Shown here in pieces: positions 1 to 60,605 of a stretch of 60,605 nucleotides of DNA. This stretch comes from a virus. Positions within the stretch are counted from its first letter, which is position 1. Each line of letters starts with the position of its first letter. A program made the position numbers and the translations under genes. The notes under the pieces are model-generated. The model saw only the letters and a list, made by a program, of their open reading frames with translations, did not search any database and was not told where the DNA came from. The stretch is from the IMG/VR virus record IMGVR_UViG_3300030329_002338, positions 1 through 60,605 of that record. One strand, given 5' to 3'.

Positions 1-114
1 CGCACGATACAGTCCCATGCAGTACGAGTGGAGTACAATCCTAGTGATTGGTATCTGCCCTTTCATCTGCTTAGTCTGTACAAGTATGAAACTAGAAGTG
101 AGCACAGCACACTG
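1..114. repeat. Terminal overlap, copy 1 (circular genome)
   Basis: Bases 1-114 are repeated at 60492-60605 with a single substitution (99 T here, 60590 C there). The difference is a synonymous third-position change in a serine codon of the ERCC4-type nuclease gene that crosses the join. The simplest reading is a circular assembly of a circularly permuted or circular phage genome drawn from a mixed population; a true short direct terminal repeat is less likely because the copies are not identical. Confidence 0.9.
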
Positions 115-330
115 GCGTTGTCTCCTAAACCGTTTGCCGTTCCCCCTAGGTCACAATCTAAGTGGACAGTTCTTATGGGTATGAGAGGAGTAGGGCCGAA
201 GATGGCACAGTTGCTCCTAAATGAATTTGGTAGTATAAAGAATCTTGCCAATGCAGAGAAGACAGAACTGACACAAGTTAAAGGCGTGGGAGAGAAGACA
301 GCGGAAGAAATATTATGGTATCTCAATTAA
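1..330 (+). CDS. ERCC4/XPF-type nuclease, C-terminal part
   Basis: This is the 3' part of the gene that starts at 60120; the frame runs through the terminal overlap, giving a protein of about 233 residues. This half carries a helix-hairpin-helix pair: MRGVGPKMAQLLL followed by VKGVGEKTAEEI, the usual non-specific DNA-binding module that follows the ERCC4 nuclease domain in archaeal XPF and phage homologues. The only start codon visible in this half (GTG at 28) is internal and is not the true start. The stop overlaps the next gene's ATG (315). The protein would cut branched or flap DNA during recombination and replication, next to the Sak4-like ATPase and Cas4-like nuclease. Confidence 0.9.
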   Translation, partial: RTIQSHAVRVEYNPSDWYLPFHLLSLYKYETRSEHSTLALSPKPFAVPPRSQSKWTVLMGMRGVGPKMAQLLLNEFGSIKNLANAEKTELTQVKGVGEKTAEEILWYLN

Positions 331-674
331 TAGTAGAAGATGAGACAGGACAGAAGTGGGTGCTAGATCCAACTGATCCTGTATATGAATTAGTAGAAGG
401 ATTGCCTGTGGCATTTATCAAAATACCTAGGGCATTGCTCGTAGAGTTACATGAAAGTCAAACAGAGAATACATCTATACTAGACCAGAAAGATGTACTA
501 AACGATAGCAAAGTAGGAGAAGTGATTAAGACACAGGTGTACAATCACTTAACAAAGAATGTCAGAAACCCGAACAATCAAACCAGACGATTACCTTCCG
601 AGTTCCTCCTTCATGTGGAAGAACAAGAGTCACTACAATCACCCACCTCTGATGGAGATATCACGTCCTCCTGA
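315..674 (+). CDS. Hypothetical protein, acidic, 119 aa
   Basis: The ATG lies 16 bases inside the end of the nuclease gene, so translation is probably coupled. The product is hydrophilic and acidic, with a short hydrophobic patch near residues 30-42, and I recognise no family. Its last 116 bases overlap the following gene in the +1 frame. The C-terminal serine- and glutamine-rich tail looks less protein-like than the other frame of the same bases, so the real protein may end earlier or continue into the next frame. Confidence 0.6.
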   Translation: MVSQLIVEDETGQKWVLDPTDPVYELVEGLPVAFIKIPRALLVELHESQTENTSILDQKDVLNDSKVGEVIKTQVYNHLTKNVRNPNNQTRRLPSEFLLHVEEQESLQSPTSDGDITSS

Positions 675-1128
675 CGTAGAAACTAAAGATGGCTTACATG
701 ATATAGTATTTGTTCTCTTTGGAGATGTAGATTTCTCTATACAGATTATAAATATAGATGCATTCATGGGATTTTTGATACATCATATATCCAAGATGCC
801 TCTGTTCAGTGTCAACATAACTACTACATATGCTAGGTTATACAAGCACCAAGAAGATACAGGACATGATCATATACTAACGTTTAGCCCTAATCAAGAT
901 TTAGGTAACTCGTATATAATGTACTCTTCTAATGATCTTGAAGAAGTTAAAGAAGAGTTTGAAAGAAACATACGCCTTATAGAGAAAGGATTGCTTGAAC
1001 GATTAATAGTAGAAGACAACCCAGTGTTTAAATTTGAGGAGAAGCCAAAATTCTTAATATCAAAGACTACGTTTTATGGAGATCATCCAGAGGAACCAAG
1101 CCAAGACTTGATGGACCATCGGAGTTAG
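559..1128 (+). CDS. Hypothetical protein, 189 aa, uncertain start and end
   Basis: The ORF opens at 559, deep inside the preceding gene, without a clear ribosome site; ATG 652 is an in-frame alternative that also lacks one. The central part (residues 40-150) looks like a compact alpha/beta domain. Its last residues, in the frame ending at 1128, read less well than the 0-frame of the same bases, which continues smoothly into the HExxH protein downstream. I recognise no family. An indel or a frameshift may join it with its neighbours. Confidence 0.5.
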   Translation: MSETRTIKPDDYLPSSSFMWKNKSHYNHPPLMEISRPPDVETKDGLHDIVFVLFGDVDFSIQIINIDAFMGFLIHHISKMPLFSVNITTTYARLYKHQEDTGHDHILTFSPNQDLGNSYIMYSSNDLEEVKEEFERNIRLIEKGLLERLIVEDNPVFKFEEKPKFLISKTTFYGDHPEEPSQDLMDHRS

Positions 1129-1187
1129 GTGTCACTAAAGCAGAATGGAAAGCGTTTATAGACCTATCTAATTTTATTGTAGATAAG

Positions 1188-1544
1188 ATGGGGTTAGAAC
1201 CACAGTGGGTAATCAATATAGTATTACCTTCTAAGCCAGAGAAAGATAAAAGAATAGATGCAACAACATCATGGATACCACACTATAGAGAAGCAACAAT
1301 AATAATTAAGCAAGACCTTGTAACAAACCTAGATAGATTTACCAAGACACTTATACACGAGTTAATACATGTACGAATGGGAGATATACACGACTGGATT
1401 ATAGAACAAACACCATCAGGTAGACGAGAAGATGCTGTGAATATCATTGAGCAGACCGTTAGTGAAGTATCAAACCTGTATACTAATGAGTTCTTGAAGG
1501 TGTATGCTGATGAACTAGACAAGTTCGCAACACCTACGAAATAA
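1188..1544 (+). CDS. Putative zinc metallopeptidase-like protein (HELIH)
   Basis: The protein has the zincin signature HELIH at residues 57-61 (two histidine ligands and the catalytic glutamate) inside a predicted helix, followed by a helix with glutamates (IIEQTVSEV) that could give a third ligand. Small phage proteins with HELLH/HELIH motifs are common and mostly uncharacterised. ATG 1188 has no ribosome site, and the same frame upstream to about 1110 reads as good protein (for example GVTKAEWKAFIDL) but has no ATG, GTG or TTG back to the stop at 1035. The 5' end is therefore probably wrong or reached by frameshifting from the previous ORF. Confidence 0.55.
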   Translation: MGLEPQWVINIVLPSKPEKDKRIDATTSWIPHYREATIIIKQDLVTNLDRFTKTLIHELIHVRMGDIHDWIIEQTPSGRREDAVNIIEQTVSEVSNLYTNEFLKVYADELDKFATPTK

Positions 1545-1571
1545 CTACGAAACATCCCCGAAACAATTATA

Positions 1572-1580
1572 TGTTATAAT
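1572..1580 (+). promoter_or_regulatory. Extended -10 promoter for the reductase gene
   Basis: A perfect TATAAT (1575-1580) is preceded by TG at 1572-1573, making an extended -10. The -35 position (ACATCC) is poor, as is usual for extended -10 promoters. A transcript from about 1587 would have a 55-base leader ending in the strong AAGGAGGGCGC ribosome site of the reductase. Confidence 0.5.
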
Positions 1581-1641
1581 TAGAATAATCAGTATTTCCC
1601 ACTGAATTCTCATCCCATTTTTCTACGCCAAGGAGGGCGCA

Positions 1642-3621
1642 ATGACCGTTTTCGCTTTAAACCAACAATTCCTAGACACATATAAAGATAAACAACCTGA
1701 ATTTGGTTGGAATGGTTTAGGTGAAGTAGTCTTCTTACGCACATATTCACGGTCAGATAACCCTAAGACACAGGGTTTAGAGAAGTGGCATGATGTATGT
1801 GAGCGTGTCATCAATGGCATGTACCAGATACAACAAGATCATATGACTAAAGAGTCATGGAATTCTGATAAGGCACAGCGTTCAGCACAAGAAGCGTTCG
1901 ACCTTATGTTCAGGATGAAGTGGTCACCTCCGGGCCGTGGCTTATGGATGATGGGTACTGACTTTGTAATGAACAGAGGGGTATCTGAGTGTCTACAAAA
2001 CTGTGCGTTCATTTCATCTAAGCATATCTATAAAGAAAAAGGATCATTCTTCTCATGGATAATGCACATGAGTATGCTCGGTGTAGGTGTGGGCTTTGAT
2101 ACTGAGGGTAAAGATATCCTTACAATTAACAAACCAAAGAAGACTAAGGCTATTATAACAATTCCTGATACAAGAGAAGGATGGGTCAAGTCAGTTGAGC
2201 TACTCATAAACTCGTATCTCATGACGGAACGTATGGCTACAATCGAATTTGATTACAAGGACATACGACCAAAGGGGGAACCGATTAATGGATTTGGTGG
2301 TATTGCTAGTGGGCCTGACCCTCTACGCCAGCTGCATCATAGTATCCGAACGGTACTAGACAATAAGATTGATGAGAAGCTAGGTACCAGAGAGATAGTA
2401 GACCTAGCAAACATGATAGGCCGCTGTGTTATTGCAGGGAATGTTCGACGTTCTGCTGAGATAGCATTTGGTCAAGAGGATGATGAGACATTCATAGACC
2501 TAAAGGATTACAACAAGTACCCTGAGCGCATAGATTATGGGTGGGCATCTAACAACAGCGTGTTCATAACACCTGAGTCGGACGTTAGCAAATTAGCTGA
2601 ACGCACATGGCACAATGGTGAGCCAGGATTTGCTTGGTTAGATAACGTACATAACTATGGACGAATGAATGGTATAATAGATACAACGGATGAACATGCA
2701 CTAGGCTTTAACCCATGTGGGGAACAGCCTTTAGGACACAAAGAAATGTGTACGCTTGTTGAAATCTACTTGCCGCATATCAAAAGCAAGGAAGAGTTCA
2801 GAAGAGTTATTAAGTTCGCTTACCTGTATGGTAAGACTGTCACTCTCGCCTCTGCTAACATAGAGGATGAAACATCCAGAGAGATTATGGCAAACAACAG
2901 GCGTATTGGTTTGTCCCTTACTGGTATCACACAGTTCGTAGGTAAGCATGGTAACGAAGTGCTTAAGGATTGGATGGACCATGGATATCATTGGAGTGGT
3001 GACTATGATCGAATCTATTCCCAGTGGTTTGATGTACCTACGAGTATACGCAGGACATCTGTTAAGCCGAGTGGTACGGTATCCCTCGTAGCCGGTGTAA
3101 CTCCCGGTATTCACTACAATGTAGAGGGACGATTCCATATCAGACGTGTCACATTAGCTGATAACAGCCCTCTTGTAGAGCCACTACAGGCTGCAGGGTA
3201 CCACGTAGAACCTGCTGTAATCGACCCTGATAACTCCGTAGTAGTAGAATTCCCTGTAGATGCAGGTGTAGGTGTACGCTCTGAAGCAGATGTGCAGCCT
3301 ATGGAACACCTAGAGTTGATAGCTGATGTAGCTAGATTCTGGGCAGACAATGCAGTGAGTGCTACTGTTAAGTTCGACAAAGAAGAATACGGACCTGAAC
3401 AACTAACAGAGATGATTAACTGGAGTAAGGACAAGGTAAAGGATATAGCGTTCCTACCCCTCAGTCCTACTGGTGCATACCAACAGGCTCCATACGAAAG
3501 TATTACCGAAGAGGAGTACAACGCTAAGAAACAAAACCTACAACCATTAGTACTATCAGCTATTGGTGATGGCGATAAACAGGCAGACCTATACTGTGAT
3601 GGAGATGCTTGCGAAATATAG
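1642..3621 (+). CDS. nrdJ: Class II (adenosylcobalamin) ribonucleoside-triphosphate reductase
   Basis: The enzyme reduces ribonucleotides to deoxyribonucleotides using a B12-generated radical, supplying dNTPs for phage replication without oxygen dependence. At 659 residues it matches the monomeric Lactobacillus leichmannii RTPR type. Visible signatures are SECLQNC (residues 116-121), NPCGEQPL with Cys359, Asn357 and Glu361, and Cys370 exactly 11 residues after Cys359, as C408 and C419 are in RTPR. The tail ends CDGDAC, matching the CxxxxC redox pair that re-reduces the active site. The start is fixed by AAGGAGGGCGC before ATG 1642. No B12-type leader is visible. Gene context: nucleotide metabolism with a glycosylase and, further on, a dNMP kinase. 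Confidence 0.95.
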   Translation: MTVFALNQQFLDTYKDKQPEFGWNGLGEVVFLRTYSRSDNPKTQGLEKWHDVCERVINGMYQIQQDHMTKESWNSDKAQRSAQEAFDLMFRMKWSPPGRGLWMMGTDFVMNRGVSECLQNCAFISSKHIYKEKGSFFSWIMHMSMLGVGVGFDTEGKDILTINKPKKTKAIITIPDTREGWVKSVELLINSYLMTERMATIEFDYKDIRPKGEPINGFGGIASGPDPLRQLHHSIRTVLDNKIDEKLGTREIVDLANMIGRCVIAGNVRRSAEIAFGQEDDETFIDLKDYNKYPERIDYGWASNNSVFITPESDVSKLAERTWHNGEPGFAWLDNVHNYGRMNGIIDTTDEHALGFNPCGEQPLGHKEMCTLVEIYLPHIKSKEEFRRVIKFAYLYGKTVTLASANIEDETSREIMANNRRIGLSLTGITQFVGKHGNEVLKDWMDHGYHWSGDYDRIYSQWFDVPTSIRRTSVKPSGTVSLVAGVTPGIHYNVEGRFHIRRVTLADNSPLVEPLQAAGYHVEPAVIDPDNSVVVEFPVDAGVGVRSEADVQPMEHLELIADVARFWADNAVSATVKFDKEEYGPEQLTEMINWSKDKVKDIAFLPLSPTGAYQQAPYESITEEEYNAKKQNLQPLVLSAIGDGDKQADLYCDGDACEI

Positions 3622-3638
3622 GGGGTGATCCATATCTA

Positions 3639-3770
3639 ATGTTAGTAAAAGATTATGAAAAACTTTTGGCGGGGAAACCAAAAGAAATGACGTTTGGCAC
3701 ATGGGCCAAGCTGATGAATAGAAAGGCATTGTATGAGCGTAGGAGACCAATCAACCACCCATTTATCTGA
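3639..3770 (+). CDS. Small basic protein, 43 aa
   Basis: A short gene sits in the gap after the reductase: ATG 3639 follows a GGGGGTGA ribosome-like site, the product is basic and helical (MTFGTWAKLMNRK in the middle), and its end overlaps the glycosylase start by 38 bases in another frame. The size, spacing and codon content fit a real small phage protein of unknown function, but a chance ORF is possible. Confidence 0.45.
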   Translation: MLVKDYEKLLAGKPKEMTFGTWAKLMNRKALYERRRPINHPFI

Positions 3771-4335
3771 TATAGAGAATAGGATTAGAGCCTGTCGCCA
3801 GTGTGGATTACACAACAATAGGACATTTGGCGTAGCAGGTGAAGGCCCTGTAAACGCTGATATAGTAATTATAGGAGAAGCTCCCGGTGATCAAGAGAAC
3901 CGCACAGGTAAACCGTTCATTGGTTATTCGGGGCAACTCCTTACAAAGATACTGCAAGATGCAGGATACTCCAGAGCAGACACATATATAACAAACATGG
4001 TGAAGTGTTGGGTAGGTGATGGTAACCCTGACCCCAAGCAGCACGAGATAGATGCATGTGCACCATGGCTCGATCAACAATTAAAACTTATTAAACCAAA
4101 GGGTGTGATTACTTTCGGTAGGTTCTCTACCAACAAGTTTATTGACTTTCCAAACAAGGGCGGAATAGGAAAAATACAAGGGCATATACGTCGGGGGTGG
4201 TGGGACTCCACACATCCAACATATATTATGCCCCTATATCACCCTGCTTATCTAGCAAGGTCTCGTGACGAAATACCTAATACAATGGAACATCTAGTTA
4301 AATTCAGACAACTTATTGATGATTTGATTTGGTAG
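3733..4335 (+). CDS. Family 4 uracil-DNA glycosylase (Fe-S)
   Basis: The protein removes uracil from DNA. Family 4 marks are clear: GEAPGDQEN (residues 48-56, motif GEAPGxxE), HPAY at 170-173, and four cysteines at 21, 24, 92 and 109 spaced as in the 4Fe-4S cluster of this family. Its 200-residue length is typical. It directly follows the reductase, which fits control of dUTP-derived uracil or attack on uracil-containing DNA. The gene meets the next, minus-strand gene end to end (4335/4336). Confidence 0.93.
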   Translation: MSVGDQSTTHLSDIENRIRACRQCGLHNNRTFGVAGEGPVNADIVIIGEAPGDQENRTGKPFIGYSGQLLTKILQDAGYSRADTYITNMVKCWVGDGNPDPKQHEIDACAPWLDQQLKLIKPKGVITFGRFSTNKFIDFPNKGGIGKIQGHIRRGWWDSTHPTYIMPLYHPAYLARSRDEIPNTMEHLVKFRQLIDDLIW

Positions 4336-4521
4336 CTAGGCCAGATTGTTTTCTGGCGCTGAGTCATCCCATAGTTTATTATCATAGAACTCTAGTTTTT
4401 TCTCTAGCTCTGCAATCATCTCGTTTTGTAACTTGACCTTCTGTTCCAACATTCGACATTGGATACCTAACTCACCATAAGCCAGTATCAATTCGTCGGG
4501 AGATATCTCAACTTGTTCCAT
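4336..4521 (-). CDS. Small coiled-coil protein, 61 aa
   Basis: The product is acidic with a heptad-like helical stretch over residues 20-45 (LEQKVKLQNEMIAELEKKLE), typical of short coiled-coil proteins. It lies immediately downstream of the holin-like gene on the minus strand, so a role in lysis timing or as a small structural protein is conceivable, but no family is recognised. Confidence 0.6.
   Translation of the reverse strand: MEQVEISPDELILAYGELGIQCRMLEQKVKLQNEMIAELEKKLEFYDNKLWDDSAPENNLA
4340..4357. terminator. Hairpin at a convergent gene junction
   Basis: GCCAGA and TCTGGC pair around a TTGTTT loop exactly where the plus-strand glycosylase and the minus-strand coiled-coil gene converge. 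The position suits a bidirectional transcription stop, but there is no T-run on either side, so support is weak. Confidence 0.3.
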
Positions 4522-4522
4522 A

Positions 4523-4738
4523 TTACTTTAATATGTTTCCTGACTTATCACCTGAGTGCTGTGCTACGTAAGTCTTAAGCACTGACAACACAGCTGCAAC
4601 ACCTGCAGCAGCCCCTGCTTTCATAGGCTCAACATCCATACCAACCATAGGGCCAGCAGCAACGATACCTAGAAAAGCCTGAGCAAATGTCATCACACAG
4701 CGTTCTCCTAAATCCTGCAATTTTTCTTTCTCAAACAT
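4523..4738 (-). CDS. r1t-like holin
   Basis: A 71-residue protein with a charged N-terminus (MFEKEKLQDLGER), then two hydrophobic segments: FAQAFLGIVAAGPMVG around residues 18-33 and AGAAAGVAAVLSVLKTYV around 42-59. The pattern GERxxxTFxQAFLG matches the r1t holin family, small membrane proteins that form the holes that release endolysin. The amidase endolysin is 1.1 kb upstream on the same strand, with a metallophosphoesterase and a plus-strand gene between them. Function is inferred from size, topology and context. Confidence 0.8.
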   Translation of the reverse strand: MFEKEKLQDLGERCVMTFAQAFLGIVAAGPMVGMDVEPMKAGAAAGVAAVLSVLKTYVAQHSGDKSGNILK

Positions 4739-4747
4739 TTGTACCTC

Positions 4748-5551
4748 CTACAGTACTATATCCATATCAACAGACGCATCTTCCGTCTTGATATCTATTT
4801 TAATTCCGCCTAATGCGGCGGGGGACATCATACCCTTCTCAACATATGTGGAAGAATTTTCCATGTATCCCTTCAACCAACTTCCTGTACACGCTAGGAT
4901 AACATCCTTGTGCGCCAGCTTCTTTGTACTACTTGCATACAGCTTTTGTACCTTCGTCGCTATCTTCTTATGATGGTGGCCTATAAGATATATGTCTGCA
5001 TCAAATGCATGTAACATCTTTTCCAACTGAGTAATTGGCCCGGCAATAGACGAACCTCCACCTCTACCGTGGTGTAACCATATAGAGCATGATGGGGTTG
5101 CGTTCTTAATGCGTGGGAATTTCATGGTAACAATACCTGAAGTACCTAGGAATTCGCATCCTAGATAGTTAGCCAATTCCTCATCTGTAGTCGTACCATC
5201 TTCGTACTCCCAATAGTGATGACCCTCAACAAGACCTAACCATTTTCCTTGTGTGGGTTTCAGAATGTCCTTAACTGTATTGAGGAACTCCGTTGACTTC
5301 ATATCCAACGCTTGTTGAATAGTGTCGTAAAGGTTCCCCCTCTTTACTTCAGCAACGATACTGTTTCTATTTGATGGACTGCCCAAGTCAATGTAATCCC
5401 CAGTACCTATAAACTTTGGATTCTTATGCGACATTGCATAATCTATCCATCGTTGGAATCCATTGATATCACAAGCGGGTGGCCCATACTGTACGTCCCC
5501 TATTGGGAACAGCTGAACATCACTGTCAGCTTTCAAAGTCACGAGTTTCAT
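4748..5551 (-). CDS. Calcineurin-like metallophosphoesterase
   Basis: The 267-residue protein carries the metallophosphoesterase motifs in order: GDVQ (residues 18-21, in place of the usual DxH), GTGDYID near 50 (GD), EGHHYWE near 110 (GNH position), an HHG pair near 160 and GHHHK near 192. It may hydrolyse phosphate esters, nucleotides or phosphodiester bonds; related phage proteins are mostly uncharacterised. The first metal motif has Gln where His is normal. A strong promoter places the transcription start at about the A of its ATG, so the mRNA could be leaderless. Confidence 0.82.
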   Translation of the reverse strand: MKLVTLKADSDVQLFPIGDVQYGPPACDINGFQRWIDYAMSHKNPKFIGTGDYIDLGSPSNRNSIVAEVKRGNLYDTIQQALDMKSTEFLNTVKDILKPTQGKWLGLVEGHHYWEYEDGTTTDEELANYLGCEFLGTSGIVTMKFPRIKNATPSCSIWLHHGRGGGSSIAGPITQLEKMLHAFDADIYLIGHHHKKIATKVQKLYASSTKKLAHKDVILACTGSWLKGYMENSSTYVEKGMMSPAALGGIKIDIKTEDASVDMDIVL

Positions 5552-5557
5552 GATATA

Positions 5558-5586
5558 ATTATACCATAGATAAAAAATAATTTCAA
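5558..5586 (-). promoter_or_regulatory. Minus-strand promoter, leaderless mRNA likely
   Basis: On the minus strand, TTGAAA (5586-5581), a 17-base spacer and TATAAT (5563-5558) form a near-consensus sigma-70 promoter. The expected start site, about 7 bases past the -10, falls at 5551, the first base of the metallophosphoesterase ATG. No ribosome site precedes that ATG. Confidence 0.6.
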
Positions 5587-5594
5587 GGAGCTGG

Positions 5595-5849
5595 ATGCTA
5601 AAAGTTGAGTATCTTGATATTGTTGAAGGACCATGTACCTTTTGTGGTATAGAGCCGGTTGACGGTTCAATCCGTATCTCCAGAGATGAATCAGAGTTCT
5701 ACACTAGCATCTGTTCCGAAGAGTGTATGGACCTTTTTGTTAGATTATCTGACAATAACAAGGTACCAGTAGACTGGAGAGGGTCATACTATGATGCATA
5801 TATTGAAAAAGATAACAAGATTACTCTCGGCGCAATCAAGGACGATTAA
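5595..5849 (+). CDS. Small zinc-binding protein, 84 aa
   Basis: A single plus-strand gene between two minus-strand groups. CTFC (residues 14-17) and CSEEC (40-44) form a treble-clef-like CxxC...CxxxC zinc site. The start follows CAAGGAGCTGG, a good ribosome site. It ends 4 bases inside the amidase gene, which reads the other way. A TATAAT at 5554-5559 may drive it. Function unknown. Confidence 0.65.
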   Translation: MLKVEYLDIVEGPCTFCGIEPVDGSIRISRDESEFYTSICSEECMDLFVRLSDNNKVPVDWRGSYYDAYIEKDNKITLGAIKDD

Positions 5850-6523
5850 AAGGCCCTATGTGACTGGACCCATTCTTCTAGTATGTCTAGTCGTTCTTTT
5901 ATACTGGCAAGTTCATCGGAACTTACAGATGGTTGAGAGCTACTTGAACCCTCACCCCCGTTAATCCTACTAAGTAAATCTTCTCTACTCCACTGAGGAC
6001 CGGGATCATTAGCACGACTAACAGCATCCGTTTCAAAGTGTCCGATAACTGTCTGGTCATTAGCCTCTAAGCCTAGTTCCCCCAGTATCCACTTATGTAC
6101 CTTAGCTGATGCATCCATCATAGCTTCAGGCCAACTACCATCATAAATATAATCATAACCGTAGCCGGGATCTACGCTGAATCCTTCGTGCTCTATACCC
6201 ACAGTATACTTATTCGGGTTACCACCGGGAAATGACTTCCACGATTCTTTAGCAGTACGACCAGCATGCCAAGCAGGAGAGTATATACTCACTGTCTGAG
6301 TAATGTTTCCTTCCCTGTCAATAATGAAGTGTGCTGATTTCTGTACGCTATTATTCGTAGCCCAATCAATCATAGTTCTTGCATACCCCTGCATGATATG
6401 GTTAATAACTGCAATAGGTTTCATGGTTTCGGGGGGAACATCTGTGTAACCGTACATAGTAGTACCTATGTGGTCGATGTCGGGCATCCAGCCCTTTGAA
6501 CCCTTGTATTGATTGTACGTCAT
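5846..6523 (-). CDS. N-acetylmuramoyl-L-alanine amidase (endolysin)
   Basis: An Amidase_2/PGRP-type enzyme that cuts the bond between muramic acid and the stem peptide of peptidoglycan. Residues 35-180 hold the domain: His42 (VINH), His86 (WHAGR), VGIEHEGF (108-115), GHFETD with His162, and ANDPGPQW with Asp173; His42, His162 and Asp173 are the likely zinc ligands, with Asp replacing the more usual Cys. A serine-rich linker (residues 192-205) leads to a short helical tail; no classical wall-binding repeat is seen. With the r1t-like holin it forms the main lysis pair, although the two genes are separated by a plus-strand gene. Confidence 0.9.
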   Translation of the reverse strand: MTYNQYKGSKGWMPDIDHIGTTMYGYTDVPPETMKPIAVINHIMQGYARTMIDWATNNSVQKSAHFIIDREGNITQTVSIYSPAWHAGRTAKESWKSFPGGNPNKYTVGIEHEGFSVDPGYGYDYIYDGSWPEAMMDASAKVHKWILGELGLEANDQTVIGHFETDAVSRANDPGPQWSREDLLSRINGGEGSSSSQPSVSSDELASIKERLDILEEWVQSHRAF

Positions 6524-6536
6524 GATAGCCTCCTAG

Positions 6537-7058
6537 CTATATTCTATTTCCCATTATACCATACAGGATTGTCTCAAGCTTCTCATCACTTTCATAGATA
6601 TCATGTTCCCATATTTCATGGTAGGTATAACCAGCTCTTGTTACTGCTAAAGCTCTTTCTAAATCAGCTTGTTTTTCATATGCTTGATGCCAGTAGTCAC
6701 CCAGTACTTCGAGTGCAATGTTCGGTGTTCTATCAATTAAGAGAAAGTCTATAATAAACCCTCCAATAAGATTCCTACCACCACGTTCAGTTCTCTGGAA
6801 TATAAAACGGCTCGTTCCTCTATATAGCTCGGACAGTTTTTTATATAGTATTCTTTCAGGTAAGGTAGCAGTACCTAGTGCACCTTCTTTTGGTACAGCA
6901 CGTTGTTCAAGTTCATCTACTCCAAACTGAATAGTTGGTCTACGCCTATCTCGAACAACCTTATCAGTTGTTGTACGTATGTAAGTACGGGGCATCTTAG
7001 GTAGTTGAGAAGCTTGTCTCCTACCTCTAAGACTTTTTATTGGCTTGATGCCGCCCAC
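6537..7058 (-). CDS. Vsr/PD-(D/E)xK-like nuclease fold protein
   Basis: Residues 85-165 follow the Vsr-like/DUF559 pattern: LPERILYKKL, then GGFIIDFLLID, IALEVLGDYWH and a final GYTYHEIWEHDI. Asp (in IIDF) and Glu (in LEV) would be the metal ligands of a restriction-endonuclease-like fold. The first 45 residues are very basic. It sits at the end of the virion operon between the large tail protein and the endolysin, sharing a base with the tail gene, so it could be a virion-associated nuclease or a nuclease acting on host DNA. The family match is good; the role is inference. Confidence 0.72.
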   Translation of the reverse strand: MGGIKPIKSLRGRRQASQLPKMPRTYIRTTTDKVVRDRRRPTIQFGVDELEQRAVPKEGALGTATLPERILYKKLSELYRGTSRFIFQRTERGGRNLIGGFIIDFLLIDRTPNIALEVLGDYWHQAYEKQADLERALAVTRAGYTYHEIWEHDIYESDEKLETILYGIMGNRI

Positions 7059-9964
7059 TATGATACCTCTCTAAGTGCTAGGGTTATCTCACTATCAAAG
7101 CTTGTAATATTTTCCTTTACTTCTGGGTATCGTAACGACTCAGACATCCCGGTGATATACACCTGATACCCTGATTGACGGACACTCTCAGAGTTATGGG
7201 GTGTGCCTAGCCATCTACATCGTAGCTGATCCCCATCAACATAGTCATAGTTTACTCGTTTTAAGTTGTTAGGTCCATTGTTGGAGAACTCTACTGTATC
7301 AACATAGAAAGGTGCAGTAGTATCAGCATCCGCAGACTTACGTATAACTCTAAACGTATAGTTAGCCGCTGCTGGAATATTCTCTGCGAACAGTGTTTTT
7401 CGTACCCATCTAGTGTGGTTTGCTAAGTATATATCTCCGAAATCTCCAGAAGCAGTCATTGGAGTGAACTCCGTTTCTGCCAGTATGGAGCTATCTGAAG
7501 TCTTAACTACTTGTAAGTACACGTTATCTGTTCCCTCTGGTACCCATATATTTGCTGCAGCAAACACGTTGTCATATTTGAGAAGGTCAAATGTTCCCAT
7601 ATTACAAATTGCATCTCCTGTTGCTGAGTCTGGTTGTAGCTTTAAAGATCTAAATCCATGTGCTCTGTAAGCTGAAGATGTAGATATTGCATCGTATTCA
7701 TCTCCATCAGAGATAGCGTTTGTAAATCCACCACCACTGGTATAACCAACTGGTGCAGTTCCATCTCCACCTGTTAGATATTCCATAGAAGGATTAGTAA
7801 CTTTGTTTTTAATTTGATCCAACTCTGTACCATCGTGGAAGATAATAGGAATCTTCTGGTCTCGCAAGGAGTATAGGTACTGTCTTAGTTCTTGTGCATT
7901 TTTACTTTCTTGCCTTCTCTGCAAGTCAATAAGGTTATCGTAACACTTAACAGTAAGGTTCCAACCATACCGAGATTCAGGACGTACAACAAAGTGATAG
8001 CCCCATGACTTTAATATAGGAGTTTCTCTTACAGCATCACTGCCAGTAGTTGCACGAGTTAACGTAAATTTTAGCCTAATCTTTTTTGCATAAATAGACT
8101 TGTCAAGGTTTCCATTGTCCGGAAAGGTGAGTTTTTGTAGAGGTGACACAGTAATTAAATCATTATCTGAAGCACCAATGGTACTAGATTGGTGTAATTC
8201 AATCCAACCAGTAGTATCTGTACCTATGTCATCGACTTGGTATTCAACCTTAATATTATTATTAGCTGTACCTAATCCAATATCTTTTGCTGTGACCATA
8301 ACATCAAAAAAGGTTTTCTCTACATCAGGAAGTCCACCATCAAACCATGAAGTTATTAGATAACCTGTATTTCTAAAAGCAATATTGTTTACATTTGTGC
8401 TAGGATTTATATCATCTAAGAGATTAGAACCCCACCTTGAAAGATACATTCGTAGAATACGGTCATTCTTTTCTACACCATCTTCTTCAGCGTTGGTAAC
8501 TGCTTCATTACCTATAATAATATTAGGATAATTTTCATAGCCAGAGTTCCCTTTTCTTCCTACAAAGGCAACAAATCTTGTGCGGTAATCACCACCTTCA
8601 TGTGCGGTAGAGTTCCATTCATTTGTAGAATAAATAGAGTGCCAACCAGAGCCGTTCCATACCATGACACGAGATTCTTGTCCAGAGCCACCTGTTACAT
8701 CACCACCAGTATCTACAGCAGCAATAACATTCTCACCATCATTAGTAAGTGATCGAACAACACCAACAACTCCGGATGCTTGAGATCTTGGCTCTGTATT
8801 TATATCTGTAGGTAGAGCTGAATCGAATACTGATTTCTGTTGAAAGGAATTTTGCAGAGCGTTAGCACCTTTATCAGGTCCCATGTAAGAGATAGTTGCA
8901 CCGTCAAACTTACCTAGCGTTCTATCAACAGTAAAGTACAAATCACCTCCGAAGCTCATCATAGCGATACCATTAAACTCACTTAAGTTGTGAGTAAGAT
9001 CTATGACTTTCTCAACTTGCCATACTTCAGTAGCTGTGTCTTGTGCTGAGTTATAAATACGGTATATTCCATCATATTTTCCAACCCATAAAGCACTCTT
9101 ATGAACTACCATTCCATTAATAGGATAAATAGAATCACCAATAGTTCCATCATTTAACCCATTCGGAGCTGTCCATGTAGCACTTCCGTCACTGTGAGGA
9201 TCTGATGAATAATAGATTTCATTTACGTTATCTGCTCTCCACAACTTACCGTTAAAGGATGCAAGAAACTTGGCGGGTACTCCATTATCTGCATGTGTAG
9301 CCAAATCTGAATTAAATCTTCGCATATTAACAGATTCACCCTGTGCAATATATAGATTCTTGTTTGCACCAGTACCAAACTCTTGTAAGTCTGATGGAAG
9401 ATGTGCATCGTTTGTGCTCATGCCAGCTGTTGCAGCAGATTTAAGCCACTTATCATGTGTCTCACTCCAATACCATAGTTTGTTATAGTCACCATCATCA
9501 CCTTGCTGTAATAGGTACGTAATTCCTTGAAACTCTGCATGTGCAACAATAAATCCATTTGAGTCTTCAAATGCACTAGATCCATCAGAACTATCTGAGA
9601 ATATATCACTACCTTCTACTTGATTTATATATGGTCCAAGAGTTAGTTGATTTGGAGTAAGTGACCAAACACCTTCTGACTTATAAAATTTTGCTCTATC
9701 AGAGAACTCGCTCTCACCAAATCCATGATGATAACTCTTCTGTCCAAACGTATCTCGCTCAGAAAAGTCTGTGTGTTGTCGCTGTTCAGAACCAATAGAT
9801 ATACGTGGAATAGCAGAAGTAATATCAGAGCGAGTGGGAACACCAGTAGTCATAAGACCTACGTTGTCCATAACGATGTTATGGGTTACCCCTGCTTGGT
9901 CTCTATCTCCAATAGAAGCAGCATACGTTTCGGTACCATATACAAATTCACCTAGTACAGCCAT
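7058..9964 (-). CDS. Large tail or baseplate protein, 968 aa
   Basis: A long, beta-rich structural protein. Residues 1-480 have repeated tryptophan- and glycine-containing blocks typical of beta-propeller tail proteins (for example NKLWYWSETHDKWL, GKLWRADNVNEIYY, SALWVGKYDGIYR). The part around 660-710 (WNLTVKCYDNL, QKIPIIFHDG) resembles a tail or baseplate assembly domain, and residues 715-880 look like a jelly-roll carbohydrate-binding module. It follows the head-tail adaptor gene, so it likely forms the tail hub or tubular tail and contacts the cell surface. Assignment rests on composition and place in the operon. Confidence 0.75.
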   Translation of the reverse strand: MAVLGEFVYGTETYAASIGDRDQAGVTHNIVMDNVGLMTTGVPTRSDITSAIPRISIGSEQRQHTDFSERDTFGQKSYHHGFGESEFSDRAKFYKSEGVWSLTPNQLTLGPYINQVEGSDIFSDSSDGSSAFEDSNGFIVAHAEFQGITYLLQQGDDGDYNKLWYWSETHDKWLKSAATAGMSTNDAHLPSDLQEFGTGANKNLYIAQGESVNMRRFNSDLATHADNGVPAKFLASFNGKLWRADNVNEIYYSSDPHSDGSATWTAPNGLNDGTIGDSIYPINGMVVHKSALWVGKYDGIYRIYNSAQDTATEVWQVEKVIDLTHNLSEFNGIAMMSFGGDLYFTVDRTLGKFDGATISYMGPDKGANALQNSFQQKSVFDSALPTDINTEPRSQASGVVGVVRSLTNDGENVIAAVDTGGDVTGGSGQESRVMVWNGSGWHSIYSTNEWNSTAHEGGDYRTRFVAFVGRKGNSGYENYPNIIIGNEAVTNAEEDGVEKNDRILRMYLSRWGSNLLDDINPSTNVNNIAFRNTGYLITSWFDGGLPDVEKTFFDVMVTAKDIGLGTANNNIKVEYQVDDIGTDTTGWIELHQSSTIGASDNDLITVSPLQKLTFPDNGNLDKSIYAKKIRLKFTLTRATTGSDAVRETPILKSWGYHFVVRPESRYGWNLTVKCYDNLIDLQRRQESKNAQELRQYLYSLRDQKIPIIFHDGTELDQIKNKVTNPSMEYLTGGDGTAPVGYTSGGGFTNAISDGDEYDAISTSSAYRAHGFRSLKLQPDSATGDAICNMGTFDLLKYDNVFAAANIWVPEGTDNVYLQVVKTSDSSILAETEFTPMTASGDFGDIYLANHTRWVRKTLFAENIPAAANYTFRVIRKSADADTTAPFYVDTVEFSNNGPNNLKRVNYDYVDGDQLRCRWLGTPHNSESVRQSGYQVYITGMSESLRYPEVKENITSFDSEITLALREVS

Positions 9965-9967
9965 TCA

Positions 9968-10828
9968 CTACCCCCTTACGCCTCGCTTCCTGTAACGCAT
10001 AGGTCTAGCTCTATTCCTCATTGGCTTGGCGGGTCGCTTAGATCGCATACGATGTTCACGTATCCACGGTCGTAGTGAATCCATAATCTCTCGCATGACT
10101 GTAATGTTTCCACCTATATCAGAAGAAGGCGCATCAACAATACGCATACGGTTTAGATACGCAATAGCAATATCCCGGACACCATCAAAGAATATCTCTT
10201 TCTCAACTAAGTTAACGAAAGAAAGAAGAGATGATGTATTATGTGCGGCGGCAGCAGTATCCATTGCTGCTCTAGCTACTGTCAATGTTTCAGGAGAAGC
10301 AGTACGGGTAATAGCACTATACGACATTACCTCGTTATCAATTTTTAAGTACCCTGTAGCGGGCCAATCAATAGTATTAGTACCAGATGAGATGGGAATA
10401 GAAGTCACTGAATCATTAATACTTGCGTTCATCGTCAAGTCAGAGGGGAACGGAGTAGGGTGACGCTCATACCATACGTGTATAGTGGCGCTCGCCGTAT
10501 GACTCTCTAGGAAGTATAGGTCTGTCCCTGCTATATTCTTTTCCTCATACCAGTCAGACGCAATTTGGGGTGGACTCGTAGCTGAATCCACAAAGTCTAC
10601 ACGGTATATATCTTTTACAGGGTCGTTGTATGTGTACTGAAATGTACCAGTTGTAAAGCTTTTAGTTGTATCTTTGTCTTCGTACCAGAAGTACTCAGAT
10701 AGATAGTTAGTTGCCCTGCGTATAGCAAGGTCTATTTCTGCATCGGTATACCGAGATGCCGTAGTAGGGTTTCTCAACTCAGTAGTAATATCCGACCTCA
10801 AATCCGCAAGGGAATGGTGTCTACTCAT
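9968..10828 (-). CDS. Head-tail connector/adaptor (gp6-like)
   Basis: The N-terminal helices (LADLRSDITTELRNP, YTDAEIDLAIRRATNYL) match the pattern of gp6-like head-tail adaptors that bind beneath the portal. A beta-rich middle (residues 60-200) and a helical region with a very arginine-rich tail (RSKRPAKPMRNRARP) follow. The gene is upstream of the large tail protein in the same operon. The basic tail may contact DNA at the portal exit. Confidence 0.75.
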   Translation of the reverse strand: MSRHHSLADLRSDITTELRNPTTASRYTDAEIDLAIRRATNYLSEYFWYEDKDTTKSFTTGTFQYTYNDPVKDIYRVDFVDSATSPPQIASDWYEEKNIAGTDLYFLESHTASATIHVWYERHPTPFPSDLTMNASINDSVTSIPISSGTNTIDWPATGYLKIDNEVMSYSAITRTASPETLTVARAAMDTAAAAHNTSSLLSFVNLVEKEIFFDGVRDIAIAYLNRMRIVDAPSSDIGGNITVMREIMDSLRPWIREHRMRSKRPAKPMRNRARPMRYRKRGVRG

Positions 10829-11124
10829 TAACGCGCTCCTCTCCCCTGACTCTTCTCTAAGGATCTTGCAGCAATTTCAGCGCGTCTTACTAATGAATCC
10901 AATTGCTGTTGTGTATGAATTAACGACTGTTGCGATTGTTCTATCCGTCGTATTCTTTGTTCCCAATGTTCATACTCGCGGATGATAGGATGATTGAGCA
11001 AGCCTTCTATTTCAGGGGAGTTTCGCAACAATTGCTCTAGATCTTCTCTAATTTTTCTGAATTCTACGTCCAGTTCTTTTACACGCTGTCCGTACCATCC
11101 ACGGGGTTTCTTATCTTCTGTCAT
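10828..11124 (-). CDS. Coiled-coil protein, 98 aa
   Basis: Almost entirely helical and charged, with long heptad stretches (VKELDVEFRKIREDLEQLL and EQRIRRIEQSQQSLIHTQQ). It shares a base with the start of the adaptor gene, so translation is coupled. No family recognised; a small virion or assembly factor is likely from context. Confidence 0.65.
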   Translation of the reverse strand: MTEDKKPRGWYGQRVKELDVEFRKIREDLEQLLRNSPEIEGLLNHPIIREYEHWEQRIRRIEQSQQSLIHTQQQLDSLVRRAEIAARSLEKSQGRGAR

Positions 11125-11146
11125 AGCCTCCTACTTTTCTTCGGCA

Positions 11147-11368
11147 TTAATGAGGGAGTTTACCGGGATTCAATATGCCATGTGTCGTATTGTCTTTCAA
11201 CCAGCCTTGCCATTTTTTAGGAATCTCTCTGTTAATGGGTCGTTCATACTGAGGTGGTGGCCGAGTCTCAAATATTGTTTCAGGTGTATCTTTTCTTTTT
11301 CTTGCGGCTGCCTTCGCTTTTACTCGCCGTATTTTCTTTGCTTTTCCACCAGCTTTACCTTTAGGCAT
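11147..11368 (-). CDS. Lysine/arginine-rich small protein, 73 aa
   Basis: The N-terminal third is nearly all basic (KAGGKAKKIRRVKAKAAARK), then a proline-rich middle and a tryptophan-containing tail. It could bind nucleic acid inside the virion. Its ATG shares the A of the upstream gene's TAA, as in many junctions of this operon. Confidence 0.6.
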   Translation of the reverse strand: MPKGKAGGKAKKIRRVKAKAAARKRKDTPETIFETRPPPQYERPINREIPKKWQGWLKDNTTHGILNPGKLPH

Positions 11369-11490
11369 TAGTAACTCCTCTTTGTACTCTTTCTCATAGT
11401 CTTCTTCCGATCTTTCCGTTTCTTAGCTTTTGCATATGAAGCCTTTCCAGCCTTTGTATAGGCAAACTTCTTTCCATTAAGCATCGGCAT
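11368..11490 (-). CDS. Very basic 40-residue protein
   Basis: A short gene missed by length cut-offs. The product starts MPMLNGKKFAYTKAGKASY and continues with KAKKRKDRKKTMRKSTKR; the MPM-GKK-YTKAGKA pattern is common in tiny basic proteins in phage structural operons. Its TAA overlaps the ATG of the following gene by one base, which supports it as a real gene. It may be a minor DNA-binding virion protein. Confidence 0.7.
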   Translation of the reverse strand: MPMLNGKKFAYTKAGKASYAKAKKRKDRKKTMRKSTKRSY

Positions 11491-11493
11491 TGA

Positions 11494-11700
11494 CTACGCT
11501 CCAATCAGCACCCATACGGCACTACTACCGGCCAATGCTGTAAGCAGGGTTCCCCCTCCTACAATACCAGCCCTCCATCTTTCCAAACTGCTAATCCTTC
11601 CGTTAGTAATTGCAGTATTCTTTTCTATTCTCCGAACGTGCTCTATCACATCTTCTAATTGTTCTTCAATTCGTGCGATAGCTTCACGTTGTGTAGACAT
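11494..11700 (-). CDS. Small membrane protein, coiled coil plus C-terminal helix (XhlA-like)
   Basis: From the preferred start (ATG at 11700, overlapping the upstream TAA) the protein has a coiled coil (IARIEEQLEDVIEHVRRIEK), the phrase NGRISSLERW, and a C-terminal membrane helix (AGIVGGGTLLTALAGSSAVW). This layout is that of XhlA/haemolysin-like phage proteins that help holins. A TTG at 11718 would add six residues. It could be a second holin-like factor or a virion membrane protein. Confidence 0.65.
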   Translation of the reverse strand: MSTQREAIARIEEQLEDVIEHVRRIEKNTAITNGRISSLERWRAGIVGGGTLLTALAGSSAVWVLIGA

Positions 11701-12242
11701 TATGAGGGTTCTTCCCAATCATCTGGTGTATTGTTCACTGTTCCAGTTTCTACCCAACCTTTTGTATTGTCAGACTGGTATAGACTTTCATCCCAATCAT
11801 AAGTTTTAAAAGGACCTCCTACTATTTTTCTCCATTCAGCTGTAGTAGCTTCTCCTGCGGGGTGTGCCTTATCAGCAAGCTTATCACCTACAGGATTTCC
11901 ACCACCCTTCATAAAAGCTGTAAGGCTGTCTGAGGGTAATGCAATTGGTGGGTCCCAATCATACTCCGTAAAGTTATACGTCCATGAAGCACATGACTGT
12001 CCATCTTTATCTAAAGGACGCGGGGGAACAAACTGGTTATTAGATGAATCATACGTGTACCCTTTTCCAGCATCCTGTCCACGAAAGCTTAGGTCCTCTT
12101 TTGTTTCTAGCCAAGTAGTATCAGAGCCAAATAGACTTTTACAAAATGCAATACCTGTAGCCTCATCCGGAGCATCCTTATCTGCTACAATGATACATTG
12201 TATAACTACGTTATCATCATTTAGTTGTACAAATTCTGCCAT
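11700..12242 (-). CDS. Tail-fibre-associated structural protein, 180 aa
   Basis: The sequence has the pattern seen in many aquatic phages for a small fibre-associated protein: IQCIIVADKDA, then a FCKSLFGSDTTWLETK block, an aromatic and proline-rich core (NNQFVPPRP, YDWDPPIAL) and a repeat-like end (KTYDWDESLYQ). It lies between the glycine-rich adhesin and the XhlA-like gene. Function is inferred from this pattern and context. Confidence 0.6.
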   Translation of the reverse strand: MAEFVQLNDDNVVIQCIIVADKDAPDEATGIAFCKSLFGSDTTWLETKEDLSFRGQDAGKGYTYDSSNNQFVPPRPLDKDGQSCASWTYNFTEYDWDPPIALPSDSLTAFMKGGGNPVGDKLADKAHPAGEATTAEWRKIVGGPFKTYDWDESLYQSDNTKGWVETGTVNNTPDDWEEPS

Positions 12243-13387
12243 TATACTTTATACCTTATTATAACTATACCAGAACCACCTTTAGCAGCAGAAGTACTCG
12301 TGTGGTTACCACCACCTCCTCCACTACCTGTATTAGCACCACCAGCAGCACCACTACCAGCAGTTGAATTTGCAGTCACACCATTGTAGGTGCTATTAAT
12401 ATTATCTGAAGTTCCCCAAGAATCGCCACCCATTAATCCAGCGCCTCCACAAGCGTAATATACGTTAGATCCTGTCCAAGTGTTTGTTACTCCTTGACTA
12501 GAGTATGTACCAGTACCACCAGTTTGAGGTGCTCCTCCAGCGGAACCTCCGGCACCTCCCTGTGACCTAGCACCACCGGGGTCATTTTTAGCACCGTGTG
12601 CTCCGTTATGTCCTCCAGTTGGTGAACCGACTGAATCACCGTAGCTGGTTCGGTTTCCACCTACTCCACCATTATTGTGAATGGTAATAGAACCGTAAGC
12701 GGCGGATGTTCCACCACCTCCACCGCCTCCACTACCTTCTTCTCCATCTACCAGTGGAGAACTGCTGTTACCGCTACCACCGGGACCACCCATAGTGTCA
12801 TAAACACCTTGTCCTGCAGTACCGCCGCCACCCCCACGTCTACCAGTAGGTGTAGCACTGGAACAAGTAACTGAAGTATCTCCTCCAGCTACAGATACAG
12901 AACTCCAAGCACCTCCGTTACCTCCAGCACCGATAGTAACTGTTACGTTATCAGAATGGTTAGCAAGTAACATGCCTGTGTTCTCAGGAGCATCTTCATC
13001 AACAGTGAACTCTCTAGCTGATCCTGCTCCACCACCACCTGCACCGGGAGCACTGGCAGTATTAGCAGCACCACCACCGCCTCCACCTCCGACTACGAAG
13101 AGTTCTATATAGGCGGGGTATTTGCCACCATAAGTAGTATTACCATCGGTCGGGTCAAACGTACCAGAGCTATTAAAGATATGGTAGCGCCAATCCTGTC
13201 CATCAATTGTAACTGAAGCAGTAGTGTCACCACCTGTGCCATACGCCCAATTAATACCACCGGCAAATAATCCCCCATTGTGCCATGTAGAGACGGCTGT
13301 GGAAGGCCAAGCACGAGCTAACTCGTGCCGACCTTTAAAGTTTGAAACACTCTGACTGGGATTCAACCTAAATTGATTTGTACTCAT
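12242..13387 (-). CDS. Glycine-rich adhesin-like tail protein
   Basis: After a 90-residue N-terminal domain, residues 100-375 are dominated by polyglycine runs (VVGGGGGGGAA, GRRGGGGGTAGQG, GGANTGSGGGGGNH) and close with GGSGIVIIRYKV, a common end for phage glycine-rich domain proteins. Polyglycine-helix bundles form receptor-binding tips such as T-even gp38, and diversity between the runs changes host range. It is therefore a good candidate receptor-binding protein. Confidence 0.7.
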   Translation of the reverse strand: MSTNQFRLNPSQSVSNFKGRHELARAWPSTAVSTWHNGGLFAGGINWAYGTGGDTTASVTIDGQDWRYHIFNSSGTFDPTDGNTTYGGKYPAYIELFVVGGGGGGGAANTASAPGAGGGGAGSAREFTVDEDAPENTGMLLANHSDNVTVTIGAGGNGGAWSSVSVAGGDTSVTCSSATPTGRRGGGGGTAGQGVYDTMGGPGGSGNSSSPLVDGEEGSGGGGGGGTSAAYGSITIHNNGGVGGNRTSYGDSVGSPTGGHNGAHGAKNDPGGARSQGGAGGSAGGAPQTGGTGTYSSQGVTNTWTGSNVYYACGGAGLMGGDSWGTSDNINSTYNGVTANSTAGSGAAGGANTGSGGGGGNHTSTSAAKGGSGIVIIRYKV

Positions 13388-13397
13388 TAATCACCTA

Positions 13398-13751
13398 TTA
13401 CATATCTATTTTGTTCACAAATCCATAAATCATTACGACGTTTGTAGTTGCACAAAAGGCTGTAATTGCTGCACCATTTTGAAGCGGAAGTCCCGGACAA
13501 ATTAAGGTAAGTCCTGCTTCTGCTGTGATAGTTTGTTCAATTAAGTTATCCGGAGAAGATGTTCCTCCGAACTCAATTGTAAGTTTTCTATCAGTTGAGT
13601 CAGAATTTACAGCGTATAACCACACTTCATCAATGTCTGTTGTACCTGCTACTGCTGTATGTACTGCGGTGCCCGTACTTGAGGTAGCTGCTATTTTAAT
13701 GCCCTTACCATCTGTACTACCGCTTAATTTTGCTTTTGTTATTGTAGCCAT
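13398..13751 (-). CDS. Structural protein, beta-sandwich-like, 117 aa
   Basis: A short beta-rich protein with alternating hydrophobic strands (DEVWLYAVNSDSTDRKLTIEF, GLTLICPGLPLQNGAAIT, VVMIYGFVN). It resembles small conserved proteins next to fibre genes in marine and freshwater phages. No catalytic residues visible. The upstream ribosome site is AGGAAATAA. Confidence 0.55.
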   Translation of the reverse strand: MATITKAKLSGSTDGKGIKIAATSSTGTAVHTAVAGTTDIDEVWLYAVNSDSTDRKLTIEFGGTSSPDNLIEQTITAEAGLTLICPGLPLQNGAAITAFCATTNVVMIYGFVNKIDM

Positions 13752-13761
13752 TTATTTCCTC

Positions 13762-14565
13762 CTAAGAAAATACCTGTGAATGTAAAAGAACATTTGCGTC
13801 TGGGCTACCAGTAACATTTAAGGCACCTGTAACATGTGCATCACCGAAAATATACGCATCTGCATCTTCATCTACTAGAAATCTTGTAACATCTGCACTA
13901 CCAACACGAGCACGTACAGAGAATACGTTTCCATCCGCTGTAATATCTGCTAATGCGTTAGAGCCATTGTGCTCTGCTACATAAATATCAACAAGACCTA
14001 CACCAGATGTAGTCTTAGTTGTCATAGCAGTACCACCAATAGAATGTATTTGGGTTACTTGGTCTTCTGCATCGTCCTCTGCCATAGATGTTATTTTTAA
14101 TCCACCTAATGTAGCAGAAGATTTTTGGAAAGCTGCGTAGGTGTCTGTTTCACCACCTGTAGTATACCCGTGTGCAATATCACTTGACTTAAATGCAAGT
14201 ACTTCATTGTCATTCGCGCCTTGGTTAATCGTTACACCGAGCGTCATACTACCGTTAGCAGATTCATTCACGTAGAGGGTAGAACTAAATGTTCCCCCAG
14301 TTACACTAACTACACCTGCGTTTGTTATCGTTGCGTTTCCAGATAATGTTTGCCATTCACTTGTTCCCGCTGACGAGCCACCAATAAGCACTTTGGCGCT
14401 AGTAGGAGTACTTGCAGTAATACCTACTTTAGCTTGTGTTGCTTTAATCGCAGCGTTCTGGTTATTTTGGTGAGCAGCAGCAACGGTATCTACGTTATCC
14501 GCAAGGTTCTCATTAAGGTTAGTATTATCATCTAACGCACCGGGATAAGCTGTCGTTCCTGCCAT
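13762..14565 (-). CDS. Tail fibre-like protein, 267 aa
   Basis: The composition (Ala, Thr, Gly, Asn) and phrases such as TLSGNATITNAGVVSVTGG and GDAHVTGALNVTGSPDANV are typical of trimeric phage fibre or decoration proteins. The ribosome site AGAGGAGAGGGA precedes the ATG. Likely part of the fibre that carries the glycine-rich adhesin. Confidence 0.65.
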   Translation of the reverse strand: MAGTTAYPGALDDNTNLNENLADNVDTVAAAHQNNQNAAIKATQAKVGITASTPTSAKVLIGGSSAGTSEWQTLSGNATITNAGVVSVTGGTFSSTLYVNESANGSMTLGVTINQGANDNEVLAFKSSDIAHGYTTGGETDTYAAFQKSSATLGGLKITSMAEDDAEDQVTQIHSIGGTAMTTKTTSGVGLVDIYVAEHNGSNALADITADGNVFSVRARVGSADVTRFLVDEDADAYIFGDAHVTGALNVTGSPDANVLLHSQVFS

Positions 14566-14575
14566 TCCCTCTCCT

Positions 14576-14740
14576 CTAGGCTAATCGCCTTCTTCTTATT
14601 CTTCTGTATATATTCTGAATCTCTACAGCAGAGTATTTAAACTTAGCATACAAGTTATCGCTTCCACCGTACTGTTCTTGACTACCAGTGTTACCAGCAG
14701 CAATACCTACGTTACCAGCCCCTGTTGTATTATCAGCCAT
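14576..14740 (-). CDS. Small protein, 54 aa, basic C-terminus
   Basis: A short gene fills the space between two structural genes. The product starts MADNTTGAGNVGIAAG and ends in a basic helix (NIYRRIRRRRLA). Its ATG overlaps the TAA of the upstream gene, the junction used throughout this operon, and codons fit the neighbours. Function unknown. Confidence 0.6.
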   Translation of the reverse strand: MADNTTGAGNVGIAAGNTGSQEQYGGSDNLYAKFKYSAVEIQNIYRRIRRRRLA

Positions 14741-15210
14741 TATACTCTAAACGTCCCTGTTACTGAAAAAGTAAATGAAGCGTTATCCGTGCTAGCATCT
14801 GTCACTGTCCACTTCACACGGAGTGCATCACCCCATGCAAGGTCAGCAACTGAACCAGCTGTCAACGCACCATCATTAATTGTTCCAGACGTTTCACCGC
14901 CTGTAGCACCGGGGTATACATCAGCACGATATTTCTTTGCACCCCCGTTACCTAAGACTTCTGCAAAGGATACAATATCCATCCAGTCACCATTAGGCAT
15001 CTCTCGCTGAATAAATACAGCAAGTTTGTCACCTGCTTCTGTGGCCGCTACTGAAACATCAAGCATGAAATAAGCACTCGTATATGGAGCAAGTCCTCTC
15101 ACAGTTGTTGTATCGCTTGCCGTTCGTGCAGCGGATGCCACTAAAGTTAAGTTGTCCATATAGGGCATAGAATTTTGTAAATTGTGCCCATGAGATACTC
15201 CACCTGACAT
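14740..15210 (-). CDS. Structural protein, 156 aa
   Basis: A beta-rich protein with a jelly-roll-like look (YTSAYFMLDVSVAATEAG, KLAVFIQREMPNGDWMDI, ASFTFSVTGTFRV). Position between capsid and fibre genes suggests a capsid or neck protein. No named family can be given from the sequence alone. Confidence 0.55.
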   Translation of the reverse strand: MSGGVSHGHNLQNSMPYMDNLTLVASAARTASDTTTVRGLAPYTSAYFMLDVSVAATEAGDKLAVFIQREMPNGDWMDIVSFAEVLGNGGAKKYRADVYPGATGGETSGTINDGALTAGSVADLAWGDALRVKWTVTDASTDNASFTFSVTGTFRV

Positions 15211-15233
15211 TTTTCACTTCCTTTATAGTAGCA

Positions 15234-15253
15234 GGGGGGAACTTAATCCCCCC
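15234..15253. other. Intergenic GC hairpin
   Basis: GGGGGGA and TCCCCCC pair around a 6-base loop (ACTTAA) in the 55-base gap between two structural genes. It has no T-run, so it could be an RNA-stability or partial attenuation element after the capsid-proximal genes. It contains one copy of the frequent GGGGAAC word. Confidence 0.4.
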
Positions 15254-15265
15254 TAACTAACTATA

Positions 15266-15691
15266 CTAAACTCTCATATGAAAGATCATCGTTGTATCAA
15301 CAGCGTGAGTCCCGTGTGAGGACTGCACATCGACTTGAACTACGTCACCCTTTGTGAAATAAGTTTCATCAGAGGCTGCAATAGCCGTGCCAAAAGCACC
15401 GTCAGTACCTGCTGACAATGTCAGCGTAGAGTATGAAGATGTTGTAGCATTAGTAAGTCGTATTACTGTATCCGTTCCCCCATCTTGGGTTCCAACGTAC
15501 CAGTCATACATATCTATATATCCCGAAGCTGGAGCAGAGAAAGCAGCAACAACACCAGTGGTGAGGTCACTGTAGCCTTCATCTTCTGCCAAGTTTCCGG
15601 GAATGTGTACTGTTATCGGTAATCGAAAGTGATCGTCAACCTTGGGCATAGTGTGACCAAAGAACCGATATGATTCTGCAGTGTTACCCAT
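15266..15691 (-). CDS. Structural/decoration-like protein, 141 aa
   Basis: Directly downstream of the capsid gene, where decoration or head-completion proteins are often found. Strand patterns (YIDMYDWYVGTQDGG, TVIRLTNATTSSYSTLTL, DVVQVDVQSSHG) suggest a beta-sandwich. The start has the ribosome site GGGGGAGGTGAT. Role inferred from position. Confidence 0.55.
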   Translation of the reverse strand: MGNTAESYRFFGHTMPKVDDHFRLPITVHIPGNLAEDEGYSDLTTGVVAAFSAPASGYIDMYDWYVGTQDGGTDTVIRLTNATTSSYSTLTLSAGTDGAFGTAIAASDETYFTKGDVVQVDVQSSHGTHAVDTTMIFHMRV

Positions 15692-15708
15692 TTATATCAC
15701 CTCCCCCT

Positions 15709-16941
15709 TTAACTTAGTGTTGTACTCAACGAGTGAATCCAGCCGTGGGCCTTAGTCGCGTTTCGTACTTCCATTGTGTACTCACCAGTGATTGTAGCAA
15801 TCTGTCGGTCGCCGTCAACTGGAACTGGTGTAGTGAAGAATGAACGGTCGTTGCCGTTACCCTTAAGTGCACCAATACCTAGGTATTCTTTCTGAACGAT
15901 AATCAAGTCAGCTGGCTTAACGTATCGGTCAAGAACAATGTCTAGGTTACCAAACTCAGACTCGTAAGTACCAACGATAACACCGAGTGCGTTCTCATTT
16001 CGGTCAGTCCGTACATACGGGCTAGCGAAAGAGGAGAGAACTCGCTTCTGTGTTGCGTTTACTAGGATAGTATCTGGATTACCACCATCATCCCAGATGT
16101 CTTGCAGACAATCTACAAGAAGTTTCTCAGTCAATTTGGCTGAAGAAGCATCCTGCAAGTTTGCAGTGGCATCATTACGGATGTAGGAGAACAGTCCACC
16201 CATTCGTCTTACGTTTGTCAAGTCAGTGTTGTCGGATGGCAAGCTGTTTGCCAAACCATAGTGAGCAGCTCTTTCAAGCTTAATTACAACCTCTTGGAAC
16301 TTCTTAGCGAATTCTCGGTCGAACTCGTTTGTTATACCAAACTTCTCAGTTGCCTCGGAAGTACCAGAAACTGATACTGCGTCGTGGAAAATCTGAGTGT
16401 AGTTTGATGCAGAAGTTAGGTCAGTCGATGAGTAAGTGGTCGTAAATGCTGCACCATCTAATCGTAGACTACCAAGGTTATATACTACATCACCAACAGC
16501 GTTAGCTGCTAGTGAGGCTGAACCATCAGCCTGAACGATGGTGAAAGCACCACCGGATGTATTTACGGCTGAAATTTCACCGTAAGTACCATTTAATTCA
16601 ACAAGGTCACCAATGTTAAAGTAGTTGACGGCAGTAGTGCCAACTGTTACTGTAGTATATGGTGAACCTGAGTCAGCACCTGTTAGGGTTGCTTTGGAAG
16701 GGATTAATTCATCACTCTGCCATGTGTGTGTTGGGTTAATACAAGGGAATGCTAGTGAATCAGCACCTGCTACTGCAGTTCCTGCTTCTGATCCCATGCC
16801 CAACATGGAGAGTAGTGGAATATCCCTAGGGTCGATTGCATCAATGAATTCCGACACGTTCTGCTTCTGAGTATAGGCACTATCAAATATAGTCCTCATA
16901 CCACCAGCAGCACCGTCATCGGCTCTGTTTACTGCTACCAT
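15709..16941 (-). CDS. Major capsid protein (SU10/DUF5309-like, HK97 fold)
   Basis: The 410-residue protein follows the SU10-type capsid family: an N-terminal arm ending SEFIDAIDPRDIPLLSMLG, an inserted beta domain around residues 90-150 (TTVTVGTTAVNYFNIGDLV), the helix with KFQEVVIKLERAAHYG, and the C-terminal ETRNATKAH-like segment (MEVRNATKAHGWI). It forms the shell. It is preceded by the coiled-coil scaffold gene, the standard order. Length and order make the call strong. Confidence 0.9.
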   Translation of the reverse strand: MVAVNRADDGAAGGMRTIFDSAYTQKQNVSEFIDAIDPRDIPLLSMLGMGSEAGTAVAGADSLAFPCINPTHTWQSDELIPSKATLTGADSGSPYTTVTVGTTAVNYFNIGDLVELNGTYGEISAVNTSGGAFTIVQADGSASLAANAVGDVVYNLGSLRLDGAAFTTTYSSTDLTSASNYTQIFHDAVSVSGTSEATEKFGITNEFDREFAKKFQEVVIKLERAAHYGLANSLPSDNTDLTNVRRMGGLFSYIRNDATANLQDASSAKLTEKLLVDCLQDIWDDGGNPDTILVNATQKRVLSSFASPYVRTDRNENALGVIVGTYESEFGNLDIVLDRYVKPADLIIVQKEYLGIGALKGNGNDRSFFTTPVPVDGDRQIATITGEYTMEVRNATKAHGWIHSLSTTLS

Positions 16942-16965
16942 TTAGGTATTCCTCCAAATTTTATA

Positions 16966-17778
16966 TTATTGGAGTCCGTGTTGTCTCTTGTAAGAGATTA
17001 TTTCCCCTTGAAGTGCAACAGCCATTGCGAGTTTCTTTCCCTTTCGGGCCTGTTCGTATCTTTCCTCCAGCTCAATTAGCCCTGCGTGAGCAGCATTACT
17101 GCCATCGCGCCTACTCGTTGAGGCAGTTTCAGATCCCCGCGATGTTCCCGGTGTACGGGAAGCTTCTTCTTGTGCAGGTACTTCGGCATCTCTAGTGGGT
17201 TTAACTGCGGCTAGTAACTCTTCTTTCAAAGCGTTCATCTTTTCATCGAGTTTCGATTCCTGTGCTTTCGCACTTAATTCACCAGCTTGCTTCCAAACCT
17301 CTTGAGGTGTCGCAGCACCACTTAATGCACTGGGATCAACATCGGGAAACGAAGTAACTGCTTGCTGTATAGCACCTTGTAGAACCTCTTGCCTTCGCAA
17401 TTGTTGGTCTCTACGTTCTTGCTCTGCAGCAACAGCCGCCTGTTCACGTTGTTGTCTCTCTTCAAGAACCAATTTGGCTCCGTCTGCGTCGTCGGCTTCA
17501 ATCAATCGTTGTTCGAGAGTATTAATGGCTCCATCTTTAGCTCTAAGCTGCTCGTCGTAATAGGTCTGTAAACCTTGGTACCACTCTTGGTACTTACCTT
17601 CAAGGTCACGTTCTTGTTCCCCCATTTTACGAGCCATGTCACCGACTCTTGAGTTCAAGTCTTTTTTCTCAGCCTCTAGTTCTGCGATTTTGGCTTGCAT
17701 GTCATCTGATGACAGATTTGGATCATTTTGGAGTGAGTCCGCAGACTGCTCCGCAATATCCTCTGTTTCGTTAGTCAT
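16966..17778 (-). CDS. Capsid scaffold protein
   Basis: A 270-residue, highly charged, almost fully helical protein with long coiled-coil runs (AKIAELEAEKKDLNSRVG, LEERQQREQAAVAAEQE) and an acidic N-terminus, lying immediately before the capsid gene. This is the usual form and place of head scaffolds, which shape the procapsid and leave before DNA packaging. A basic C-terminal helix (residues 235-270) would be the capsid-binding part. Confidence 0.82.
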   Translation of the reverse strand: MTNETEDIAEQSADSLQNDPNLSSDDMQAKIAELEAEKKDLNSRVGDMARKMGEQERDLEGKYQEWYQGLQTYYDEQLRAKDGAINTLEQRLIEADDADGAKLVLEERQQREQAAVAAEQERRDQQLRRQEVLQGAIQQAVTSFPDVDPSALSGAATPQEVWKQAGELSAKAQESKLDEKMNALKEELLAAVKPTRDAEVPAQEEASRTPGTSRGSETASTSRRDGSNAAHAGLIELEERYEQARKGKKLAMAVALQGEIISYKRQHGLQ

Positions 17779-17831
17779 ACTAATCCTCCATTCATAACTA
17801 TTATAACACTATTGTCAAGTTTTGACAAGTA

Positions 17832-20800
17832 TTATTCTCTACGTTTTGCTAATCTTGGTACATTAGAAGGATACGAGAATGTTGGGTTTCTTCCTCTATC
17901 ACCCGTACCTACTCCTACAAGCGTCTTTGTTTGGTAGATTAGCTTTAACGCTTGTATCCATTTGGCAAAGGTATACCCTGTACCAATTGGGAATGTTCTA
18001 TGCATTGCACGAAGTATACGTTCGTGGTTCTTACTTAGTCGAGTATTCGTACTCATTAAGTATTGTATAAGTGCCTGTTTAAAAGATGGGTCACGGAATA
18101 CTGTATCGATATGCCGTTCTACATCATCCCATGTGGGCAGACCACCAGCACCCGAAGTAGTTGGGGAACTTGTCTGAGATATCTGTCTACTTCTTTGCGG
18201 TACTACAGTTCGATAAGCTCTTTGGTTTATTGGTGCTACACCGTTCACTTTAGCTACTAAAGAGGAAAGTGCATCAATATATTGGAAGGTTGCAATTTGT
18301 GCATCCTTACCCGCAATACCATCTTCACCAGTGGATGTTAATAAGGACTTTATAGCTGGCATGTCAGCCATATCTGGGTACACAGAACGTAGTCTTGGAT
18401 ACAGTGTCTCCCACATATCTTCAATACTCGTTCGGTCAGATACACCATTTCTAGCAAAATGCTCAAAGATTAGATTTCCCGGTACATCTGATTTGTCTCT
18501 ATAGAATCTATTAATCATCATAGTACGTATGTTTTGTGCAGCACTACTCATAGCAGGATTCTCACCAAGGTCAAATATTTTGTACCTTCTACCTACGTTT
18601 TCAGGAGTATTACCGCTTGAAAGTAATCCCGTTGTTGGGTTACCATAATCATCAACGTCAACAGGAATGTAATCAGAAATATTCTGATCATATCTATTTC
18701 TCTGCTTAAACAACTCTCTAGCAGCTTTAGCCGCTTCATACTCTCCAGCTTCATAAAGCTTGTTAACAATCGTTGATTGTGCTATAAAGGTTTCATGATC
18801 ATCTCTATAATATTTAACATAGTTACGATGCGTCATATTTGTAGCAGGTTCAAGTCCTATATATGGAAGTCCTTGTGCACGTAATTCATCCATGTTTGTC
18901 TTGAACTTCATAGCATCTTCAAACTCATCTAAAGTCTCTTCATCATGAATAATAGATTCTTGGTTTGGTGCCCAGAAATGTCGTTGTTCTTTCTCATCAA
19001 CACCTAATGCTAGATCTGAACGTAGTCTAGATACCTTACGCTCATTCTTACCATCACGCATATCTGCCAGTGTAATATCTGTTACAGTAGTAAGACGCTC
19101 ATCAATACGAGCTTGTAACTCTTCCATACTATAATCGTTGTGCTGCATCCAGACATTGCCGTGCTCGTTTTCAAGAAGCCATCGCATAACGTCATCTGCA
19201 TCAGGAGGCAACCACATTTGTTCTATAGCAGTTATACGTTCTGAAATAAGAATAGCGTTATCAGTATTGGTGAATACTGTAGCAATAGCCGTTAGTGGTT
19301 CTTGCATCAAATCTTCGATAGCTTCGTCAATAATGTATTCCAGACTAGCGTTACTTGCTTCATAAACTTTAAAGAGTTGGTACTCTTCTGGGTTTTCAGA
19401 CTTGAATTTGTTTTCCCACTCTTGCTTATCTTTGTACCATTGAGGCCAGTCAGCAACATTGTACCCATCAATGGTGTACTTGTTTCGGAACTCTTCAGAC
19501 CACGCCTTTGGAACTGCTTGATCTCTTTGGTTACGTATTGACTGTATGTGGTTCTGCATTAAGAAACCATTTAACATGCCAACAGTTATAAAGTTTAAGT
19601 CTAGTTCAGCGCCAACACCATACCGTTCCCGCCTGTTATCATTTAATTCTTTAATAGCTTGTTCAACTTCGGGTACATCAAACCCCTTAAACACACTACC
19701 TTGGTGTGCTAAGTCAATTATATCTTTAATCTTTACAACACCTGCTGCAGGATCATCAGCAAAGATAGTCATAAACATATCATTATTATACAAATTCTCT
19801 TCTATAATATCGTAGAATAGTTTGGGATTACCAAACTGTCTCTTATCTGCTTTATGATTAGGATGTATTACACCATACTTATTTTCAGGAAGACCAGTAT
19901 TAATACCAGTGAGATTGAAAATCTCTATCATATTTTCTGTATCAGCATCATCGTATGCTTTCTGTATTATAGAAAGGCTTGCCTGAAGTTCTGGATTTGA
20001 CATAATAAATGGATTTGCCATAGGGTTATCCATGCTTGCAGTAGGTACATCCACACGCAAGTTATCGAGTTCTACTTGCCTTTTACGTCTGTTCTCATCT
20101 ATAAAGTCATACCGCATAGAAGTAGCTAACGCACTATTTACTTGTTCTTGTGCATCTCCCCCTAATTTCTTCAAAGCAGTATACTCTCTTACATAAGGAT
20201 GTTTTTCAAAGTAGGCCGATAGCTCTTTATCTTTGGCACCCTTACTTATATTCTTTTTGAGTATGGTATAGTAACCAGTTAAGTAATCATATGGTGTAAA
20301 TTCTTTGCCTGTTTCAGGATCAACAACCATTCTATACCCAATATTAAGAGGGAACCCTGCCAAAACAGAAGTGGCATTTCTAATATTACTCTTTCGGTTT
20401 GCAGATTTAACAACCTCTATGTGTATAGGATTATCATATTCCTGTCCAAACGGTCCATTCATCCAGTGGAGAAGAGGGATATTGACAATACCTTTATGTT
20501 GTGTAACACCAAATTCACGCCAAGCTTTTGTAAGTTCTTCTACTTCTTCTGATTCTGGTCCATGTCTAAATGACATTGTTATGACTTGCTGTAGATACTC
20601 ATTGTGTATCTTCCTCTTGTCTGAGTTGGTTCGTATCATCTGAGAAGGCATCTTCCAAGGTATTAGCTTATCTATTACACCAAGTGTCACATCACCTTGT
20701 CTTGTTAATGGCTTGATAAACCGCTGCTCAAAGTCATAGTCTGGACCATATTGTCCTGTAAGACCTAATGTAGCTATGAAGAGTGGATTCAAGGTCATCT

Positions 20801-23800
20801 TTGCACCACCAGTCCAAAGTTCAGCTGCTTTACCGGCGGGACTATATTGTTTGAGTTGTGCTATTGGATCGTCACCCTCTTGTATACGCCCTGCAGTTGG
20901 GAAATAATCAAATTGATCATTGAAGAAAGCAATTGCATCAACATTCAATGTGGCACTATCTGAGAAATCCTTTACAGTTTTGAGCCAAGCGTCATTTTCG
21001 TCTGCACCAAGTGCGGTTGCCATTGATACAAATGGTTCTAACATCATACCAATTGGTATCTCTTCTTCTTGCCATTGAGATACTTCTCTTTCTCTATTAA
21101 TATCTCTATTTGTAGTTAAGAAATGAGACACGTAAGAAAGCAACGCAGGATTTTCTACTAAGGATATGGCAGTTTTTCCGAATGTTCGAGTCTGCCAAAT
21201 GTGCCATGGTCCTAACCATCTAATGAGGTAATCAAGATTATTCGTGTTACTGTAGTCGTGAAGTATCCAATCTCCGAAAGATTCACCATACTTACGTGCA
21301 CGTCTTCGCATCCTATTAGTTTCTAGGGAAAGTTCTTCTAATCCTTTAACTACTTCATCTGCTTCTTGTTTAGTAAGACTTACTTCGTATGCATCTATTG
21401 GCCGACTCTTTTCATAATCAAAGAAACCTTTAGGTGCATCTAAGGCAGTTGTTTCGAGTGCTCCCTCTGCTCTACCACGAGCACTTCGTATAGCATCTGA
21501 ACTTCTTTTAAACTGCGTCCAGATAGGTAATACGTCCTCAAGGCTGTTCCTACTATCACCATAGATAGGGAACCCTTTCTGCCATTGCTCTACCATGTAA
21601 GCACCTATATCTTTTAAAGCTCTTCTGCGTAGACTAATTTCTGCTCTAATTGCTGCTCTACCCTCAATACCTTCTTTTTCTAATTGTTTTGCTAAGTCTT
21701 TATAGGCAGATGATTCTGGATTAGAGAGGTCTTCAACTTGCTTAATAACTTTTTGTAACTCAGAAATAACAGTTTCCGGATACGCCCATTCTGGCGTTAC
21801 TAAGTCTAGCTCACCTGTGATACCTGACCAAGAGGCTTGGAAACCTGTCCAGTTATGCTGTCCACGCGATTCTTGTCTAAAGTCCCAACCAAGTTTCTTG
21901 GCGTTCTTTCGTAAATCATCCCGGTATCTAGCAAGTTTTAATACCCCTGCTGTGATGTCTTCTTCTGTAGCACCCTGTTTAACAAAGATACCAATTCTTC
22001 TACAATCAGTACCGTCAACATTTGCCCATGTGTCATCAGTAATAAACGGTTTATATCCTGCAGGAGCATTTTGCATAAACACACGGCCATTGATACCCTG
22101 TGCAGGTACGTCTTCTAGTAGTGTTCCATCCGTTCTACGGTGTGCTCCAAAACCAAACTGAGGTGGAAGAATTGCTTCATCTCCTCTGTAGTACCCATTA
22201 TTACCTAGCTGCCAAGGAGTTGCTTGTGTTGCAATCCATTCTTGTGCAGGACTAACTATTCGGCCACGTCGGTATGTATCACCAGTCTCACTTATATCTT
22301 TAGTTTGTCCTTCTGGAGTACTTATTTTCCACAAAGGAACAGAAAGCGTTCTTTCACTCTGTCTTCCTGTAATAGCCTGAAGTGGTATATGCTGCTCAAG
22401 ATTGTACTCTTGTGCAAAACTTATGACATCATCCCACGTATTAGCTCGTGGAATACCCCTATTGAAGATACCTTTTGAAGGATAGAATTCTTGTTGTCTA
22501 AGATCTTCTGGTAAATTCTTAATTACAACATTACTATTTATCGAACGAATCAACTCTGCATCTAGTTCAGTATCTAGGTGGAAACCATGAGCACGAATAG
22601 ACTGCGCCTCATCCCATCTTCTGATTGCTTCAACAAATGTAATTGCTAATGAATCGCCCCTAACTTGATTCTGAATTCCTAATGTTGGGTCTATCTCAGT
22701 AGGTATAATAGCATTTTTTAAGTCTTGTTTGAGGGCATCATTTAGTTTCTTCAAGAAAGACATCTTAGGTGCCCATTCAGTCATCCACCTTTCATATGCG
22801 TGTACATCTTGGTTGTGACTAACAGACCGTCCAACTCTGTCAGCAAGGTGCTGTCCATTCTTACGTAGGTCCAGCTCTATCGGACTAAATCCTAACTCAA
22901 CTAACAAATTATTTATTCGCGGAGCTGCATCTTCAACAAAGCCCTTGGTCTGACCATCCTTTCCAGTTCCTTGAAAAGATTCTTCAACAGCATTTCTAAA
23001 TTCTTCCAACCGTTCTCTTGCCTCTTTAGAAGGAATCGAACCTCTGAAGGGTCTATCTTGTCGCTCACCTAAGAGGTCATCAGCGAGTGCCTTAATATTA
23101 TCTATCTTATTGTTTGCAATTCTTTTTAAATCTGAGTCTAACTTAGCAGATTTTTGTGCTAATGAAGGGTCAGATAGTTTCAACATCGTTGCCCTATTTG
23201 CAAGAATCTCTACGTTCTCTGCAAATTCATACATCAACTTTGTCATTCTTGCTTTACTTAATGGTTGGTTAAATGGTGCATTTGCTTCATTAGAAGTATA
23301 AGGAGCACTTATTCTACCATCTTTTTGCCAAACACCATCTACACGATTATCAACTGTAAATCTCTGTGGCTGTACGACAGTTACAGTATTATCAAAGTCT
23401 CCAATATCATCGGGGTCAATCCACGCATACTTCCCATCTTCTTTTGCTTTAAGTGTAAATCGAACAAGGTCACCACTATCTACCATGTCGTTTATCTCAG
23501 CGTTAATTATCTCATCAGTAAATATACTCCTCTGTGGTTTTGTCAAAAAGTCACTAGAGATTGTCTTAGCATTAAACTGGAAGATATCTTCACCAAGATG
23601 CACAAGATTCCTATGTTGAATAATTTCAGTCAAGGTCTCTCTAATGATGTTCCCCTTTACAGAGTCTGGAACATTATCAAAGTCAACACCTTGCATCTTT
23701 TCTTTTAGTCGTTTCTGAATAGCAAACTTTAACTTACCAAATGATTGAAGTTCATTCTCTTCAACAATCTTACCAGACTTAATAGATTCCATCCGCATGA

Positions 23801-26800
23801 TACTTAATATCTCACGAACACGGTCAGCCGCTTCTTGTACTTCTTGCGGAACGTCACGCATAGTAATTGGAACACCAACTAAAGGATCCTCTTGGTCTAG
23901 TCCAAGGGGAACATTATCTAAAATACCAAGTGCGTCATCGATAAGACGCTCTATTGGCTGATACCCGAAAATATCTGTAAACTCTTGTACCTGACTTAAC
24001 CAATCCATTGTTGGTCTATCTGGAAGTATCGAAATCTGCTCACCACCCGGAGGCATTATTGCTACATCAGAGAAGATTTGTATCTCTCCAAGAGCTTCTG
24101 TATCATTGGCTACCATCCATGTATTATCTGAAATAGTTTCTTTTGGAATGGTGATGATTTTAATATCATCTTTATTTATAGCTAGAAGAGCATCGGCATA
24201 CGCATTGTCGTCCATACGCGCCCAGTTCCCCTCCCCTGTTCTATAAGTGGGTTTCATAAATATAGGGTCTACAAGTGGGTTACCTGCTTCTAATGCTCCT
24301 CCTTTGGATTGCAATCTTGCTTTAGCATTATCTTCTCTCCCTTTGTAGTATTGTGCAAGTATCTCATCTTTGAGAAGAATACTTTCTCTTTGTTCTCTAA
24401 GATTAATTATTGCTTTTTTATCTTTAGTAGGTATCTCTGAATAAGCTGGTCTGTCTGCCGGATCTACAGTCTTATAAAAATCATTATACTCATCGACACT
24501 AATCTCCCGTGCTCTTATTTGTTTACGAATACCAGAGAGTCTCTCAGTTACACGTTTAAACCATTCAGATTCAGAAAGTTGCATAGTATCAAAGTTTAGG
24601 TTAGAAACAATAGGATCATTTTTATCTGTAATCCCCGCCCTTACTCTATCTTCTGCTGCATACTTTTTAATTAAAGCGACCACTCTACTAAGGGGAGTAT
24701 TAAACAGGTCAACTCTTCTTCCCATTTCAAGTTCAAGATTTTCCGCAGCTTGTCTACTTGTAGTTGTGGAAACATTCCTATTAATAGGACCACCCAGACC
24801 ACCACCTGCGAGTATCTTAAGATTATCTTCTACTACTGCTAAGATTCCTTTTCGCTCATCAATTGCAGAACCACGACTTGTAACGTGATATAACTCATTT
24901 GGTAGTTCAAGCCATGTTACTCGTCTTGCTCCTTGTCTTGGCACCCCGTCTTCACCAAAAGGGTTTGCCCACGGTGGGATAACTTGATCAGGGTCAACAG
25001 TCTGTTTTAGTCCGTATTGCTTCATACGGTCATTAATCATCTGATTTGTTATCTGTAAATCAGGCTCGTCCATAATATTAAAGAGTTCACGTAGGTAACC
25101 ATACCGAGCTTCTAAGTACGCCTCTGGGTCATTAATTGTTTCTCGAATAAGTAAACGAGCCTCTTCCATATCTCTAATAGCTTTAGAGGCAGACATCATT
25201 GCTTGTAATGCATATCCGTGTGCAGCTTCTACTTGTGATTCAGTAAGTGCGGCTTCGTTCCCACCGGAAAGGTAGGTCTTTACCTGTGTGAATACACTAT
25301 CATACACTTCAAATAGTCGGGAGTGTAGTTCGTTTTGCAACTCTTCAGGTGACAAATCAAAAATATCATCTGCTTGTCCATCTAGCACACGTTGCTCAAC
25401 ATGTCTAGCACGTTCAAGTTCTTCTGAAACATCTAAACCAGCTACAATAGCAACCTTTCGTGCTCGTTCATACACGTCACCAATAAGCTGTTCAATTGCT
25501 TGTTGTAGCGCATGAGATGCTGCCAAAGGATCCGGAACGGTAACTTCTTTTACTTCACCTGTCGCAGGATCTATATAGGTTTTTCTAGCTTGTCCAGTAT
25601 GATTGATCATGTCATCCATTAAAGGTTTAAGAAGCATATCTATATCTGCATCTTGCAAACCGTGCACATCAAATCCAGCTTCACGTAAGAGTGTTGCTGG
25701 ACTCTTAGGCACACCAATACTAAACTTTATTTGATCGTCAACATCTACAAGAGCTTGTACTACTCGAATTAAATCTTGATCAGTCAATACAGTCGGATTC
25801 TGGAAGTGTTCAAGTATCTCTCTCATAAGTGTACCAGAAGGGTCTTTTTCGTCTAGTATGCTAAGTGCTGCAGGAGCACGTTCAGCTAAAATTCTTCGTA
25901 ACATTTCTGGGTTTGACATTCTGCGATAGAAGCGGAATGTAGCCTTGTCTACTATATTTCTTCTGTCTACACTCTCTACGAAACCAGATAGCTGCCTTGC
26001 ATAGAAGAAAGGAGTACCACCAAATCCCGGAAACAATCCGTCACCATATGCTCTTCGAGCTAACCTTTTTACAAAACTACGTTGTGATAAAACCTTCTCA
26101 TCACGAGAACCTACAGCTACATCAAACATTTGTTTAGTAACACTTTCACCTCGTATAGGACCAAGACTTGCCTCGCTTGTTCCAGTAGACCTACTAGGTT
26201 GTTGTCTGGTTGCAAAATCTACCCCATTAAACAAAGAGTTAAATCGAGCCTGAGTTATCGAAGTAGCATCTGAAAGAGGTGTACCACTTAGTGCCATTAA
26301 TGCTTTGTTAGCAGACCAGTTTCGTATTACGAATGACGGTCGCGCTAAGAATATTCTTGATGCAAAAGAGTTTAACTGGTTTTGAATAGCTAATGCGCCT
26401 GTTGCATCTTCTGCTAAATTAAAGTGATTCTCATCCATGAGAACCTTTGTCACTTCTCGAACTATCTCTTGGTTAAATTCTGCATTCCAACGTGGTAGTG
26501 CATCTTCGTTTTCAGGAAGATTCTTCAATGAACGAACTTTATCAAGATCAATCTGTCTTAAGATGTCCATTGCTCTTGCTCTATCTAAATGTAAGACATC
26601 ATCTATCTTATTCTCAATTAGCCAATGGAGCAGAGCTACAGGATGATCTTTAACTTTTTGTAAGTCATTCATCATACCACGAATAAATACAATTCTTTCA
26701 GGGGCTGTTAAATATTTAAACTGCTCTTGGAATTGTAATAGTATGCCTGTAAATTCACGCAAAGTAGTTTGTGCTGCAGTTTGAACAGCATCTCGCATCG

Positions 26801-29800
26801 GACCTTGACCAGTCTTTGCAAAGAGCCACCTTTTAAGAAGCTTCCCTGCATCGATAAGGGGAACTAGCATTCCATCTCTATCAGGTTGTACACCCTCTGT
26901 TAATCCTGACACTAAATCTTCAACTAATTCTGGGCCAAATTTATTCATTCCATCATTTGCTTTGTTTAAAGTAGCAAGGGCTAAGTTAGCTCTGTTGGCT
27001 CGTGCTAGTGTAAAGACATTCTTTATGGAGTATTCTAGGTCTATATATTGATCTGCTAAGGTCACAGCCTTACCCAGTATATTTGGGTCAAGATCTGTTG
27101 TGTCTAGAAGGAACTCAAACTCGTCTAGGAATTCTGGACCCATTGCAGGGGCAGTTCCCCCTATCTCAGTAGGCACCTGTCCTCTAGCGTTATCTACAGC
27201 TTCTTGGAGTCTGTGTAGTAACTTTGTGATTTCATCTATCTCTTTATCAAGAGTAGCTACATCAGAAGGCATATCGCCTCTACCAACAGTGTATCTTCCT
27301 CTAAAGGCTTGTGGAATTCTTCCAACAAATTCATAAGGAAAAAGCTTACTAATAATCCCTTGTGGTAATTCTTTTTTCCTAATTCCAATAAGGTTGCTAG
27401 CTACTTCTTCTATTTGACCAACAGGGATTTGTCCAGCACCAAAACCCACTTCGTAGGTCTCGTCGCTTAATAGTGCTAAACCTTCATCAATCATATTTAG
27501 TTTGTACTCAGGAAGCTTCTTTGACCACGTTTCGTAATCAAGATTTCCTCGAAGTATCGCATAAATATCATCAACAACATCATCAAACTTTCTTATTGCT
27601 ATAGGCATATCTATCGGTTTACCTGTATCTGGATCAAGAGCTATTTTGCCTACACCTTCTCCATGTTCTTTCCTCAGACGATCTGCATCATCTTTTAACT
27701 TTCTAAATACAGGATTTCTAAGGAGTGCTTTTCGTACTTGTGCCCTAGATAATTTCGTGCCTTTTCCAATGAATTTCTGCCAAAGCGAAGGTGGCTTGAT
27801 TGGTAAATCTCTATTTTTCCCAGAAGTTACTATTATACTATTTATCTTCCTGTTTTTGGTTTCTGTTAGAGCAGCAAGTCGGCTTGTAAGATCTTCTATG
27901 TGCCGTACCGCATTTTTATATGACACCGTAGATTTACCACCAACTACGCTTAAGAAATTATTTAGACCTTTTGAAGCTCGTATCAAACGTGGAGCACTTC
28001 TAGCAGCAAGACCTGATTTAGTTAACGCTTTTCCAACTAGACCACCACCAAGGTCTAAGGGAGCAAGAATACTCATTTGCCATCCTGCTCTTATATGTCC
28101 AGCCATATTTACAGCTTCATCAATAGCATCAGGTATACTGTAATTTTCTTCAAGCACTAACCTATTGAAATGTGCCATATTTGGATAATGAAGTGTACGA
28201 TTTTCTTGCCAGTGCATTTCAAATAAACCACCACCAGCATCTTCTATCATCAGTCTTTCGTTATCATCAGCAATGTGCTCATAGATATAGGCGTAATCTG
28301 TACGAATTTTTCCGCCCTCTCTAGAATCTTCGGCTACTAGACGTGTTTCAATATCCATATAACCAGCGAATGTTCCATCAAAATCCAGATCAGGAGCAGA
28401 CAAATTAGGAAATGCTTCTTCAAAAGATTTGGTAATATTATATTTACTAGCTTCTAGATTGTTTACAGAAGGCATATTTTCAGCGTAGAGTTTACCTATA
28501 TAAGGAATTTTATTAACAACCCAGTTATTAATATTGTGTAGACCTTTGAAATAACCCCATATGGCACCATCTATTTGATCATTCATAGTAGGATCTGTTG
28601 TTCGTTGTATATGCTTTTGAGCTTCTTCATCCTCTGGACGTAACTTACCAGCAAGATATTTACCAACATAGTTAGCAATACCTTGTCGTGCGAGTGGTCC
28701 TACAAAAGGGTTTGGATTAAATGACCGAAGTATGGACATAGCAGTATTAGGTTTACTACTAAAATCACCACCAGTTATATTTATCTTTTTACGATGATAT
28801 CTATTCCAAGGCATGTCTCTTACGTGACCCATATTCTGTGCAGGTCTTGCCATTGGATCTTTTGACAAAGCACGATAAATACCATCTACGGCATATTCAT
28901 CAGCCCATATCAATCCTCTAAGAGGCCACCCAAATCCATACCTGACGAGACCTGATAAACCCCATATACGCTCGTACCAGTGGTTTGGATCTCGTGGTTC
29001 AAATCCTTGTCGAACTAAGAAATCGTCTGTAAGATACTTACCGTATTGTCCATCTACTGTGAATTCACGGGGAACACCCATTGCTCTATCCGGGGGCCAT
29101 GTTCTACCAGCACTCTTGTAACGTGCTCCTTGCTCTTCCAACCATTTTTTAACAGCTGCTTCGGCTTCTTTCTTCTTATCACCTTCACGAGCTAACTCAA
29201 CTATCTGGCCTGAAATACCCGTTTTACCCCCATGTCTTAAAGTATGTTGGAGCATACGTTGTTGTTCAGTACTTAAACCAAGATTTTTCCAGTGATCATG
29301 CGCAGGTTCACCTCCAAGATTAAAGTTCCCTAACTTCATTATCCCTGCATCACTAGGAGTCACCATAAGTGCTTCTAGAAAAGTACGTGTATTTAAGTCA
29401 TGAAACTCACCTATACGTCGCATAGCCAAAATGGTTTCAGGCTCTAAAGACATTATATAGTAGTTTTCATTTCCTTGGTTTTCGGGCAGAGAACGTAATA
29501 TATCAGTACGTGTGTTATTGATTTCTTGCTTTGTAAGAGTATCTTTATTTCCAAACTGTTTAAGGAAATCAGTACTATCCTGAAGTACAAGCGTGGTGTA
29601 CATTCCGTTATCAAACTTATCCAAATCACTATCATTGATAAATCTTTGAAACTGATTTGCTGATGTTCCAGAGGTCTGTGTGTTGTCTTGAAATATAGAA
29701 GAAAATGCGTTACCAATGGAATTAAATATCCCACCAAAGAACCCATGAGATTTATCTTTAACTGGATTTTCTGGTTGTGGTAAAGAAGGTTTGTCTTGAA

Positions 29801-30428
29801 TAAACTTCGATGTCTTTAAAGCAGCTAACAAATCATTAGATGCATCACCAGTATCAACTACGTAGTCAATGGTTGCAGCAAGCAGCTCTGATTCTCTCTC
29901 AGGTGTTCCCATTCTTCTAGTAATGAAACTTGAGGTCTCATCATCATTTTTAGCAGCAAAATGGTTATAGGCCAAGTTGACCAAGTAATCACGATCTTGT
30001 GTAGGCATCTTCTGATATGCATCCATAACAATTTGTTTTGTCAAGTCTCGACCAGATGCGTTACTGATTGCTCTTGAATAAGCTTGCTTATTTGCAACAG
30101 GTGAAACTTGAGTACCATAGTTGACAATATAGTCTGTCACTCTAGTACCAATATCGTATCGTCCAGAAGATGTGTAATCTTGTATATTTCTTTTTGCTTT
30201 AGCTATTGCTGAGTCTAAAGTAACATCAATTGGTTGATTGACAGATGACGCTGTAGTAGGTGATCGCATCTCTCGTCTATGCGCTTCATCTTCAAGCAAC
30301 AAATCTACATAACTGGTTTCTGAACCAGTATTAGCTGTCGGAACAGGGTTATTTCTAACATAATCTGTTAGACTTCCGTCTGCTTCCTGATCTTGTAATT
30401 GTTTTAAAAGCGTTTCAAAATCGGACAC
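17832..30428 (-). CDS. Giant virion protein, 4198 aa, polyvalent-like with possible ART domain
   Basis: One uninterrupted 12.6-kb gene, a fifth of the genome, between the portal-proximal genes and the scaffold. It is mostly helical and charged with several aromatic, amphipathic patches (around 483-525, FGWPLRGLIWADEYAV; 1360-1380, RPSFVIRNWSANKALMAL; 3066-3110, IRWLGPWHIWQTRTFGK). Around residues 1845-2130 it has ELYHVTSRGSAI, an STTTS strand and GEIQIFSD, an order like ADP-ribosyltransferase folds. Such giant multi-domain proteins resemble the large polyvalent proteins thought to be packaged and injected to protect phage DNA or modify the host; an internal ejection protein is the other main option. 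No polymerase motif or complete lysozyme domain is seen. The coding assignment is certain, the function is inference. Confidence 0.85.
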   Translation of the reverse strand: MSDFETLLKQLQDQEADGSLTDYVRNNPVPTANTGSETSYVDLLLEDEAHRREMRSPTTASSVNQPIDVTLDSAIAKAKRNIQDYTSSGRYDIGTRVTDYIVNYGTQVSPVANKQAYSRAISNASGRDLTKQIVMDAYQKMPTQDRDYLVNLAYNHFAAKNDDETSSFITRRMGTPERESELLAATIDYVVDTGDASNDLLAALKTSKFIQDKPSLPQPENPVKDKSHGFFGGIFNSIGNAFSSIFQDNTQTSGTSANQFQRFINDSDLDKFDNGMYTTLVLQDSTDFLKQFGNKDTLTKQEINNTRTDILRSLPENQGNENYYIMSLEPETILAMRRIGEFHDLNTRTFLEALMVTPSDAGIMKLGNFNLGGEPAHDHWKNLGLSTEQQRMLQHTLRHGGKTGISGQIVELAREGDKKKEAEAAVKKWLEEQGARYKSAGRTWPPDRAMGVPREFTVDGQYGKYLTDDFLVRQGFEPRDPNHWYERIWGLSGLVRYGFGWPLRGLIWADEYAVDGIYRALSKDPMARPAQNMGHVRDMPWNRYHRKKINITGGDFSSKPNTAMSILRSFNPNPFVGPLARQGIANYVGKYLAGKLRPEDEEAQKHIQRTTDPTMNDQIDGAIWGYFKGLHNINNWVVNKIPYIGKLYAENMPSVNNLEASKYNITKSFEEAFPNLSAPDLDFDGTFAGYMDIETRLVAEDSREGGKIRTDYAYIYEHIADDNERLMIEDAGGGLFEMHWQENRTLHYPNMAHFNRLVLEENYSIPDAIDEAVNMAGHIRAGWQMSILAPLDLGGGLVGKALTKSGLAARSAPRLIRASKGLNNFLSVVGGKSTVSYKNAVRHIEDLTSRLAALTETKNRKINSIIVTSGKNRDLPIKPPSLWQKFIGKGTKLSRAQVRKALLRNPVFRKLKDDADRLRKEHGEGVGKIALDPDTGKPIDMPIAIRKFDDVVDDIYAILRGNLDYETWSKKLPEYKLNMIDEGLALLSDETYEVGFGAGQIPVGQIEEVASNLIGIRKKELPQGIISKLFPYEFVGRIPQAFRGRYTVGRGDMPSDVATLDKEIDEITKLLHRLQEAVDNARGQVPTEIGGTAPAMGPEFLDEFEFLLDTTDLDPNILGKAVTLADQYIDLEYSIKNVFTLARANRANLALATLNKANDGMNKFGPELVEDLVSGLTEGVQPDRDGMLVPLIDAGKLLKRWLFAKTGQGPMRDAVQTAAQTTLREFTGILLQFQEQFKYLTAPERIVFIRGMMNDLQKVKDHPVALLHWLIENKIDDVLHLDRARAMDILRQIDLDKVRSLKNLPENEDALPRWNAEFNQEIVREVTKVLMDENHFNLAEDATGALAIQNQLNSFASRIFLARPSFVIRNWSANKALMALSGTPLSDATSITQARFNSLFNGVDFATRQQPSRSTGTSEASLGPIRGESVTKQMFDVAVGSRDEKVLSQRSFVKRLARRAYGDGLFPGFGGTPFFYARQLSGFVESVDRRNIVDKATFRFYRRMSNPEMLRRILAERAPAALSILDEKDPSGTLMREILEHFQNPTVLTDQDLIRVVQALVDVDDQIKFSIGVPKSPATLLREAGFDVHGLQDADIDMLLKPLMDDMINHTGQARKTYIDPATGEVKEVTVPDPLAASHALQQAIEQLIGDVYERARKVAIVAGLDVSEELERARHVEQRVLDGQADDIFDLSPEELQNELHSRLFEVYDSVFTQVKTYLSGGNEAALTESQVEAAHGYALQAMMSASKAIRDMEEARLLIRETINDPEAYLEARYGYLRELFNIMDEPDLQITNQMINDRMKQYGLKQTVDPDQVIPPWANPFGEDGVPRQGARRVTWLELPNELYHVTSRGSAIDERKGILAVVEDNLKILAGGGLGGPINRNVSTTTSRQAAENLELEMGRRVDLFNTPLSRVVALIKKYAAEDRVRAGITDKNDPIVSNLNFDTMQLSESEWFKRVTERLSGIRKQIRAREISVDEYNDFYKTVDPADRPAYSEIPTKDKKAIINLREQRESILLKDEILAQYYKGREDNAKARLQSKGGALEAGNPLVDPIFMKPTYRTGEGNWARMDDNAYADALLAINKDDIKIITIPKETISDNTWMVANDTEALGEIQIFSDVAIMPPGGEQISILPDRPTMDWLSQVQEFTDIFGYQPIERLIDDALGILDNVPLGLDQEDPLVGVPITMRDVPQEVQEAADRVREILSIMRMESIKSGKIVEENELQSFGKLKFAIQKRLKEKMQGVDFDNVPDSVKGNIIRETLTEIIQHRNLVHLGEDIFQFNAKTISSDFLTKPQRSIFTDEIINAEINDMVDSGDLVRFTLKAKEDGKYAWIDPDDIGDFDNTVTVVQPQRFTVDNRVDGVWQKDGRISAPYTSNEANAPFNQPLSKARMTKLMYEFAENVEILANRATMLKLSDPSLAQKSAKLDSDLKRIANNKIDNIKALADDLLGERQDRPFRGSIPSKEARERLEEFRNAVEESFQGTGKDGQTKGFVEDAAPRINNLLVELGFSPIELDLRKNGQHLADRVGRSVSHNQDVHAYERWMTEWAPKMSFLKKLNDALKQDLKNAIIPTEIDPTLGIQNQVRGDSLAITFVEAIRRWDEAQSIRAHGFHLDTELDAELIRSINSNVVIKNLPEDLRQQEFYPSKGIFNRGIPRANTWDDVISFAQEYNLEQHIPLQAITGRQSERTLSVPLWKISTPEGQTKDISETGDTYRRGRIVSPAQEWIATQATPWQLGNNGYYRGDEAILPPQFGFGAHRRTDGTLLEDVPAQGINGRVFMQNAPAGYKPFITDDTWANVDGTDCRRIGIFVKQGATEEDITAGVLKLARYRDDLRKNAKKLGWDFRQESRGQHNWTGFQASWSGITGELDLVTPEWAYPETVISELQKVIKQVEDLSNPESSAYKDLAKQLEKEGIEGRAAIRAEISLRRRALKDIGAYMVEQWQKGFPIYGDSRNSLEDVLPIWTQFKRSSDAIRSARGRAEGALETTALDAPKGFFDYEKSRPIDAYEVSLTKQEADEVVKGLEELSLETNRMRRRARKYGESFGDWILHDYSNTNNLDYLIRWLGPWHIWQTRTFGKTAISLVENPALLSYVSHFLTTNRDINREREVSQWQEEEIPIGMMLEPFVSMATALGADENDAWLKTVKDFSDSATLNVDAIAFFNDQFDYFPTAGRIQEGDDPIAQLKQYSPAGKAAELWTGGAKMTLNPLFIATLGLTGQYGPDYDFEQRFIKPLTRQGDVTLGVIDKLIPWKMPSQMIRTNSDKRKIHNEYLQQVITMSFRHGPESEEVEELTKAWREFGVTQHKGIVNIPLLHWMNGPFGQEYDNPIHIEVVKSANRKSNIRNATSVLAGFPLNIGYRMVVDPETGKEFTPYDYLTGYYTILKKNISKGAKDKELSAYFEKHPYVREYTALKKLGGDAQEQVNSALATSMRYDFIDENRRKRQVELDNLRVDVPTASMDNPMANPFIMSNPELQASLSIIQKAYDDADTENMIEIFNLTGINTGLPENKYGVIHPNHKADKRQFGNPKLFYDIIEENLYNNDMFMTIFADDPAAGVVKIKDIIDLAHQGSVFKGFDVPEVEQAIKELNDNRRERYGVGAELDLNFITVGMLNGFLMQNHIQSIRNQRDQAVPKAWSEEFRNKYTIDGYNVADWPQWYKDKQEWENKFKSENPEEYQLFKVYEASNASLEYIIDEAIEDLMQEPLTAIATVFTNTDNAILISERITAIEQMWLPPDADDVMRWLLENEHGNVWMQHNDYSMEELQARIDERLTTVTDITLADMRDGKNERKVSRLRSDLALGVDEKEQRHFWAPNQESIIHDEETLDEFEDAMKFKTNMDELRAQGLPYIGLEPATNMTHRNYVKYYRDDHETFIAQSTIVNKLYEAGEYEAAKAARELFKQRNRYDQNISDYIPVDVDDYGNPTTGLLSSGNTPENVGRRYKIFDLGENPAMSSAAQNIRTMMINRFYRDKSDVPGNLIFEHFARNGVSDRTSIEDMWETLYPRLRSVYPDMADMPAIKSLLTSTGEDGIAGKDAQIATFQYIDALSSLVAKVNGVAPINQRAYRTVVPQRSRQISQTSSPTTSGAGGLPTWDDVERHIDTVFRDPSFKQALIQYLMSTNTRLSKNHERILRAMHRTFPIGTGYTFAKWIQALKLIYQTKTLVGVGTGDRGRNPTFSYPSNVPRLAKRRE

Positions 30429-30432
30429 TTGT

Positions 30433-32658
30433 CTAACCGCCCATTGCTTCTATTCTTTTGCGTTCTTCTTCTTCTGCTGCTGCCTTTGCCTTAGCAGCTG
30501 CTTCAGCTCTAGCTTTGGCTGCGGCATTGGCTGCTGCTACAGTACCAGATGCAGTACCGCCTGTACCAAAAGATCCTCCACCTGTTCCCCCACCGAGTTC
30601 ACCCGAACCTAGTTGGTCATCACTCCAAACACCAGTTGCTGTTTTATCTCCAGCTTTTTCTTTAGCGGCTGCTGCAACTGCAGCGGCTGTAGCCCCAGAA
30701 GTAGAGCCGCCACCTGCTGCATTATAACCCTTTTTCCACGTTTCGTACCCTTTACCATAATCTACAGCTGGATCACCAGCTTGAATGTAATCACCAAACT
30801 GTTTATCTATATAAGCATTATAAGCATTTTGACTGTTTTGCCTATCGTCTTCTTTCTTCTTTTGATAATCGGGAATATCTCCTATGAGACCATCACCACC
30901 TATCTCTTTAGCTTGTTTAGGTCCTGTTTCTTCTGGAAGACCTGCTGACTCTCCAGTTAGTTCTGGAGGTAGTTGAGATCCGGGGAATATCTGACCACCC
31001 GGTGTTGTTGTAGTAGTTATTGGTATTTTTGGTTTTGTACCGGTTTCTGGACCAGTGGGACCGGTAGGTCCTGTGGGACCTGTGCCTCCACCGTTACCTC
31101 CGCCTCCAGCTGGTCCACTTCCAGCTGGTCCACCTCCAGTTCCACCACCTGTGGAACCAGAACCTGTACCACTTCCTGATGTTGTCTTAGCAGGAGGGCC
31201 GCTTTTTCCCGGTGCTTTCTCAGTAGCTGCAGCCGGTTGTTTCTTACTCTCACCGGGAGTTAAGCTTGATAAAAAGTTCGGAAGTAATAAATCAAATTCT
31301 TTAGCGGGAACCTCTCCTGATCCTAAAGGTATCCAATTCTCAAATTCATCCTTAAGAATAGGGGAACCAAACTCAGGGTCACTAGACGCTCTCGCCTGTC
31401 CCAAAATAAATCCAATCCAGCTTCTAAGAATATCATGTTGTTTCATCGTAGCTCTATCACCATCTGATAATGCGCCCATTGCTGTAGTAGGATCCTCGCT
31501 CATAATGGCATCTCGTACCGATTGGGGTAATGCTTGGTTTAGAATATTTAAGTCACCACCCGCGTCAAGTACAGCTTGTAGCCAAGGTCGAACCGCTCCC
31601 GGAACTCCTTCCCACATTGTACCTTGTAGACTAAGAGCTTCTTCTGGGTCTACCCGCCAATTACCTGCACCCATTGGGTCATTGGTGGGGTCATTCGGCA
31701 CCCATCTAAGAGCACCCACCGGAGGCCCTACCCACGGTTTTGTATCAACAAGTTCTTTTGTACCTGATATTGGATCAATAGACCATGTAATTCCATCCTT
31801 TGCGTACTCTGCAGGAATTGGTGGCAGCCCATCATTACGAGGATTATATGGGTTGAAAGATTGTACTTCTCCATTTGCTTTAGCAAAAATAGCAGCTAGC
31901 ATACTCTCGGCATCTCCTCCAGCTGCTGCGGGGTCGAAGTTAGGATCTGATTCATCTCCGGGATCAAATGTACCTTCTAATCCCATAGCTGCTGCATCTT
32001 GCATAAGAACACGGAGGTCCCACCAGTTATTTGTGTGTGTTGTAATAATTCGTTTGGTTGCGTCTATATCTGCTAATTTATTCCATTCAGGAGATTGTAT
32101 AAGGAAATCATACTGTGCCTCAGTAAGCTGTACGTTGACATCTACAGGTTCTGTCCATGTCACACCATCTTCACTTTTTTGTTGCATTATACGTATTCGT
32201 AGTGTATTTGGACTCTCTTCTTTTTCAACTTCGTCTTGTAGAGTCTCTTCCATTGGATCGGGAATCTCACCTGTCAATACCTTCTGCGTCATCACATAAG
32301 AAACGATCATCGCCGCTTCTGCTGCTGAAATTTCAGTCTCACTTCCATCCTTCATAACCCAAAATGTATCATTTGGTAAAAAAGTTCGATTATAAACTAG
32401 GTCATAAAAGCCTTGTAATTTATTAAACTTAAGTTTATCTTCGTTAGATAAGTTTGCATAATTATTCCGTATTGAAGTGTATAGGTTATATGTAGCTCCT
32501 TCAGGAAGAGGTCTCTTAATGGCACCAGTTGTAGTAGAAGAACCAACACTAGCCATGTAAGCATTGAATGCCGCTTGTCCTTCAGGAGTTTCAAGATTCC
32601 AATAATCTGGGTTGTCTTCTGTTCCTGCTCCCCCAAAGTGATATTGATCATGTGCCAT
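30433..32658 (-). CDS. Low-complexity virion protein with collagen-like segment, 741 aa
   Basis: An ordered N-terminal part (residues 1-480) is followed by a glycine/proline/threonine-rich section with PTGPTGPTGP near 540, then a TTTTTPGG linker, and an alanine-rich helix at the end (AKARAEAAAKAKAAAEEEE). It lies four bases upstream of the giant gene and just after the portal-proximal genes. A flexible internal virion or ejection protein working with the giant protein is likely; no enzyme motif is visible. Confidence 0.65.
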   Translation of the reverse strand: MAHDQYHFGGAGTEDNPDYWNLETPEGQAAFNAYMASVGSSTTTGAIKRPLPEGATYNLYTSIRNNYANLSNEDKLKFNKLQGFYDLVYNRTFLPNDTFWVMKDGSETEISAAEAAMIVSYVMTQKVLTGEIPDPMEETLQDEVEKEESPNTLRIRIMQQKSEDGVTWTEPVDVNVQLTEAQYDFLIQSPEWNKLADIDATKRIITTHTNNWWDLRVLMQDAAAMGLEGTFDPGDESDPNFDPAAAGGDAESMLAAIFAKANGEVQSFNPYNPRNDGLPPIPAEYAKDGITWSIDPISGTKELVDTKPWVGPPVGALRWVPNDPTNDPMGAGNWRVDPEEALSLQGTMWEGVPGAVRPWLQAVLDAGGDLNILNQALPQSVRDAIMSEDPTTAMGALSDGDRATMKQHDILRSWIGFILGQARASSDPEFGSPILKDEFENWIPLGSGEVPAKEFDLLLPNFLSSLTPGESKKQPAAATEKAPGKSGPPAKTTSGSGTGSGSTGGGTGGGPAGSGPAGGGGNGGGTGPTGPTGPTGPETGTKPKIPITTTTTPGGQIFPGSQLPPELTGESAGLPEETGPKQAKEIGGDGLIGDIPDYQKKKEDDRQNSQNAYNAYIDKQFGDYIQAGDPAVDYGKGYETWKKGYNAAGGGSTSGATAAAVAAAAKEKAGDKTATGVWSDDQLGSGELGGGTGGGSFGTGGTASGTVAAANAAAKARAEAAAKAKAAAEEEERKRIEAMGG

Positions 32659-32909
32659 TAGCTTGCCCCTTGTTTATCAATCTCAGACATTTTCTTCTCT
32701 ATTTTTGCCGCAATGTCTACCATCCAGTCTGGTCCAAGATTTTCTAATATTTGCATTTGCTCTTGAGGCTGCATTGCCGTATACCCTGCCCGCATTATAG
32801 AATCTACCATTGCGTCTTCTGGATACGTTAGCATTATACGTTCTCTTACTTTGAGAATTGAGTCAAAGATAGAGTTATCAAGTCTCTCAGGATAAGATTC
32901 TTTTGCCAT
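32658..32909 (-). CDS. Small helical protein downstream of portal, 83 aa
   Basis: The product is helical and charged with a conserved-looking core (ILKVRERIMLTYPEDAM, QEQMQILENLGPDWM). It shares its start and stop junctions with both neighbours (ATG/TAA overlap), so it is translated with portal. Position suggests a portal-associated or assembly factor. Family unknown. Confidence 0.6.
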   Translation of the reverse strand: MAKESYPERLDNSIFDSILKVRERIMLTYPEDAMVDSIMRAGYTAMQPQEQMQILENLGPDWMVDIAAKIEKKMSEIDKQGAS

Positions 32910-34849
32910 TATACCCCTGCCGGTGGTTGTATATTATTTAGTGGGTTTTCTTCAGGAACAGGTAGTGGTGTAGCATTATCCGCCATACCTTGATCTGCCC
33001 CCATTTGTGCTAGTAATTCTTCCATTTGCATCTGTTCTGCAGGTGGCTGCAATGGTGCTGCAGATTCTGGTGCACCCATCTGACTCATCTGACCTCTCAT
33101 AGCCATTTGCTCAGGGGGTACTGCTGATGCTGCTGCCGCAGCTAATTCATCTTGCACCATCTGTTGTATACTATTTCGCTGTGCAATTGTCTGTAGCTGA
33201 GTACCAATAAGCTGCTGCATGACCATCGGGTCATCCTCTGCTCTTGTTGATAGAATCTCATCTCTCCATGATTCTGGGTCTTGTGCATTAAGTAGTCGTC
33301 GCATAACAACCTTAGTCGGCATAAGTTCTGAGTTCTTGAGGGTAGCTGCAGCTGCAACATTGCGTAGTTCCTCAAGTGGGAACCGCGCTCTAAGGTGTAC
33401 TTTTGTATTACGCATTCCCTTAGTATCTTTACCCTTGACGTTAAACGCAAAGGACTCGACGTTATCTTCTGAGTCCATCCGACCCATTACTTCGATATTG
33501 TCGTCCCATGAGTATCGTTGAGCTAACCCAACGACTTTTGAGTTAATATCTTCTAATGCCATCTGTGCGTTCTCGACAGGTTTAAACACTTTAATGAGCG
33601 AAGCCTGTTGCTGCGCGATAGTGTCGATACCACTCTGTCCTGCCTGTGGTAATGAAAATCCTTCCTCGTCTATCTGTATACGGAAGAATTGTGTAAGTTG
33701 GTCTAGATCAGGCAGTGTTCCCCTAAATTGTAGGTAGTACACATCCTCACCTTCGAGAATCTCGATTGTACCTGATCCCGGTTCGATGTCTACCGGCTCG
33801 TCATTAACGCGCCTAATAACCATTGTGGGATCTGCATACAAGTCTGCGATACGCATGTGCCTATTGAGTAACCACTCCATTTCGGCCACGCTATCGACGA
33901 GAGCATAGTTGACAGATAAACCCATGTTTCCACCTACTTTTGAGGTGGTCTTTGCACAATGGAATATTGTGAAGGGTAGACAATCATAGAAAAGCATAAC
34001 AGACGGACGCATCACAAATTGCTTATGTGCCGTTACTGCATGTATAATGTGGTCACCTTCCCACGCCCAGTAGTCAACTACTTCGACTTCCTTTTCTGGA
34101 TGTAGTGGTGTTGTCCAATCTAAATCTTCGTCTAATCGTTCGGCATCATTATAATTGAGAGTAACACCCCATTGTTCTTCTACTTCGTATACCTTCATCC
34201 AAGTACGATGTACGATAGCTTTCCATTGTTCGTGTGTTCCTCCGGCTATGGGGAACACCTCACTAGGGTCAATACTCTTTATTTCAATTGGAAAGTGATA
34301 CATAGGGCGGTCACCCTGAAATTCTTCATCATTGTCTGCATATGAGTTACGTGACCATGTAGTTCGCAAAACACCCCAACCATAGAGAAGTTGGTTGAAT
34401 ATTGCATCATGGACAGGGTTAGAACCCCATCTACGTGTATTTAGCTGATAAACGCTGTGTAACATCTTCACTACTTTATCGGCACGGGATGAGCCAGAGA
34501 GTACTTCGATGATTGGGTCTTCACCTGTCATCATAGTATGTGCTCGTTGTACAGATGAGAATGGTATGTTAAGTGTAACTAGGTGCTCATTTTCAATGTT
34601 TGTTGTATTATCAATCTGCTCAGAGATAGGCACGTCAGCTGTCTTCGGTACGGAACGGTCGTAGTGGTCACGGTAGTACCAGCGTTCTTGTCGCTGGAAT
34701 TCTTGGTCTCTTTCAAAATAAAAGCTAAGTCCAAATTTTAAGTCAGCCTCTATACGATCTAGAAACTTATCATCACGCTCTTCATTAGCTTCAATCTCGG
34801 CTTCACCTTCACCGACCTCGACTCCCTTAGCGTACAGTATTTCTCTCAT
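32909..34849 (-). CDS. Portal protein
   Basis: A 646-residue protein directly after large terminase with the pattern of podovirus/P22-like portals: an N-terminal clip and wing (RDQEFQRQERWYYRDHYDRS), IPFSSVQRAHTMMTGEDP, GWGVLRTTW, a beta region with SIDPSEVFP, a stem with VDSVAEMEWLLNRH, and a glutamine- and methionine-rich C-terminus (residues 540-630) that may form a barrel. It makes the dodecameric DNA channel. Large size favours a portal with a C-terminal barrel extension. Confidence 0.9.
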   Translation of the reverse strand: MREILYAKGVEVGEGEAEIEANEERDDKFLDRIEADLKFGLSFYFERDQEFQRQERWYYRDHYDRSVPKTADVPISEQIDNTTNIENEHLVTLNIPFSSVQRAHTMMTGEDPIIEVLSGSSRADKVVKMLHSVYQLNTRRWGSNPVHDAIFNQLLYGWGVLRTTWSRNSYADNDEEFQGDRPMYHFPIEIKSIDPSEVFPIAGGTHEQWKAIVHRTWMKVYEVEEQWGVTLNYNDAERLDEDLDWTTPLHPEKEVEVVDYWAWEGDHIIHAVTAHKQFVMRPSVMLFYDCLPFTIFHCAKTTSKVGGNMGLSVNYALVDSVAEMEWLLNRHMRIADLYADPTMVIRRVNDEPVDIEPGSGTIEILEGEDVYYLQFRGTLPDLDQLTQFFRIQIDEEGFSLPQAGQSGIDTIAQQQASLIKVFKPVENAQMALEDINSKVVGLAQRYSWDDNIEVMGRMDSEDNVESFAFNVKGKDTKGMRNTKVHLRARFPLEELRNVAAAATLKNSELMPTKVVMRRLLNAQDPESWRDEILSTRAEDDPMVMQQLIGTQLQTIAQRNSIQQMVQDELAAAAASAVPPEQMAMRGQMSQMGAPESAAPLQPPAEQMQMEELLAQMGADQGMADNATPLPVPEENPLNNIQPPAGV

Positions 34850-36438
34850 TATCTATGCCTCGTACCAAAGTGCTTTTTTATAACTTGTTTTCGTCTTGGT
34901 CGTCCTCGGCTAGTTATAGCAACTATATCTTTAGCCATAAGTGCCACTCCCATACTGCTTACCCTATCATCGTGACCTGAACCTTCCGCACCTGTTCGTT
35001 GTCCAGTCCTTACGTATGATTGAGCCTCATATACAAAATCCATGTCTCTAGCTGTTAAACTACGTTGAGCGATTTCAGTTTGTAACCGACTCTCCATAAT
35101 TGCTTTTGTCTTGGAATTTGTAGGCCACCCCTCTTTATTATCTCCATCGCCTGTCTTACGGTCTTTCTTATAGATAAAGATATTCTCATAATTAAAGACA
35201 TTCTTCAATGCAGATAGCACTGCATAGCCGTGGTTATTTCTTTCCACAGCTAGCAATGCACGATTAAAACTTCTACCTAACGCCGCAAGAAGTCCTGCGA
35301 AAGTATCCGGGTCATAACGTCCTGCAATACTTGCATACTGTTCCCCAGTTGCGGCATCAATTACTTGTGCCACTGAAAAGTCTCCGTTAGGTTCACCACC
35401 TGCAGGGTCCGCCCCAACTATAAAACCTTGACCTACTCTCGGTAATGACCAGATTTTTAACTCCGGCCAATCACGCTGCAAATCATGTAAGTATCCATTT
35501 CTACTGAAAACTTCACCTACAGTTAAGGGTTCTCTACAATGTGTCTCTGCTATATATTGTAACCCATCTAAGTCAAAAATGCAACCCCCTGTAGTAATGA
35601 AAGCTTCCAAAGGACTTTGTGGGTATTCTTGTTGAAAGAGTTTCTCATCCGTATAACTGGCTTTCTTCTCTTCATACCAGTCATCGTCTCTTCCCGGTCT
35701 TAAGTGATATGGGAGGAACACGCCCTTAAACCCATTATCATTTGCTTCTGCACCCTTCCACATTTTATAGTAGAAATTCCCTAACCCATTTGCAGTGCTA
35801 ACCCCGATGAACTGACCGCCCGCATCAATCGTTGGTGATAGAGCAGCCCAGTTTTTTTCAGCATGTGGATGGAACGCCCACTCATCTGCGATAACGACAG
35901 ATGCAGTTTCTGAACGTCCTGCGTCTTCAGTAGCGGGGAGTGCAAATACGACAGAGTGATGTGTCACGTTCCCCTTCTTATTACGCTGTTCGATTTCAAA
36001 TTCTTTCTTGTTATCATTGATTAGTGGTCGCCATTTGCGTATCCACTGGGGTAATCGTGAGTATTGGAACTTTACTTTTAATAAGAGTTTCTGAGCTTCA
36101 TCTTCTCGTTTAGAAAGCATAAGTACGTTTGCGTTATTAAAGAACAAAGCTTTATGTAGTGCATAGGATGAGGCACACCAAGATACTCCTAGTTGCCTTC
36201 CCTTTAATACAATTATCCTATCGTGATTTTGGAAGTCACGTAGTAGTTCTTTCTGAAAGTCCCAAAGTTTAAACGGAAATGTTTCAAAAGTTTGCGGGTC
36301 GTTGATTTCACAGTAAGTTTCAAGAAAATAAGCTATATCTTCTTTACACTTCAGAATCTCCTCCAGCTGTTCCTTCTGATTCAGCTCTTCGTTCTTCAAG
36401 TCTTTCGAGGATGTCATCGAGGTCGTCTGCGCTACCAC
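34849..36438 (-). CDS. terL: Terminase large subunit
   Basis: The DNA-packaging motor. ATPase part: Walker A GRQLGVSW (residues 80-87), Walker B VVIADEWAF with Asp185/Glu186, coupling motif GVSTANG near 212. Nuclease part: VGADPAGG with Asp344, LLAVERNNHG near 405 and GHDDRVSSMG near 497, the three acidic clusters of the RNase H-like fold. The chosen ORF start overlaps the small subunit by 95 bases; an internal ATG (minus strand, 36417) is an alternative. The order small subunit, large subunit, portal is standard. Confidence 0.93.
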   Translation of the reverse strand: MVAQTTSMTSSKDLKNEELNQKEQLEEILKCKEDIAYFLETYCEINDPQTFETFPFKLWDFQKELLRDFQNHDRIIVLKGRQLGVSWCASSYALHKALFFNNANVLMLSKREDEAQKLLLKVKFQYSRLPQWIRKWRPLINDNKKEFEIEQRNKKGNVTHHSVVFALPATEDAGRSETASVVIADEWAFHPHAEKNWAALSPTIDAGGQFIGVSTANGLGNFYYKMWKGAEANDNGFKGVFLPYHLRPGRDDDWYEEKKASYTDEKLFQQEYPQSPLEAFITTGGCIFDLDGLQYIAETHCREPLTVGEVFSRNGYLHDLQRDWPELKIWSLPRVGQGFIVGADPAGGEPNGDFSVAQVIDAATGEQYASIAGRYDPDTFAGLLAALGRSFNRALLAVERNNHGYAVLSALKNVFNYENIFIYKKDRKTGDGDNKEGWPTNSKTKAIMESRLQTEIAQRSLTARDMDFVYEAQSYVRTGQRTGAEGSGHDDRVSSMGVALMAKDIVAITSRGRPRRKQVIKKHFGTRHR

Positions 36439-36892
36439 TCTTATGTGTAACCTCCACTTTGCTCTTTGTTATCCCGCCAAGATCAATTAGCCTGTCAATT
36501 GCATACTGCACCACCCGGACATTCTGGTGGTCAAGCATTAATAATAGTTTGTGTATTGCTTTTGCAAGACCAAATGCCGTAACTTCTGCAGCCATAATTA
36601 CTGGTTGTGTAGTAACTTTGTTATACACAAGACGAAAGTTCTCATTGTTCTGTTTCCATGAGTACGCAGTATTAGGGGATACATTACATGCTTCGGCTGC
36701 TTGCTTGTCTGAGAGTCCGTATAATTTACCAACCAAGAAATTCTCTTGATTATCATTAAGTGTCTCGATCAGACCACCTGCGCCAATAAGCGGATTAGGT
36801 GTTACTGACTGCTCTACATCCATTTCAGAGTGATCGAGGTCATAGTCCCCATCCATCATCTGAGTTAACGCTGAAAGCGGGTTCGCTGGCAT
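36344..36892 (-). CDS. terS: Terminase small subunit
   Basis: The DNA-recognition subunit of the packaging motor. Residues 45-80 contain a helix-turn-helix (NENFLVGKLYGLSDKQAAEA, then CNVSPNTAYSWK), followed by a helical oligomerisation region (AIHKLLLMLDHQNVRVV) and an acidic C-terminus (DDLDDILERLEERRAES) that would bind the large subunit. It is the first gene of the 31-kb minus-strand operon, 45 bases from a strong promoter. Confidence 0.88.
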   Translation of the reverse strand: MPANPLSALTQMMDGDYDLDHSEMDVEQSVTPNPLIGAGGLIETLNDNQENFLVGKLYGLSDKQAAEACNVSPNTAYSWKQNNENFRLVYNKVTTQPVIMAAEVTAFGLAKAIHKLLLMLDHQNVRVVQYAIDRLIDLGGITKSKVEVTHKSGSADDLDDILERLEERRAESEGTAGGDSEV

Positions 36893-36903
36893 TTTTACTC
36901 CAT

Positions 36904-36932
36904 TTGCATGTTTGTGCCATATATGCTATACT
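36904..36932 (+). promoter_or_regulatory. Plus-strand sigma-70 promoter
   Basis: TTGCAT (36904-36909), 17-base spacer and TATACT (36927-36932). Transcription would start near 36939 and run into the small plus-strand gene at 36959 and the lysozyme-like gene behind it. The site overlaps the minus-strand late promoter, with the two -10 boxes only four bases apart. Confidence 0.7.
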
Positions 36933-36936
36933 TTTT

Positions 36937-36965
36937 ATAATAACATAAGATTGGAGAAATGTCAA
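36937..36965 (-). promoter_or_regulatory. Minus-strand promoter of the virion operon
   Basis: On the minus strand TTGACA (36965-36960) is consensus, followed by a 17-base spacer and TATTAT (36942-36937). The start site would be near 36930, about 38 bases before the small terminase ATG. This is the obvious promoter for the long structural operon, and one polymerase bound here excludes the plus-strand promoter. Confidence 0.7.
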
Positions 36966-37201
36966 TGCCTAAATACAATGATATGGTACACAAGCGTGTT
37001 CATATACATAAATCTACTTCTATGCTCTTAAGTACTATGTCAGAGCTTATGGGTGAATCATATAGAGATACCTTTGAAGCGGCCTTATTGTATGGACTTG
37101 CATACATGAATGAATATAACAATATGCATATGACTCAATGGCTAGATGAAGTTAAGCTACCTAAAATAGAAGATGTTGACAAATTTATCAAAGTCAGTTA
37201 A
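36959..37201 (+). CDS. Small protein, possible DNA-binding regulator, 80 aa
   Basis: First gene of the plus-strand group. The N-terminal strand and helix (VHKRVHIHKSTSMLLSTM) followed by a second helix (ESYRDTFEAALLYGLAYMNE) resemble a ribbon-helix-helix arrangement, which would suit a regulator of the adjoining promoter pair. ATG 36959 and ATG 36965 are both possible; GGAG spacing favours the second. Role is inference from position. Confidence 0.55.
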   Translation: MSMPKYNDMVHKRVHIHKSTSMLLSTMSELMGESYRDTFEAALLYGLAYMNEYNNMHMTQWLDEVKLPKIEDVDKFIKVS

Positions 37202-37211
37202 AATGTAAATA

Positions 37212-38126
37212 ATGGCTACACCAACATTACTCAACCAAGGCAAAGCTGGTTATAGATCAGAAAAAGAAATATATGATATTCTGAAACAAGCAGGATTTAA
37301 AGGTAAAGATCTCGAATATGCTTTTAAAATTGCATATGCAGAATCTATGCATCAACCTCTTATTACAAACGAAACTACGTATGTCACAGATGGACAAGGT
37401 AATAATGTTCCTGTACCCGGAAGAATTTCTTACGGACTTTTTCAAATAACTCAACCTCTTTTAGAAGATTATTACAATGATTATATAGGTGAAGAGAAAA
37501 ATGTACACGAAAAAAGTATAGAAGACTGGGATGAAAGTGAATTAAGAGAATTTCTAGATCCTTTAAATATAGCTAAATTTACTAAGTACGTTGTAGATAA
37601 ACTAGGTTGGACTCCTTGGGCAACTGATACTATGTTAGAAAATCTTAAAGGAGACGCTGATACCCCTTCAAAAGAATTTCGACATAAAGGTCCAGAAGGG
37701 GCTTATGCTCATAGTCAAAAAATAGATATGGGTGATGGAATAGATTACCCTGCAGCTTACAGAAATTTAATAGAGAAGATGGAAGTAGCTACAACAAAGT
37801 TCGCTCAAATAGAAGGAACAGAATATAATTTAGGATTACAGAATTTTCCACTTTCTGACAAAGGATATACGTTCAAAACAAAATACCCTAATCAAGCCGA
37901 ATTTGATACATATATGACAGAGAACACAAAAACAGAAATTCCAACTGCGCTCAAACCCCCAATGTTCCCCTCTCAACAAGAGTATGAGAGTACTGTAAGA
38001 AAAAGAACTTCTGATGTTTTAGCTACAGGAACAGACCAAGTAGAGACAGATAGGTTTAAGCCTAAGTTCATGGATCCAAAACCGCAAGGTGGTGCAATTG
38101 GTGCACGACAGAATATGGTACAATAG
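37212..38126 (+). CDS. Lysozyme-like/lytic transglycosylase (SLT-like) protein
   Basis: The N-terminal 150 residues look like a lysozyme-fold domain: FKIAYAESMHQPLI with a candidate catalytic Glu44, ISYGLFQIT (residues 72-80) and KLGWTPWAT near 136, the three landmarks of SLT-like enzymes. The C-terminal half is polar without a signal peptide or membrane helix. It could be virion-borne and open the wall during DNA entry, or act in lysis. It is the first large gene of the plus-strand group. Confidence 0.72.
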   Translation: MATPTLLNQGKAGYRSEKEIYDILKQAGFKGKDLEYAFKIAYAESMHQPLITNETTYVTDGQGNNVPVPGRISYGLFQITQPLLEDYYNDYIGEEKNVHEKSIEDWDESELREFLDPLNIAKFTKYVVDKLGWTPWATDTMLENLKGDADTPSKEFRHKGPEGAYAHSQKIDMGDGIDYPAAYRNLIEKMEVATTKFAQIEGTEYNLGLQNFPLSDKGYTFKTKYPNQAEFDTYMTENTKTEIPTALKPPMFPSQQEYESTVRKRTSDVLATGTDQVETDRFKPKFMDPKPQGGAIGARQNMVQ

Positions 38127-38131
38127 TGTTT

Positions 38132-38416
38132 ATGAAGAAAAACGTCTGTCCAGTATGTGAAGGCCATCTCGTATTCGAGCCCGGACATATGAGCTACAAT
38201 AACCAAGGTATGTTTTTAATTCATGCGGAGAACCGCATCGTTTGCCTTATGTGTGCTCGATACCGTTACTTAGATGAATACAAGGGCTGTCAAGCGGTGA
38301 TGGGCCGAACCTCTGCTCTCCCACACTACGTGTTAGAATATGCTCCAGAAGGTGCTAAAGAACAAACCGCTGCTGCCGAGCGCAGAGCACAATATCTATT
38401 GACAAAATCCCCCTAA
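38132..38416 (+). CDS. Zinc-ribbon protein, 94 aa
   Basis: CPVC at the N-terminus (MKKNVCPVCEGH) and CLMC in the middle make a CxxC-CxxC zinc site; the rest is charged with a helical tail. The GTG at 38126 would add two residues; ATG 38132 is preferred. Function unknown; small zinc proteins of this kind often bind nucleic acid or host polymerase. Confidence 0.6.
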   Translation: MKKNVCPVCEGHLVFEPGHMSYNNQGMFLIHAENRIVCLMCARYRYLDEYKGCQAVMGRTSALPHYVLEYAPEGAKEQTAAAERRAQYLLTKSP

Positions 38417-38427
38417 TTTGTTATAAT
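38399..38427 (+). promoter_or_regulatory. Perfect consensus sigma-70 promoter
   Basis: TTGACA (38399-38404), exactly 17 bases, TATAAT (38422-38427): both boxes and the spacer are ideal. It overlaps the end of the zinc-ribbon gene and reads into 38468 with an AATCGGAGGATA ribosome site. It is the strongest promoter seen in the window. Confidence 0.85.
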
Positions 38428-38467
38428 GAAAATGACAAGATACCGGCAATAATCGGAGGATATACTT

Positions 38468-38665
38468 ATGTCTGAAACTTCAGAACAGCGCAAAGCACAA
38501 GATAGATACATTACAGATCTACGTGCTAAACACATGGCTGAACAACGTAATAAAATCGATGGTATGAGAAGCGGAGCAACTGAGAAAATTGCTCAGATGC
38601 GAGCAGATTCTTTTGACCGTGTTATCAATGCCAAAGTAGCGAAAGGCAAGAAAAAAGGCAAGTAA
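38468..38665 (+). CDS. Small basic helical protein, 65 aa
   Basis: Directly behind the consensus promoter and a GGAGGA ribosome site. The product is a charged helix throughout with a lysine-rich end (AKVAKGKKKGK). High expression is expected. A small nucleic-acid-binding or scaffold-like protein is possible; no family recognised. Confidence 0.65.
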   Translation: MSETSEQRKAQDRYITDLRAKHMAEQRNKIDGMRSGATEKIAQMRADSFDRVINAKVAKGKKKGK

Positions 38666-38670
38666 GTGTG

Positions 38671-39081
38671 ATGGACTTCAGCAATATAAAAGTATCTATT
38701 GGTATTGTCGTTGCAATAATCGCCCAAGCCTTTGGAATAATCTGGTATGTTGCACAGCTTGATTCAACAGTTGGAAACCTTAGCACGACTGTTGACACTA
38801 TTCAAGAAGAAAAAACCACTGTTGATGTCGCAGTGTTACAAAATGACATCGAAGCTCTCAAGGAAAAGATTGCCATGGCTGAAGAGTTTGACTCATCTGA
38901 TCTTGAGGAAGCCGTTGAAGAACTTGAAGATAAGGTAGCTGACTTAGAGACTAAAGATGCTATTATCGAGAACGAAATGAGAACTATAATGTCTGACCAT
39001 ATGAGCTTTAATAAAGCACTAGAAGATATGGGGAAATCTGGTTATTCAGATAATAGACAGTATGGCAATTATAATGACTAA
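38671..39081 (+). CDS. Membrane-anchored coiled-coil protein, 136 aa
   Basis: An N-terminal membrane helix (SIGIVVAIIAQAFGIIWYVA) is followed by a long acidic coiled coil (residues 45-110, for example DLEEAVEELEDKVADLETK). This is the layout of inner-membrane spanins and of some lysis-timing proteins. A GTG two codons upstream (38668) is an alternative start. It sits before two further membrane-associated genes. Confidence 0.6.
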   Translation: MDFSNIKVSIGIVVAIIAQAFGIIWYVAQLDSTVGNLSTTVDTIQEEKTTVDVAVLQNDIEALKEKIAMAEEFDSSDLEEAVEELEDKVADLETKDAIIENEMRTIMSDHMSFNKALEDMGKSGYSDNRQYGNYND

Positions 39082-39094
39082 GGGGGAACTATGA

Positions 39095-40057
39095 ATGAAG
39101 TTTTTGAAAAGGTTGTTTACAATACCTAACATCCGGTTACCGGCGATTAAGTTTAAATCAAGGGATTGGCAAACACCAAAAGTAGACGTAGGTATGCCCA
39201 ACGTCATGAATGTAGGAAAGGTTCCTGATATTAAAGTTCCAAGTTTAAAAGGTACTAGAATTGTAGGTGGTGTATGGAAAGTAGGTACATTTGGTGTCAT
39301 TATTGGTATCCTTGTTACAGGATTCGCAATTGGTACCGCGATCAAAGGACTGAACGCAGCTCCGATATGGCCTGAACCAGCTAGCTACAACGCAGCCGCT
39401 ATTGAACCAGACCGAACCCTTCAAGTAGGTAACGAGTGGGTATTTGCTGATAACACCCCCGCTGAGGAGCGTGAGCTTCAAACTCACACGCTACAGCTAA
39501 ACATGTCTGGTGCGCGAGCCGCCGACATTACTATCTCTGGCCTAGAGATTGGTAAGGCTTCTGGTCTAACCGATGCAATTCAGATTATTGGTGCAGCATC
39601 AAATACATTGAGCTGTGATACGGTTATCATTGATAACGTAGAAGCCACAACATTTAACCTAGCAGCAACAAACGTGTATCAATTGAATATTACAAACGTA
39701 GCAGCTGATGGTCTTTCCATTGGGCCTACACTTTCTAGTACTCCAAAAGATGTCACAGTAACTTCTACTCGTGGTGCTGTAAAAATTCCGGGAGTCACTA
39801 ATGGTTCCTTCGACAAGATTGTTATCGATACGCAAACTGCAGACAGTTATTGCCGTACACTTACCCTCAGTAATATCTCCGCTTACGGTGGAGGGATTAA
39901 TCTCGACAATATGGAGATTGGCACTTTGACAATTCAAAATAGTAAGATTGGTGATGGTTCAGGAATTGACTCTCCAAGTTTCGTAATAGCAGCTACTACG
40001 TTAATACAGTCAATGACAGCAACAAACAACTATGAGGCCCCAATCACAGTCCAGTAG
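39095..40057 (+). CDS. Membrane-anchored beta-solenoid-like protein, 320 aa
   Basis: A basic N-terminus with short VP-rich repeats (TPKVDVGMPNV, VGKVPDIKVPS) precedes one membrane helix (GTFGVIIGILVTGFAIGTAI, residues 63-82). The rest, outside the membrane, has regularly spaced strands (TVIIDNVEAT, QLNITNVAADGLSIG, DKIVIDTQTA, TLTLSNISA, LTIQNSKIG) like a right-handed beta-helix. Such a surface-exposed solenoid made during infection could block other phages or bind the wall. Function unknown; the topology is what can be seen. Confidence 0.6.
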   Translation: MKFLKRLFTIPNIRLPAIKFKSRDWQTPKVDVGMPNVMNVGKVPDIKVPSLKGTRIVGGVWKVGTFGVIIGILVTGFAIGTAIKGLNAAPIWPEPASYNAAAIEPDRTLQVGNEWVFADNTPAEERELQTHTLQLNMSGARAADITISGLEIGKASGLTDAIQIIGAASNTLSCDTVIIDNVEATTFNLAATNVYQLNITNVAADGLSIGPTLSSTPKDVTVTSTRGAVKIPGVTNGSFDKIVIDTQTADSYCRTLTLSNISAYGGGINLDNMEIGTLTIQNSKIGDGSGIDSPSFVIAATTLIQSMTATNNYEAPITVQ

Positions 40058-40655
40058 GAGGATAAAATGGTTTCTTGCAATTGCGGCTGCTATGAGCCTG
40101 TTCGCACTGCTTCCGAGCGTCGTAAAATCGCCTTTAGCGGTCTTTCAACAAACGTACCCCAACCCGACTCCAGTATTAGTCGAGACGGTGGAGATGCATG
40201 GTTTGCAAGCCACGCCTGTTGCTCAGAGGGCGGTACCATCTGTACATGTGGAATCGATACCTCAGCAGTATGTCGTTGTTCTGGATAGGTGGGATTTTGC
40301 TATACATCTAGCAGAGACGAGTTGGAGACCGTACCTTGGGTGGTACGGCATGAGTAAGCATAAGGATGAAACAAGTGAGTTGTGGAGGTTCATTAGCTGT
40401 TTACATGATAGTGACCCTACAACTCCTTTAACTGTAAAGGCGGATACAGGAGATATCATAGGCATTTTCCAAGTAAACATAAGAGAGTACTTTTGGATGC
40501 TGAATTGGTATAATCCATATGAGATTGAGCAAAATATGCAATTAGGTTATTTGATTTGGCAACTCGACGGATGGGATGCATGGCCTAAAGAGTGTGCTCA
40601 GATAATAGAGGGAACTGACAGCAGCGTTCCAATCGAGTGGTTTAAAAATGACTGA
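40032..40655 (+). CDS. Secreted or anchored lysozyme-like protein, 207 aa
   Basis: An N-terminal signal-anchor (residues 11-30, KWFLAIAAAMSLFALLPSVV) is followed by a proline-rich linker and a lysozyme-fold domain: HLAETSW with candidate Glu95, DIIGIFQVN (141-149) and DGWDAWPKEC (179-188). It would act in the periplasm or wall as a transglycosylase/lysozyme-like hydrolase. It overlaps the previous gene by 26 bases. With the amidase this gives the phage at least two chemically different wall enzymes. Confidence 0.72.
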   Translation: MRPQSQSSRRIKWFLAIAAAMSLFALLPSVVKSPLAVFQQTYPNPTPVLVETVEMHGLQATPVAQRAVPSVHVESIPQQYVVVLDRWDFAIHLAETSWRPYLGWYGMSKHKDETSELWRFISCLHDSDPTTPLTVKADTGDIIGIFQVNIREYFWMLNWYNPYEIEQNMQLGYLIWQLDGWDAWPKECAQIIEGTDSSVPIEWFKND

Positions 40656-40950
40656 AGAACAAGAAGAAGTCAAAGAGGTTGTAGTCCCACAAGAGCCACC
40701 GCGTTCTGAGGGTACTACAATTACAGGTATCCAACTCTTAACTGGTATTATCTTCGTTCCTGTCGTGATGGTTTGGTTAGCATTAGGCGCAAGAATCATT
40801 TGGTCAGCTACTGAAAATCCAGAAACATTGAATTCTATTGAAGGGCTTCTCACAGCTTTGGCCGTGCTTTCGCTACCTGTGTCTGCTGGATTGGGAAAAC
40901 TCTTTGAGGCGTTTAGTCAAGAGGTAACGAGTAGACATAATGAAAAATGA
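40648..40950 (+). CDS. Two-helix membrane protein (possible holin), 100 aa
   Basis: After an acidic N-terminus come two hydrophobic segments (LLTGIIFVPVVMVWLALGA and LLTALAVLSLPVSAGLGKLF) and a polar tail. Size and topology suit a holin, and it directly follows the anchored lysozyme-like gene. The r1t-like holin on the other strand is the better match to a known family, so this may be a second or antagonistic holin. Confidence 0.55.
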   Translation: MTEEQEEVKEVVVPQEPPRSEGTTITGIQLLTGIIFVPVVMVWLALGARIIWSATENPETLNSIEGLLTALAVLSLPVSAGLGKLFEAFSQEVTSRHNEK

Positions 40951-41188
40951 GCTAGTTTTAATTGGTGCATTCATTCCTATTATCGCAACACTAGCTTCAG
41001 CTATTTACTACGTTGGCACAATATATGATACACTACAGTCACATGAAGCAGCTCTTCAGTATAAAGATGCACAAATTGTAGAAGTACAACAACGTATTCT
41101 ATATTTAGAAGAGGCTCTGGTAAACGTAGTGATAACCAGTGAAACAAATGAATACAGGTTAGATTTGATGGAGGAGATTTTCGACTAA
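40940..41188 (+). CDS. Membrane protein with coiled coil, 82 aa
   Basis: One N-terminal membrane helix (LVLIGAFIPIIATLASAIYYVG) and a coiled coil (QIVEVQQRILYLEEALVNVV). Same design as the protein at 38671. It overlaps both neighbours by a few bases. Spanin-like or holin-assisting role is possible. Confidence 0.55.
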   Translation: MKNELVLIGAFIPIIATLASAIYYVGTIYDTLQSHEAALQYKDAQIVEVQQRILYLEEALVNVVITSETNEYRLDLMEEIFD

Positions 41189-41610
41189 TGGAAAAGATAG
41201 AAGAGAACGGTGAAGTACTATTTGAGTATGATCCAACAGGACGTGTTGTAGATGCTGAGGTAGACGAAGACGGTTGGGAGCAAATGGTGTTTCCAGAGTG
41301 GCAGATGCGCTTTGACCCCTCCCTTGGATACGGTGTCACACGCATTAAAGACCGGGAGAGTTACGACAGTTGGAAAGCTGCCCGACCTGCTTGGGACGTA
41401 TATGACAATGATGAACGTATCCGACTAGGATTGGAACCCTTTAAAACTGTAGAAGAGCACGAAGCAGAAATGGCCGAACGATACGAAGCCGCTACTGCCG
41501 CTGGCGCTGCAGCTTGGGAAGCCTTCCTAGCAACCAAAGGTTTGAAAAACGACGGCAGTCCTGAAATGGCACAAGCTTGGATGGAATATGCCCGAATAAT
41601 GCAAAACTAG
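41188..41610 (+). CDS. Hypothetical acidic protein, 140 aa
   Basis: The start overlaps the upstream TAA (TAATG). The protein has a beta-rich first half (EVLFEYDPTGRVVDAEVD) and an alanine/glutamate-rich helical second half. It ends six bases before the tRNA. No family recognised. Confidence 0.6.
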   Translation: MEKIEENGEVLFEYDPTGRVVDAEVDEDGWEQMVFPEWQMRFDPSLGYGVTRIKDRESYDSWKAARPAWDVYDNDERIRLGLEPFKTVEEHEAEMAERYEAATAAGAAAWEAFLATKGLKNDGSPEMAQAWMEYARIMQN

Positions 41611-41616
41611 GAGCGA

Positions 41617-41692
41617 CGCGGGGTGGAGCAGTGGTAGCTCGTCAGGTTCATTGTCTGAAGGTCGTCAGGTTCGATTCCGGCCCCCGCTACCA
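41617..41692 (+). tRNA. tRNA-Met (CAT), initiator-like but atypical
   Basis: 76 bases with an encoded CCA end. The acceptor helix pairs GCGGGG-type bases with CCCCGC while C1 faces T72, the mismatch at 1-72 that marks bacterial initiators. The D stem is GAGC/GCTC, the anticodon CAT is at 41649-41651 in the loop TTCATTG, and the T loop is TTCGATT. Deviations from a standard fMet tRNA: the anticodon stem (TCAGG/TCTGA) lacks the three G-C pairs of initiators, position 37 is T rather than a purine, and the T stem has an extra A (GTCAGG against CCGGC). Overall similarity to bacterial fMet tRNA is still evident. Confidence 0.85.
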
Positions 41693-41697
41693 AACTA

Positions 41698-41874
41698 ATG
41701 AAATTACTTAAAGATTATTTTCCAATACCACTTATCCTCTTTGGGGGCATTATGGCTGATGTGTCCCAACACCTCTTTGAGGGTGTTATGACCATCCACA
41801 TAATCTCATGGACTTCCGTTGTTGTGGGAGTTATTGGGCTTGCACGAATTGTGTGGCAGGTAGTACGAAAATGA
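41698..41874 (+). CDS. Small two-helix membrane protein, 58 aa
   Basis: Starts five bases after the tRNA. Two hydrophobic stretches (YFPIPLILFGGIMADV and IISWTSVVVGVIGLARIVW) with charged ends make a small membrane hairpin. Its stop overlaps the kinase ATG (ATGA), a coupling junction that supports it as a gene. Function unknown; the size is holin-like. Confidence 0.6.
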   Translation: MKLLKDYFPIPLILFGGIMADVSQHLFEGVMTIHIISWTSVVVGVIGLARIVWQVVRK

Positions 41875-42395
41875 GGATAGCATTCTTTGGTTCCCCCGGC
41901 TGCGGTAAGTCAACATTGTCACGCCAGATGGCTGCACTGTACAGGGGAACTATGCTATCATTTGCAGCACCACTGAGAAAGTGTGTCAGTCAAACTTTCG
42001 ACATTCCGATGGAAGACTTGACCACAGTGCCGGAAAAATACAAGTGGCGGCAATTGTTGCAGTTTTGTGGCAACAGGATGCGAGATGTAGATGCGAACTA
42101 TTGGGTCGACATTATGGCCCGCACTATTGATAGCCACCCTCCAAGTACTCATATGTTTCTCGACGATGTTCGTTATCCTAATGAGTATGATCTATTGCGG
42201 AAGCGTGGTTTCGAGATGGTCCACGTCGGTTCCAATCCCAGTGTCACATCCAACGCGATCACAGCCGACGAAAGAAGAGATAGTAGCGAACAGCATTGGC
42301 GAGACTTCACAGAAGATTATTACGTTCCGTGGCGGCACGATAAAGCTATGAGATTACACAAATTGTGTGATATAAGAGAGAAAGTTCTTGTATGA
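41871..42395 (+). CDS. Deoxynucleoside monophosphate kinase-like P-loop protein
   Basis: The start at 41871 is chosen because it yields MRIAFFGSPGCGKST with the Walker A loop GSPGCGKS at residues 7-14 and overlaps the upstream stop; the longer open frame adds an unlikely cysteine-rich leader. HMFLDDVRYPNEYDLL near residue 95 matches the dNMP kinase family of T4 gp1 type (DDVRFPNE). It would phosphorylate dNMPs, many from degraded host DNA, for the polymerase. Works with the reductase. The 174-residue length is normal for short phage forms. Confidence 0.82.
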   Translation: MRIAFFGSPGCGKSTLSRQMAALYRGTMLSFAAPLRKCVSQTFDIPMEDLTTVPEKYKWRQLLQFCGNRMRDVDANYWVDIMARTIDSHPPSTHMFLDDVRYPNEYDLLRKRGFEMVHVGSNPSVTSNAITADERRDSSEQHWRDFTEDYYVPWRHDKAMRLHKLCDIREKVLV

Positions 42396-43102
42396 AAACA
42401 GTGTATTATCATCCTTGGCTTCGATGGCATGGAGCAGATAAACAAGAAGACCCTCTAGATAATCCACTTTTTATGGATGATGTATTTATTCCACCCACTA
42501 CCTACAAAAAGTACCTACAGAATATAAACTGGTGGGAAGGCCACAAATTTGCAACGTGTCCAGCAGTAACCCAGTATGTAACAAATACATTTGTATTCTA
42601 TTCACAAGTTCCCCTTCACTTTAAACTTAAAGAAGAAGAGGGAAGTAGTCAAGTAGAGCTTCTTCTTACTCCCGAAGAAAACCAATCTTTCCATACAGTT
42701 GTATTGGATGATGAGGTTATAGACGATAAACTTGTTATGCAATTTTCCCCACGTTATCTAATGTGGACCCCAGACAAAGATGTATGGCTAGAAGAGATAT
42801 CTATGGGGAACCCAATAGTACCCGGGATGTTCCCCTTGAGTAAGTGGCCCCGTTCAATAAATCAAACCTCGTTATCTACACGCGGACAGGAGATAAAGAT
42901 TAATCGCGGCGACCCGGTATTTGCAATACGATTTCCAGATGGAGGTGAAAAGTACAAACTTGTAAAGAAACGCCCAACAGAAGCAGAAAGCCTAGAACAA
43001 GAAAGATCTGTTCAATTAAAAGAATTCCTTCCAAAGTTCTCTTGGCCGCTTGCTATAAATAGAAAAGAAAAAAAGAAATGTCCATTCAGAAAGTTTTGGT
43101 GA
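42392..43102 (+). CDS. Conserved-looking hypothetical protein, 236 aa
   Basis: Overlaps the kinase stop by four bases. A mixed alpha/beta protein rich in aromatic and proline residues (YYHPWLRWHG, FSPRYLMWTPDKDVWLEE, GDPVFAIRFPDGG), ending with a basic KEKKKCPFRKFW tail. No catalytic motif stands out. Between two nucleotide/nucleic acid enzymes, so a role in nucleotide metabolism is possible but unproven. Confidence 0.6.
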   Translation: MKTVYYHPWLRWHGADKQEDPLDNPLFMDDVFIPPTTYKKYLQNINWWEGHKFATCPAVTQYVTNTFVFYSQVPLHFKLKEEEGSSQVELLLTPEENQSFHTVVLDDEVIDDKLVMQFSPRYLMWTPDKDVWLEEISMGNPIVPGMFPLSKWPRSINQTSLSTRGQEIKINRGDPVFAIRFPDGGEKYKLVKKRPTEAESLEQERSVQLKEFLPKFSWPLAINRKEKKKCPFRKFW

Positions 43103-43105
43103 TAT

Positions 43106-43450
43106 ATGTATAATTACAGAGTTTATTTAGAACGCGTCATCGACGGTGACACTTGCGACGTAACCATTGACTTGGGCTTCGACGTACAGATGAAACACCA
43201 GCGTATTCGATTTTTCGGCCTTAACACACCGGAGAGTCGCACAAGAGACCTCGAAGAAAAGGCCCGTGGGCTTGAAGCAAAAGAGTACACAAAGAAGATG
43301 CTGGAAGAAGCCGAAGAGATAATACTTATTTCGCACGAACGCGGCAAGTACGGCAGAATCTTGGGGGAACTCATATGCGATGGAGTCAACCTAAACGACA
43401 GCCTGATAGCCGACGGCCACGCCGTTCCCTACTTCGGTGGCAAACGATAA
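43106..43450 (+). CDS. Staphylococcal nuclease-like (SNase) endonuclease
   Basis: A compact OB-fold nuclease: VIDGDTCDV (residues 11-19), the RIRFFGLNTPESR block with the catalytic Arg (33-45), ERGKYGRILGE near 78 with Glu/Arg, and LNDSLIADGHAVPY at the end. These are the standard SNase motifs. At 114 residues it is a minimal domain with no signal peptide, so it probably acts inside the cell, degrading host nucleic acid or processing phage DNA. Confidence 0.9.
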   Translation: MYNYRVYLERVIDGDTCDVTIDLGFDVQMKHQRIRFFGLNTPESRTRDLEEKARGLEAKEYTKKMLEEAEEIILISHERGKYGRILGELICDGVNLNDSLIADGHAVPYFGGKR

Positions 43451-43569
43451 TGGCATAATTGTGCCAGTGCTAGAAAAAAAGTGAAATTTCTGGATCTGTC
43501 GAGTTACCTATTTTTCTTTTCTTCTTTTCGCTCCGGTACCCTACGCAATCCCGCCCGCCCGCCCCAGAT

Positions 43570-43722
43570 TTCGCATGGGCTAATAAAAAAAGTTAGCATG
43601 TGCTAATAAATAAAATTAGTATAGGCTAATGCTTGGCGTTAGCATGGGCTAATAATATTTGTTAGTGCTACCTAATAATAATTGTTAGCATGTACTAACA
43701 TTAAATGTTAGGGGTAAAGAAA
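43570..43722 (+). repeat. Left iteron array (23-bp period)
   Basis: Seven units start at 43570, 43593, 43616, 43639, 43662, 43685 and 43708, exactly 23 bp apart. The consensus is TTAGCATGNGCTAAT followed by an AT spacer; each core is an imperfect palindrome. The first is slightly changed (TTCGCATG...) and the last keeps only TTAG. Regular spacing of a palindromic core is typical of iterons bound by a replication initiator, partition protein or repressor. A C-rich run (CCCGCCCGCCCGCCCC) lies just before the array. Confidence 0.85.
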
Positions 43723-43747
43723 AGACCGGATGAGGGTAAGCATCCGG
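43714..43747 (-). terminator. Rho-independent terminator of the lone minus gene
   Basis: On the minus strand CCGGATG and CATCCGG (7 bp) close an 8-base loop and are followed by TCTTTTCTTT. It sits 17 bases past the stop of the 43764-44135 gene, so this gene is a separate transcription unit. Confidence 0.75.
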
Positions 43748-43763
43748 CCTTCGTTAGGACAGC

Positions 43764-44135
43764 CTAAGAATTTTTCTTAGCTTGCTTTTTTAGTTCGGCT
43801 CTTTCCTTCCTGACCGCCTCAAATGGAGACAATCCCAGAGTGGATACGTAAGCTTGCGCCAGTGGTGACAACTCTACCTCCTTAGCATTTTTGCCAAATT
43901 CCTTAGCGTGCGCCTCTGGGTTGAGTCTATCATCCCAATCCACCATGTACCGATTATCCCAATCAGCGATACCAGTTTTCTGGTCGTAGGAAGCATAGCC
44001 AAATTCCCTAGAGTACACAACATTTATGTCTTTATTATGTGCCCTCATGAATTCTTCCAGTGCCTCCGACTGCCACACGGAAACCTTGCCCCCATTCTTA
44101 ACAAAACCGATAACAATTTTTTTTGAGTTTGACAT
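43764..44135 (-). CDS. Lone minus-strand gene inside the iteron region, 123 aa
   Basis: It has its own promoter (44179-44208), a good ribosome site (AAAAGGAGAAATTA) and its own terminator. The protein starts with a strand-like KKIVIGFVKNGGKVSVW, then a helix (SEALEEFMRAHNKD), a DWDNRYMVDWDDRLNP motif and a basic C-terminal helix (VRKERAELKKQAKK). No family recognised. Flanked on both sides by the same 23-bp repeats, it is a natural candidate for an iteron-binding or origin regulator, but nothing in the sequence proves this. Confidence 0.7.
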   Translation of the reverse strand: MSNSKKIVIGFVKNGGKVSVWQSEALEEFMRAHNKDINVVYSREFGYASYDQKTGIADWDNRYMVDWDDRLNPEAHAKEFGKNAKEVELSPLAQAYVSTLGLSPFEAVRKERAELKKQAKKNS

Positions 44136-44178
44136 ATTAATTTCTCCTTTTCTGTCTACCCTTTATTACCCTATCCGT

Positions 44179-44208
44179 AGGATATGCGATCCGGATATAT
44201 CCCGTCAA
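44179..44208 (-). promoter_or_regulatory. Promoter of the lone minus gene
   Basis: On the minus strand TTGACG (44208-44203), an 18-base spacer containing the palindrome GGATATATCC, and TATCCT (44184-44179). The palindrome in the spacer is a possible operator. Confidence 0.5.
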
Positions 44209-44242
44209 ATCCAAAACCTACCTAAATCTACCACTAGTATTT

Positions 44243-44350
44243 TTAGCACATATGTTCTATTTTGTGTTAGCACACACTAATCTTTTTTATTAGCATACCC
44301 TAACTTCTTTTGTTAGTATGCCCTACTCTTTTTTGTTAGCCCACACATAC
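44243..44350 (+). repeat. Right iteron array (23/24-bp period)
   Basis: Five units start at 44243, 44267, 44290, 44313 and 44336 with cores such as TTAGCATACCCTAAC and TTAGCACACACTAAT, separated by T-rich spacers. They match the left array (TTAGCA...CTAAT) in core and period, so the two arrays belong to one system that brackets the lone minus gene. Confidence 0.8.
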
Positions 44351-44383
44351 ACCCTCCCCGCCCCCCACACCCGCACACGTATC

Positions 44384-44476
44384 ACTATAGTAATTACTAT
44401 AGTTAAAACTATAGTAAAGTAAAGTAAAATAATATAATATAATATATATATAATAATAATAATAATACATGCGCGT
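44384..44476. other. AT-rich palindromic tract, probable origin unwinding element
   Basis: It opens with the perfect 20-bp palindrome ACTATAGTAATTACTATAGT (44384-44403), a third ACTATAGT at 44408, then about 60 bases made almost only of A and T in TAATAT/AATAAT repeats. Next to two iteron arrays this is the expected form of a DNA-unwinding element. Confidence 0.65.
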
Positions 44477-44625
44477 TGGTGGCGTGTTGATATGGTATTG
44501 TATTGCTATAATGCCGGGTTAATCCCACCCACCACCCTAGTATAATACATATGTATAGTGATGTCAACCTATAATGTTTCGGTTATGTTACAGAATCGTT
44601 ACTATCATGTTACATATGAGTTAAT

Positions 44626-44811
44626 ATGATGTTAAATCACAGTAAAGTTGGCTCTATATCGCTAGTCGCTGGACTTATGAGGGATTTTATATACCTGTGG
44701 GTGTTAATGAGTTGTTTACTAGCTTGGTTTATACGTGATTGCGTGGCATGGGTGGCACTTATATGCCCGTATGGGAGGCGGCGGCTTGACAAGGGCGGCA
44801 GATTTTGCTAG
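44626..44811 (+). CDS. Doubtful small membrane ORF, 61 aa
   Basis: An open frame with a hydrophobic middle (FIYLWVLMSCLLAWFI, CVAWVALICPY) and a basic end. The ribosome site (GAGTTAAT) is weak and the next promoter lies inside it, so it may be chance. Kept because it would otherwise leave a long gap. Confidence 0.25.
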   Translation: MMLNHSKVGSISLVAGLMRDFIYLWVLMSCLLAWFIRDCVAWVALICPYGRRRLDKGGRFC

Positions 44812-44814
44812 GCT
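44786..44814 (+). promoter_or_regulatory. Promoter for the sigma-like gene and leader L1
   Basis: TTGACA (44786-44791), 17 bases, TAGGCT (44809-44814). The start near 44821 falls within the first hairpin of leader motif L1, so L1 is at the very 5' end of the transcript. The -10 is imperfect. Confidence 0.5.
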
Positions 44815-44870
44815 AGCTCCCATGGAGCTATCCGGCCAGACGGTCAGAGTCTCCGAAGGCTGAAAGGAGC
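44814..44870 (+). ncRNA. Leader motif L1 (hairpin-TCC-N8-GGTCAG)
   Basis: A 7-bp hairpin TAGCTCC/GGAGCTA with a CAT loop (44814-44830) is followed directly by TCC, eight bases (GGCCAGAC) and GGTCAG (44842-44847). Downstream, TCAG can pair with CTGA at 44860. It ends at the AAAGGAG ribosome site of the gene at 44877. Same architecture as L2-L4; it differs in the hairpin loop (CAT instead of GAA). Confidence 0.6.
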
Positions 44871-44876
44871 CAGCTA

Positions 44877-46013
44877 ATGAATAATATAACCACATGTAAA
44901 GCGTGTACGTTTAAGGATGTGTACGACTTTAACATGCCACCTAGACGGGAATTAATACACCCATGTAGTGCGCATAAGAAAAACTCTATCGCGTATTGGC
45001 AGCGCAATAAACCAGAGCCGGTCTTTATAGAGCTGCAATACAGTCCCATGTATAGCATTTACTGTCATGCATGCGATGAACCGTGGGTTAAGAAACATCC
45101 CCATAAGCGGGCCGGTACGGGACATATGTTCACGTATGAGGACTTCCCTAATGGAGATTCTCCTGAGTTCTGGGATAGTCACGCGGCATACATGAAGGCG
45201 TGGAAGGCGTGGCATAAGGCGAACTGGTCAATCACGTCTAGGAACATCTTACAGGGCGGCGGTTTATCTGCGGCAGATATACGCGGGATTAAAGAGCAGC
45301 ACTCTAAGGTTGCGCGTGAGTTAATACTACGCGGAGGAGGGCAGTATAACGACGAGATAGTGTGGACTAACGGGACTAAAACCATGGATGCGAAGGGGTT
45401 ATATAACTTCTCTATGCGGCGGCTTATAAAGGTTACCTATAACCGCGACTGGGATCTGTATGACAAGGAGATACGCGGGTTACACCTGTTAGAAGACCTT
45501 GCTAGTAGGGCTGTAGAGAAGTTCCTTACCGCGCAGTCCCGTAACCGTACTATACGTAACCCGTGGTATTACCTGAGTTCATGTGTAAACTCTGCGGTAA
45601 TGTCATATAGGCGTGAACGTGCGGAGATGAGGCTCACTATAGTTCCCCATGACGTACTAGATTACGCGGAGTCACTCGGTATAAAGGACCCCAGTAGTGC
45701 GATGGATGTGTATGAGGCGAGTAAACAACAGCCCCATACTAAGGCCGATGTACACACGTTAACGAAGATACTAAGCGATAAGGGTATTAAGTTACCTCCG
45801 TCACATATACGGGCTGTGTTTAACGCGTTAACGGGTAAGAACAGGGGTTTACAGGGGAACAAGACTACGCGTAGGTACATTAGGAACGTAATACAGAAGC
45901 TTAATGAGGCCGAAGATAGTACGTTATACGCGATACACGCGAAGCTCACGAGTACGGAAGCAGGTGTAGACGCGCTAGTAACGGATGAATTAAACACAAT
46001 AACACACAGTTAG
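44877..46013 (+). CDS. Zinc-finger protein with sigma-70 region 2-like segment, 378 aa
   Basis: The N-terminus has two cysteine pairs (CKAC at 7-10, then HPCSAHK, and CHAC at 63-66) that would bind zinc. Residues 195-250 read like sigma-70 region 2: EIRGLHLLEDLASRAVEKFL, then NPWYYLSSCVNSAVMSYRRE, matching the usual acidic helix, the aromatic W-YL segment and the arginine-rich end (compare WLYRIARNLALDYLRRR). A C-terminal part (300-345) is basic and helical. It may redirect host RNA polymerase to phage promoters. The sigma similarity is by eye and moderate. Confidence 0.6.
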   Translation: MNNITTCKACTFKDVYDFNMPPRRELIHPCSAHKKNSIAYWQRNKPEPVFIELQYSPMYSIYCHACDEPWVKKHPHKRAGTGHMFTYEDFPNGDSPEFWDSHAAYMKAWKAWHKANWSITSRNILQGGGLSAADIRGIKEQHSKVARELILRGGGQYNDEIVWTNGTKTMDAKGLYNFSMRRLIKVTYNRDWDLYDKEIRGLHLLEDLASRAVEKFLTAQSRNRTIRNPWYYLSSCVNSAVMSYRRERAEMRLTIVPHDVLDYAESLGIKDPSSAMDVYEASKQQPHTKADVHTLTKILSDKGIKLPPSHIRAVFNALTGKNRGLQGNKTTRRYIRNVIQKLNEAEDSTLYAIHAKLTSTEAGVDALVTDELNTITHS

Positions 46014-46140
46014 GAGATATATAATACACGTATACGTGTGAGTGTATGTGTATGTGTGTATATATGCGGGTATGTGTATACCCGTGTGTACGTGTGCGCG
46101 TGTGTGTATGCGCGTATATGTATATAGAAAAAGTTGGTTG
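46014..46140. repeat. TG-rich simple sequence with palindromes
   Basis: About 110 bases of purine-pyrimidine alternation (GTGTATGTG, GTGTGCGCGTG), including the perfect palindrome ACACGTATACGTGT (46026-46039) and the hairpin GGGTAT/ATACCC (46068-46083). Such sequence can adopt Z-DNA or cruciform structure. No gene is visible. Confidence 0.6.
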
Positions 46141-46144
46141 GTCT

Positions 46145-46206
46145 TACCCCCCGAAGGGGGGTATCCAGTCTGCCGGTCAGTGTTTCTGTGCCGGTTTTGG
46201 ACTGAC
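46145..46206 (+). ncRNA. Leader motif L2
   Basis: An 8-bp hairpin TACCCCCC/GGGGGGTA with a GAA loop (46145-46163), then TCC, AGTCTGCC and GGTCAG (46175-46180). GTCAGT pairs with ACTGAC at 46201-46206, closing a second loop that holds TTTCTGTGCCGG. It is followed by a four-codon ORF (ATG 46207). The stretch 46141-46307 has no other gene. Confidence 0.6.
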
Positions 46207-46240
46207 ATGGTATCTAAATAAACTATGCAAAGTCTGACAT

Positions 46241-46292
46241 CAGACCCCGAAGGGGTCTGTCCGGCTGGAAGGTCAGTGTTGCTGGAGGCAGC
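46241..46292 (+). ncRNA. Leader motif L3
   Basis: Hairpin CAGACCCC/GGGGTCTG with GAA loop (46241-46259), TCC, GGCTGGAA and GGTCAG (46271-46276). CTGAC at 46234-46238, just upstream, can pair with GTCAG, alternative to the pairing seen in L2. GCTG/CAGC forms a small hairpin after it, ending in the AAAGGAG ribosome site for the gene at 46308. Confidence 0.6.
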
Positions 46293-46307
46293 GAAAGGAG
46301 TTTACGT

Positions 46308-46532
46308 ATGCCAAACATAGACATAGATTACACGGTATTAATCACGGATGAGGGGGAATTCTGTGTAAGGGGCGGGGTATTATATTGTGATAATATCCCT
46401 ATGCCTTACGTGGATGAACCAGAACAAGAGTTCTACACGTTAGTATCGCAGGAGATTGATAATCTGCAAGAGGGTAAAGACACGGGCAGCTACATAGAGG
46501 TTCGTAGGATGCAAGTATGGGAGGAAGCATAA
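46308..46532 (+). CDS. Hypothetical acidic protein, 74 aa
   Basis: Follows leader L3 with a GAAAGGAG ribosome site. Strand-rich first half (IDYTVLITDEGEFCVRGGVLY) and acidic helical end. No family recognised. Its TAA overlaps the next ATG. Confidence 0.6.
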   Translation: MPNIDIDYTVLITDEGEFCVRGGVLYCDNIPMPYVDEPEQEFYTLVSQEIDNLQEGKDTGSYIEVRRMQVWEEA

Positions 46533-46780
46533 TGCCATTCGTAGAGTACGGTAAACACGGGATGAAGCGATGGGTTAATACCTATCAGGTTGGTGATGTA
46601 TTACACGCTGACCATGCGGCTAAGGATACGGAGGAACGCTGTACAGAAACTAAGTTAGTTACTAAACAGGGTTACTGGCCGCCGGAGTACAGTAGGGATA
46701 CAGCCTATCGTATAGTGCAATACTTTAGCTGCGTCGAATGTGGTGTAGCTATAGAGGATAAGGAGTTTATAGATGGGTAA
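46532..46780 (+). CDS. Small cysteine-containing protein, 82 aa
   Basis: ATG 46532 is preferred over 46517 because GGAGG lies just before it and TAATG couples it to the upstream gene. CVEC near residue 67 and an earlier cysteine at 37 may bind zinc. Product starts MPFVEYGKHGMKRWVN. Function unknown. Confidence 0.6.
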   Translation: MPFVEYGKHGMKRWVNTYQVGDVLHADHAAKDTEERCTETKLVTKQGYWPPEYSRDTAYRIVQYFSCVECGVAIEDKEFIDG

Positions 46781-47123
46781 TTTATACTTATTTCAGTGTG
46801 AACTTAATCTAATCGCTGATGGGTTAAAAACTTATGAAGACGTTATAGATTTTAATCATGCTGATGAACATACAAAGTCTATAATGGCACAGCTTTGGGA
46901 CGTATATGCAGAGCCTCCGTCTCAGTCTTGGTACACATATCAAGGATGTTGGGAAAGTGAGGATGAATTTGCTGCGGATTTAGCAAGTGAAACAGGGTTT
47001 CTTGATAGTGATTGGAGTACATACTTTGATTATGACCTGTGGACTAATGACTTATTCATAAGTGACTACGCGTCATTAGACTGTAGGCAATGTGGTGATT
47101 TAATGATAGTGAGGTACGAGTAA
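46773..47123 (+). CDS. ArdA-like antirestriction protein, 116 aa
   Basis: The second half follows the ArdA C-terminal pattern: CWESEDEFAADLASETGF, then WSTYFDYDLWTNDLFISDY (compare YFDYEAFARDL in ArdA), and ends CRQCGDLMIVRYE. ArdA proteins mimic DNA and block type I restriction enzymes; the strong negative charge seen here fits. The N-terminal domain is shorter than in full ArdA. Similarity judged by eye. Confidence 0.6.
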   Translation: MGNLYLFQCELNLIADGLKTYEDVIDFNHADEHTKSIMAQLWDVYAEPPSQSWYTYQGCWESEDEFAADLASETGFLDSDWSTYFDYDLWTNDLFISDYASLDCRQCGDLMIVRYE

Positions 47124-47827
47124 TGGAAACTAAACGCAAAACAATTAGGATACCTAATACTGGGGCATGGTTGTCTCAGATAGTAATGGATGCCATGGGT
47201 TATGGAGGGGCCGAATGGCGTAGGTATAAGATGCAAGGTATCATACGGTTAGTAACCCGTGATGGTACGAGTAAGCCTGAAGTATGTAGTAGGGCTAGGG
47301 ATGAGGACTTATGGGTAATGACCGGGACTATGGTATATATTGGTAGGTCTATAGAGATTGAGGTATTAGGAGAGATTATGGAAGGCACTGCAAAGTGGAC
47401 AACAGGTAAGGACGAAGGTCAAACTGCTGTTAGCACTGAGGAAAGAGATAAACTGCTAAGGGATTATTGGAATCATGCTAGGTATGTTAGTCGCGTCAGG
47501 GAACTATCTCGTGAGTCTATTGAGCGTATGCTTAATAGGTCTGAGAAACTAACCGAAGCGATTATAAATACAGTGTACCCTGCTATTAGGCTTATGGCAG
47601 ATGGCAGTTGGTACATAGATAAGGAAGGTAACGCTCATGTAGGTTACAATCCACCAAAGACAGCTATGATTATGTATAGTCACAACTGGAAATCTAGTGA
47701 GAAGTGGGATGACTTCCGTAAGGCAGAGGTCGCACTGACTGAGGATGTACGGTTATACATACGTAACAATATAGAACAACTCGCTGATGCTAGAGAGATA
47801 GCAAAGATAGTAAAACTGATGGCCTAG
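47123..47827 (+). CDS. Hypothetical protein, 234 aa
   Basis: Start overlaps the previous stop (TAATG). Basic N-terminus (ETKRKTIRIPNTG), a beta-like part up to about residue 85 (TMVYIGRSIEIEVLGEIM) and a long helical C-terminal half with LYIRNNIEQLADAREIAK. No family recognised. Confidence 0.6.
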   Translation: METKRKTIRIPNTGAWLSQIVMDAMGYGGAEWRRYKMQGIIRLVTRDGTSKPEVCSRARDEDLWVMTGTMVYIGRSIEIEVLGEIMEGTAKWTTGKDEGQTAVSTEERDKLLRDYWNHARYVSRVRELSRESIERMLNRSEKLTEAIINTVYPAIRLMADGSWYIDKEGNAHVGYNPPKTAMIMYSHNWKSSEKWDDFRKAEVALTEDVRLYIRNNIEQLADAREIAKIVKLMA

Positions 47828-47830
47828 CAC

Positions 47831-47886
47831 CAGCCCCGAAGGGGCTGTCCACTGGGTCGGTCAGTTTCTATGGCAGCAGGACGGTG
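47831..47886 (+). ncRNA. Leader motif L4
   Basis: Hairpin CAGCCCC/GGGGCTG with GAA loop (47831-47847), TCC, ACTGGGTC and GGTCAG (47859-47864). AGCACC just upstream (47826-47831) pairs with GGTGCT (47883-47888), which would enclose the whole motif in an outer helix. It precedes the gene at 47927 by 40 bases. Confidence 0.6.
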
Positions 47887-47926
47887 CTGTCAAGATAAAA
47901 AGATTAGTCAACGGAAGGATAATAGA

Positions 47927-48214
47927 ATGGCTAAAAGTTTTGTTGAAGTACCACAAGATGCGGTACGAATTAGAGTCGGTGATAACACCGAGCTGGTTGC
48001 TTGGCAATCAGAGTATAATGGGGAGAAGCAGATTAGCTTCGGCAAATCTACCCAATACAAAGAAGGTGGAGATGTCTACACTAAGATGGCTCCTCCTATC
48101 ACAGCTTCTACATTCCACATGCTAGTTAACCTAGCTAACGGACACCTCTTCGGCGGTGACGTAGATGCTCACGACGGTGTAGCTATTGAAGCTCCACGTC
48201 GGGGTGAACGCTAA
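47927..48214 (+). CDS. Hypothetical protein, 95 aa
   Basis: The start is set at ATG 47927 after CGGAAGGATAATAG; the upstream in-frame part overlaps leader L4 and is not protein-like. The product (MAKSFVEVPQDAVRIRVGDN, then QISFGKSTQYKEGG) looks beta-rich with a helical end. No family recognised. It ends at the large structured RNA region. Confidence 0.65.
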   Translation: MAKSFVEVPQDAVRIRVGDNTELVAWQSEYNGEKQISFGKSTQYKEGGDVYTKMAPPITASTFHMLVNLANGHLFGGDVDAHDGVAIEAPRRGER

Positions 48215-48229
48215 TAAAGTCTAGTCAGT

Positions 48230-48808
48230 GGGAGCCTACCGTCAATAGGTTCCCCCTTACTAGTGAGATTCCTAGCGAAAATTCACAACTTTTTATTAGA
48301 GGGTTGTGCACGTATCTGACGTTAGGAGTCTCACTAGTAAGGTCTTGATAGCATATGACGATTGTAGTTTATTAATTTAACAATTAATTATTATTAAGAC
48401 TTTACTATAGTAAGGCTAATAGGATATGTAACTCAACACAGATATGCTTGAGTTTTTTTCAAACATAGCTCATTAGCCTTACTACCTCATAAGGGTGGAC
48501 AAGTAACGTGACTTCCTCACACCCCCAAGTTACTTGTACATCCCTATGAGGTACCATAATTGCTCCTTATTATGAGACCTCTACCATGTTGGTGCTAGGT
48601 CGGCAGGTAAAAAGGGTTAAGCCATTTGCTGAGTATCCTTACCTGTCGGCCTAGTATTCTATTAGTTACAAGTGGATTCAGTAGTTACTTATCCGATGGT
48701 AAAATGCCTAGCATGACCTCCATGGATATGACTAACGGCGAACTCCTTGCCATTGCTGAAGCGTAGTGCACACTAAGGGCGCTGATGCTGCTACTGGATC
48801 CACTTGTA
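48230..48808 (+). ncRNA. Large ornate structured RNA region (about 580 nt)
   Basis: A gene-free stretch made of consecutive long helices. H0: GGGAGCCTA/TAGGTTCCC (48230-48254). E1: 14 perfect bp CCTTACTAGTGAGA/TCTCACTAGTAAGG (48255-48342) extended by 9 more pairs, with CACAAC/GTTGTG inside. E1b: GTCTTGATA/TATTAAGAC (48342-48400). E2: 12 perfect bp AGTAAGGCTAAT/ATTAGCCTTACT (48409-48483) with AACTCAA/TTGAGTT inside. E3: 23-base arms with about 20 pairs (48485-48551). A 6-bp hairpin (48555-48574). E4: 16 bp CTAGGTCGGCAGGTAA type (48595-48654). E5: 18 bp (48667-48808). GU pairs and bulges fit RNA. Strand is inferred from flanking genes. Length and style recall ROOL/GOLLD-type phage RNAs. Confidence 0.7.
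48667..48808 (+). ncRNA. Element E5: 142-nt multibranch RNA domain
   Basis: An 18-bp closing helix TACAAGTGGATTCAGTAG with CTACTGGATCCACTTGTA (one GU) encloses a bulged hairpin TATCC-G-ATGG/CCAT-GGATA (48690-48728) capped by ATGC-CTA-GCAT, a short hairpin GGCGA/TTGCC (48737-48751) and GCG-TAGT/ACTA-CGC (48761-48782). Total length and closing-helix length equal those of the element at 58376-58517. Confidence 0.65.
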
Positions 48809-48832
48809 TCTAAAAGAATGGGAGGAAGATAC

Positions 48833-49048
48833 ATGCAAGTAGGTATTGAAGCACACAATGATATGACTCTAATTGAGATCATACAAGCAGTGGAGGATGG
48901 CTTCACTGACGGAGGGGTGGAAATTTCCTTAGAGGAGGAAGTATGTAGACATGACATAGAAGCCATGGCTATACAGATATGGAAAGATATGTATGGGGAC
49001 TTTCGGATTGAAGGGCTATACCACGTAGCTAGAGAGGACAGAGGTTAA
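48833..49048 (+). CDS. Small acidic protein, 71 aa
   Basis: ATG 48833 is chosen because GGGAGGAAGATAC precedes it; an earlier in-frame ATG (48785) lies in the closing helix of E5 and has no ribosome site. The product (MQVGIEAHNDMTLIEIIQAV) is acidic with a histidine/cysteine pair in the middle (VCRHDIEAM). No family recognised. Confidence 0.6.
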   Translation: MQVGIEAHNDMTLIEIIQAVEDGFTDGGVEISLEEEVCRHDIEAMAIQIWKDMYGDFRIEGLYHVAREDRG

Positions 49049-49467
49049 TGACTGACTATGCAACAGTAAGAAACAAGGTAGAGACAGATGATACTTTAGT
49101 ATTTGCTGCGGGGCATGAGACCTTAGATGGTAGACCGCATAAGATTACTAAAGAACAACTGGATGCTATCCCTGACTTCATCCTAAGATGGGATGATTAT
49201 ATACCTGTCGATGCAGTACGTGCATGGATAGAGTATCACCAAGAGGGACAGAGTGAGATACATGACCAAGGTTTATTCATAAGTTCTGCTAGTTCAGATG
49301 AGTACTTTGCTAAGGTAATCTATGAGTATGATGAGTCATTAAACAAACTCGATGATGTCTTAGCATTTGCTATTGATTGGGAAGTTGTAGCGCATGAGCT
49401 ACTTAGGGAGGACTATATTAAGTTGGAATACAATGGTAGTAACTATTACTTTAGGAGTGTTGCATGA
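49048..49467 (+). CDS. ArdA-like acidic protein, 139 aa
   Basis: Starts on the previous stop (TAATG). Strongly acidic; the last third reads LAFAIDWEVVAHELLRED followed by YIKLEYNGSNYYFRSV, close to the ArdA ending (iDWexxAxEL...YYxFR). ArdA proteins imitate DNA to inhibit type I restriction. The middle (IPVDAVRAWIEYHQEGQ) is also acidic and helical. It would be the second ArdA-like protein of this region. Confidence 0.6.
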   Translation: MTDYATVRNKVETDDTLVFAAGHETLDGRPHKITKEQLDAIPDFILRWDDYIPVDAVRAWIEYHQEGQSEIHDQGLFISSASSDEYFAKVIYEYDESLNKLDDVLAFAIDWEVVAHELLREDYIKLEYNGSNYYFRSVA

Positions 49468-49691
49468 GTATGGAAGGATTGACTGACAACGGGGTAGCTC
49501 CTGAAGAGGGGAACGTAACGAGGGAAGGCTTACTGCTATACCGTACAGAGGGATACTTAAATAAGCTGAAGTATTCATTACAACAATTAGAAGATGGATT
49601 TGAAGGCACTGAACATACAGGATTGTTCCGTAGCATACAGGACATGTCTGAATGGGTAGAAAAAATAAGAAAAGAGATTAAGAATGGCTAA
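49464..49691 (+). CDS. Hypothetical protein, 75 aa
   Basis: Overlaps the previous stop (ATGA). An unstructured N-terminus followed by a helical pair (YLNKLKYSLQQLEDGFEG, SEWVEKIRKEIKNG). Part of the chain of small overlapping accessory genes. No family recognised. Confidence 0.55.
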   Translation: MSMEGLTDNGVAPEEGNVTREGLLLYRTEGYLNKLKYSLQQLEDGFEGTEHTGLFRSIQDMSEWVEKIRKEIKNG

Positions 49692-49932
49692 CATAACATT
49701 AACAGAGAGCACAATAGAAGAGATAGCGTCGATACTAGAGAGACACTTAGCACCAGCTATTGAAGATCCGGGTAGTATCTGTAGCGTAGAGTATGAGATT
49801 AGTGTCAACGGTGAGAACGATGGCTACAGCAGTACAGATTGTGAGATAACTGTACGTGTTGATGAGAACTCATTGAAGGCTGTGATAAAAGAGATATTAG
49901 AAGATGACTTAGGAGAGAACAGCGATGCCTAA
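49684..49932 (+). CDS. Small acidic protein, 82 aa
   Basis: Overlaps both neighbours. Acidic helices at each end (TIEEIASILERHLAPAIED, NSLKAVIKEILEDDLGENS) and a strand pair in the middle. Charge pattern would suit a DNA mimic or an inhibitor; no family recognised. Confidence 0.55.
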   Translation: MANITLTESTIEEIASILERHLAPAIEDPGSICSVEYEISVNGENDGYSSTDCEITVRVDENSLKAVIKEILEDDLGENSDA

Positions 49933-50353
49933 CTGGTGCGAGAATGAAGTAAATATATACGGCCATAAGAATAAAGAACAGTTAAAACAATTTGTAGATG
50001 AGTGCTTTACAGATGGGGTATTAGACTTTATAAAAGTTATACCCTACCCTAGCAGCGCACCATCAACAGATGATTTAACACCTGACTCTACTATGGAAGA
50101 ACAAATGAATCATCCATTCTCAAAATGGTACAACGACATTGGGTATAACTGGTGTATAGATACTTGGGGAACTAAATGGACTGCTTCATCCAGTAAGGAT
50201 TTGTATATAGCTGACGATGAAGCACAGCTTACTTTTGAAACAGCATGGGGACCACCAGTAGGTATCTACAATAAGCTAGTAGAAAAGTATCCCGACTTAA
50301 AGTTCTCATGGTTCTATAAAGAAGAAGGTATGCAAGTAGCAGGGTGGTTGTAA
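49925..50353 (+). CDS. YubB/DUF1281 ferredoxin-like protein
   Basis: The opening MPNWCENEVNIYG, a central GYNWCIDTWGTKW and ETAWGPPVG and a final FSWFYKEEGMQVAGW are hallmark strings of the YubB ferredoxin-like (DUF1281/API92-like) family found on plasmids and in phages. The function of the family is not known. The gene is in the accessory island with antirestriction-like genes. Confidence 0.82.
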   Translation: MPNWCENEVNIYGHKNKEQLKQFVDECFTDGVLDFIKVIPYPSSAPSTDDLTPDSTMEEQMNHPFSKWYNDIGYNWCIDTWGTKWTASSSKDLYIADDEAQLTFETAWGPPVGIYNKLVEKYPDLKFSWFYKEEGMQVAGWL

Positions 50354-50628
50354 TGGGTTGGAGAGCAATGTATCCAAAGTTTTATGTAGAGTTCTTTAAT
50401 GAGAATGGGCATCAAGCTATCATCGAGATGCCAGATCACATCATCACTGATGCTATAGGAAACTTTGTACAAGATGAAATAGATAATGATGACCTGCTAC
50501 GTGGTGGTAGGTGGCGCTTACTATCTGATGAAGAGGCCGAACAATGGGAACGTGACCAAGATGATAAGGCTAACCTCTACGATGATGAGCGTCAGTATGA
50601 TAATGAAGATTGGAATTGGGAGAAATAG
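50353..50628 (+). CDS. Hypothetical acidic protein, 91 aa
   Basis: ATG 50353 overlaps the previous TAA. The first half is strand-like (YPKFYVEFFNENGHQAIIEM), the second is very acidic (DEEAEQWERDQDDKANLYDD). No family recognised; the acidic tail again could mimic DNA. Confidence 0.6.
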   Translation: MGWRAMYPKFYVEFFNENGHQAIIEMPDHIITDAIGNFVQDEIDNDDLLRGGRWRLLSDEEAEQWERDQDDKANLYDDERQYDNEDWNWEK

Positions 50629-50629
50629 T

Positions 50630-50860
50630 ATGGGTGTAATACATGATACAGATGATAGGCAACTAGCACTTGCTATCTTTACGGCATTAAACAGAGAAGT
50701 AATGGATAGTATAGGGCGGCAGGATCCAAGGGCAGATACAGTTAATGAGCTGTTCCAGTATTGGATTCGTCTGTATTATAAACAGACTACACCTACAACA
50801 GAGAAGGTACTAAATTATGTCAGAGATTTACCACGAAGATTGTTTAAACACAATCAATAG
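50630..50860 (+). CDS. Hypothetical protein, 76 aa
   Basis: ATG 50630 follows the previous stop by one base; longer in-frame versions overlap the upstream gene and are not protein-like. Helical throughout (LALAIFTALNREVMDSIG, VNELFQYWIRLYYKQTT). It overlaps the methyltransferase start by 44 bases. Confidence 0.55.
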   Translation: MGVIHDTDDRQLALAIFTALNREVMDSIGRQDPRADTVNELFQYWIRLYYKQTTPTTEKVLNYVRDLPRRLFKHNQ

Positions 50861-51569
50861 GTTGAGATGGGAACATGTACGAGATAATAAAAAGACTAGG
50901 CAGCCTGTCGATCTGGTAGTAACATCACCCCCTTACAATATGAATCTGCGTATACAAGATGGCAAGTATCGTAGCCGTCAGATTACTGAAGAGTTTAGTA
51001 ATAAGTATGATGGCTTCACAGATAACATGCCGATTGATGACTACACAAACTTTCATAGCTTGGTACTTGAAAGCCTACTAAGTATCTCTGACCTAATCTT
51101 CTATAATGTGGGCATTGTTACTGGTAGTAAACGTGCGTGGTTTAAGATAATTGGAGACTTCTCTAAGTATCTAAAGGAGATTATCATCTGGGATAAGGGG
51201 AACGGACAGCCAGCTATGCAACAACAAGTATTGAATCGGCGCTCTGAACTTATACTGGTGTTTGATAATGACTATCCTATTAGCAGACAGTTTAGAGATA
51301 AGGGTACGTTTGAACGTGGTACGTTGGATGATGTATGGAATATAGGTAGGCCACTACCACATGAGAAGGTAGATAATCATGCTGCACAAATGCCTGAAGC
51401 ATTAGTAGAAAGAATCCTCTTGAACTTCAGTGAAGAAGGTGATACAATCTATGATCCATTCATGGGCACAGGTACCACTGGTGTTGTAGCTAAGAGGTTG
51501 AATAGAAAATTCATAGGCAGTGAGTTAGTAAAGAGCTACTACAATACTGCACAAAAAAGATTGGGTTGA
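50817..51569 (+). CDS. DNA N6-adenine/N4-cytosine methyltransferase (beta class)
   Basis: TSPPYN (residues 36-41) is the catalytic motif IV of amino-methyltransferases and YDPFMGTGTTG (212-222) is the AdoMet-binding motif I; the order IV before I defines the beta class. Length 250 is that of a single-domain enzyme. No restriction enzyme is adjacent, so it is an orphan methylase that would protect phage DNA or alter regulation. Target sequence cannot be read from the gene. Confidence 0.92.
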   Translation: MSEIYHEDCLNTINRLRWEHVRDNKKTRQPVDLVVTSPPYNMNLRIQDGKYRSRQITEEFSNKYDGFTDNMPIDDYTNFHSLVLESLLSISDLIFYNVGIVTGSKRAWFKIIGDFSKYLKEIIIWDKGNGQPAMQQQVLNRRSELILVFDNDYPISRQFRDKGTFERGTLDDVWNIGRPLPHEKVDNHAAQMPEALVERILLNFSEEGDTIYDPFMGTGTTGVVAKRLNRKFIGSELVKSYYNTAQKRLG

Positions 51570-51570
51570 T

Positions 51571-52080
51571 ATGAGTACCTTTATAAACAAAGAACGTGCT
51601 GAATCTTTCACTAATATACTGAATGACCTTTCTATGAGAGTGTTCGGTAAAGAACCTTCGGAAGCTATACTAGCTGGTGAATGCCTAGGTTGTGGTATCA
51701 CTGTAGATTTAGATTCAATGCACATTGCTAGACAAGAACGCTATGGAATATGTGGTATGTGTAGTGACTGTCAAGCTACGTGGTTACCTGCTGACATCTT
51801 TGATTCTCCTGAGAATGAGGAACAGTTGAAGGGACAGTGGGGCGTACCTAAAAGGTTTAATCAACCACGCTATAAAAAATCACGAGAGAAAATTGTACGT
51901 GCTATGAAAAAGAATCATCCGTATAAGCCAATTGAGATTGAAGAACGGTCTGGTGTAGCAGGTACTACTATCATGCGGCACCTACAAGATATGCAACAGC
52001 ATAGGAAAGTATCCCAAATAGAAGTTAATAACAAGATAATGTATGTAAGATTGGTGGATGCGAAAGATGCAATGTCCTAA
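51571..52080 (+). CDS. Zinc-binding, winged-helix-like protein, 169 aa
   Basis: Residues 38-70 have CLGC and CGMC-SDC cysteine groups for a zinc site; residues 115-165 read as a winged helix (KPIEIEERSGVAGTTIMRHL, then a strand pair KVSQIEVNNKIMYVRL). A DNA-binding regulator is likely. Follows the methylase by one base after its stop. Confidence 0.6.
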   Translation: MSTFINKERAESFTNILNDLSMRVFGKEPSEAILAGECLGCGITVDLDSMHIARQERYGICGMCSDCQATWLPADIFDSPENEEQLKGQWGVPKRFNQPRYKKSREKIVRAMKKNHPYKPIEIEERSGVAGTTIMRHLQDMQQHRKVSQIEVNNKIMYVRLVDAKDAMS

Positions 52081-52264
52081 CTGTAAGTCCCGGTCAGTAC
52101 GTGAAGATGATCCGGGAGAATACATGTGTAATATATGCGGTCATATGATGTACGATAAGGACACAATGATACGTGTCATGACAGCACTATCAAGTGACAT
52201 CGTACTAACGGCTACAGAAACACAACGTAGAAGGTTCCCCACTATAGGAGGGCAGAGGATATGA
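52058..52264 (+). CDS. Zinc-ribbon protein, 68 aa
   Basis: CPNC and CNIC, 18 residues apart, with basic residues between, form a TFIIB/Zpr-like zinc ribbon (MQCPNCKSRSVREDD, YMCNICGHMM). ATG 52058 and 52067 are both possible. Overlaps the upstream gene by 23 bases. Probably binds nucleic acid or polymerase. Confidence 0.6.
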   Translation: MRKMQCPNCKSRSVREDDPGEYMCNICGHMMYDKDTMIRVMTALSSDIVLTATETQRRRFPTIGGQRI

Positions 52265-52425
52265 GTAAGATAGTATATGATAGTGAGTGTTGGTTCTGTG
52301 AGGAAGGCATAGAGAAGGGTGAGGAGACATGGTGTACGGCTGATGGCTATGATGCGCACAAATTTTGTTGGGAGTCAGCCGCAGATAGTCCAGATGTATG
52401 GACAGCGAGACAGATATATGGATAA
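52261..52425 (+). CDS. Small cysteine-rich protein, 54 aa
   Basis: A short gene linked by ATGA to the upstream stop. Cys10 and Cys13 (CWFC), Cys25, and His33/Cys36 form a plausible zinc site. The rest is acidic and tryptophan-rich. Too short for usual cut-offs, but position and coupling support it. Confidence 0.6.
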   Translation: MSKIVYDSECWFCEEGIEKGEETWCTADGYDAHKFCWESAADSPDVWTARQIYG

Positions 52426-52463
52426 AGTATGGATAAGTTACATACCTTTTGAGGAGGTTGAGT

Positions 52464-54809
52464 ATGATATTACTATTCGACCTGCCAAGTCTACACAAGA
52501 TGATGAGTCCTCCATTAGATACCAAGCTGGTAAATCTAATAGCACTGAGGATGTCATACAAACTAAAGATGGTGCACTACCCTGATACTATTGTAGTGTT
52601 TAATACTGAGGATAATCGTGGTGCTTTCTTTCAAGACTGCCACTACACCACCAATGTATTAAACAGTATCAAACGGGCAGGGATAGCATTCGATGATGCA
52701 GTTATTATGTCAGCTAATCCTGAAGTGCTGGCTTTAAATAACTATGGTGCCACTAGCTATAGACCATCTGAGAACTGGCTAGACCCACAAGAAGTTACTG
52801 CCAACAGAGTTAAGCTTGACCTAGGATATGACCCTAGAGATGTTAGCTTCTTTGCCAAGCAGAAGATTGTGGAGCCTAGCAAGGCAGCTAAGATGAAGGC
52901 AGGTCAGACAAGAAAGAAGCGGTGGGATTGGGCTGAGAATCCTATGGAAGGAGAGATCAAGTTGAAATCTATCGCAGATAATATACATGTTAAGGTGGGT
53001 AGGGAATCATTCTCTAACTATGAGGTGATACAAGACCTCCCTGACTTCTTGACAAAACTATCTAAAGTTGATATAGTAGGGTGGGATACGGAAACTAATG
53101 GACTTAGTTGGCAGAACAACCATATCGTAGGAGAATCATTTAGCTTCGACGGTAAGCATGGGTACTACCTGCCAGTATCTCACAATACAGAAGGTGAATA
53201 TAAGAATGTACCATGGGGTGAGGTGAAGGATAAGCTTCATCCTATGTTGGCTAAGAAAACCTTAGTCGGTGCCAACCTCTCTTTTGATGTGCTGATGGCA
53301 GCTGAACATGGACTAGGGTTCCCTACTAATCTATTAGATGTGCAAGGGTTTGCCTATATGTTAGGTATGCATGTACCACAACCTAACAAACTAGGGCTGA
53401 AGGCATTGTCGGCTGATATACTCGGTGATGTCATGGAAGAGTTTGGTGCAGTAACAAAGGGGGATACCTTTGATAACATTGACATTGCTCGTGGTGCTCC
53501 TTACGCTGCTGATGATGCCGTCAAGTCGTTTCGATTAGGACAGGTATTAGGTAAGCGATTAACTGAGGAGCAACACAAAAGATACACAGAGATAGAGATG
53601 CCATTCTTATCAGCATGTATACGCATGTCTTACAATGGTATGTTCTTAAATATGGAGAAGCTAAGTCCTCTGCTCCATGAGTTAGAGGGTCGTGCTGAAC
53701 TATTAAACAGTAGAATACAGATGTACAATGGCGAAGAGATGAATGTCAATAGCCCGGTACAGCTAGGCAAGCTACTGTTCAAGAAGCTAGGGCTACCTAC
53801 AACAGCACGTACCAAGACAGGGTACTCCACATCAAAGGCAGAGCTTGAACGTATCGAGAACACACATGAAGTGGTTGGTATTATACTAGAGTATAGAGAG
53901 TTAGCAAAGTTAATTAACACCTATCTCAAGGGATACCCTGACCACATCGGTACGGACAATCGTATACATTCAAGGCTTAATCCATTCAGAGTAATAACAG
54001 GTAGGCTGGCATCAACCGAGCCAAACCTAATGAACATACCGATAAGGACAGATAATGGCAAATCAATCAGAAGATTATTTGAAGGTGAGGGGGAACACGT
54101 ACTCTTGTCAGCTGATGCAGCACAACTTGAGTATAGGATTCTTGCACACTACTCTAAAAACCGGACCCTCGTTGACGCTTTCTCTGACGAGACAAGAGAT
54201 GTCCACAAAGAAATGGCATCGCTTATCTTTGAAGTTCCTGTTAGTGAGATTACCGGAGACCAAAGAAGTGCAGCTAAAAATATCGTATACGCCGTTATCT
54301 ACGGGGCCTCTCCCATAAAGATATCTGCGATGTTGAATAGACCAGTGGATTATGCAGCCAATGTACTTAACAAGATTGCATCAAACATACCAGAGATTGA
54401 ACGCTTACGTACAGCAGTTATTACTGATGCTCGCAAGTATGGGTATGTTGAATCACTTGGAGGTCACAGGTCATACATACACGGCATCAATTCATACAAT
54501 AGTTCTGAACGTGGCGCAGCAGAACGGTCAGCATTTGATTCCCTCTTCCAAGGGACAGCAAGTGGTGACATCACAAAAATAGCAACCAACAAGATACAAG
54601 AATTACTTGACAAAATATATCCGGATAAATTTAATCCCGGTATAAAGTTGGTGCAACAAATACATGATGAAGTATTACTGGAGGGCGATGAACAAGAACT
54701 TACAAGTATAGCACCGGAGGTACTGTCAGCATTTGAAGATGCAATGTCATTAGACGTACCACTTGTTGCAGAGTACTCGATAGGAAAAAACTGGGGCGAT
54801 ATACACTAG
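52464..54809 (+). CDS. DNA polymerase family A with 3'-5' exonuclease
   Basis: The phage replicase. ATG 52464 is chosen because GAGGAGGTTGAGT precedes it (an earlier TTG is weak). Exonuclease domain: GWDTETNGL with Asp208/Glu210, ANLSFDVLM, and YAADDAVKS. Polymerase domain: motif A LSADAAQLEYR with Asp551, O-helix RSAAKNIVYAVIYG with Arg601, Lys605 and Tyr609, and motif C QIHDEVLL with Asp735. Tyr609 occupies the E. coli Phe762 position. An N-terminal 180 residues precede the exonuclease. It starts the replication module. Confidence 0.95.
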   Translation: MILLFDLPSLHKMMSPPLDTKLVNLIALRMSYKLKMVHYPDTIVVFNTEDNRGAFFQDCHYTTNVLNSIKRAGIAFDDAVIMSANPEVLALNNYGATSYRPSENWLDPQEVTANRVKLDLGYDPRDVSFFAKQKIVEPSKAAKMKAGQTRKKRWDWAENPMEGEIKLKSIADNIHVKVGRESFSNYEVIQDLPDFLTKLSKVDIVGWDTETNGLSWQNNHIVGESFSFDGKHGYYLPVSHNTEGEYKNVPWGEVKDKLHPMLAKKTLVGANLSFDVLMAAEHGLGFPTNLLDVQGFAYMLGMHVPQPNKLGLKALSADILGDVMEEFGAVTKGDTFDNIDIARGAPYAADDAVKSFRLGQVLGKRLTEEQHKRYTEIEMPFLSACIRMSYNGMFLNMEKLSPLLHELEGRAELLNSRIQMYNGEEMNVNSPVQLGKLLFKKLGLPTTARTKTGYSTSKAELERIENTHEVVGIILEYRELAKLINTYLKGYPDHIGTDNRIHSRLNPFRVITGRLASTEPNLMNIPIRTDNGKSIRRLFEGEGEHVLLSADAAQLEYRILAHYSKNRTLVDAFSDETRDVHKEMASLIFEVPVSEITGDQRSAAKNIVYAVIYGASPIKISAMLNRPVDYAANVLNKIASNIPEIERLRTAVITDARKYGYVESLGGHRSYIHGINSYNSSERGAAERSAFDSLFQGTASGDITKIATNKIQELLDKIYPDKFNPGIKLVQQIHDEVLLEGDEQELTSIAPEVLSAFEDAMSLDVPLVAEYSIGKNWGDIH

Positions 54810-54821
54810 AAAGGAATTAGT

Positions 54822-55814
54822 ATGGCTCACTTAGTAGAAGAAGGTTCTGCGGTATACGCAGAGAAACCAGCGTGGCATGGAGTAGGTATAACAGTACCTG
54901 AGAACTTCACCACAGAACAGGCATTGAAGTTAGGGAACTTTAATTACAAAGTATCTAAGTCTCCTCTCTTTATTAAAGATGGATGGCGTGATGTACCTGT
55001 ACCGAATCAGGTAGCAGTTGTACGAGAAGATACACAACAGATTCTCGGTATCACATCTGATAAGTATGAACCGTTTCAAAACATAGAGGCAATCAACTGG
55101 GCAGATAGTCTGCTACAAGATGGTATTGCTCGTTGGGAATCAATGATGGTTCTTGATGGTGGTAAGAAGTTTGCCGGGCTTATGAAGCTTGAGGAAGATA
55201 TGCGAGTTGGTGATGAAGATTACTGGCAGTACTTCCTTATCTCAACAGGACATGATGGTAAGTATGCTATCCACCTGCTCCCAACAAATGTTCGGGTAGT
55301 GTGCTATAATACACTTACCGCTGCAACACAGAGCAGATACTGGACACAGAGTAAAGCATCCTTTAAGGTACGCCACAATACTAACATGCGTACCAACCTT
55401 GAAATTGCACGGGAATCAGTACTAATAACTACTGCGGCAAACAGACGTATGAAAGAGTGGCTAGAGAAAGCTATGCTCGTTAACTTAGCAGCCTCTAGAG
55501 AGAAGGATATTCTCAACCACTTATTCGGTGACCCTACAGGGGATGACATGACTAGCTGGCAAAAGAATCAACGTAACATCTTTGTTACTCAGTTCCTTGA
55601 TGAGGAATATGATCGTAACGGAGAGACTGCGTACTCATTCTTACAGGCTGCTTCAGGTTATGCTGACCATGGTATTCCGTTTAACAAGCGTGAGTCTGCT
55701 ACCGTTAGAACACAGAGTGAACGTAGGTTCGCATCTGCTATGGTAGGTGGTCGTGGGGAACAGATAAAGAAAAAGACATTCGCAGCACTAGATGCATTAG
55801 GAGTCGGTAGTTGA
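54822..55814 (+). CDS. DUF932/phage-plasmid-like protein, 330 aa
   Basis: The string AVYAEKPAWHGVGITV near the start, then VAVVREDTQQILGITSDKY and LLPTNVRVVCYNTLTAA in the middle, are marks of the DUF932 (TIGR03299) family, common next to replication and recombination genes in phages and plasmids. Exact function unknown. Ribosome site AAAGGAATTAGT. Its stop overlaps the next gene's TTG. Confidence 0.85.
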   Translation: MAHLVEEGSAVYAEKPAWHGVGITVPENFTTEQALKLGNFNYKVSKSPLFIKDGWRDVPVPNQVAVVREDTQQILGITSDKYEPFQNIEAINWADSLLQDGIARWESMMVLDGGKKFAGLMKLEEDMRVGDEDYWQYFLISTGHDGKYAIHLLPTNVRVVCYNTLTAATQSRYWTQSKASFKVRHNTNMRTNLEIARESVLITTAANRRMKEWLEKAMLVNLAASREKDILNHLFGDPTGDDMTSWQKNQRNIFVTQFLDEEYDRNGETAYSFLQAASGYADHGIPFNKRESATVRTQSERRFASAMVGGRGEQIKKKTFAALDALGVGS

Positions 55815-56155
55815 GTATACTAGATGAGATTGAAGAGATAGCAAAGAAAGAGTTTGATTCATGGACAGAAGACATGTACATGAATGCTGTTATACGATTA
55901 ATAACTCTTGAACTATTTATTAGGATGCAGCAAACAGAAGATGGAACACTCCGTCATATCTGGTTGACTAGCTCCAATCATCCTCTATTACTTAATGTTT
56001 TTAATAAGACAGAACATATGTCGTTTTCAGATGAACTAATGGATGCAATAACAACTGCATACGCTAATCTTCTGGACCTAGATGATATGGAAGTTGCATC
56101 ATTAATACAGTCAATAATAACCGCTGAAGATTTGGAAGGAGACTCGGAATATTAG
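55811..56155 (+). CDS. Hypothetical helical protein, 114 aa (TTG start)
   Basis: The TTG start overlaps the DUF932 stop (TTGA). Acidic and helical throughout (ILDEIEEIAKKEFDSWTED, MDAITTAYANLLDLDD). It overlaps the helicase start region. No family recognised. Confidence 0.55.
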   Translation: MSILDEIEEIAKKEFDSWTEDMYMNAVIRLITLELFIRMQQTEDGTLRHIWLTSSNHPLLLNVFNKTEHMSFSDELMDAITTAYANLLDLDDMEVASLIQSIITAEDLEGDSEY

Positions 56156-57729
56156 TAGCATCAACCCCAAGAGAATACGGGTTAGATGAGAATGAATGGT
56201 ATCCTAATCAGCAAGAACTAGCTCAAAAGATTTTGGACTGGTATGAAACTGATAAACGATTCCTTGTTCTCGTCGCCCCAACAGGTACTGGCAAATCTCT
56301 ATTGTCAGTGGTAGCACAACGAGCGTTAGAGAAACGTACTCATGTTGTGGTATCTACGCTTAGGTTACAGGATCAACTACGTTCCTCCTTTTCCTTTGCA
56401 CCTGTGTTAAAAGGTAGAGATAATTATGAATGTCTTATCGCAGATGTATCTGTAACACAAGCACCCTGTCAAGTAGGGTTTCAATGTGCAGTTAAATCAT
56501 CATGTGATTACTTCATAGATAGGGAGAGTGCATACGTTTCAGACTTTGCAATCTTTAATTACCCTCTGTATATGTACACGTCAGAGTTCTCAACGACATT
56601 CAAACAGCCTGAACTGCTGTTCTGTGATGAGGCACATTTGTCTAACCTAGAGTTAGAGAAGCATGTGTCTGCTGAGATATCTGACCGGGATATAGGCTCG
56701 ATGTCATGGCGTAGACCACGTAATCTTACGGTGGAAGGTATGTCAGACTGGGCCGCAGAAAATATGCCAGAGGTAGAAGAAGAGCTACAACGTGCTCGAT
56801 TATGGATTTATGGTATAACTGGTGGGGCTGCTGGAGATAGAATCAAAGGTAGTACAACCGATTATAAACGAGCCATGTCGAGATACGGTAAGTATCAGAG
56901 GCTTGCTCGTAACCTGACCTTGATGATACGAGCCGGTGTAGATTTAGAAAATGGCAAGCCGTGGGTATTTGATAAGATTGGTTCTGTGTATAAGTTGCGA
57001 CCTGTATTCGTAAGGGACTATACAAACTATCTCTTCGGAGATGTACCCAAAGTAGTACTAATGACCGCTACTATGAATCACGATGATATTGATAGACTCG
57101 GTATAGAGGACTATGATATAATAGAGACAGATAGTGTCTATGAAGTGAAACGTAGACCTGTTTATTACAGGCCAGTGGGCAGAATGTCTGCTAAGTCTGA
57201 GTCTAGTTTAATGCCAGCCATGATAGATGAAATTGATACTATCATTGGTGCACATATGGCTAGACAACACAAAGGAATTATTCACACTGTAAGTTATGCT
57301 CGAGCCGAGTTGATTAGAAACAATTCTAAATACAGACGACTCATGATGACACACAGTGCGAGTAATAAAAATGAAATTATTCGGGAATTCAAAGAATCGG
57401 AGGAGGCTAGTATACTTTTATCGCCCTCTATTTTAGAAGGCGAAGACTTCCCGCATGATGAATGTCGTTACGTCATTATGCCCAAGGTACCTTACCTGTC
57501 TCTTGGGGATAAAGTAGTACGAGAACGGCTCTCTGAAGACCCTGATTGGTACACATGGAAAGCAATTTCAGATATCATTCAAGGCTCAGGAAGAGGTATG
57601 AGGAATGAGAAAGACTTCTGTTCTATCTATATCCTTGACGCAATGTTTGAGGACATAGCTAGGAAACATAAGGCTGACATTCCGCAGTGGTTTCTTGAAG
57701 CCATCAAGTACCTAGAAATAAATTTGTAA
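56149..57729 (+). CDS. DinG/XPD-like Fe-S DNA helicase, 526 aa
   Basis: Superfamily 2 helicase motor: APTGTGKS (residues 43-50), DEAH at 160-163, a late IHTVSYARAEL and IIQGSGRGMRNE (motif VI). Between motifs I and II four cysteines (95, 107, 113, 119) in YEC, APC, FQC and SSCDY sit as in the 4Fe-4S domain of XPD and DinG. The first standard start codon in frame is TTG 56233, but the upstream frame reads as protein (YGLDENEWYPNQQELAQKI) and an AAGGAG is 7 bases before ATA 56149, so an ATA start is likely. It would unwind DNA for replication or repair. Confidence 0.85.
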   Translation: MLVASTPREYGLDENEWYPNQQELAQKILDWYETDKRFLVLVAPTGTGKSLLSVVAQRALEKRTHVVVSTLRLQDQLRSSFSFAPVLKGRDNYECLIADVSVTQAPCQVGFQCAVKSSCDYFIDRESAYVSDFAIFNYPLYMYTSEFSTTFKQPELLFCDEAHLSNLELEKHVSAEISDRDIGSMSWRRPRNLTVEGMSDWAAENMPEVEEELQRARLWIYGITGGAAGDRIKGSTTDYKRAMSRYGKYQRLARNLTLMIRAGVDLENGKPWVFDKIGSVYKLRPVFVRDYTNYLFGDVPKVVLMTATMNHDDIDRLGIEDYDIIETDSVYEVKRRPVYYRPVGRMSAKSESSLMPAMIDEIDTIIGAHMARQHKGIIHTVSYARAELIRNNSKYRRLMMTHSASNKNEIIREFKESEEASILLSPSILEGEDFPHDECRYVIMPKVPYLSLGDKVVRERLSEDPDWYTWKAISDIIQGSGRGMRNEKDFCSIYILDAMFEDIARKHKADIPQWFLEAIKYLEINL

Positions 57730-57750
57730 ATAGATAAGGAAATATATATA

Positions 57751-58299
57751 ATGGCTACAGAAGAAATTGAGGTGTTGGAATTGGGTGAAGATCTTCTTGA
57801 CGCAAACAACGTCTCTGACCGAACGGTCATCTTAGCAGAAATTGCAGGGGAACCTGTGTTTCAAAAGCGAACGATCACTTACAACGACAAGGAAACTGGT
57901 GAAGAGCGTTCATTCCCTAAAGTGGAATTGAAATGGTCTTACCGCCAGATACACCCTGAAGTTTCGAGTCCTGATCGTGACATATACATCAACATTAGTC
58001 GAGCGCAAGCTGAAGCGTTGGAAGCAGGTAAGTCTCCATCCATGCATGCCAAGACTGATCTTGGTAGGATAACCAGACAGTGTTCAGACGCTGGATTGCC
58101 GAACCCCGGTAGTTCTGACCTAGTTGGTAAAGTCCTAGTACTTGCATCGTACACTGAGGAATTCCGTGGTCGTACTGAGCGCAAGTATGATGTGCTAGCA
58201 ACTGTTGGAAGTGCAGAAGACTTTGACCTTGAGCGTGGCATTGCCATTGTTCAAGACGAAGCTCTTGCATCAAAGCAGCAAGTATCAGCTAGCTACTAG
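57751..58299 (+). CDS. Possible ssDNA-binding protein, 182 aa
   Basis: A beta-rich, acidic-tailed protein with KRTITYNDKETGEERSFPKV, DIYINISRAQAEAL and VGKVLVLASYTEEFRGRTER, a shape like OB-fold binding proteins and a place between helicase and recombination nuclease where phages often keep their SSB. No classical SSB tail. The assignment is from context and composition. Confidence 0.45.
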   Translation: MATEEIEVLELGEDLLDANNVSDRTVILAEIAGEPVFQKRTITYNDKETGEERSFPKVELKWSYRQIHPEVSSPDRDIYINISRAQAEALEAGKSPSMHAKTDLGRITRQCSDAGLPNPGSSDLVGKVLVLASYTEEFRGRTERKYDVLATVGSAEDFDLERGIAIVQDEALASKQQVSASY

Positions 58300-58323
58300 C
58301 GAATAACTCCTCCGATTAGGGGG

Positions 58324-58352
58324 TTGCCAAATGTCTGCAGATATGTTATAAT
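58324..58352 (+). promoter_or_regulatory. Promoter in front of structured element E6
   Basis: TTGCCA (58324-58329), 17 bases, perfect TATAAT (58347-58352). The start near 58359 is 17 bases before the 18-bp helix of E6. The promoter's spacer lies in an inverted repeat (ATGTCTGCA/TGTAGACAT, 58331-58365) that could be an operator. Confidence 0.7.
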
Positions 58353-58375
58353 TATGTGTAGACATATTGGTGACC

Positions 58376-58517
58376 TCTTTGGAAGTTATCAAGGATTATT
58401 GAGTCTCATACTTACATGATTCCCCAATCATATGAGACAACATTTAAGGTGACGCGAAGGGGGAACTCGCTGAATAAGTCCTTACGTGCCTAGCACATTC
58501 TTGATAGTTTCCAAAGA
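58376..58517 (+). ncRNA. Element E6: 142-nt structured RNA or leader
   Basis: An 18-bp closing helix (TCTTTGGAAGTTATCAAG with CTTGATAGTTTCCAAAGA, two GU) encloses hairpin A TCTCAT/ATGAGA plus ATGATT/AATCAT with a CCCC loop (58404-58437), hairpin B GCGA/TCGC with an AGGGGGAAC loop (58454-58470), and hairpin C GTGC-CTA-GCAC (58486-58496). It lies between the promoter and the Cas4-like gene in the 238-base gap 58300-58537. It may be a regulatory leader or a free RNA. Same total and closing-helix length as E5. Confidence 0.65.
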
Positions 58518-58537
58518 AGTCATCAATAGGATCAAAT

Positions 58538-59335
58538 ATGAAAACATTATCATACAGTGGCTTATCACTCTTCTCAGAATGTCCAGAACGATTTCGACGA
58601 GAGAAGATGTCGGATTTGGAACTGGACTACCAAGTCACACAGAATACTGTGCGTGGAACAATCATCCACAAGTTCATGGAAGACGTTATCAATATATACA
58701 TCAAGTCGGGAAACTGGCTTGATCAAGATACTGCTATTGAACATATGGAAACAATCTGGAACGAAGGCTTTGATAACGATAACGGTGTTAACGTATTAGA
58801 TACCTGTCCGTGGAACGGTGATTTCCTAGAGAAGTCCGTAGAAGATTCAAAGCTACTCGTACCCCAGATGTACGATGAGATATTCCCCTACCTAAGTAAC
58901 CCTATAGCAACTGAACAACATCTTGAGATGAACATCAATAAGAAGTGGAAGCTTCATGGGTACCTTGACTATATGGGGGAACCCGCTACAATAATAGACT
59001 GGAAGACTAAGACAAGCCCGATGAATGAACGGTGGCTTGACCAAGACTTACAGGCTACGGTATATGCTGCGCTTAGTGGATGGGATAAAGTGTCCGTTCA
59101 CTTTGTACAGTTTATATTCTTAAAAACAAAAGGCCCACGTATTGTGTGGTCAACAACGAATAGAGATAGGAGGCATACTGATTGGTTATTAAATGACATG
59201 ATACCACAAGTCATTCGGTCACTAGATGAGAAGATTACTCCTCCTACTCCCGGATGGTGGTGTGGCAACTGTCCATTACCGTGTGATGCATTACCAAATG
59301 TGTCAGTGAATGTAGAAAGTTTAACGTATGTATAA
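58538..59335 (+). CDS. Cas4/RecB-like PD-(D/E)xK exonuclease
   Basis: The protein has the four landmarks of RecB/Cas4-family nucleases: GTIIHKFME with His44, LHGYLDYM with Asp144, IIDWKTKT with Asp154 and Lys156, and QDLQATVYA near 169-177, plus a C-terminal cysteine cluster (CGNCPLPC) that with the early Cys15 could hold an Fe-S cluster. It would resect DNA ends in recombination with the Sak4-like ATPase. It overlaps that gene by eight bases. Confidence 0.9.
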   Translation: MKTLSYSGLSLFSECPERFRREKMSDLELDYQVTQNTVRGTIIHKFMEDVINIYIKSGNWLDQDTAIEHMETIWNEGFDNDNGVNVLDTCPWNGDFLEKSVEDSKLLVPQMYDEIFPYLSNPIATEQHLEMNINKKWKLHGYLDYMGEPATIIDWKTKTSPMNERWLDQDLQATVYAALSGWDKVSVHFVQFIFLKTKGPRIVWSTTNRDRRHTDWLLNDMIPQVIRSLDEKITPPTPGWWCGNCPLPCDALPNVSVNVESLTYV

Positions 59336-60116
59336 AGAAACAATATTAATAGTAGGTCCAGATAGTTCCGGCAAGTCATCATCACTGTTGGATATCGCAG
59401 ACAAGCATCCAGATTCTAAGATCTTCATGATAGATCTAGAAAACAAACTAGGCAAGTTACTTGATGGTTTGTACCCTGACCTTGAGATTGAGGTCGAACC
59501 GTGCTTGAACTGGGATCAGTTAGCTGATGCTTTTAACAAAGCAAAGCAGACACTAAAAGCTGGTGACTGGCTCATGATAGATGGGTTGGATAAAGCATGG
59601 GACCTAGTACAAGCAGATTATGAAATGAAAGTCAACGGTATCACACTCTCTAATAGAGTGGAGGAACTACGACTAGGTACGTCAGCTCCGGGTATTGACA
59701 AGTGGGGTTGGTGTAAGACAAAGCACAACAAAGATTTCTTAGATGTAGCTACGGGCCGTGCACCGTTTCATGTAGCTGCTACAGCATGGGCACATCCAGT
59801 AGATATAGAGGGTGTAGGTGCTGACAAAGATATAACAGTACGTGAGACCACAGCTATGTGGAAGCAAGCAGGGTTTAAACCCGGCGGAGAGAAACGTAAT
59901 ACTCAACGCTTTGATACTGTGTTCGCACTGAATCTAAAGATGGCTCCGGTTAGTTACCAGATAGCCACAATGAAAGACAAGGTACGTCCGTACCTAGGCA
60001 ACAACAAGTCTAGTCTTTGGTCTACGTTCGATATTGAACAAGGACTATGGGACACTTACGTACAGGCTTGTGAAGATGTAAAGGCAAGTGGAGGGCGAGT
60101 TATACTACCCGCATAA
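59328..60116 (+). CDS. Sak4-like RecA-fold ATPase
   Basis: Walker A GPDSSGKS (residues 10-17) and Walker B WLMIDGLD (about 80-87) in a compact 262-residue RecA-like core are typical of Sak4 single-strand annealing/recombination proteins that work with SSB and an exonuclease. The neighbours (Cas4-like nuclease, ERCC4 nuclease) support this. FKPGGEKRNTQRFDTVFAL near 190 is the family-like late segment. Confidence 0.85.
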   Translation: MYKETILIVGPDSSGKSSSLLDIADKHPDSKIFMIDLENKLGKLLDGLYPDLEIEVEPCLNWDQLADAFNKAKQTLKAGDWLMIDGLDKAWDLVQADYEMKVNGITLSNRVEELRLGTSAPGIDKWGWCKTKHNKDFLDVATGRAPFHVAATAWAHPVDIEGVGADKDITVRETTAMWKQAGFKPGGEKRNTQRFDTVFALNLKMAPVSYQIATMKDKVRPYLGNNKSSLWSTFDIEQGLWDTYVQACEDVKASGGRVILPA

Positions 60117-60119
60117 GTA

Positions 60120-60605
60120 ATGCTTACAATCGACTCAAGAGAGCAGGGGTCTATAGACATTGTTCGAGAAGCTTTCAAGGCTTCTAAGATCCCTGTCTCT
60201 GTCGAGAAGCTTGAGTATGGTGACTATCGTATGGACATCACTCAAGACAACGGTAATAAGCGTACTGTCCTTGTCGAAAGAAAAACTCCTACAGACTTCA
60301 TCTCGTCAACAAATCCCACTATGAGAGATCCCGGTAGTAAGATAGCTAGGCAGCTTAATGGTTGCCTTCAGTCTGATGCGGATGTCGTAGTGTTGTTGAT
60401 GGATGGCTACTATCAGTGGATGAAGGGCGGTAAGATTAAGACTAAGAAGATTAATCTACAGCACTCACCAGATGCATTTGTATCTAAGCTACGCACGATA
60501 CAGTCCCATGCAGTACGAGTGGAGTACAATCCTAGTGATTGGTATCTGCCCTTTCATCTGCTTAGTCTGTACAAGTATGAAACTAGAAGCGAGCACAGCA
60601 CACTG
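60120..60605 (+). CDS. ERCC4/XPF-type nuclease, N-terminal part
   Basis: The gene opens MLTIDSREQ and shows the ERCC4 catalytic motif: YGDYRMDI then VLVERKTPTDF, that is GDY...ERKxxxD, near residues 36-58. The frame continues through the overlap to position 330, where the HhH domain lies. ATG 60120 follows the previous stop by three bases. Structure-specific cutting of branched DNA in recombination is the family role. Confidence 0.9.
   Translation, partial: MLTIDSREQGSIDIVREAFKASKIPVSVEKLEYGDYRMDITQDNGNKRTVLVERKTPTDFISSTNPTMRDPGSKIARQLNGCLQSDADVVVLLMDGYYQWMKGGKIKTKKINLQHSPDAFVSKLRTIQSHAVRVEYNPSDWYLPFHLLSLYKYETRSEHSTL
60492..60605. repeat. Terminal overlap, copy 2
   Basis: Identical to bases 1-114 except 60590 (C for T at 99). 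See the first copy for interpretation; together they show the unit is 60,491 bp. Confidence 0.9.

Follow-up and report, generated by a model that had tools for sequence, protein, structure and literature searches.

Long RNA hairpins arrayed in an intergenic gap of an unclassified phage, with modules gained and lost among relatives

A gap of ~620 bases between two plus-strand genes of a phage genome folds nearly entirely as long RNA hairpins, and it is close to certain that selection acts there at the RNA level on the plus strand. The genome, an IMG/VR virus record 60,605 bases in length that was analyzed in full (the window), belongs to an unclassified phage known from metagenomes only. The hairpins are arranged as separate modules, and a further module carried by relatives, E4b, occurs as a free-standing unit in an unrelated phage. 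We tentatively read the array as a cassette in which the phage carries several small structured RNAs, probably separated by host RNase III and acting, in part at least, in trans. To our knowledge, few structured non-coding RNA families have been found in phages, and the best known of them, ROOL and GOLLD, have no assigned function. Three or more new candidate families, each with a conserved core, come from this locus (E5, E58, and E4b), and its modular array shows how phage RNAs of such kind are gained and lost.

The gap is bordered on the left by the stop codon of a gene for 95 aa (47927-48214, plus strand) and on the right by the ATG at 48833 of a plus-strand gene for 71 aa, preceded by the SD sequence GGGAGG at 48820-48825. 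Neither flanking gene had a match in Pfam. No plausible gene was found inside 48214-48833, where the open reading frames reaching in were short and overlapped the stems. Genes for DNA polymerase, helicase, exonuclease, and a Sak4-like protein lie to the right of the array on the plus strand, and the packaging and head genes of the record are on the minus strand. The single tRNA gene of the record, tRNA-Met at 41617-41692, is located 6.6 kb upstream of the array. Since the terminase was at best 33% identical to those of phage records, there is no close sequenced phage; a search for the DNA polymerase in 84,980 prokaryote genomes also gave no match. An ArdA-like antirestriction gene (46773-47123; PF07275, 28.7 bits, barely above the cut-off) is present 1.1 kb upstream of the array, and one ORF of 4,198 aa (17832-30428, minus strand) adjoins the structural genes.

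Stems were searched for over the whole record with a scan that penalized GU and AC mismatches equally. A sequence-only reading had described the region as gene-free, built of long helices, and had named five of them (E1-E5); this symmetric scan found all five where they had been placed, the description as a whole was borne out, and elements E0, E1b, and E3b were added (Table 1). Stems scoring at least 11 numbered 15 in the record, of which six fell in 48255-48819 and one at 58365-58528, the site of a module termed E58. These two places also contained the five highest stem scores of the record (22, 21, 19, 18, and 15). The alternating GT-rich repeat at 46024-46126, which folds strongly by composition, was left out of the stem comparison. 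The predicted fold energy of 48214-48820 on the plus strand was -238.9 kcal/mol versus -150.8 ± 5.0 for shuffled sequences (z = -17.6), while the minus strand of the same region had z = -10.1 relative to shuffles. Repeated independently with 40 shuffles, the comparison yielded z = -13.3 for the plus strand and -6.7 for the minus strand. In a genome-wide scan of 1,614 windows of 150 nt, the lowest value (z = -9.6) belonged to 48226-48375 on the plus strand.

Table 1. Positions of hairpin modules and the associated promoter in the window and in contigs of other phages
Feature	Record	Position	Strand	Description
E0	window	48221-48263	+	first hairpin; core stem GGGAGCCUA/UAGGUUCCC (48230-48238/48246-48254)
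E1	window	48255-48342	+	23-bp closing stem (48255-48277/48320-48342), apical hairpin
E1b	window	48335-48407	+	16-17 bp stem; absent from the sequence-only reading
E2	window	48408-48484	+	13-bp perfect stem, 22 with mismatches (48408-48429/48463-48484)
E3	window	48483-48553	+	25-position stem (48483-48507/48529-48553): 22 WC, 1 GU, 1 AC, 1 other
E3b	window	48554-48578	+	small hairpin CAUAAU/AUUAUG in the predicted fold; kept in L005 with G-U
E4	window	48591-48658	+	18-20 bp closing stem; inner stem 48595-48654, GU ends outside
E5	window	48655-48820	+	closing stem of 29-31 positions; 48656-48819 in the symmetric scan
E5 core	window	48728-48789	+	nearly invariant AUGACUAACGGCGAACUCCUUGCCAUU ... 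UAGUGCACACUAAGGGC
Promoter	window	58324-58352	+	sigma-70-like, TTGCCA-17-TATAAT with TG, 11/12; directly upstream of E58
E58	window	58365-58528	+	29-bp closing stem (32 positions in the symmetric scan), invariant core AAGGUGACGCGAAGGGGGAACUCGCUGAAUAAGUCCUUA
E4b	L005	2886-2990	+	inserted before E5
E4b	L012	1103-1221	-	array relative
E4b	L027	3928-4127	-	unrelated phage
E4b	L028	2075-2255	-	unrelated phage

There is hardly any spacer between the helices, and adjacent arms partly overlap. The extended stem of E0 (CUAGUcAGU.../...CUUACUAG) overlaps the 5' arm of E1, whose closing stem comprises 21 Watson-Crick and 2 GU pairs with zero mismatches, and the 5' arm of E1b has 8 nt in common with the 3' arm of E1. 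Such overlaps of 8-9 nt, between extended E0 and E1 and between E1 and E1b, persist in several genomes. The outermost pairs of neighboring modules should therefore compete, and the structure given here is one of several at module borders. Sequences of the CUUACUAG/CUAGUAAGG type recur in E0, E1, E1b, and E2 (48221-48484), making strand exchange between neighboring hairpins possible. The core of E5 contains a stem GGC/GCC that covaries (GGU/ACC in L005), a candidate pairing of UCCUU (48744-48748) with AAGGG (48775-48779), which is conserved and hardly varies, and the palindrome GUGCAC at 48766-48771.

Scans of 2.9 million viral contigs recovered the relatives L005, L008, L009, L010, and L012, as well as short contigs with E58 only. 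L005 is 94% identical in the protein of a gene near the array, and the DNA polymerases of L008 and L009 are 84% identical to that of the window. L010 begins within E5, and the other four contigs carry the array. The whole array is present in L005, where E4b is inserted in addition between E4 and E5. L008 and L009 contain E0, E1, E4, and E5 and, in the place of E1b, a shorter 10-bp counterpart; E2 and E3 are missing from both and are confined to the window and its nearest relative, L005; the two are identical in the sequence of E3 and have exchanged the apical part of E2. In L012, the closing stem and core of E5 are nearly unchanged and E4b is present, and the position of E0/E1 is occupied by long hairpins of unrelated sequence, the E0 counterpart being 20 bp long. 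The 71-aa gene follows E5 in the window, L005, and L009, while in L008 and L012 another ORF is inserted ahead of it. In all four relatives the array region folded better than expected on the plus strand (z from -7.3 to -9.0), each time more strongly than on the minus strand. The architecture of the array persists where its sequence does not. E1 and E2 retain their stems through exchange or deletion of the apical parts, so the stem appears to be what matters in these two. The modules are of two kinds, those in which the stem counts (E1 and E2) and those with an invariant inner core (E5, E58, and E4b); the cores of E5 and E58 sit within covarying closing stems.

Pairing in the named stems was counted on alignments of three to six distinct sequences per module. 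All 120 cells of the 30 pairs in E0 and E1 were paired across four genomes, with five double-change pairs, one of them in E0; E1 alone accounted for four double-change and two single-change pairs, none broken. In E4, 72/72 cells of 18 pairs were paired in four genomes (two double-change and three GU-type single-change pairs). The 32 pairs of E5 were 100% paired in five sequences with three double changes, the outer pairs covarying, and the 36 pairs of E58 were all kept in six distinct sequences, including three double-change and six single-change pairs. As a control, sliding the partner by one to three columns lowered the pairing to 25-53%. When outer and inner pairs of the RNAalifold consensus were considered together, double-change pairs numbered five in E0 and E1, two in E4, nine in E5, and four in E58. 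Over all genomes, the symmetric scan yielded 42 GU against 11 AC wobbles, counts that are non-independent because the sequences are related and some stems overlap, and one-sided stem changes were mostly AU/GU or GC/GU switches, hardly ever changes to AC. This bias favors RNA of the plus strand, the direction of the flanking genes. The earlier proposal that the region is folded RNA rather than DNA repeats, which would have been undermined by arms lacking compensatory changes in relatives, thus agrees with the compensatory changes in E0, E1, E4, and E5 and with the plus-strand GU bias.

The distribution of E4b extends beyond the relatives of the phage. A search of viral contigs with a 19-base core of E4b matched L005 and L012, as well as L027 and L028 (57.9 and 81.6 kb), which are two contigs of one other phage. 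Its DNA polymerase is only 27% identical to that of the window, no terminase match was obtained, and no relative of the neighboring genes was found in the stretch read. A 19-base match alone could be due to chance; the alignment spanning the entire ~115 nt of E4b, with a mean column identity of 78%, argues otherwise. A covariance model of E4b found one copy in each of the four contigs and none in the window. The module contains a variable helix, GAUUGGC/GCCAGUC in L005, GACUGAC/GUCAGUU in L012, and GGCUCAC/GUGAGUU in L028, which crosses the helix UUCCUGU/ACAGGAA and so forms a pseudoknot. Seven of seven pairs of the pseudoknot helix are kept among three distinct sequences, with two double and three single changes, which is evidence for E4b being a folded RNA domain and more than a hairpin. 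A coding origin was rejected: a short open frame is common to L005 and L012 but is interrupted by a stop in the latter, and RNA pairs are preserved through the changes. In L028, a 12/12 promoter motif, TTGACA-16-TATAAT with TG, lies ahead of E4b, and a terminator motif of 14 pairs follows, with no gene between E4b and the terminator, which is the layout of a small RNA gene. Because the window does not contain E4b, this evidence for a free-standing unit concerns a sister module. E4b is small and free-standing enough for direct expression and testing.

E58 is of the same style as the array modules and is conserved in all relatives reaching the site. A candidate loop-loop pairing, UUCCCC/GGGGAA, hardly varies and is CCC/GGG in some relatives. 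The promoter preceding E58 is of the strong extended -10 type and is conserved in relatives as TTGCCAA...TGTTAYWAT. A conserved alternative helix of 13 bp, AAGGGGUUGCCAA/UUGGUAGCCUCUU (in the letters of L010), was observed at 58324-58388. It would compete with the closing stem of E58 only in read-through transcripts and could possibly act as a switch. A 19-mer of E58 also occurred in a Balneolaceae genome (L026), as a simple CCCCCTTCGAAGGGGG hairpin with the rest of the core missing, and was regarded as a chance match.

No known RNA family accounted for the array. Of all Rfam models, including ROOL and GOLLD, only tRNA matched the window at gathering score; permissive thresholds added chance matches only, each under the cut-off of its family. 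The ROOL and GOLLD models gave no match to 47800-49100 even at E ≤ 5, and no Rfam family matched E4b. The likeness to ROOL and GOLLD suggested by the sequence-only reading was thus not upheld, the array being a row of independent modules that differ in presence among relatives rather than one enclosed, conserved, multi-branched molecule, while its suggestion that the region could be a new class gains support. That reading had overlooked the ribosome-binding site right behind the last module, the similar module E58, and E4b. BLASTN comparison of the region and of E5, E4b, and E58 with 50,697 phage records returned short chance words only, among them a match beside the sspC gene of Bacillus phage Goe11 that was inspected and set aside. 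A retron non-coding RNA was dismissed, as no RVT_1 reverse transcriptase was found in the record (control genomes were positive), and so was a MITE or other repeat element, as the arms differ between modules and the record contains no further copies beyond self matches.

ROOL RNAs are borne by phages and prophages, large, and almost wholly structured, with unknown function (PMC12286853). The array resembles them in being phage-borne, large, and almost wholly structured, but it is not part of a tRNA island and consists of linear, separable modules with turnover rather than one conserved pseudoknotted fold. A hallmark of ROOL is assembly into an RNA-only nanocage. GOLLD, whose solved structure comes from a marine sample and is encoded downstream of Met-tRNA (PMC12286853), is likewise large and phage-borne, and the present phage has tRNA-Met too; however, this tRNA is single and distant from the array, and no universally conserved 3' region is present beyond E5. 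The RNase III site R1.1 of phage T7 is a single hairpin of ~60 nt that contains an internal loop (PMC6121014). The hairpins of the array share with such sites in T7 early mRNA a location between operon genes just upstream of ribosome-binding sites; in contrast to R1.1, six or more longer hairpins fill one gap, some modules have invariant cores, and one family is common to an unrelated phage. The cabRNA of staphylococcal phages also has long double-stranded parts, but it comes from terminase genes (PMC10686824), whereas the array occupies a non-coding stretch of its own and its stems covary.

In the cassette that we propose, the array would be transcribed on the plus strand within the rightward gene block in the order E0-E1-E1b-E2-E3-E4-E5, with E4b added in some relatives. 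A promoter or terminator belonging to the array was looked for around it in the window and not found. Host RNase III would most likely cut the long closing stems, whose sequence could vary freely as long as they remain paired. A minimum of 22 nt has been used for RNase III targets in Escherichia coli (PMC5371410). Double-stranded stretches of about 22 positions or more are present in E1 (23), E3 (25, two of them mismatched), E5 (29), and E58 (32 positions), and those of E1b (16), E4 (18-20), and E2 (13 perfect) are shorter; the number of stems near or above this size suggests cutting by RNase III, as in T7 early mRNA (PMC6121014). Cutting would free the modules and give the mRNA behind them a defined 5' end immediately ahead of its ribosome-binding site. 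E4b with its pseudoknot and E5 and E58 with candidate pseudoknots, all of them modules with an invariant core, may then act as small RNAs, at least partly in trans. A broader proposition is that phages possess a repertoire of exchangeable small RNA modules with compact, pseudoknotted cores, some of them enclosed in long covarying stems; these would be combined in multi-RNA cassettes, separated by RNase III, and transferred among unrelated phages, every module forming a new family with a trans-acting role of its own during infection. This proposition seems doubtful at present.

Alternatively, the hairpins could be cis-acting elements of the operon serving processing, stability, or translation control, with E5 and E58 as 5' leaders and no free RNA acting in trans, which we consider somewhat unlikely. 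The distance to the next ATG is 13 nt from the end of E5 (ATG at 48833) and 10 nt from the end of E58 (ATG at 58538, of an exonuclease-like gene), and both modules end at ribosome-binding sites, which would also suit cis leaders; lying directly behind a promoter, E58 would form the 5' end of that mRNA. Retention of stems with swapped apical parts, as in E1 and E2, is expected of a pure double-strand substrate, and T7 R1.1 is a precedent (PMC6121014). On the other hand, the solitary E4b of L028 has no gene to lead before its terminator, one processing site needs fewer than six or more large hairpins, and the variable gene after E5, with the ORF inserted in L008 and L012, counts slightly against a leader of a single gene.

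It is improbable that the array is one large ornate RNA working as a whole, for example as a ROOL- or GOLLD-like oligomer. A phage-borne stretch of ~600 nt that is almost fully structured would suit such a molecule, and the palindrome of E5 together with G-rich and C-rich loops could form kissing contacts, but even the most permissive search left the ROOL and GOLLD models unmatched, no tRNA island is present, and relatives lose, add, or replace whole modules, unlike one fixed molecule. Equally improbable is a decoy, that is, long double-stranded RNA occupying host RNase III or a dsRNA-sensing defense protein, for which only pairing would matter. The arms indeed vary freely with pairing kept, and a bacterial cyclase is known to sense phage RNA with double-stranded parts (PMC10686824); however, a pure decoy would not need the invariant cores of E5, E58, and E4b, and no link to a defense system was seen for the region; the nearby ArdA-like gene acts on restriction and not on RNA. 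An origin as DNA palindromes (cruciforms, a replication origin, or template-switched arms) with no RNA role is very improbable. By carrying changes of one arm over to its partner, template switching can mimic compensation, and the minus strand, too, folds better than chance. However, template switching would erase the GU wobbles that outnumber AC in the array, one-sided changes to AC are rare, and no cruciform explains the covariation of the E4b pseudoknot.

Two other kinds of repeated elements were observed in the record. Clusters of the imperfect palindrome TTAGCATGNGCTAA, with ~7 copies at 43570-43715 and ~4 copies at 44255-44345, flank a minus-strand gene of unknown family (43764-44135) and are iteron- or operator-like. 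A repeated intergenic leader element, in which a hairpin of the CCCCGAAGGGG type is followed by GGTCAGT, is located at 46147-46200, 46243-46300, and 47832-47895; it is also found in L012 at ~1790-1870 and is possibly another structured RNA motif.
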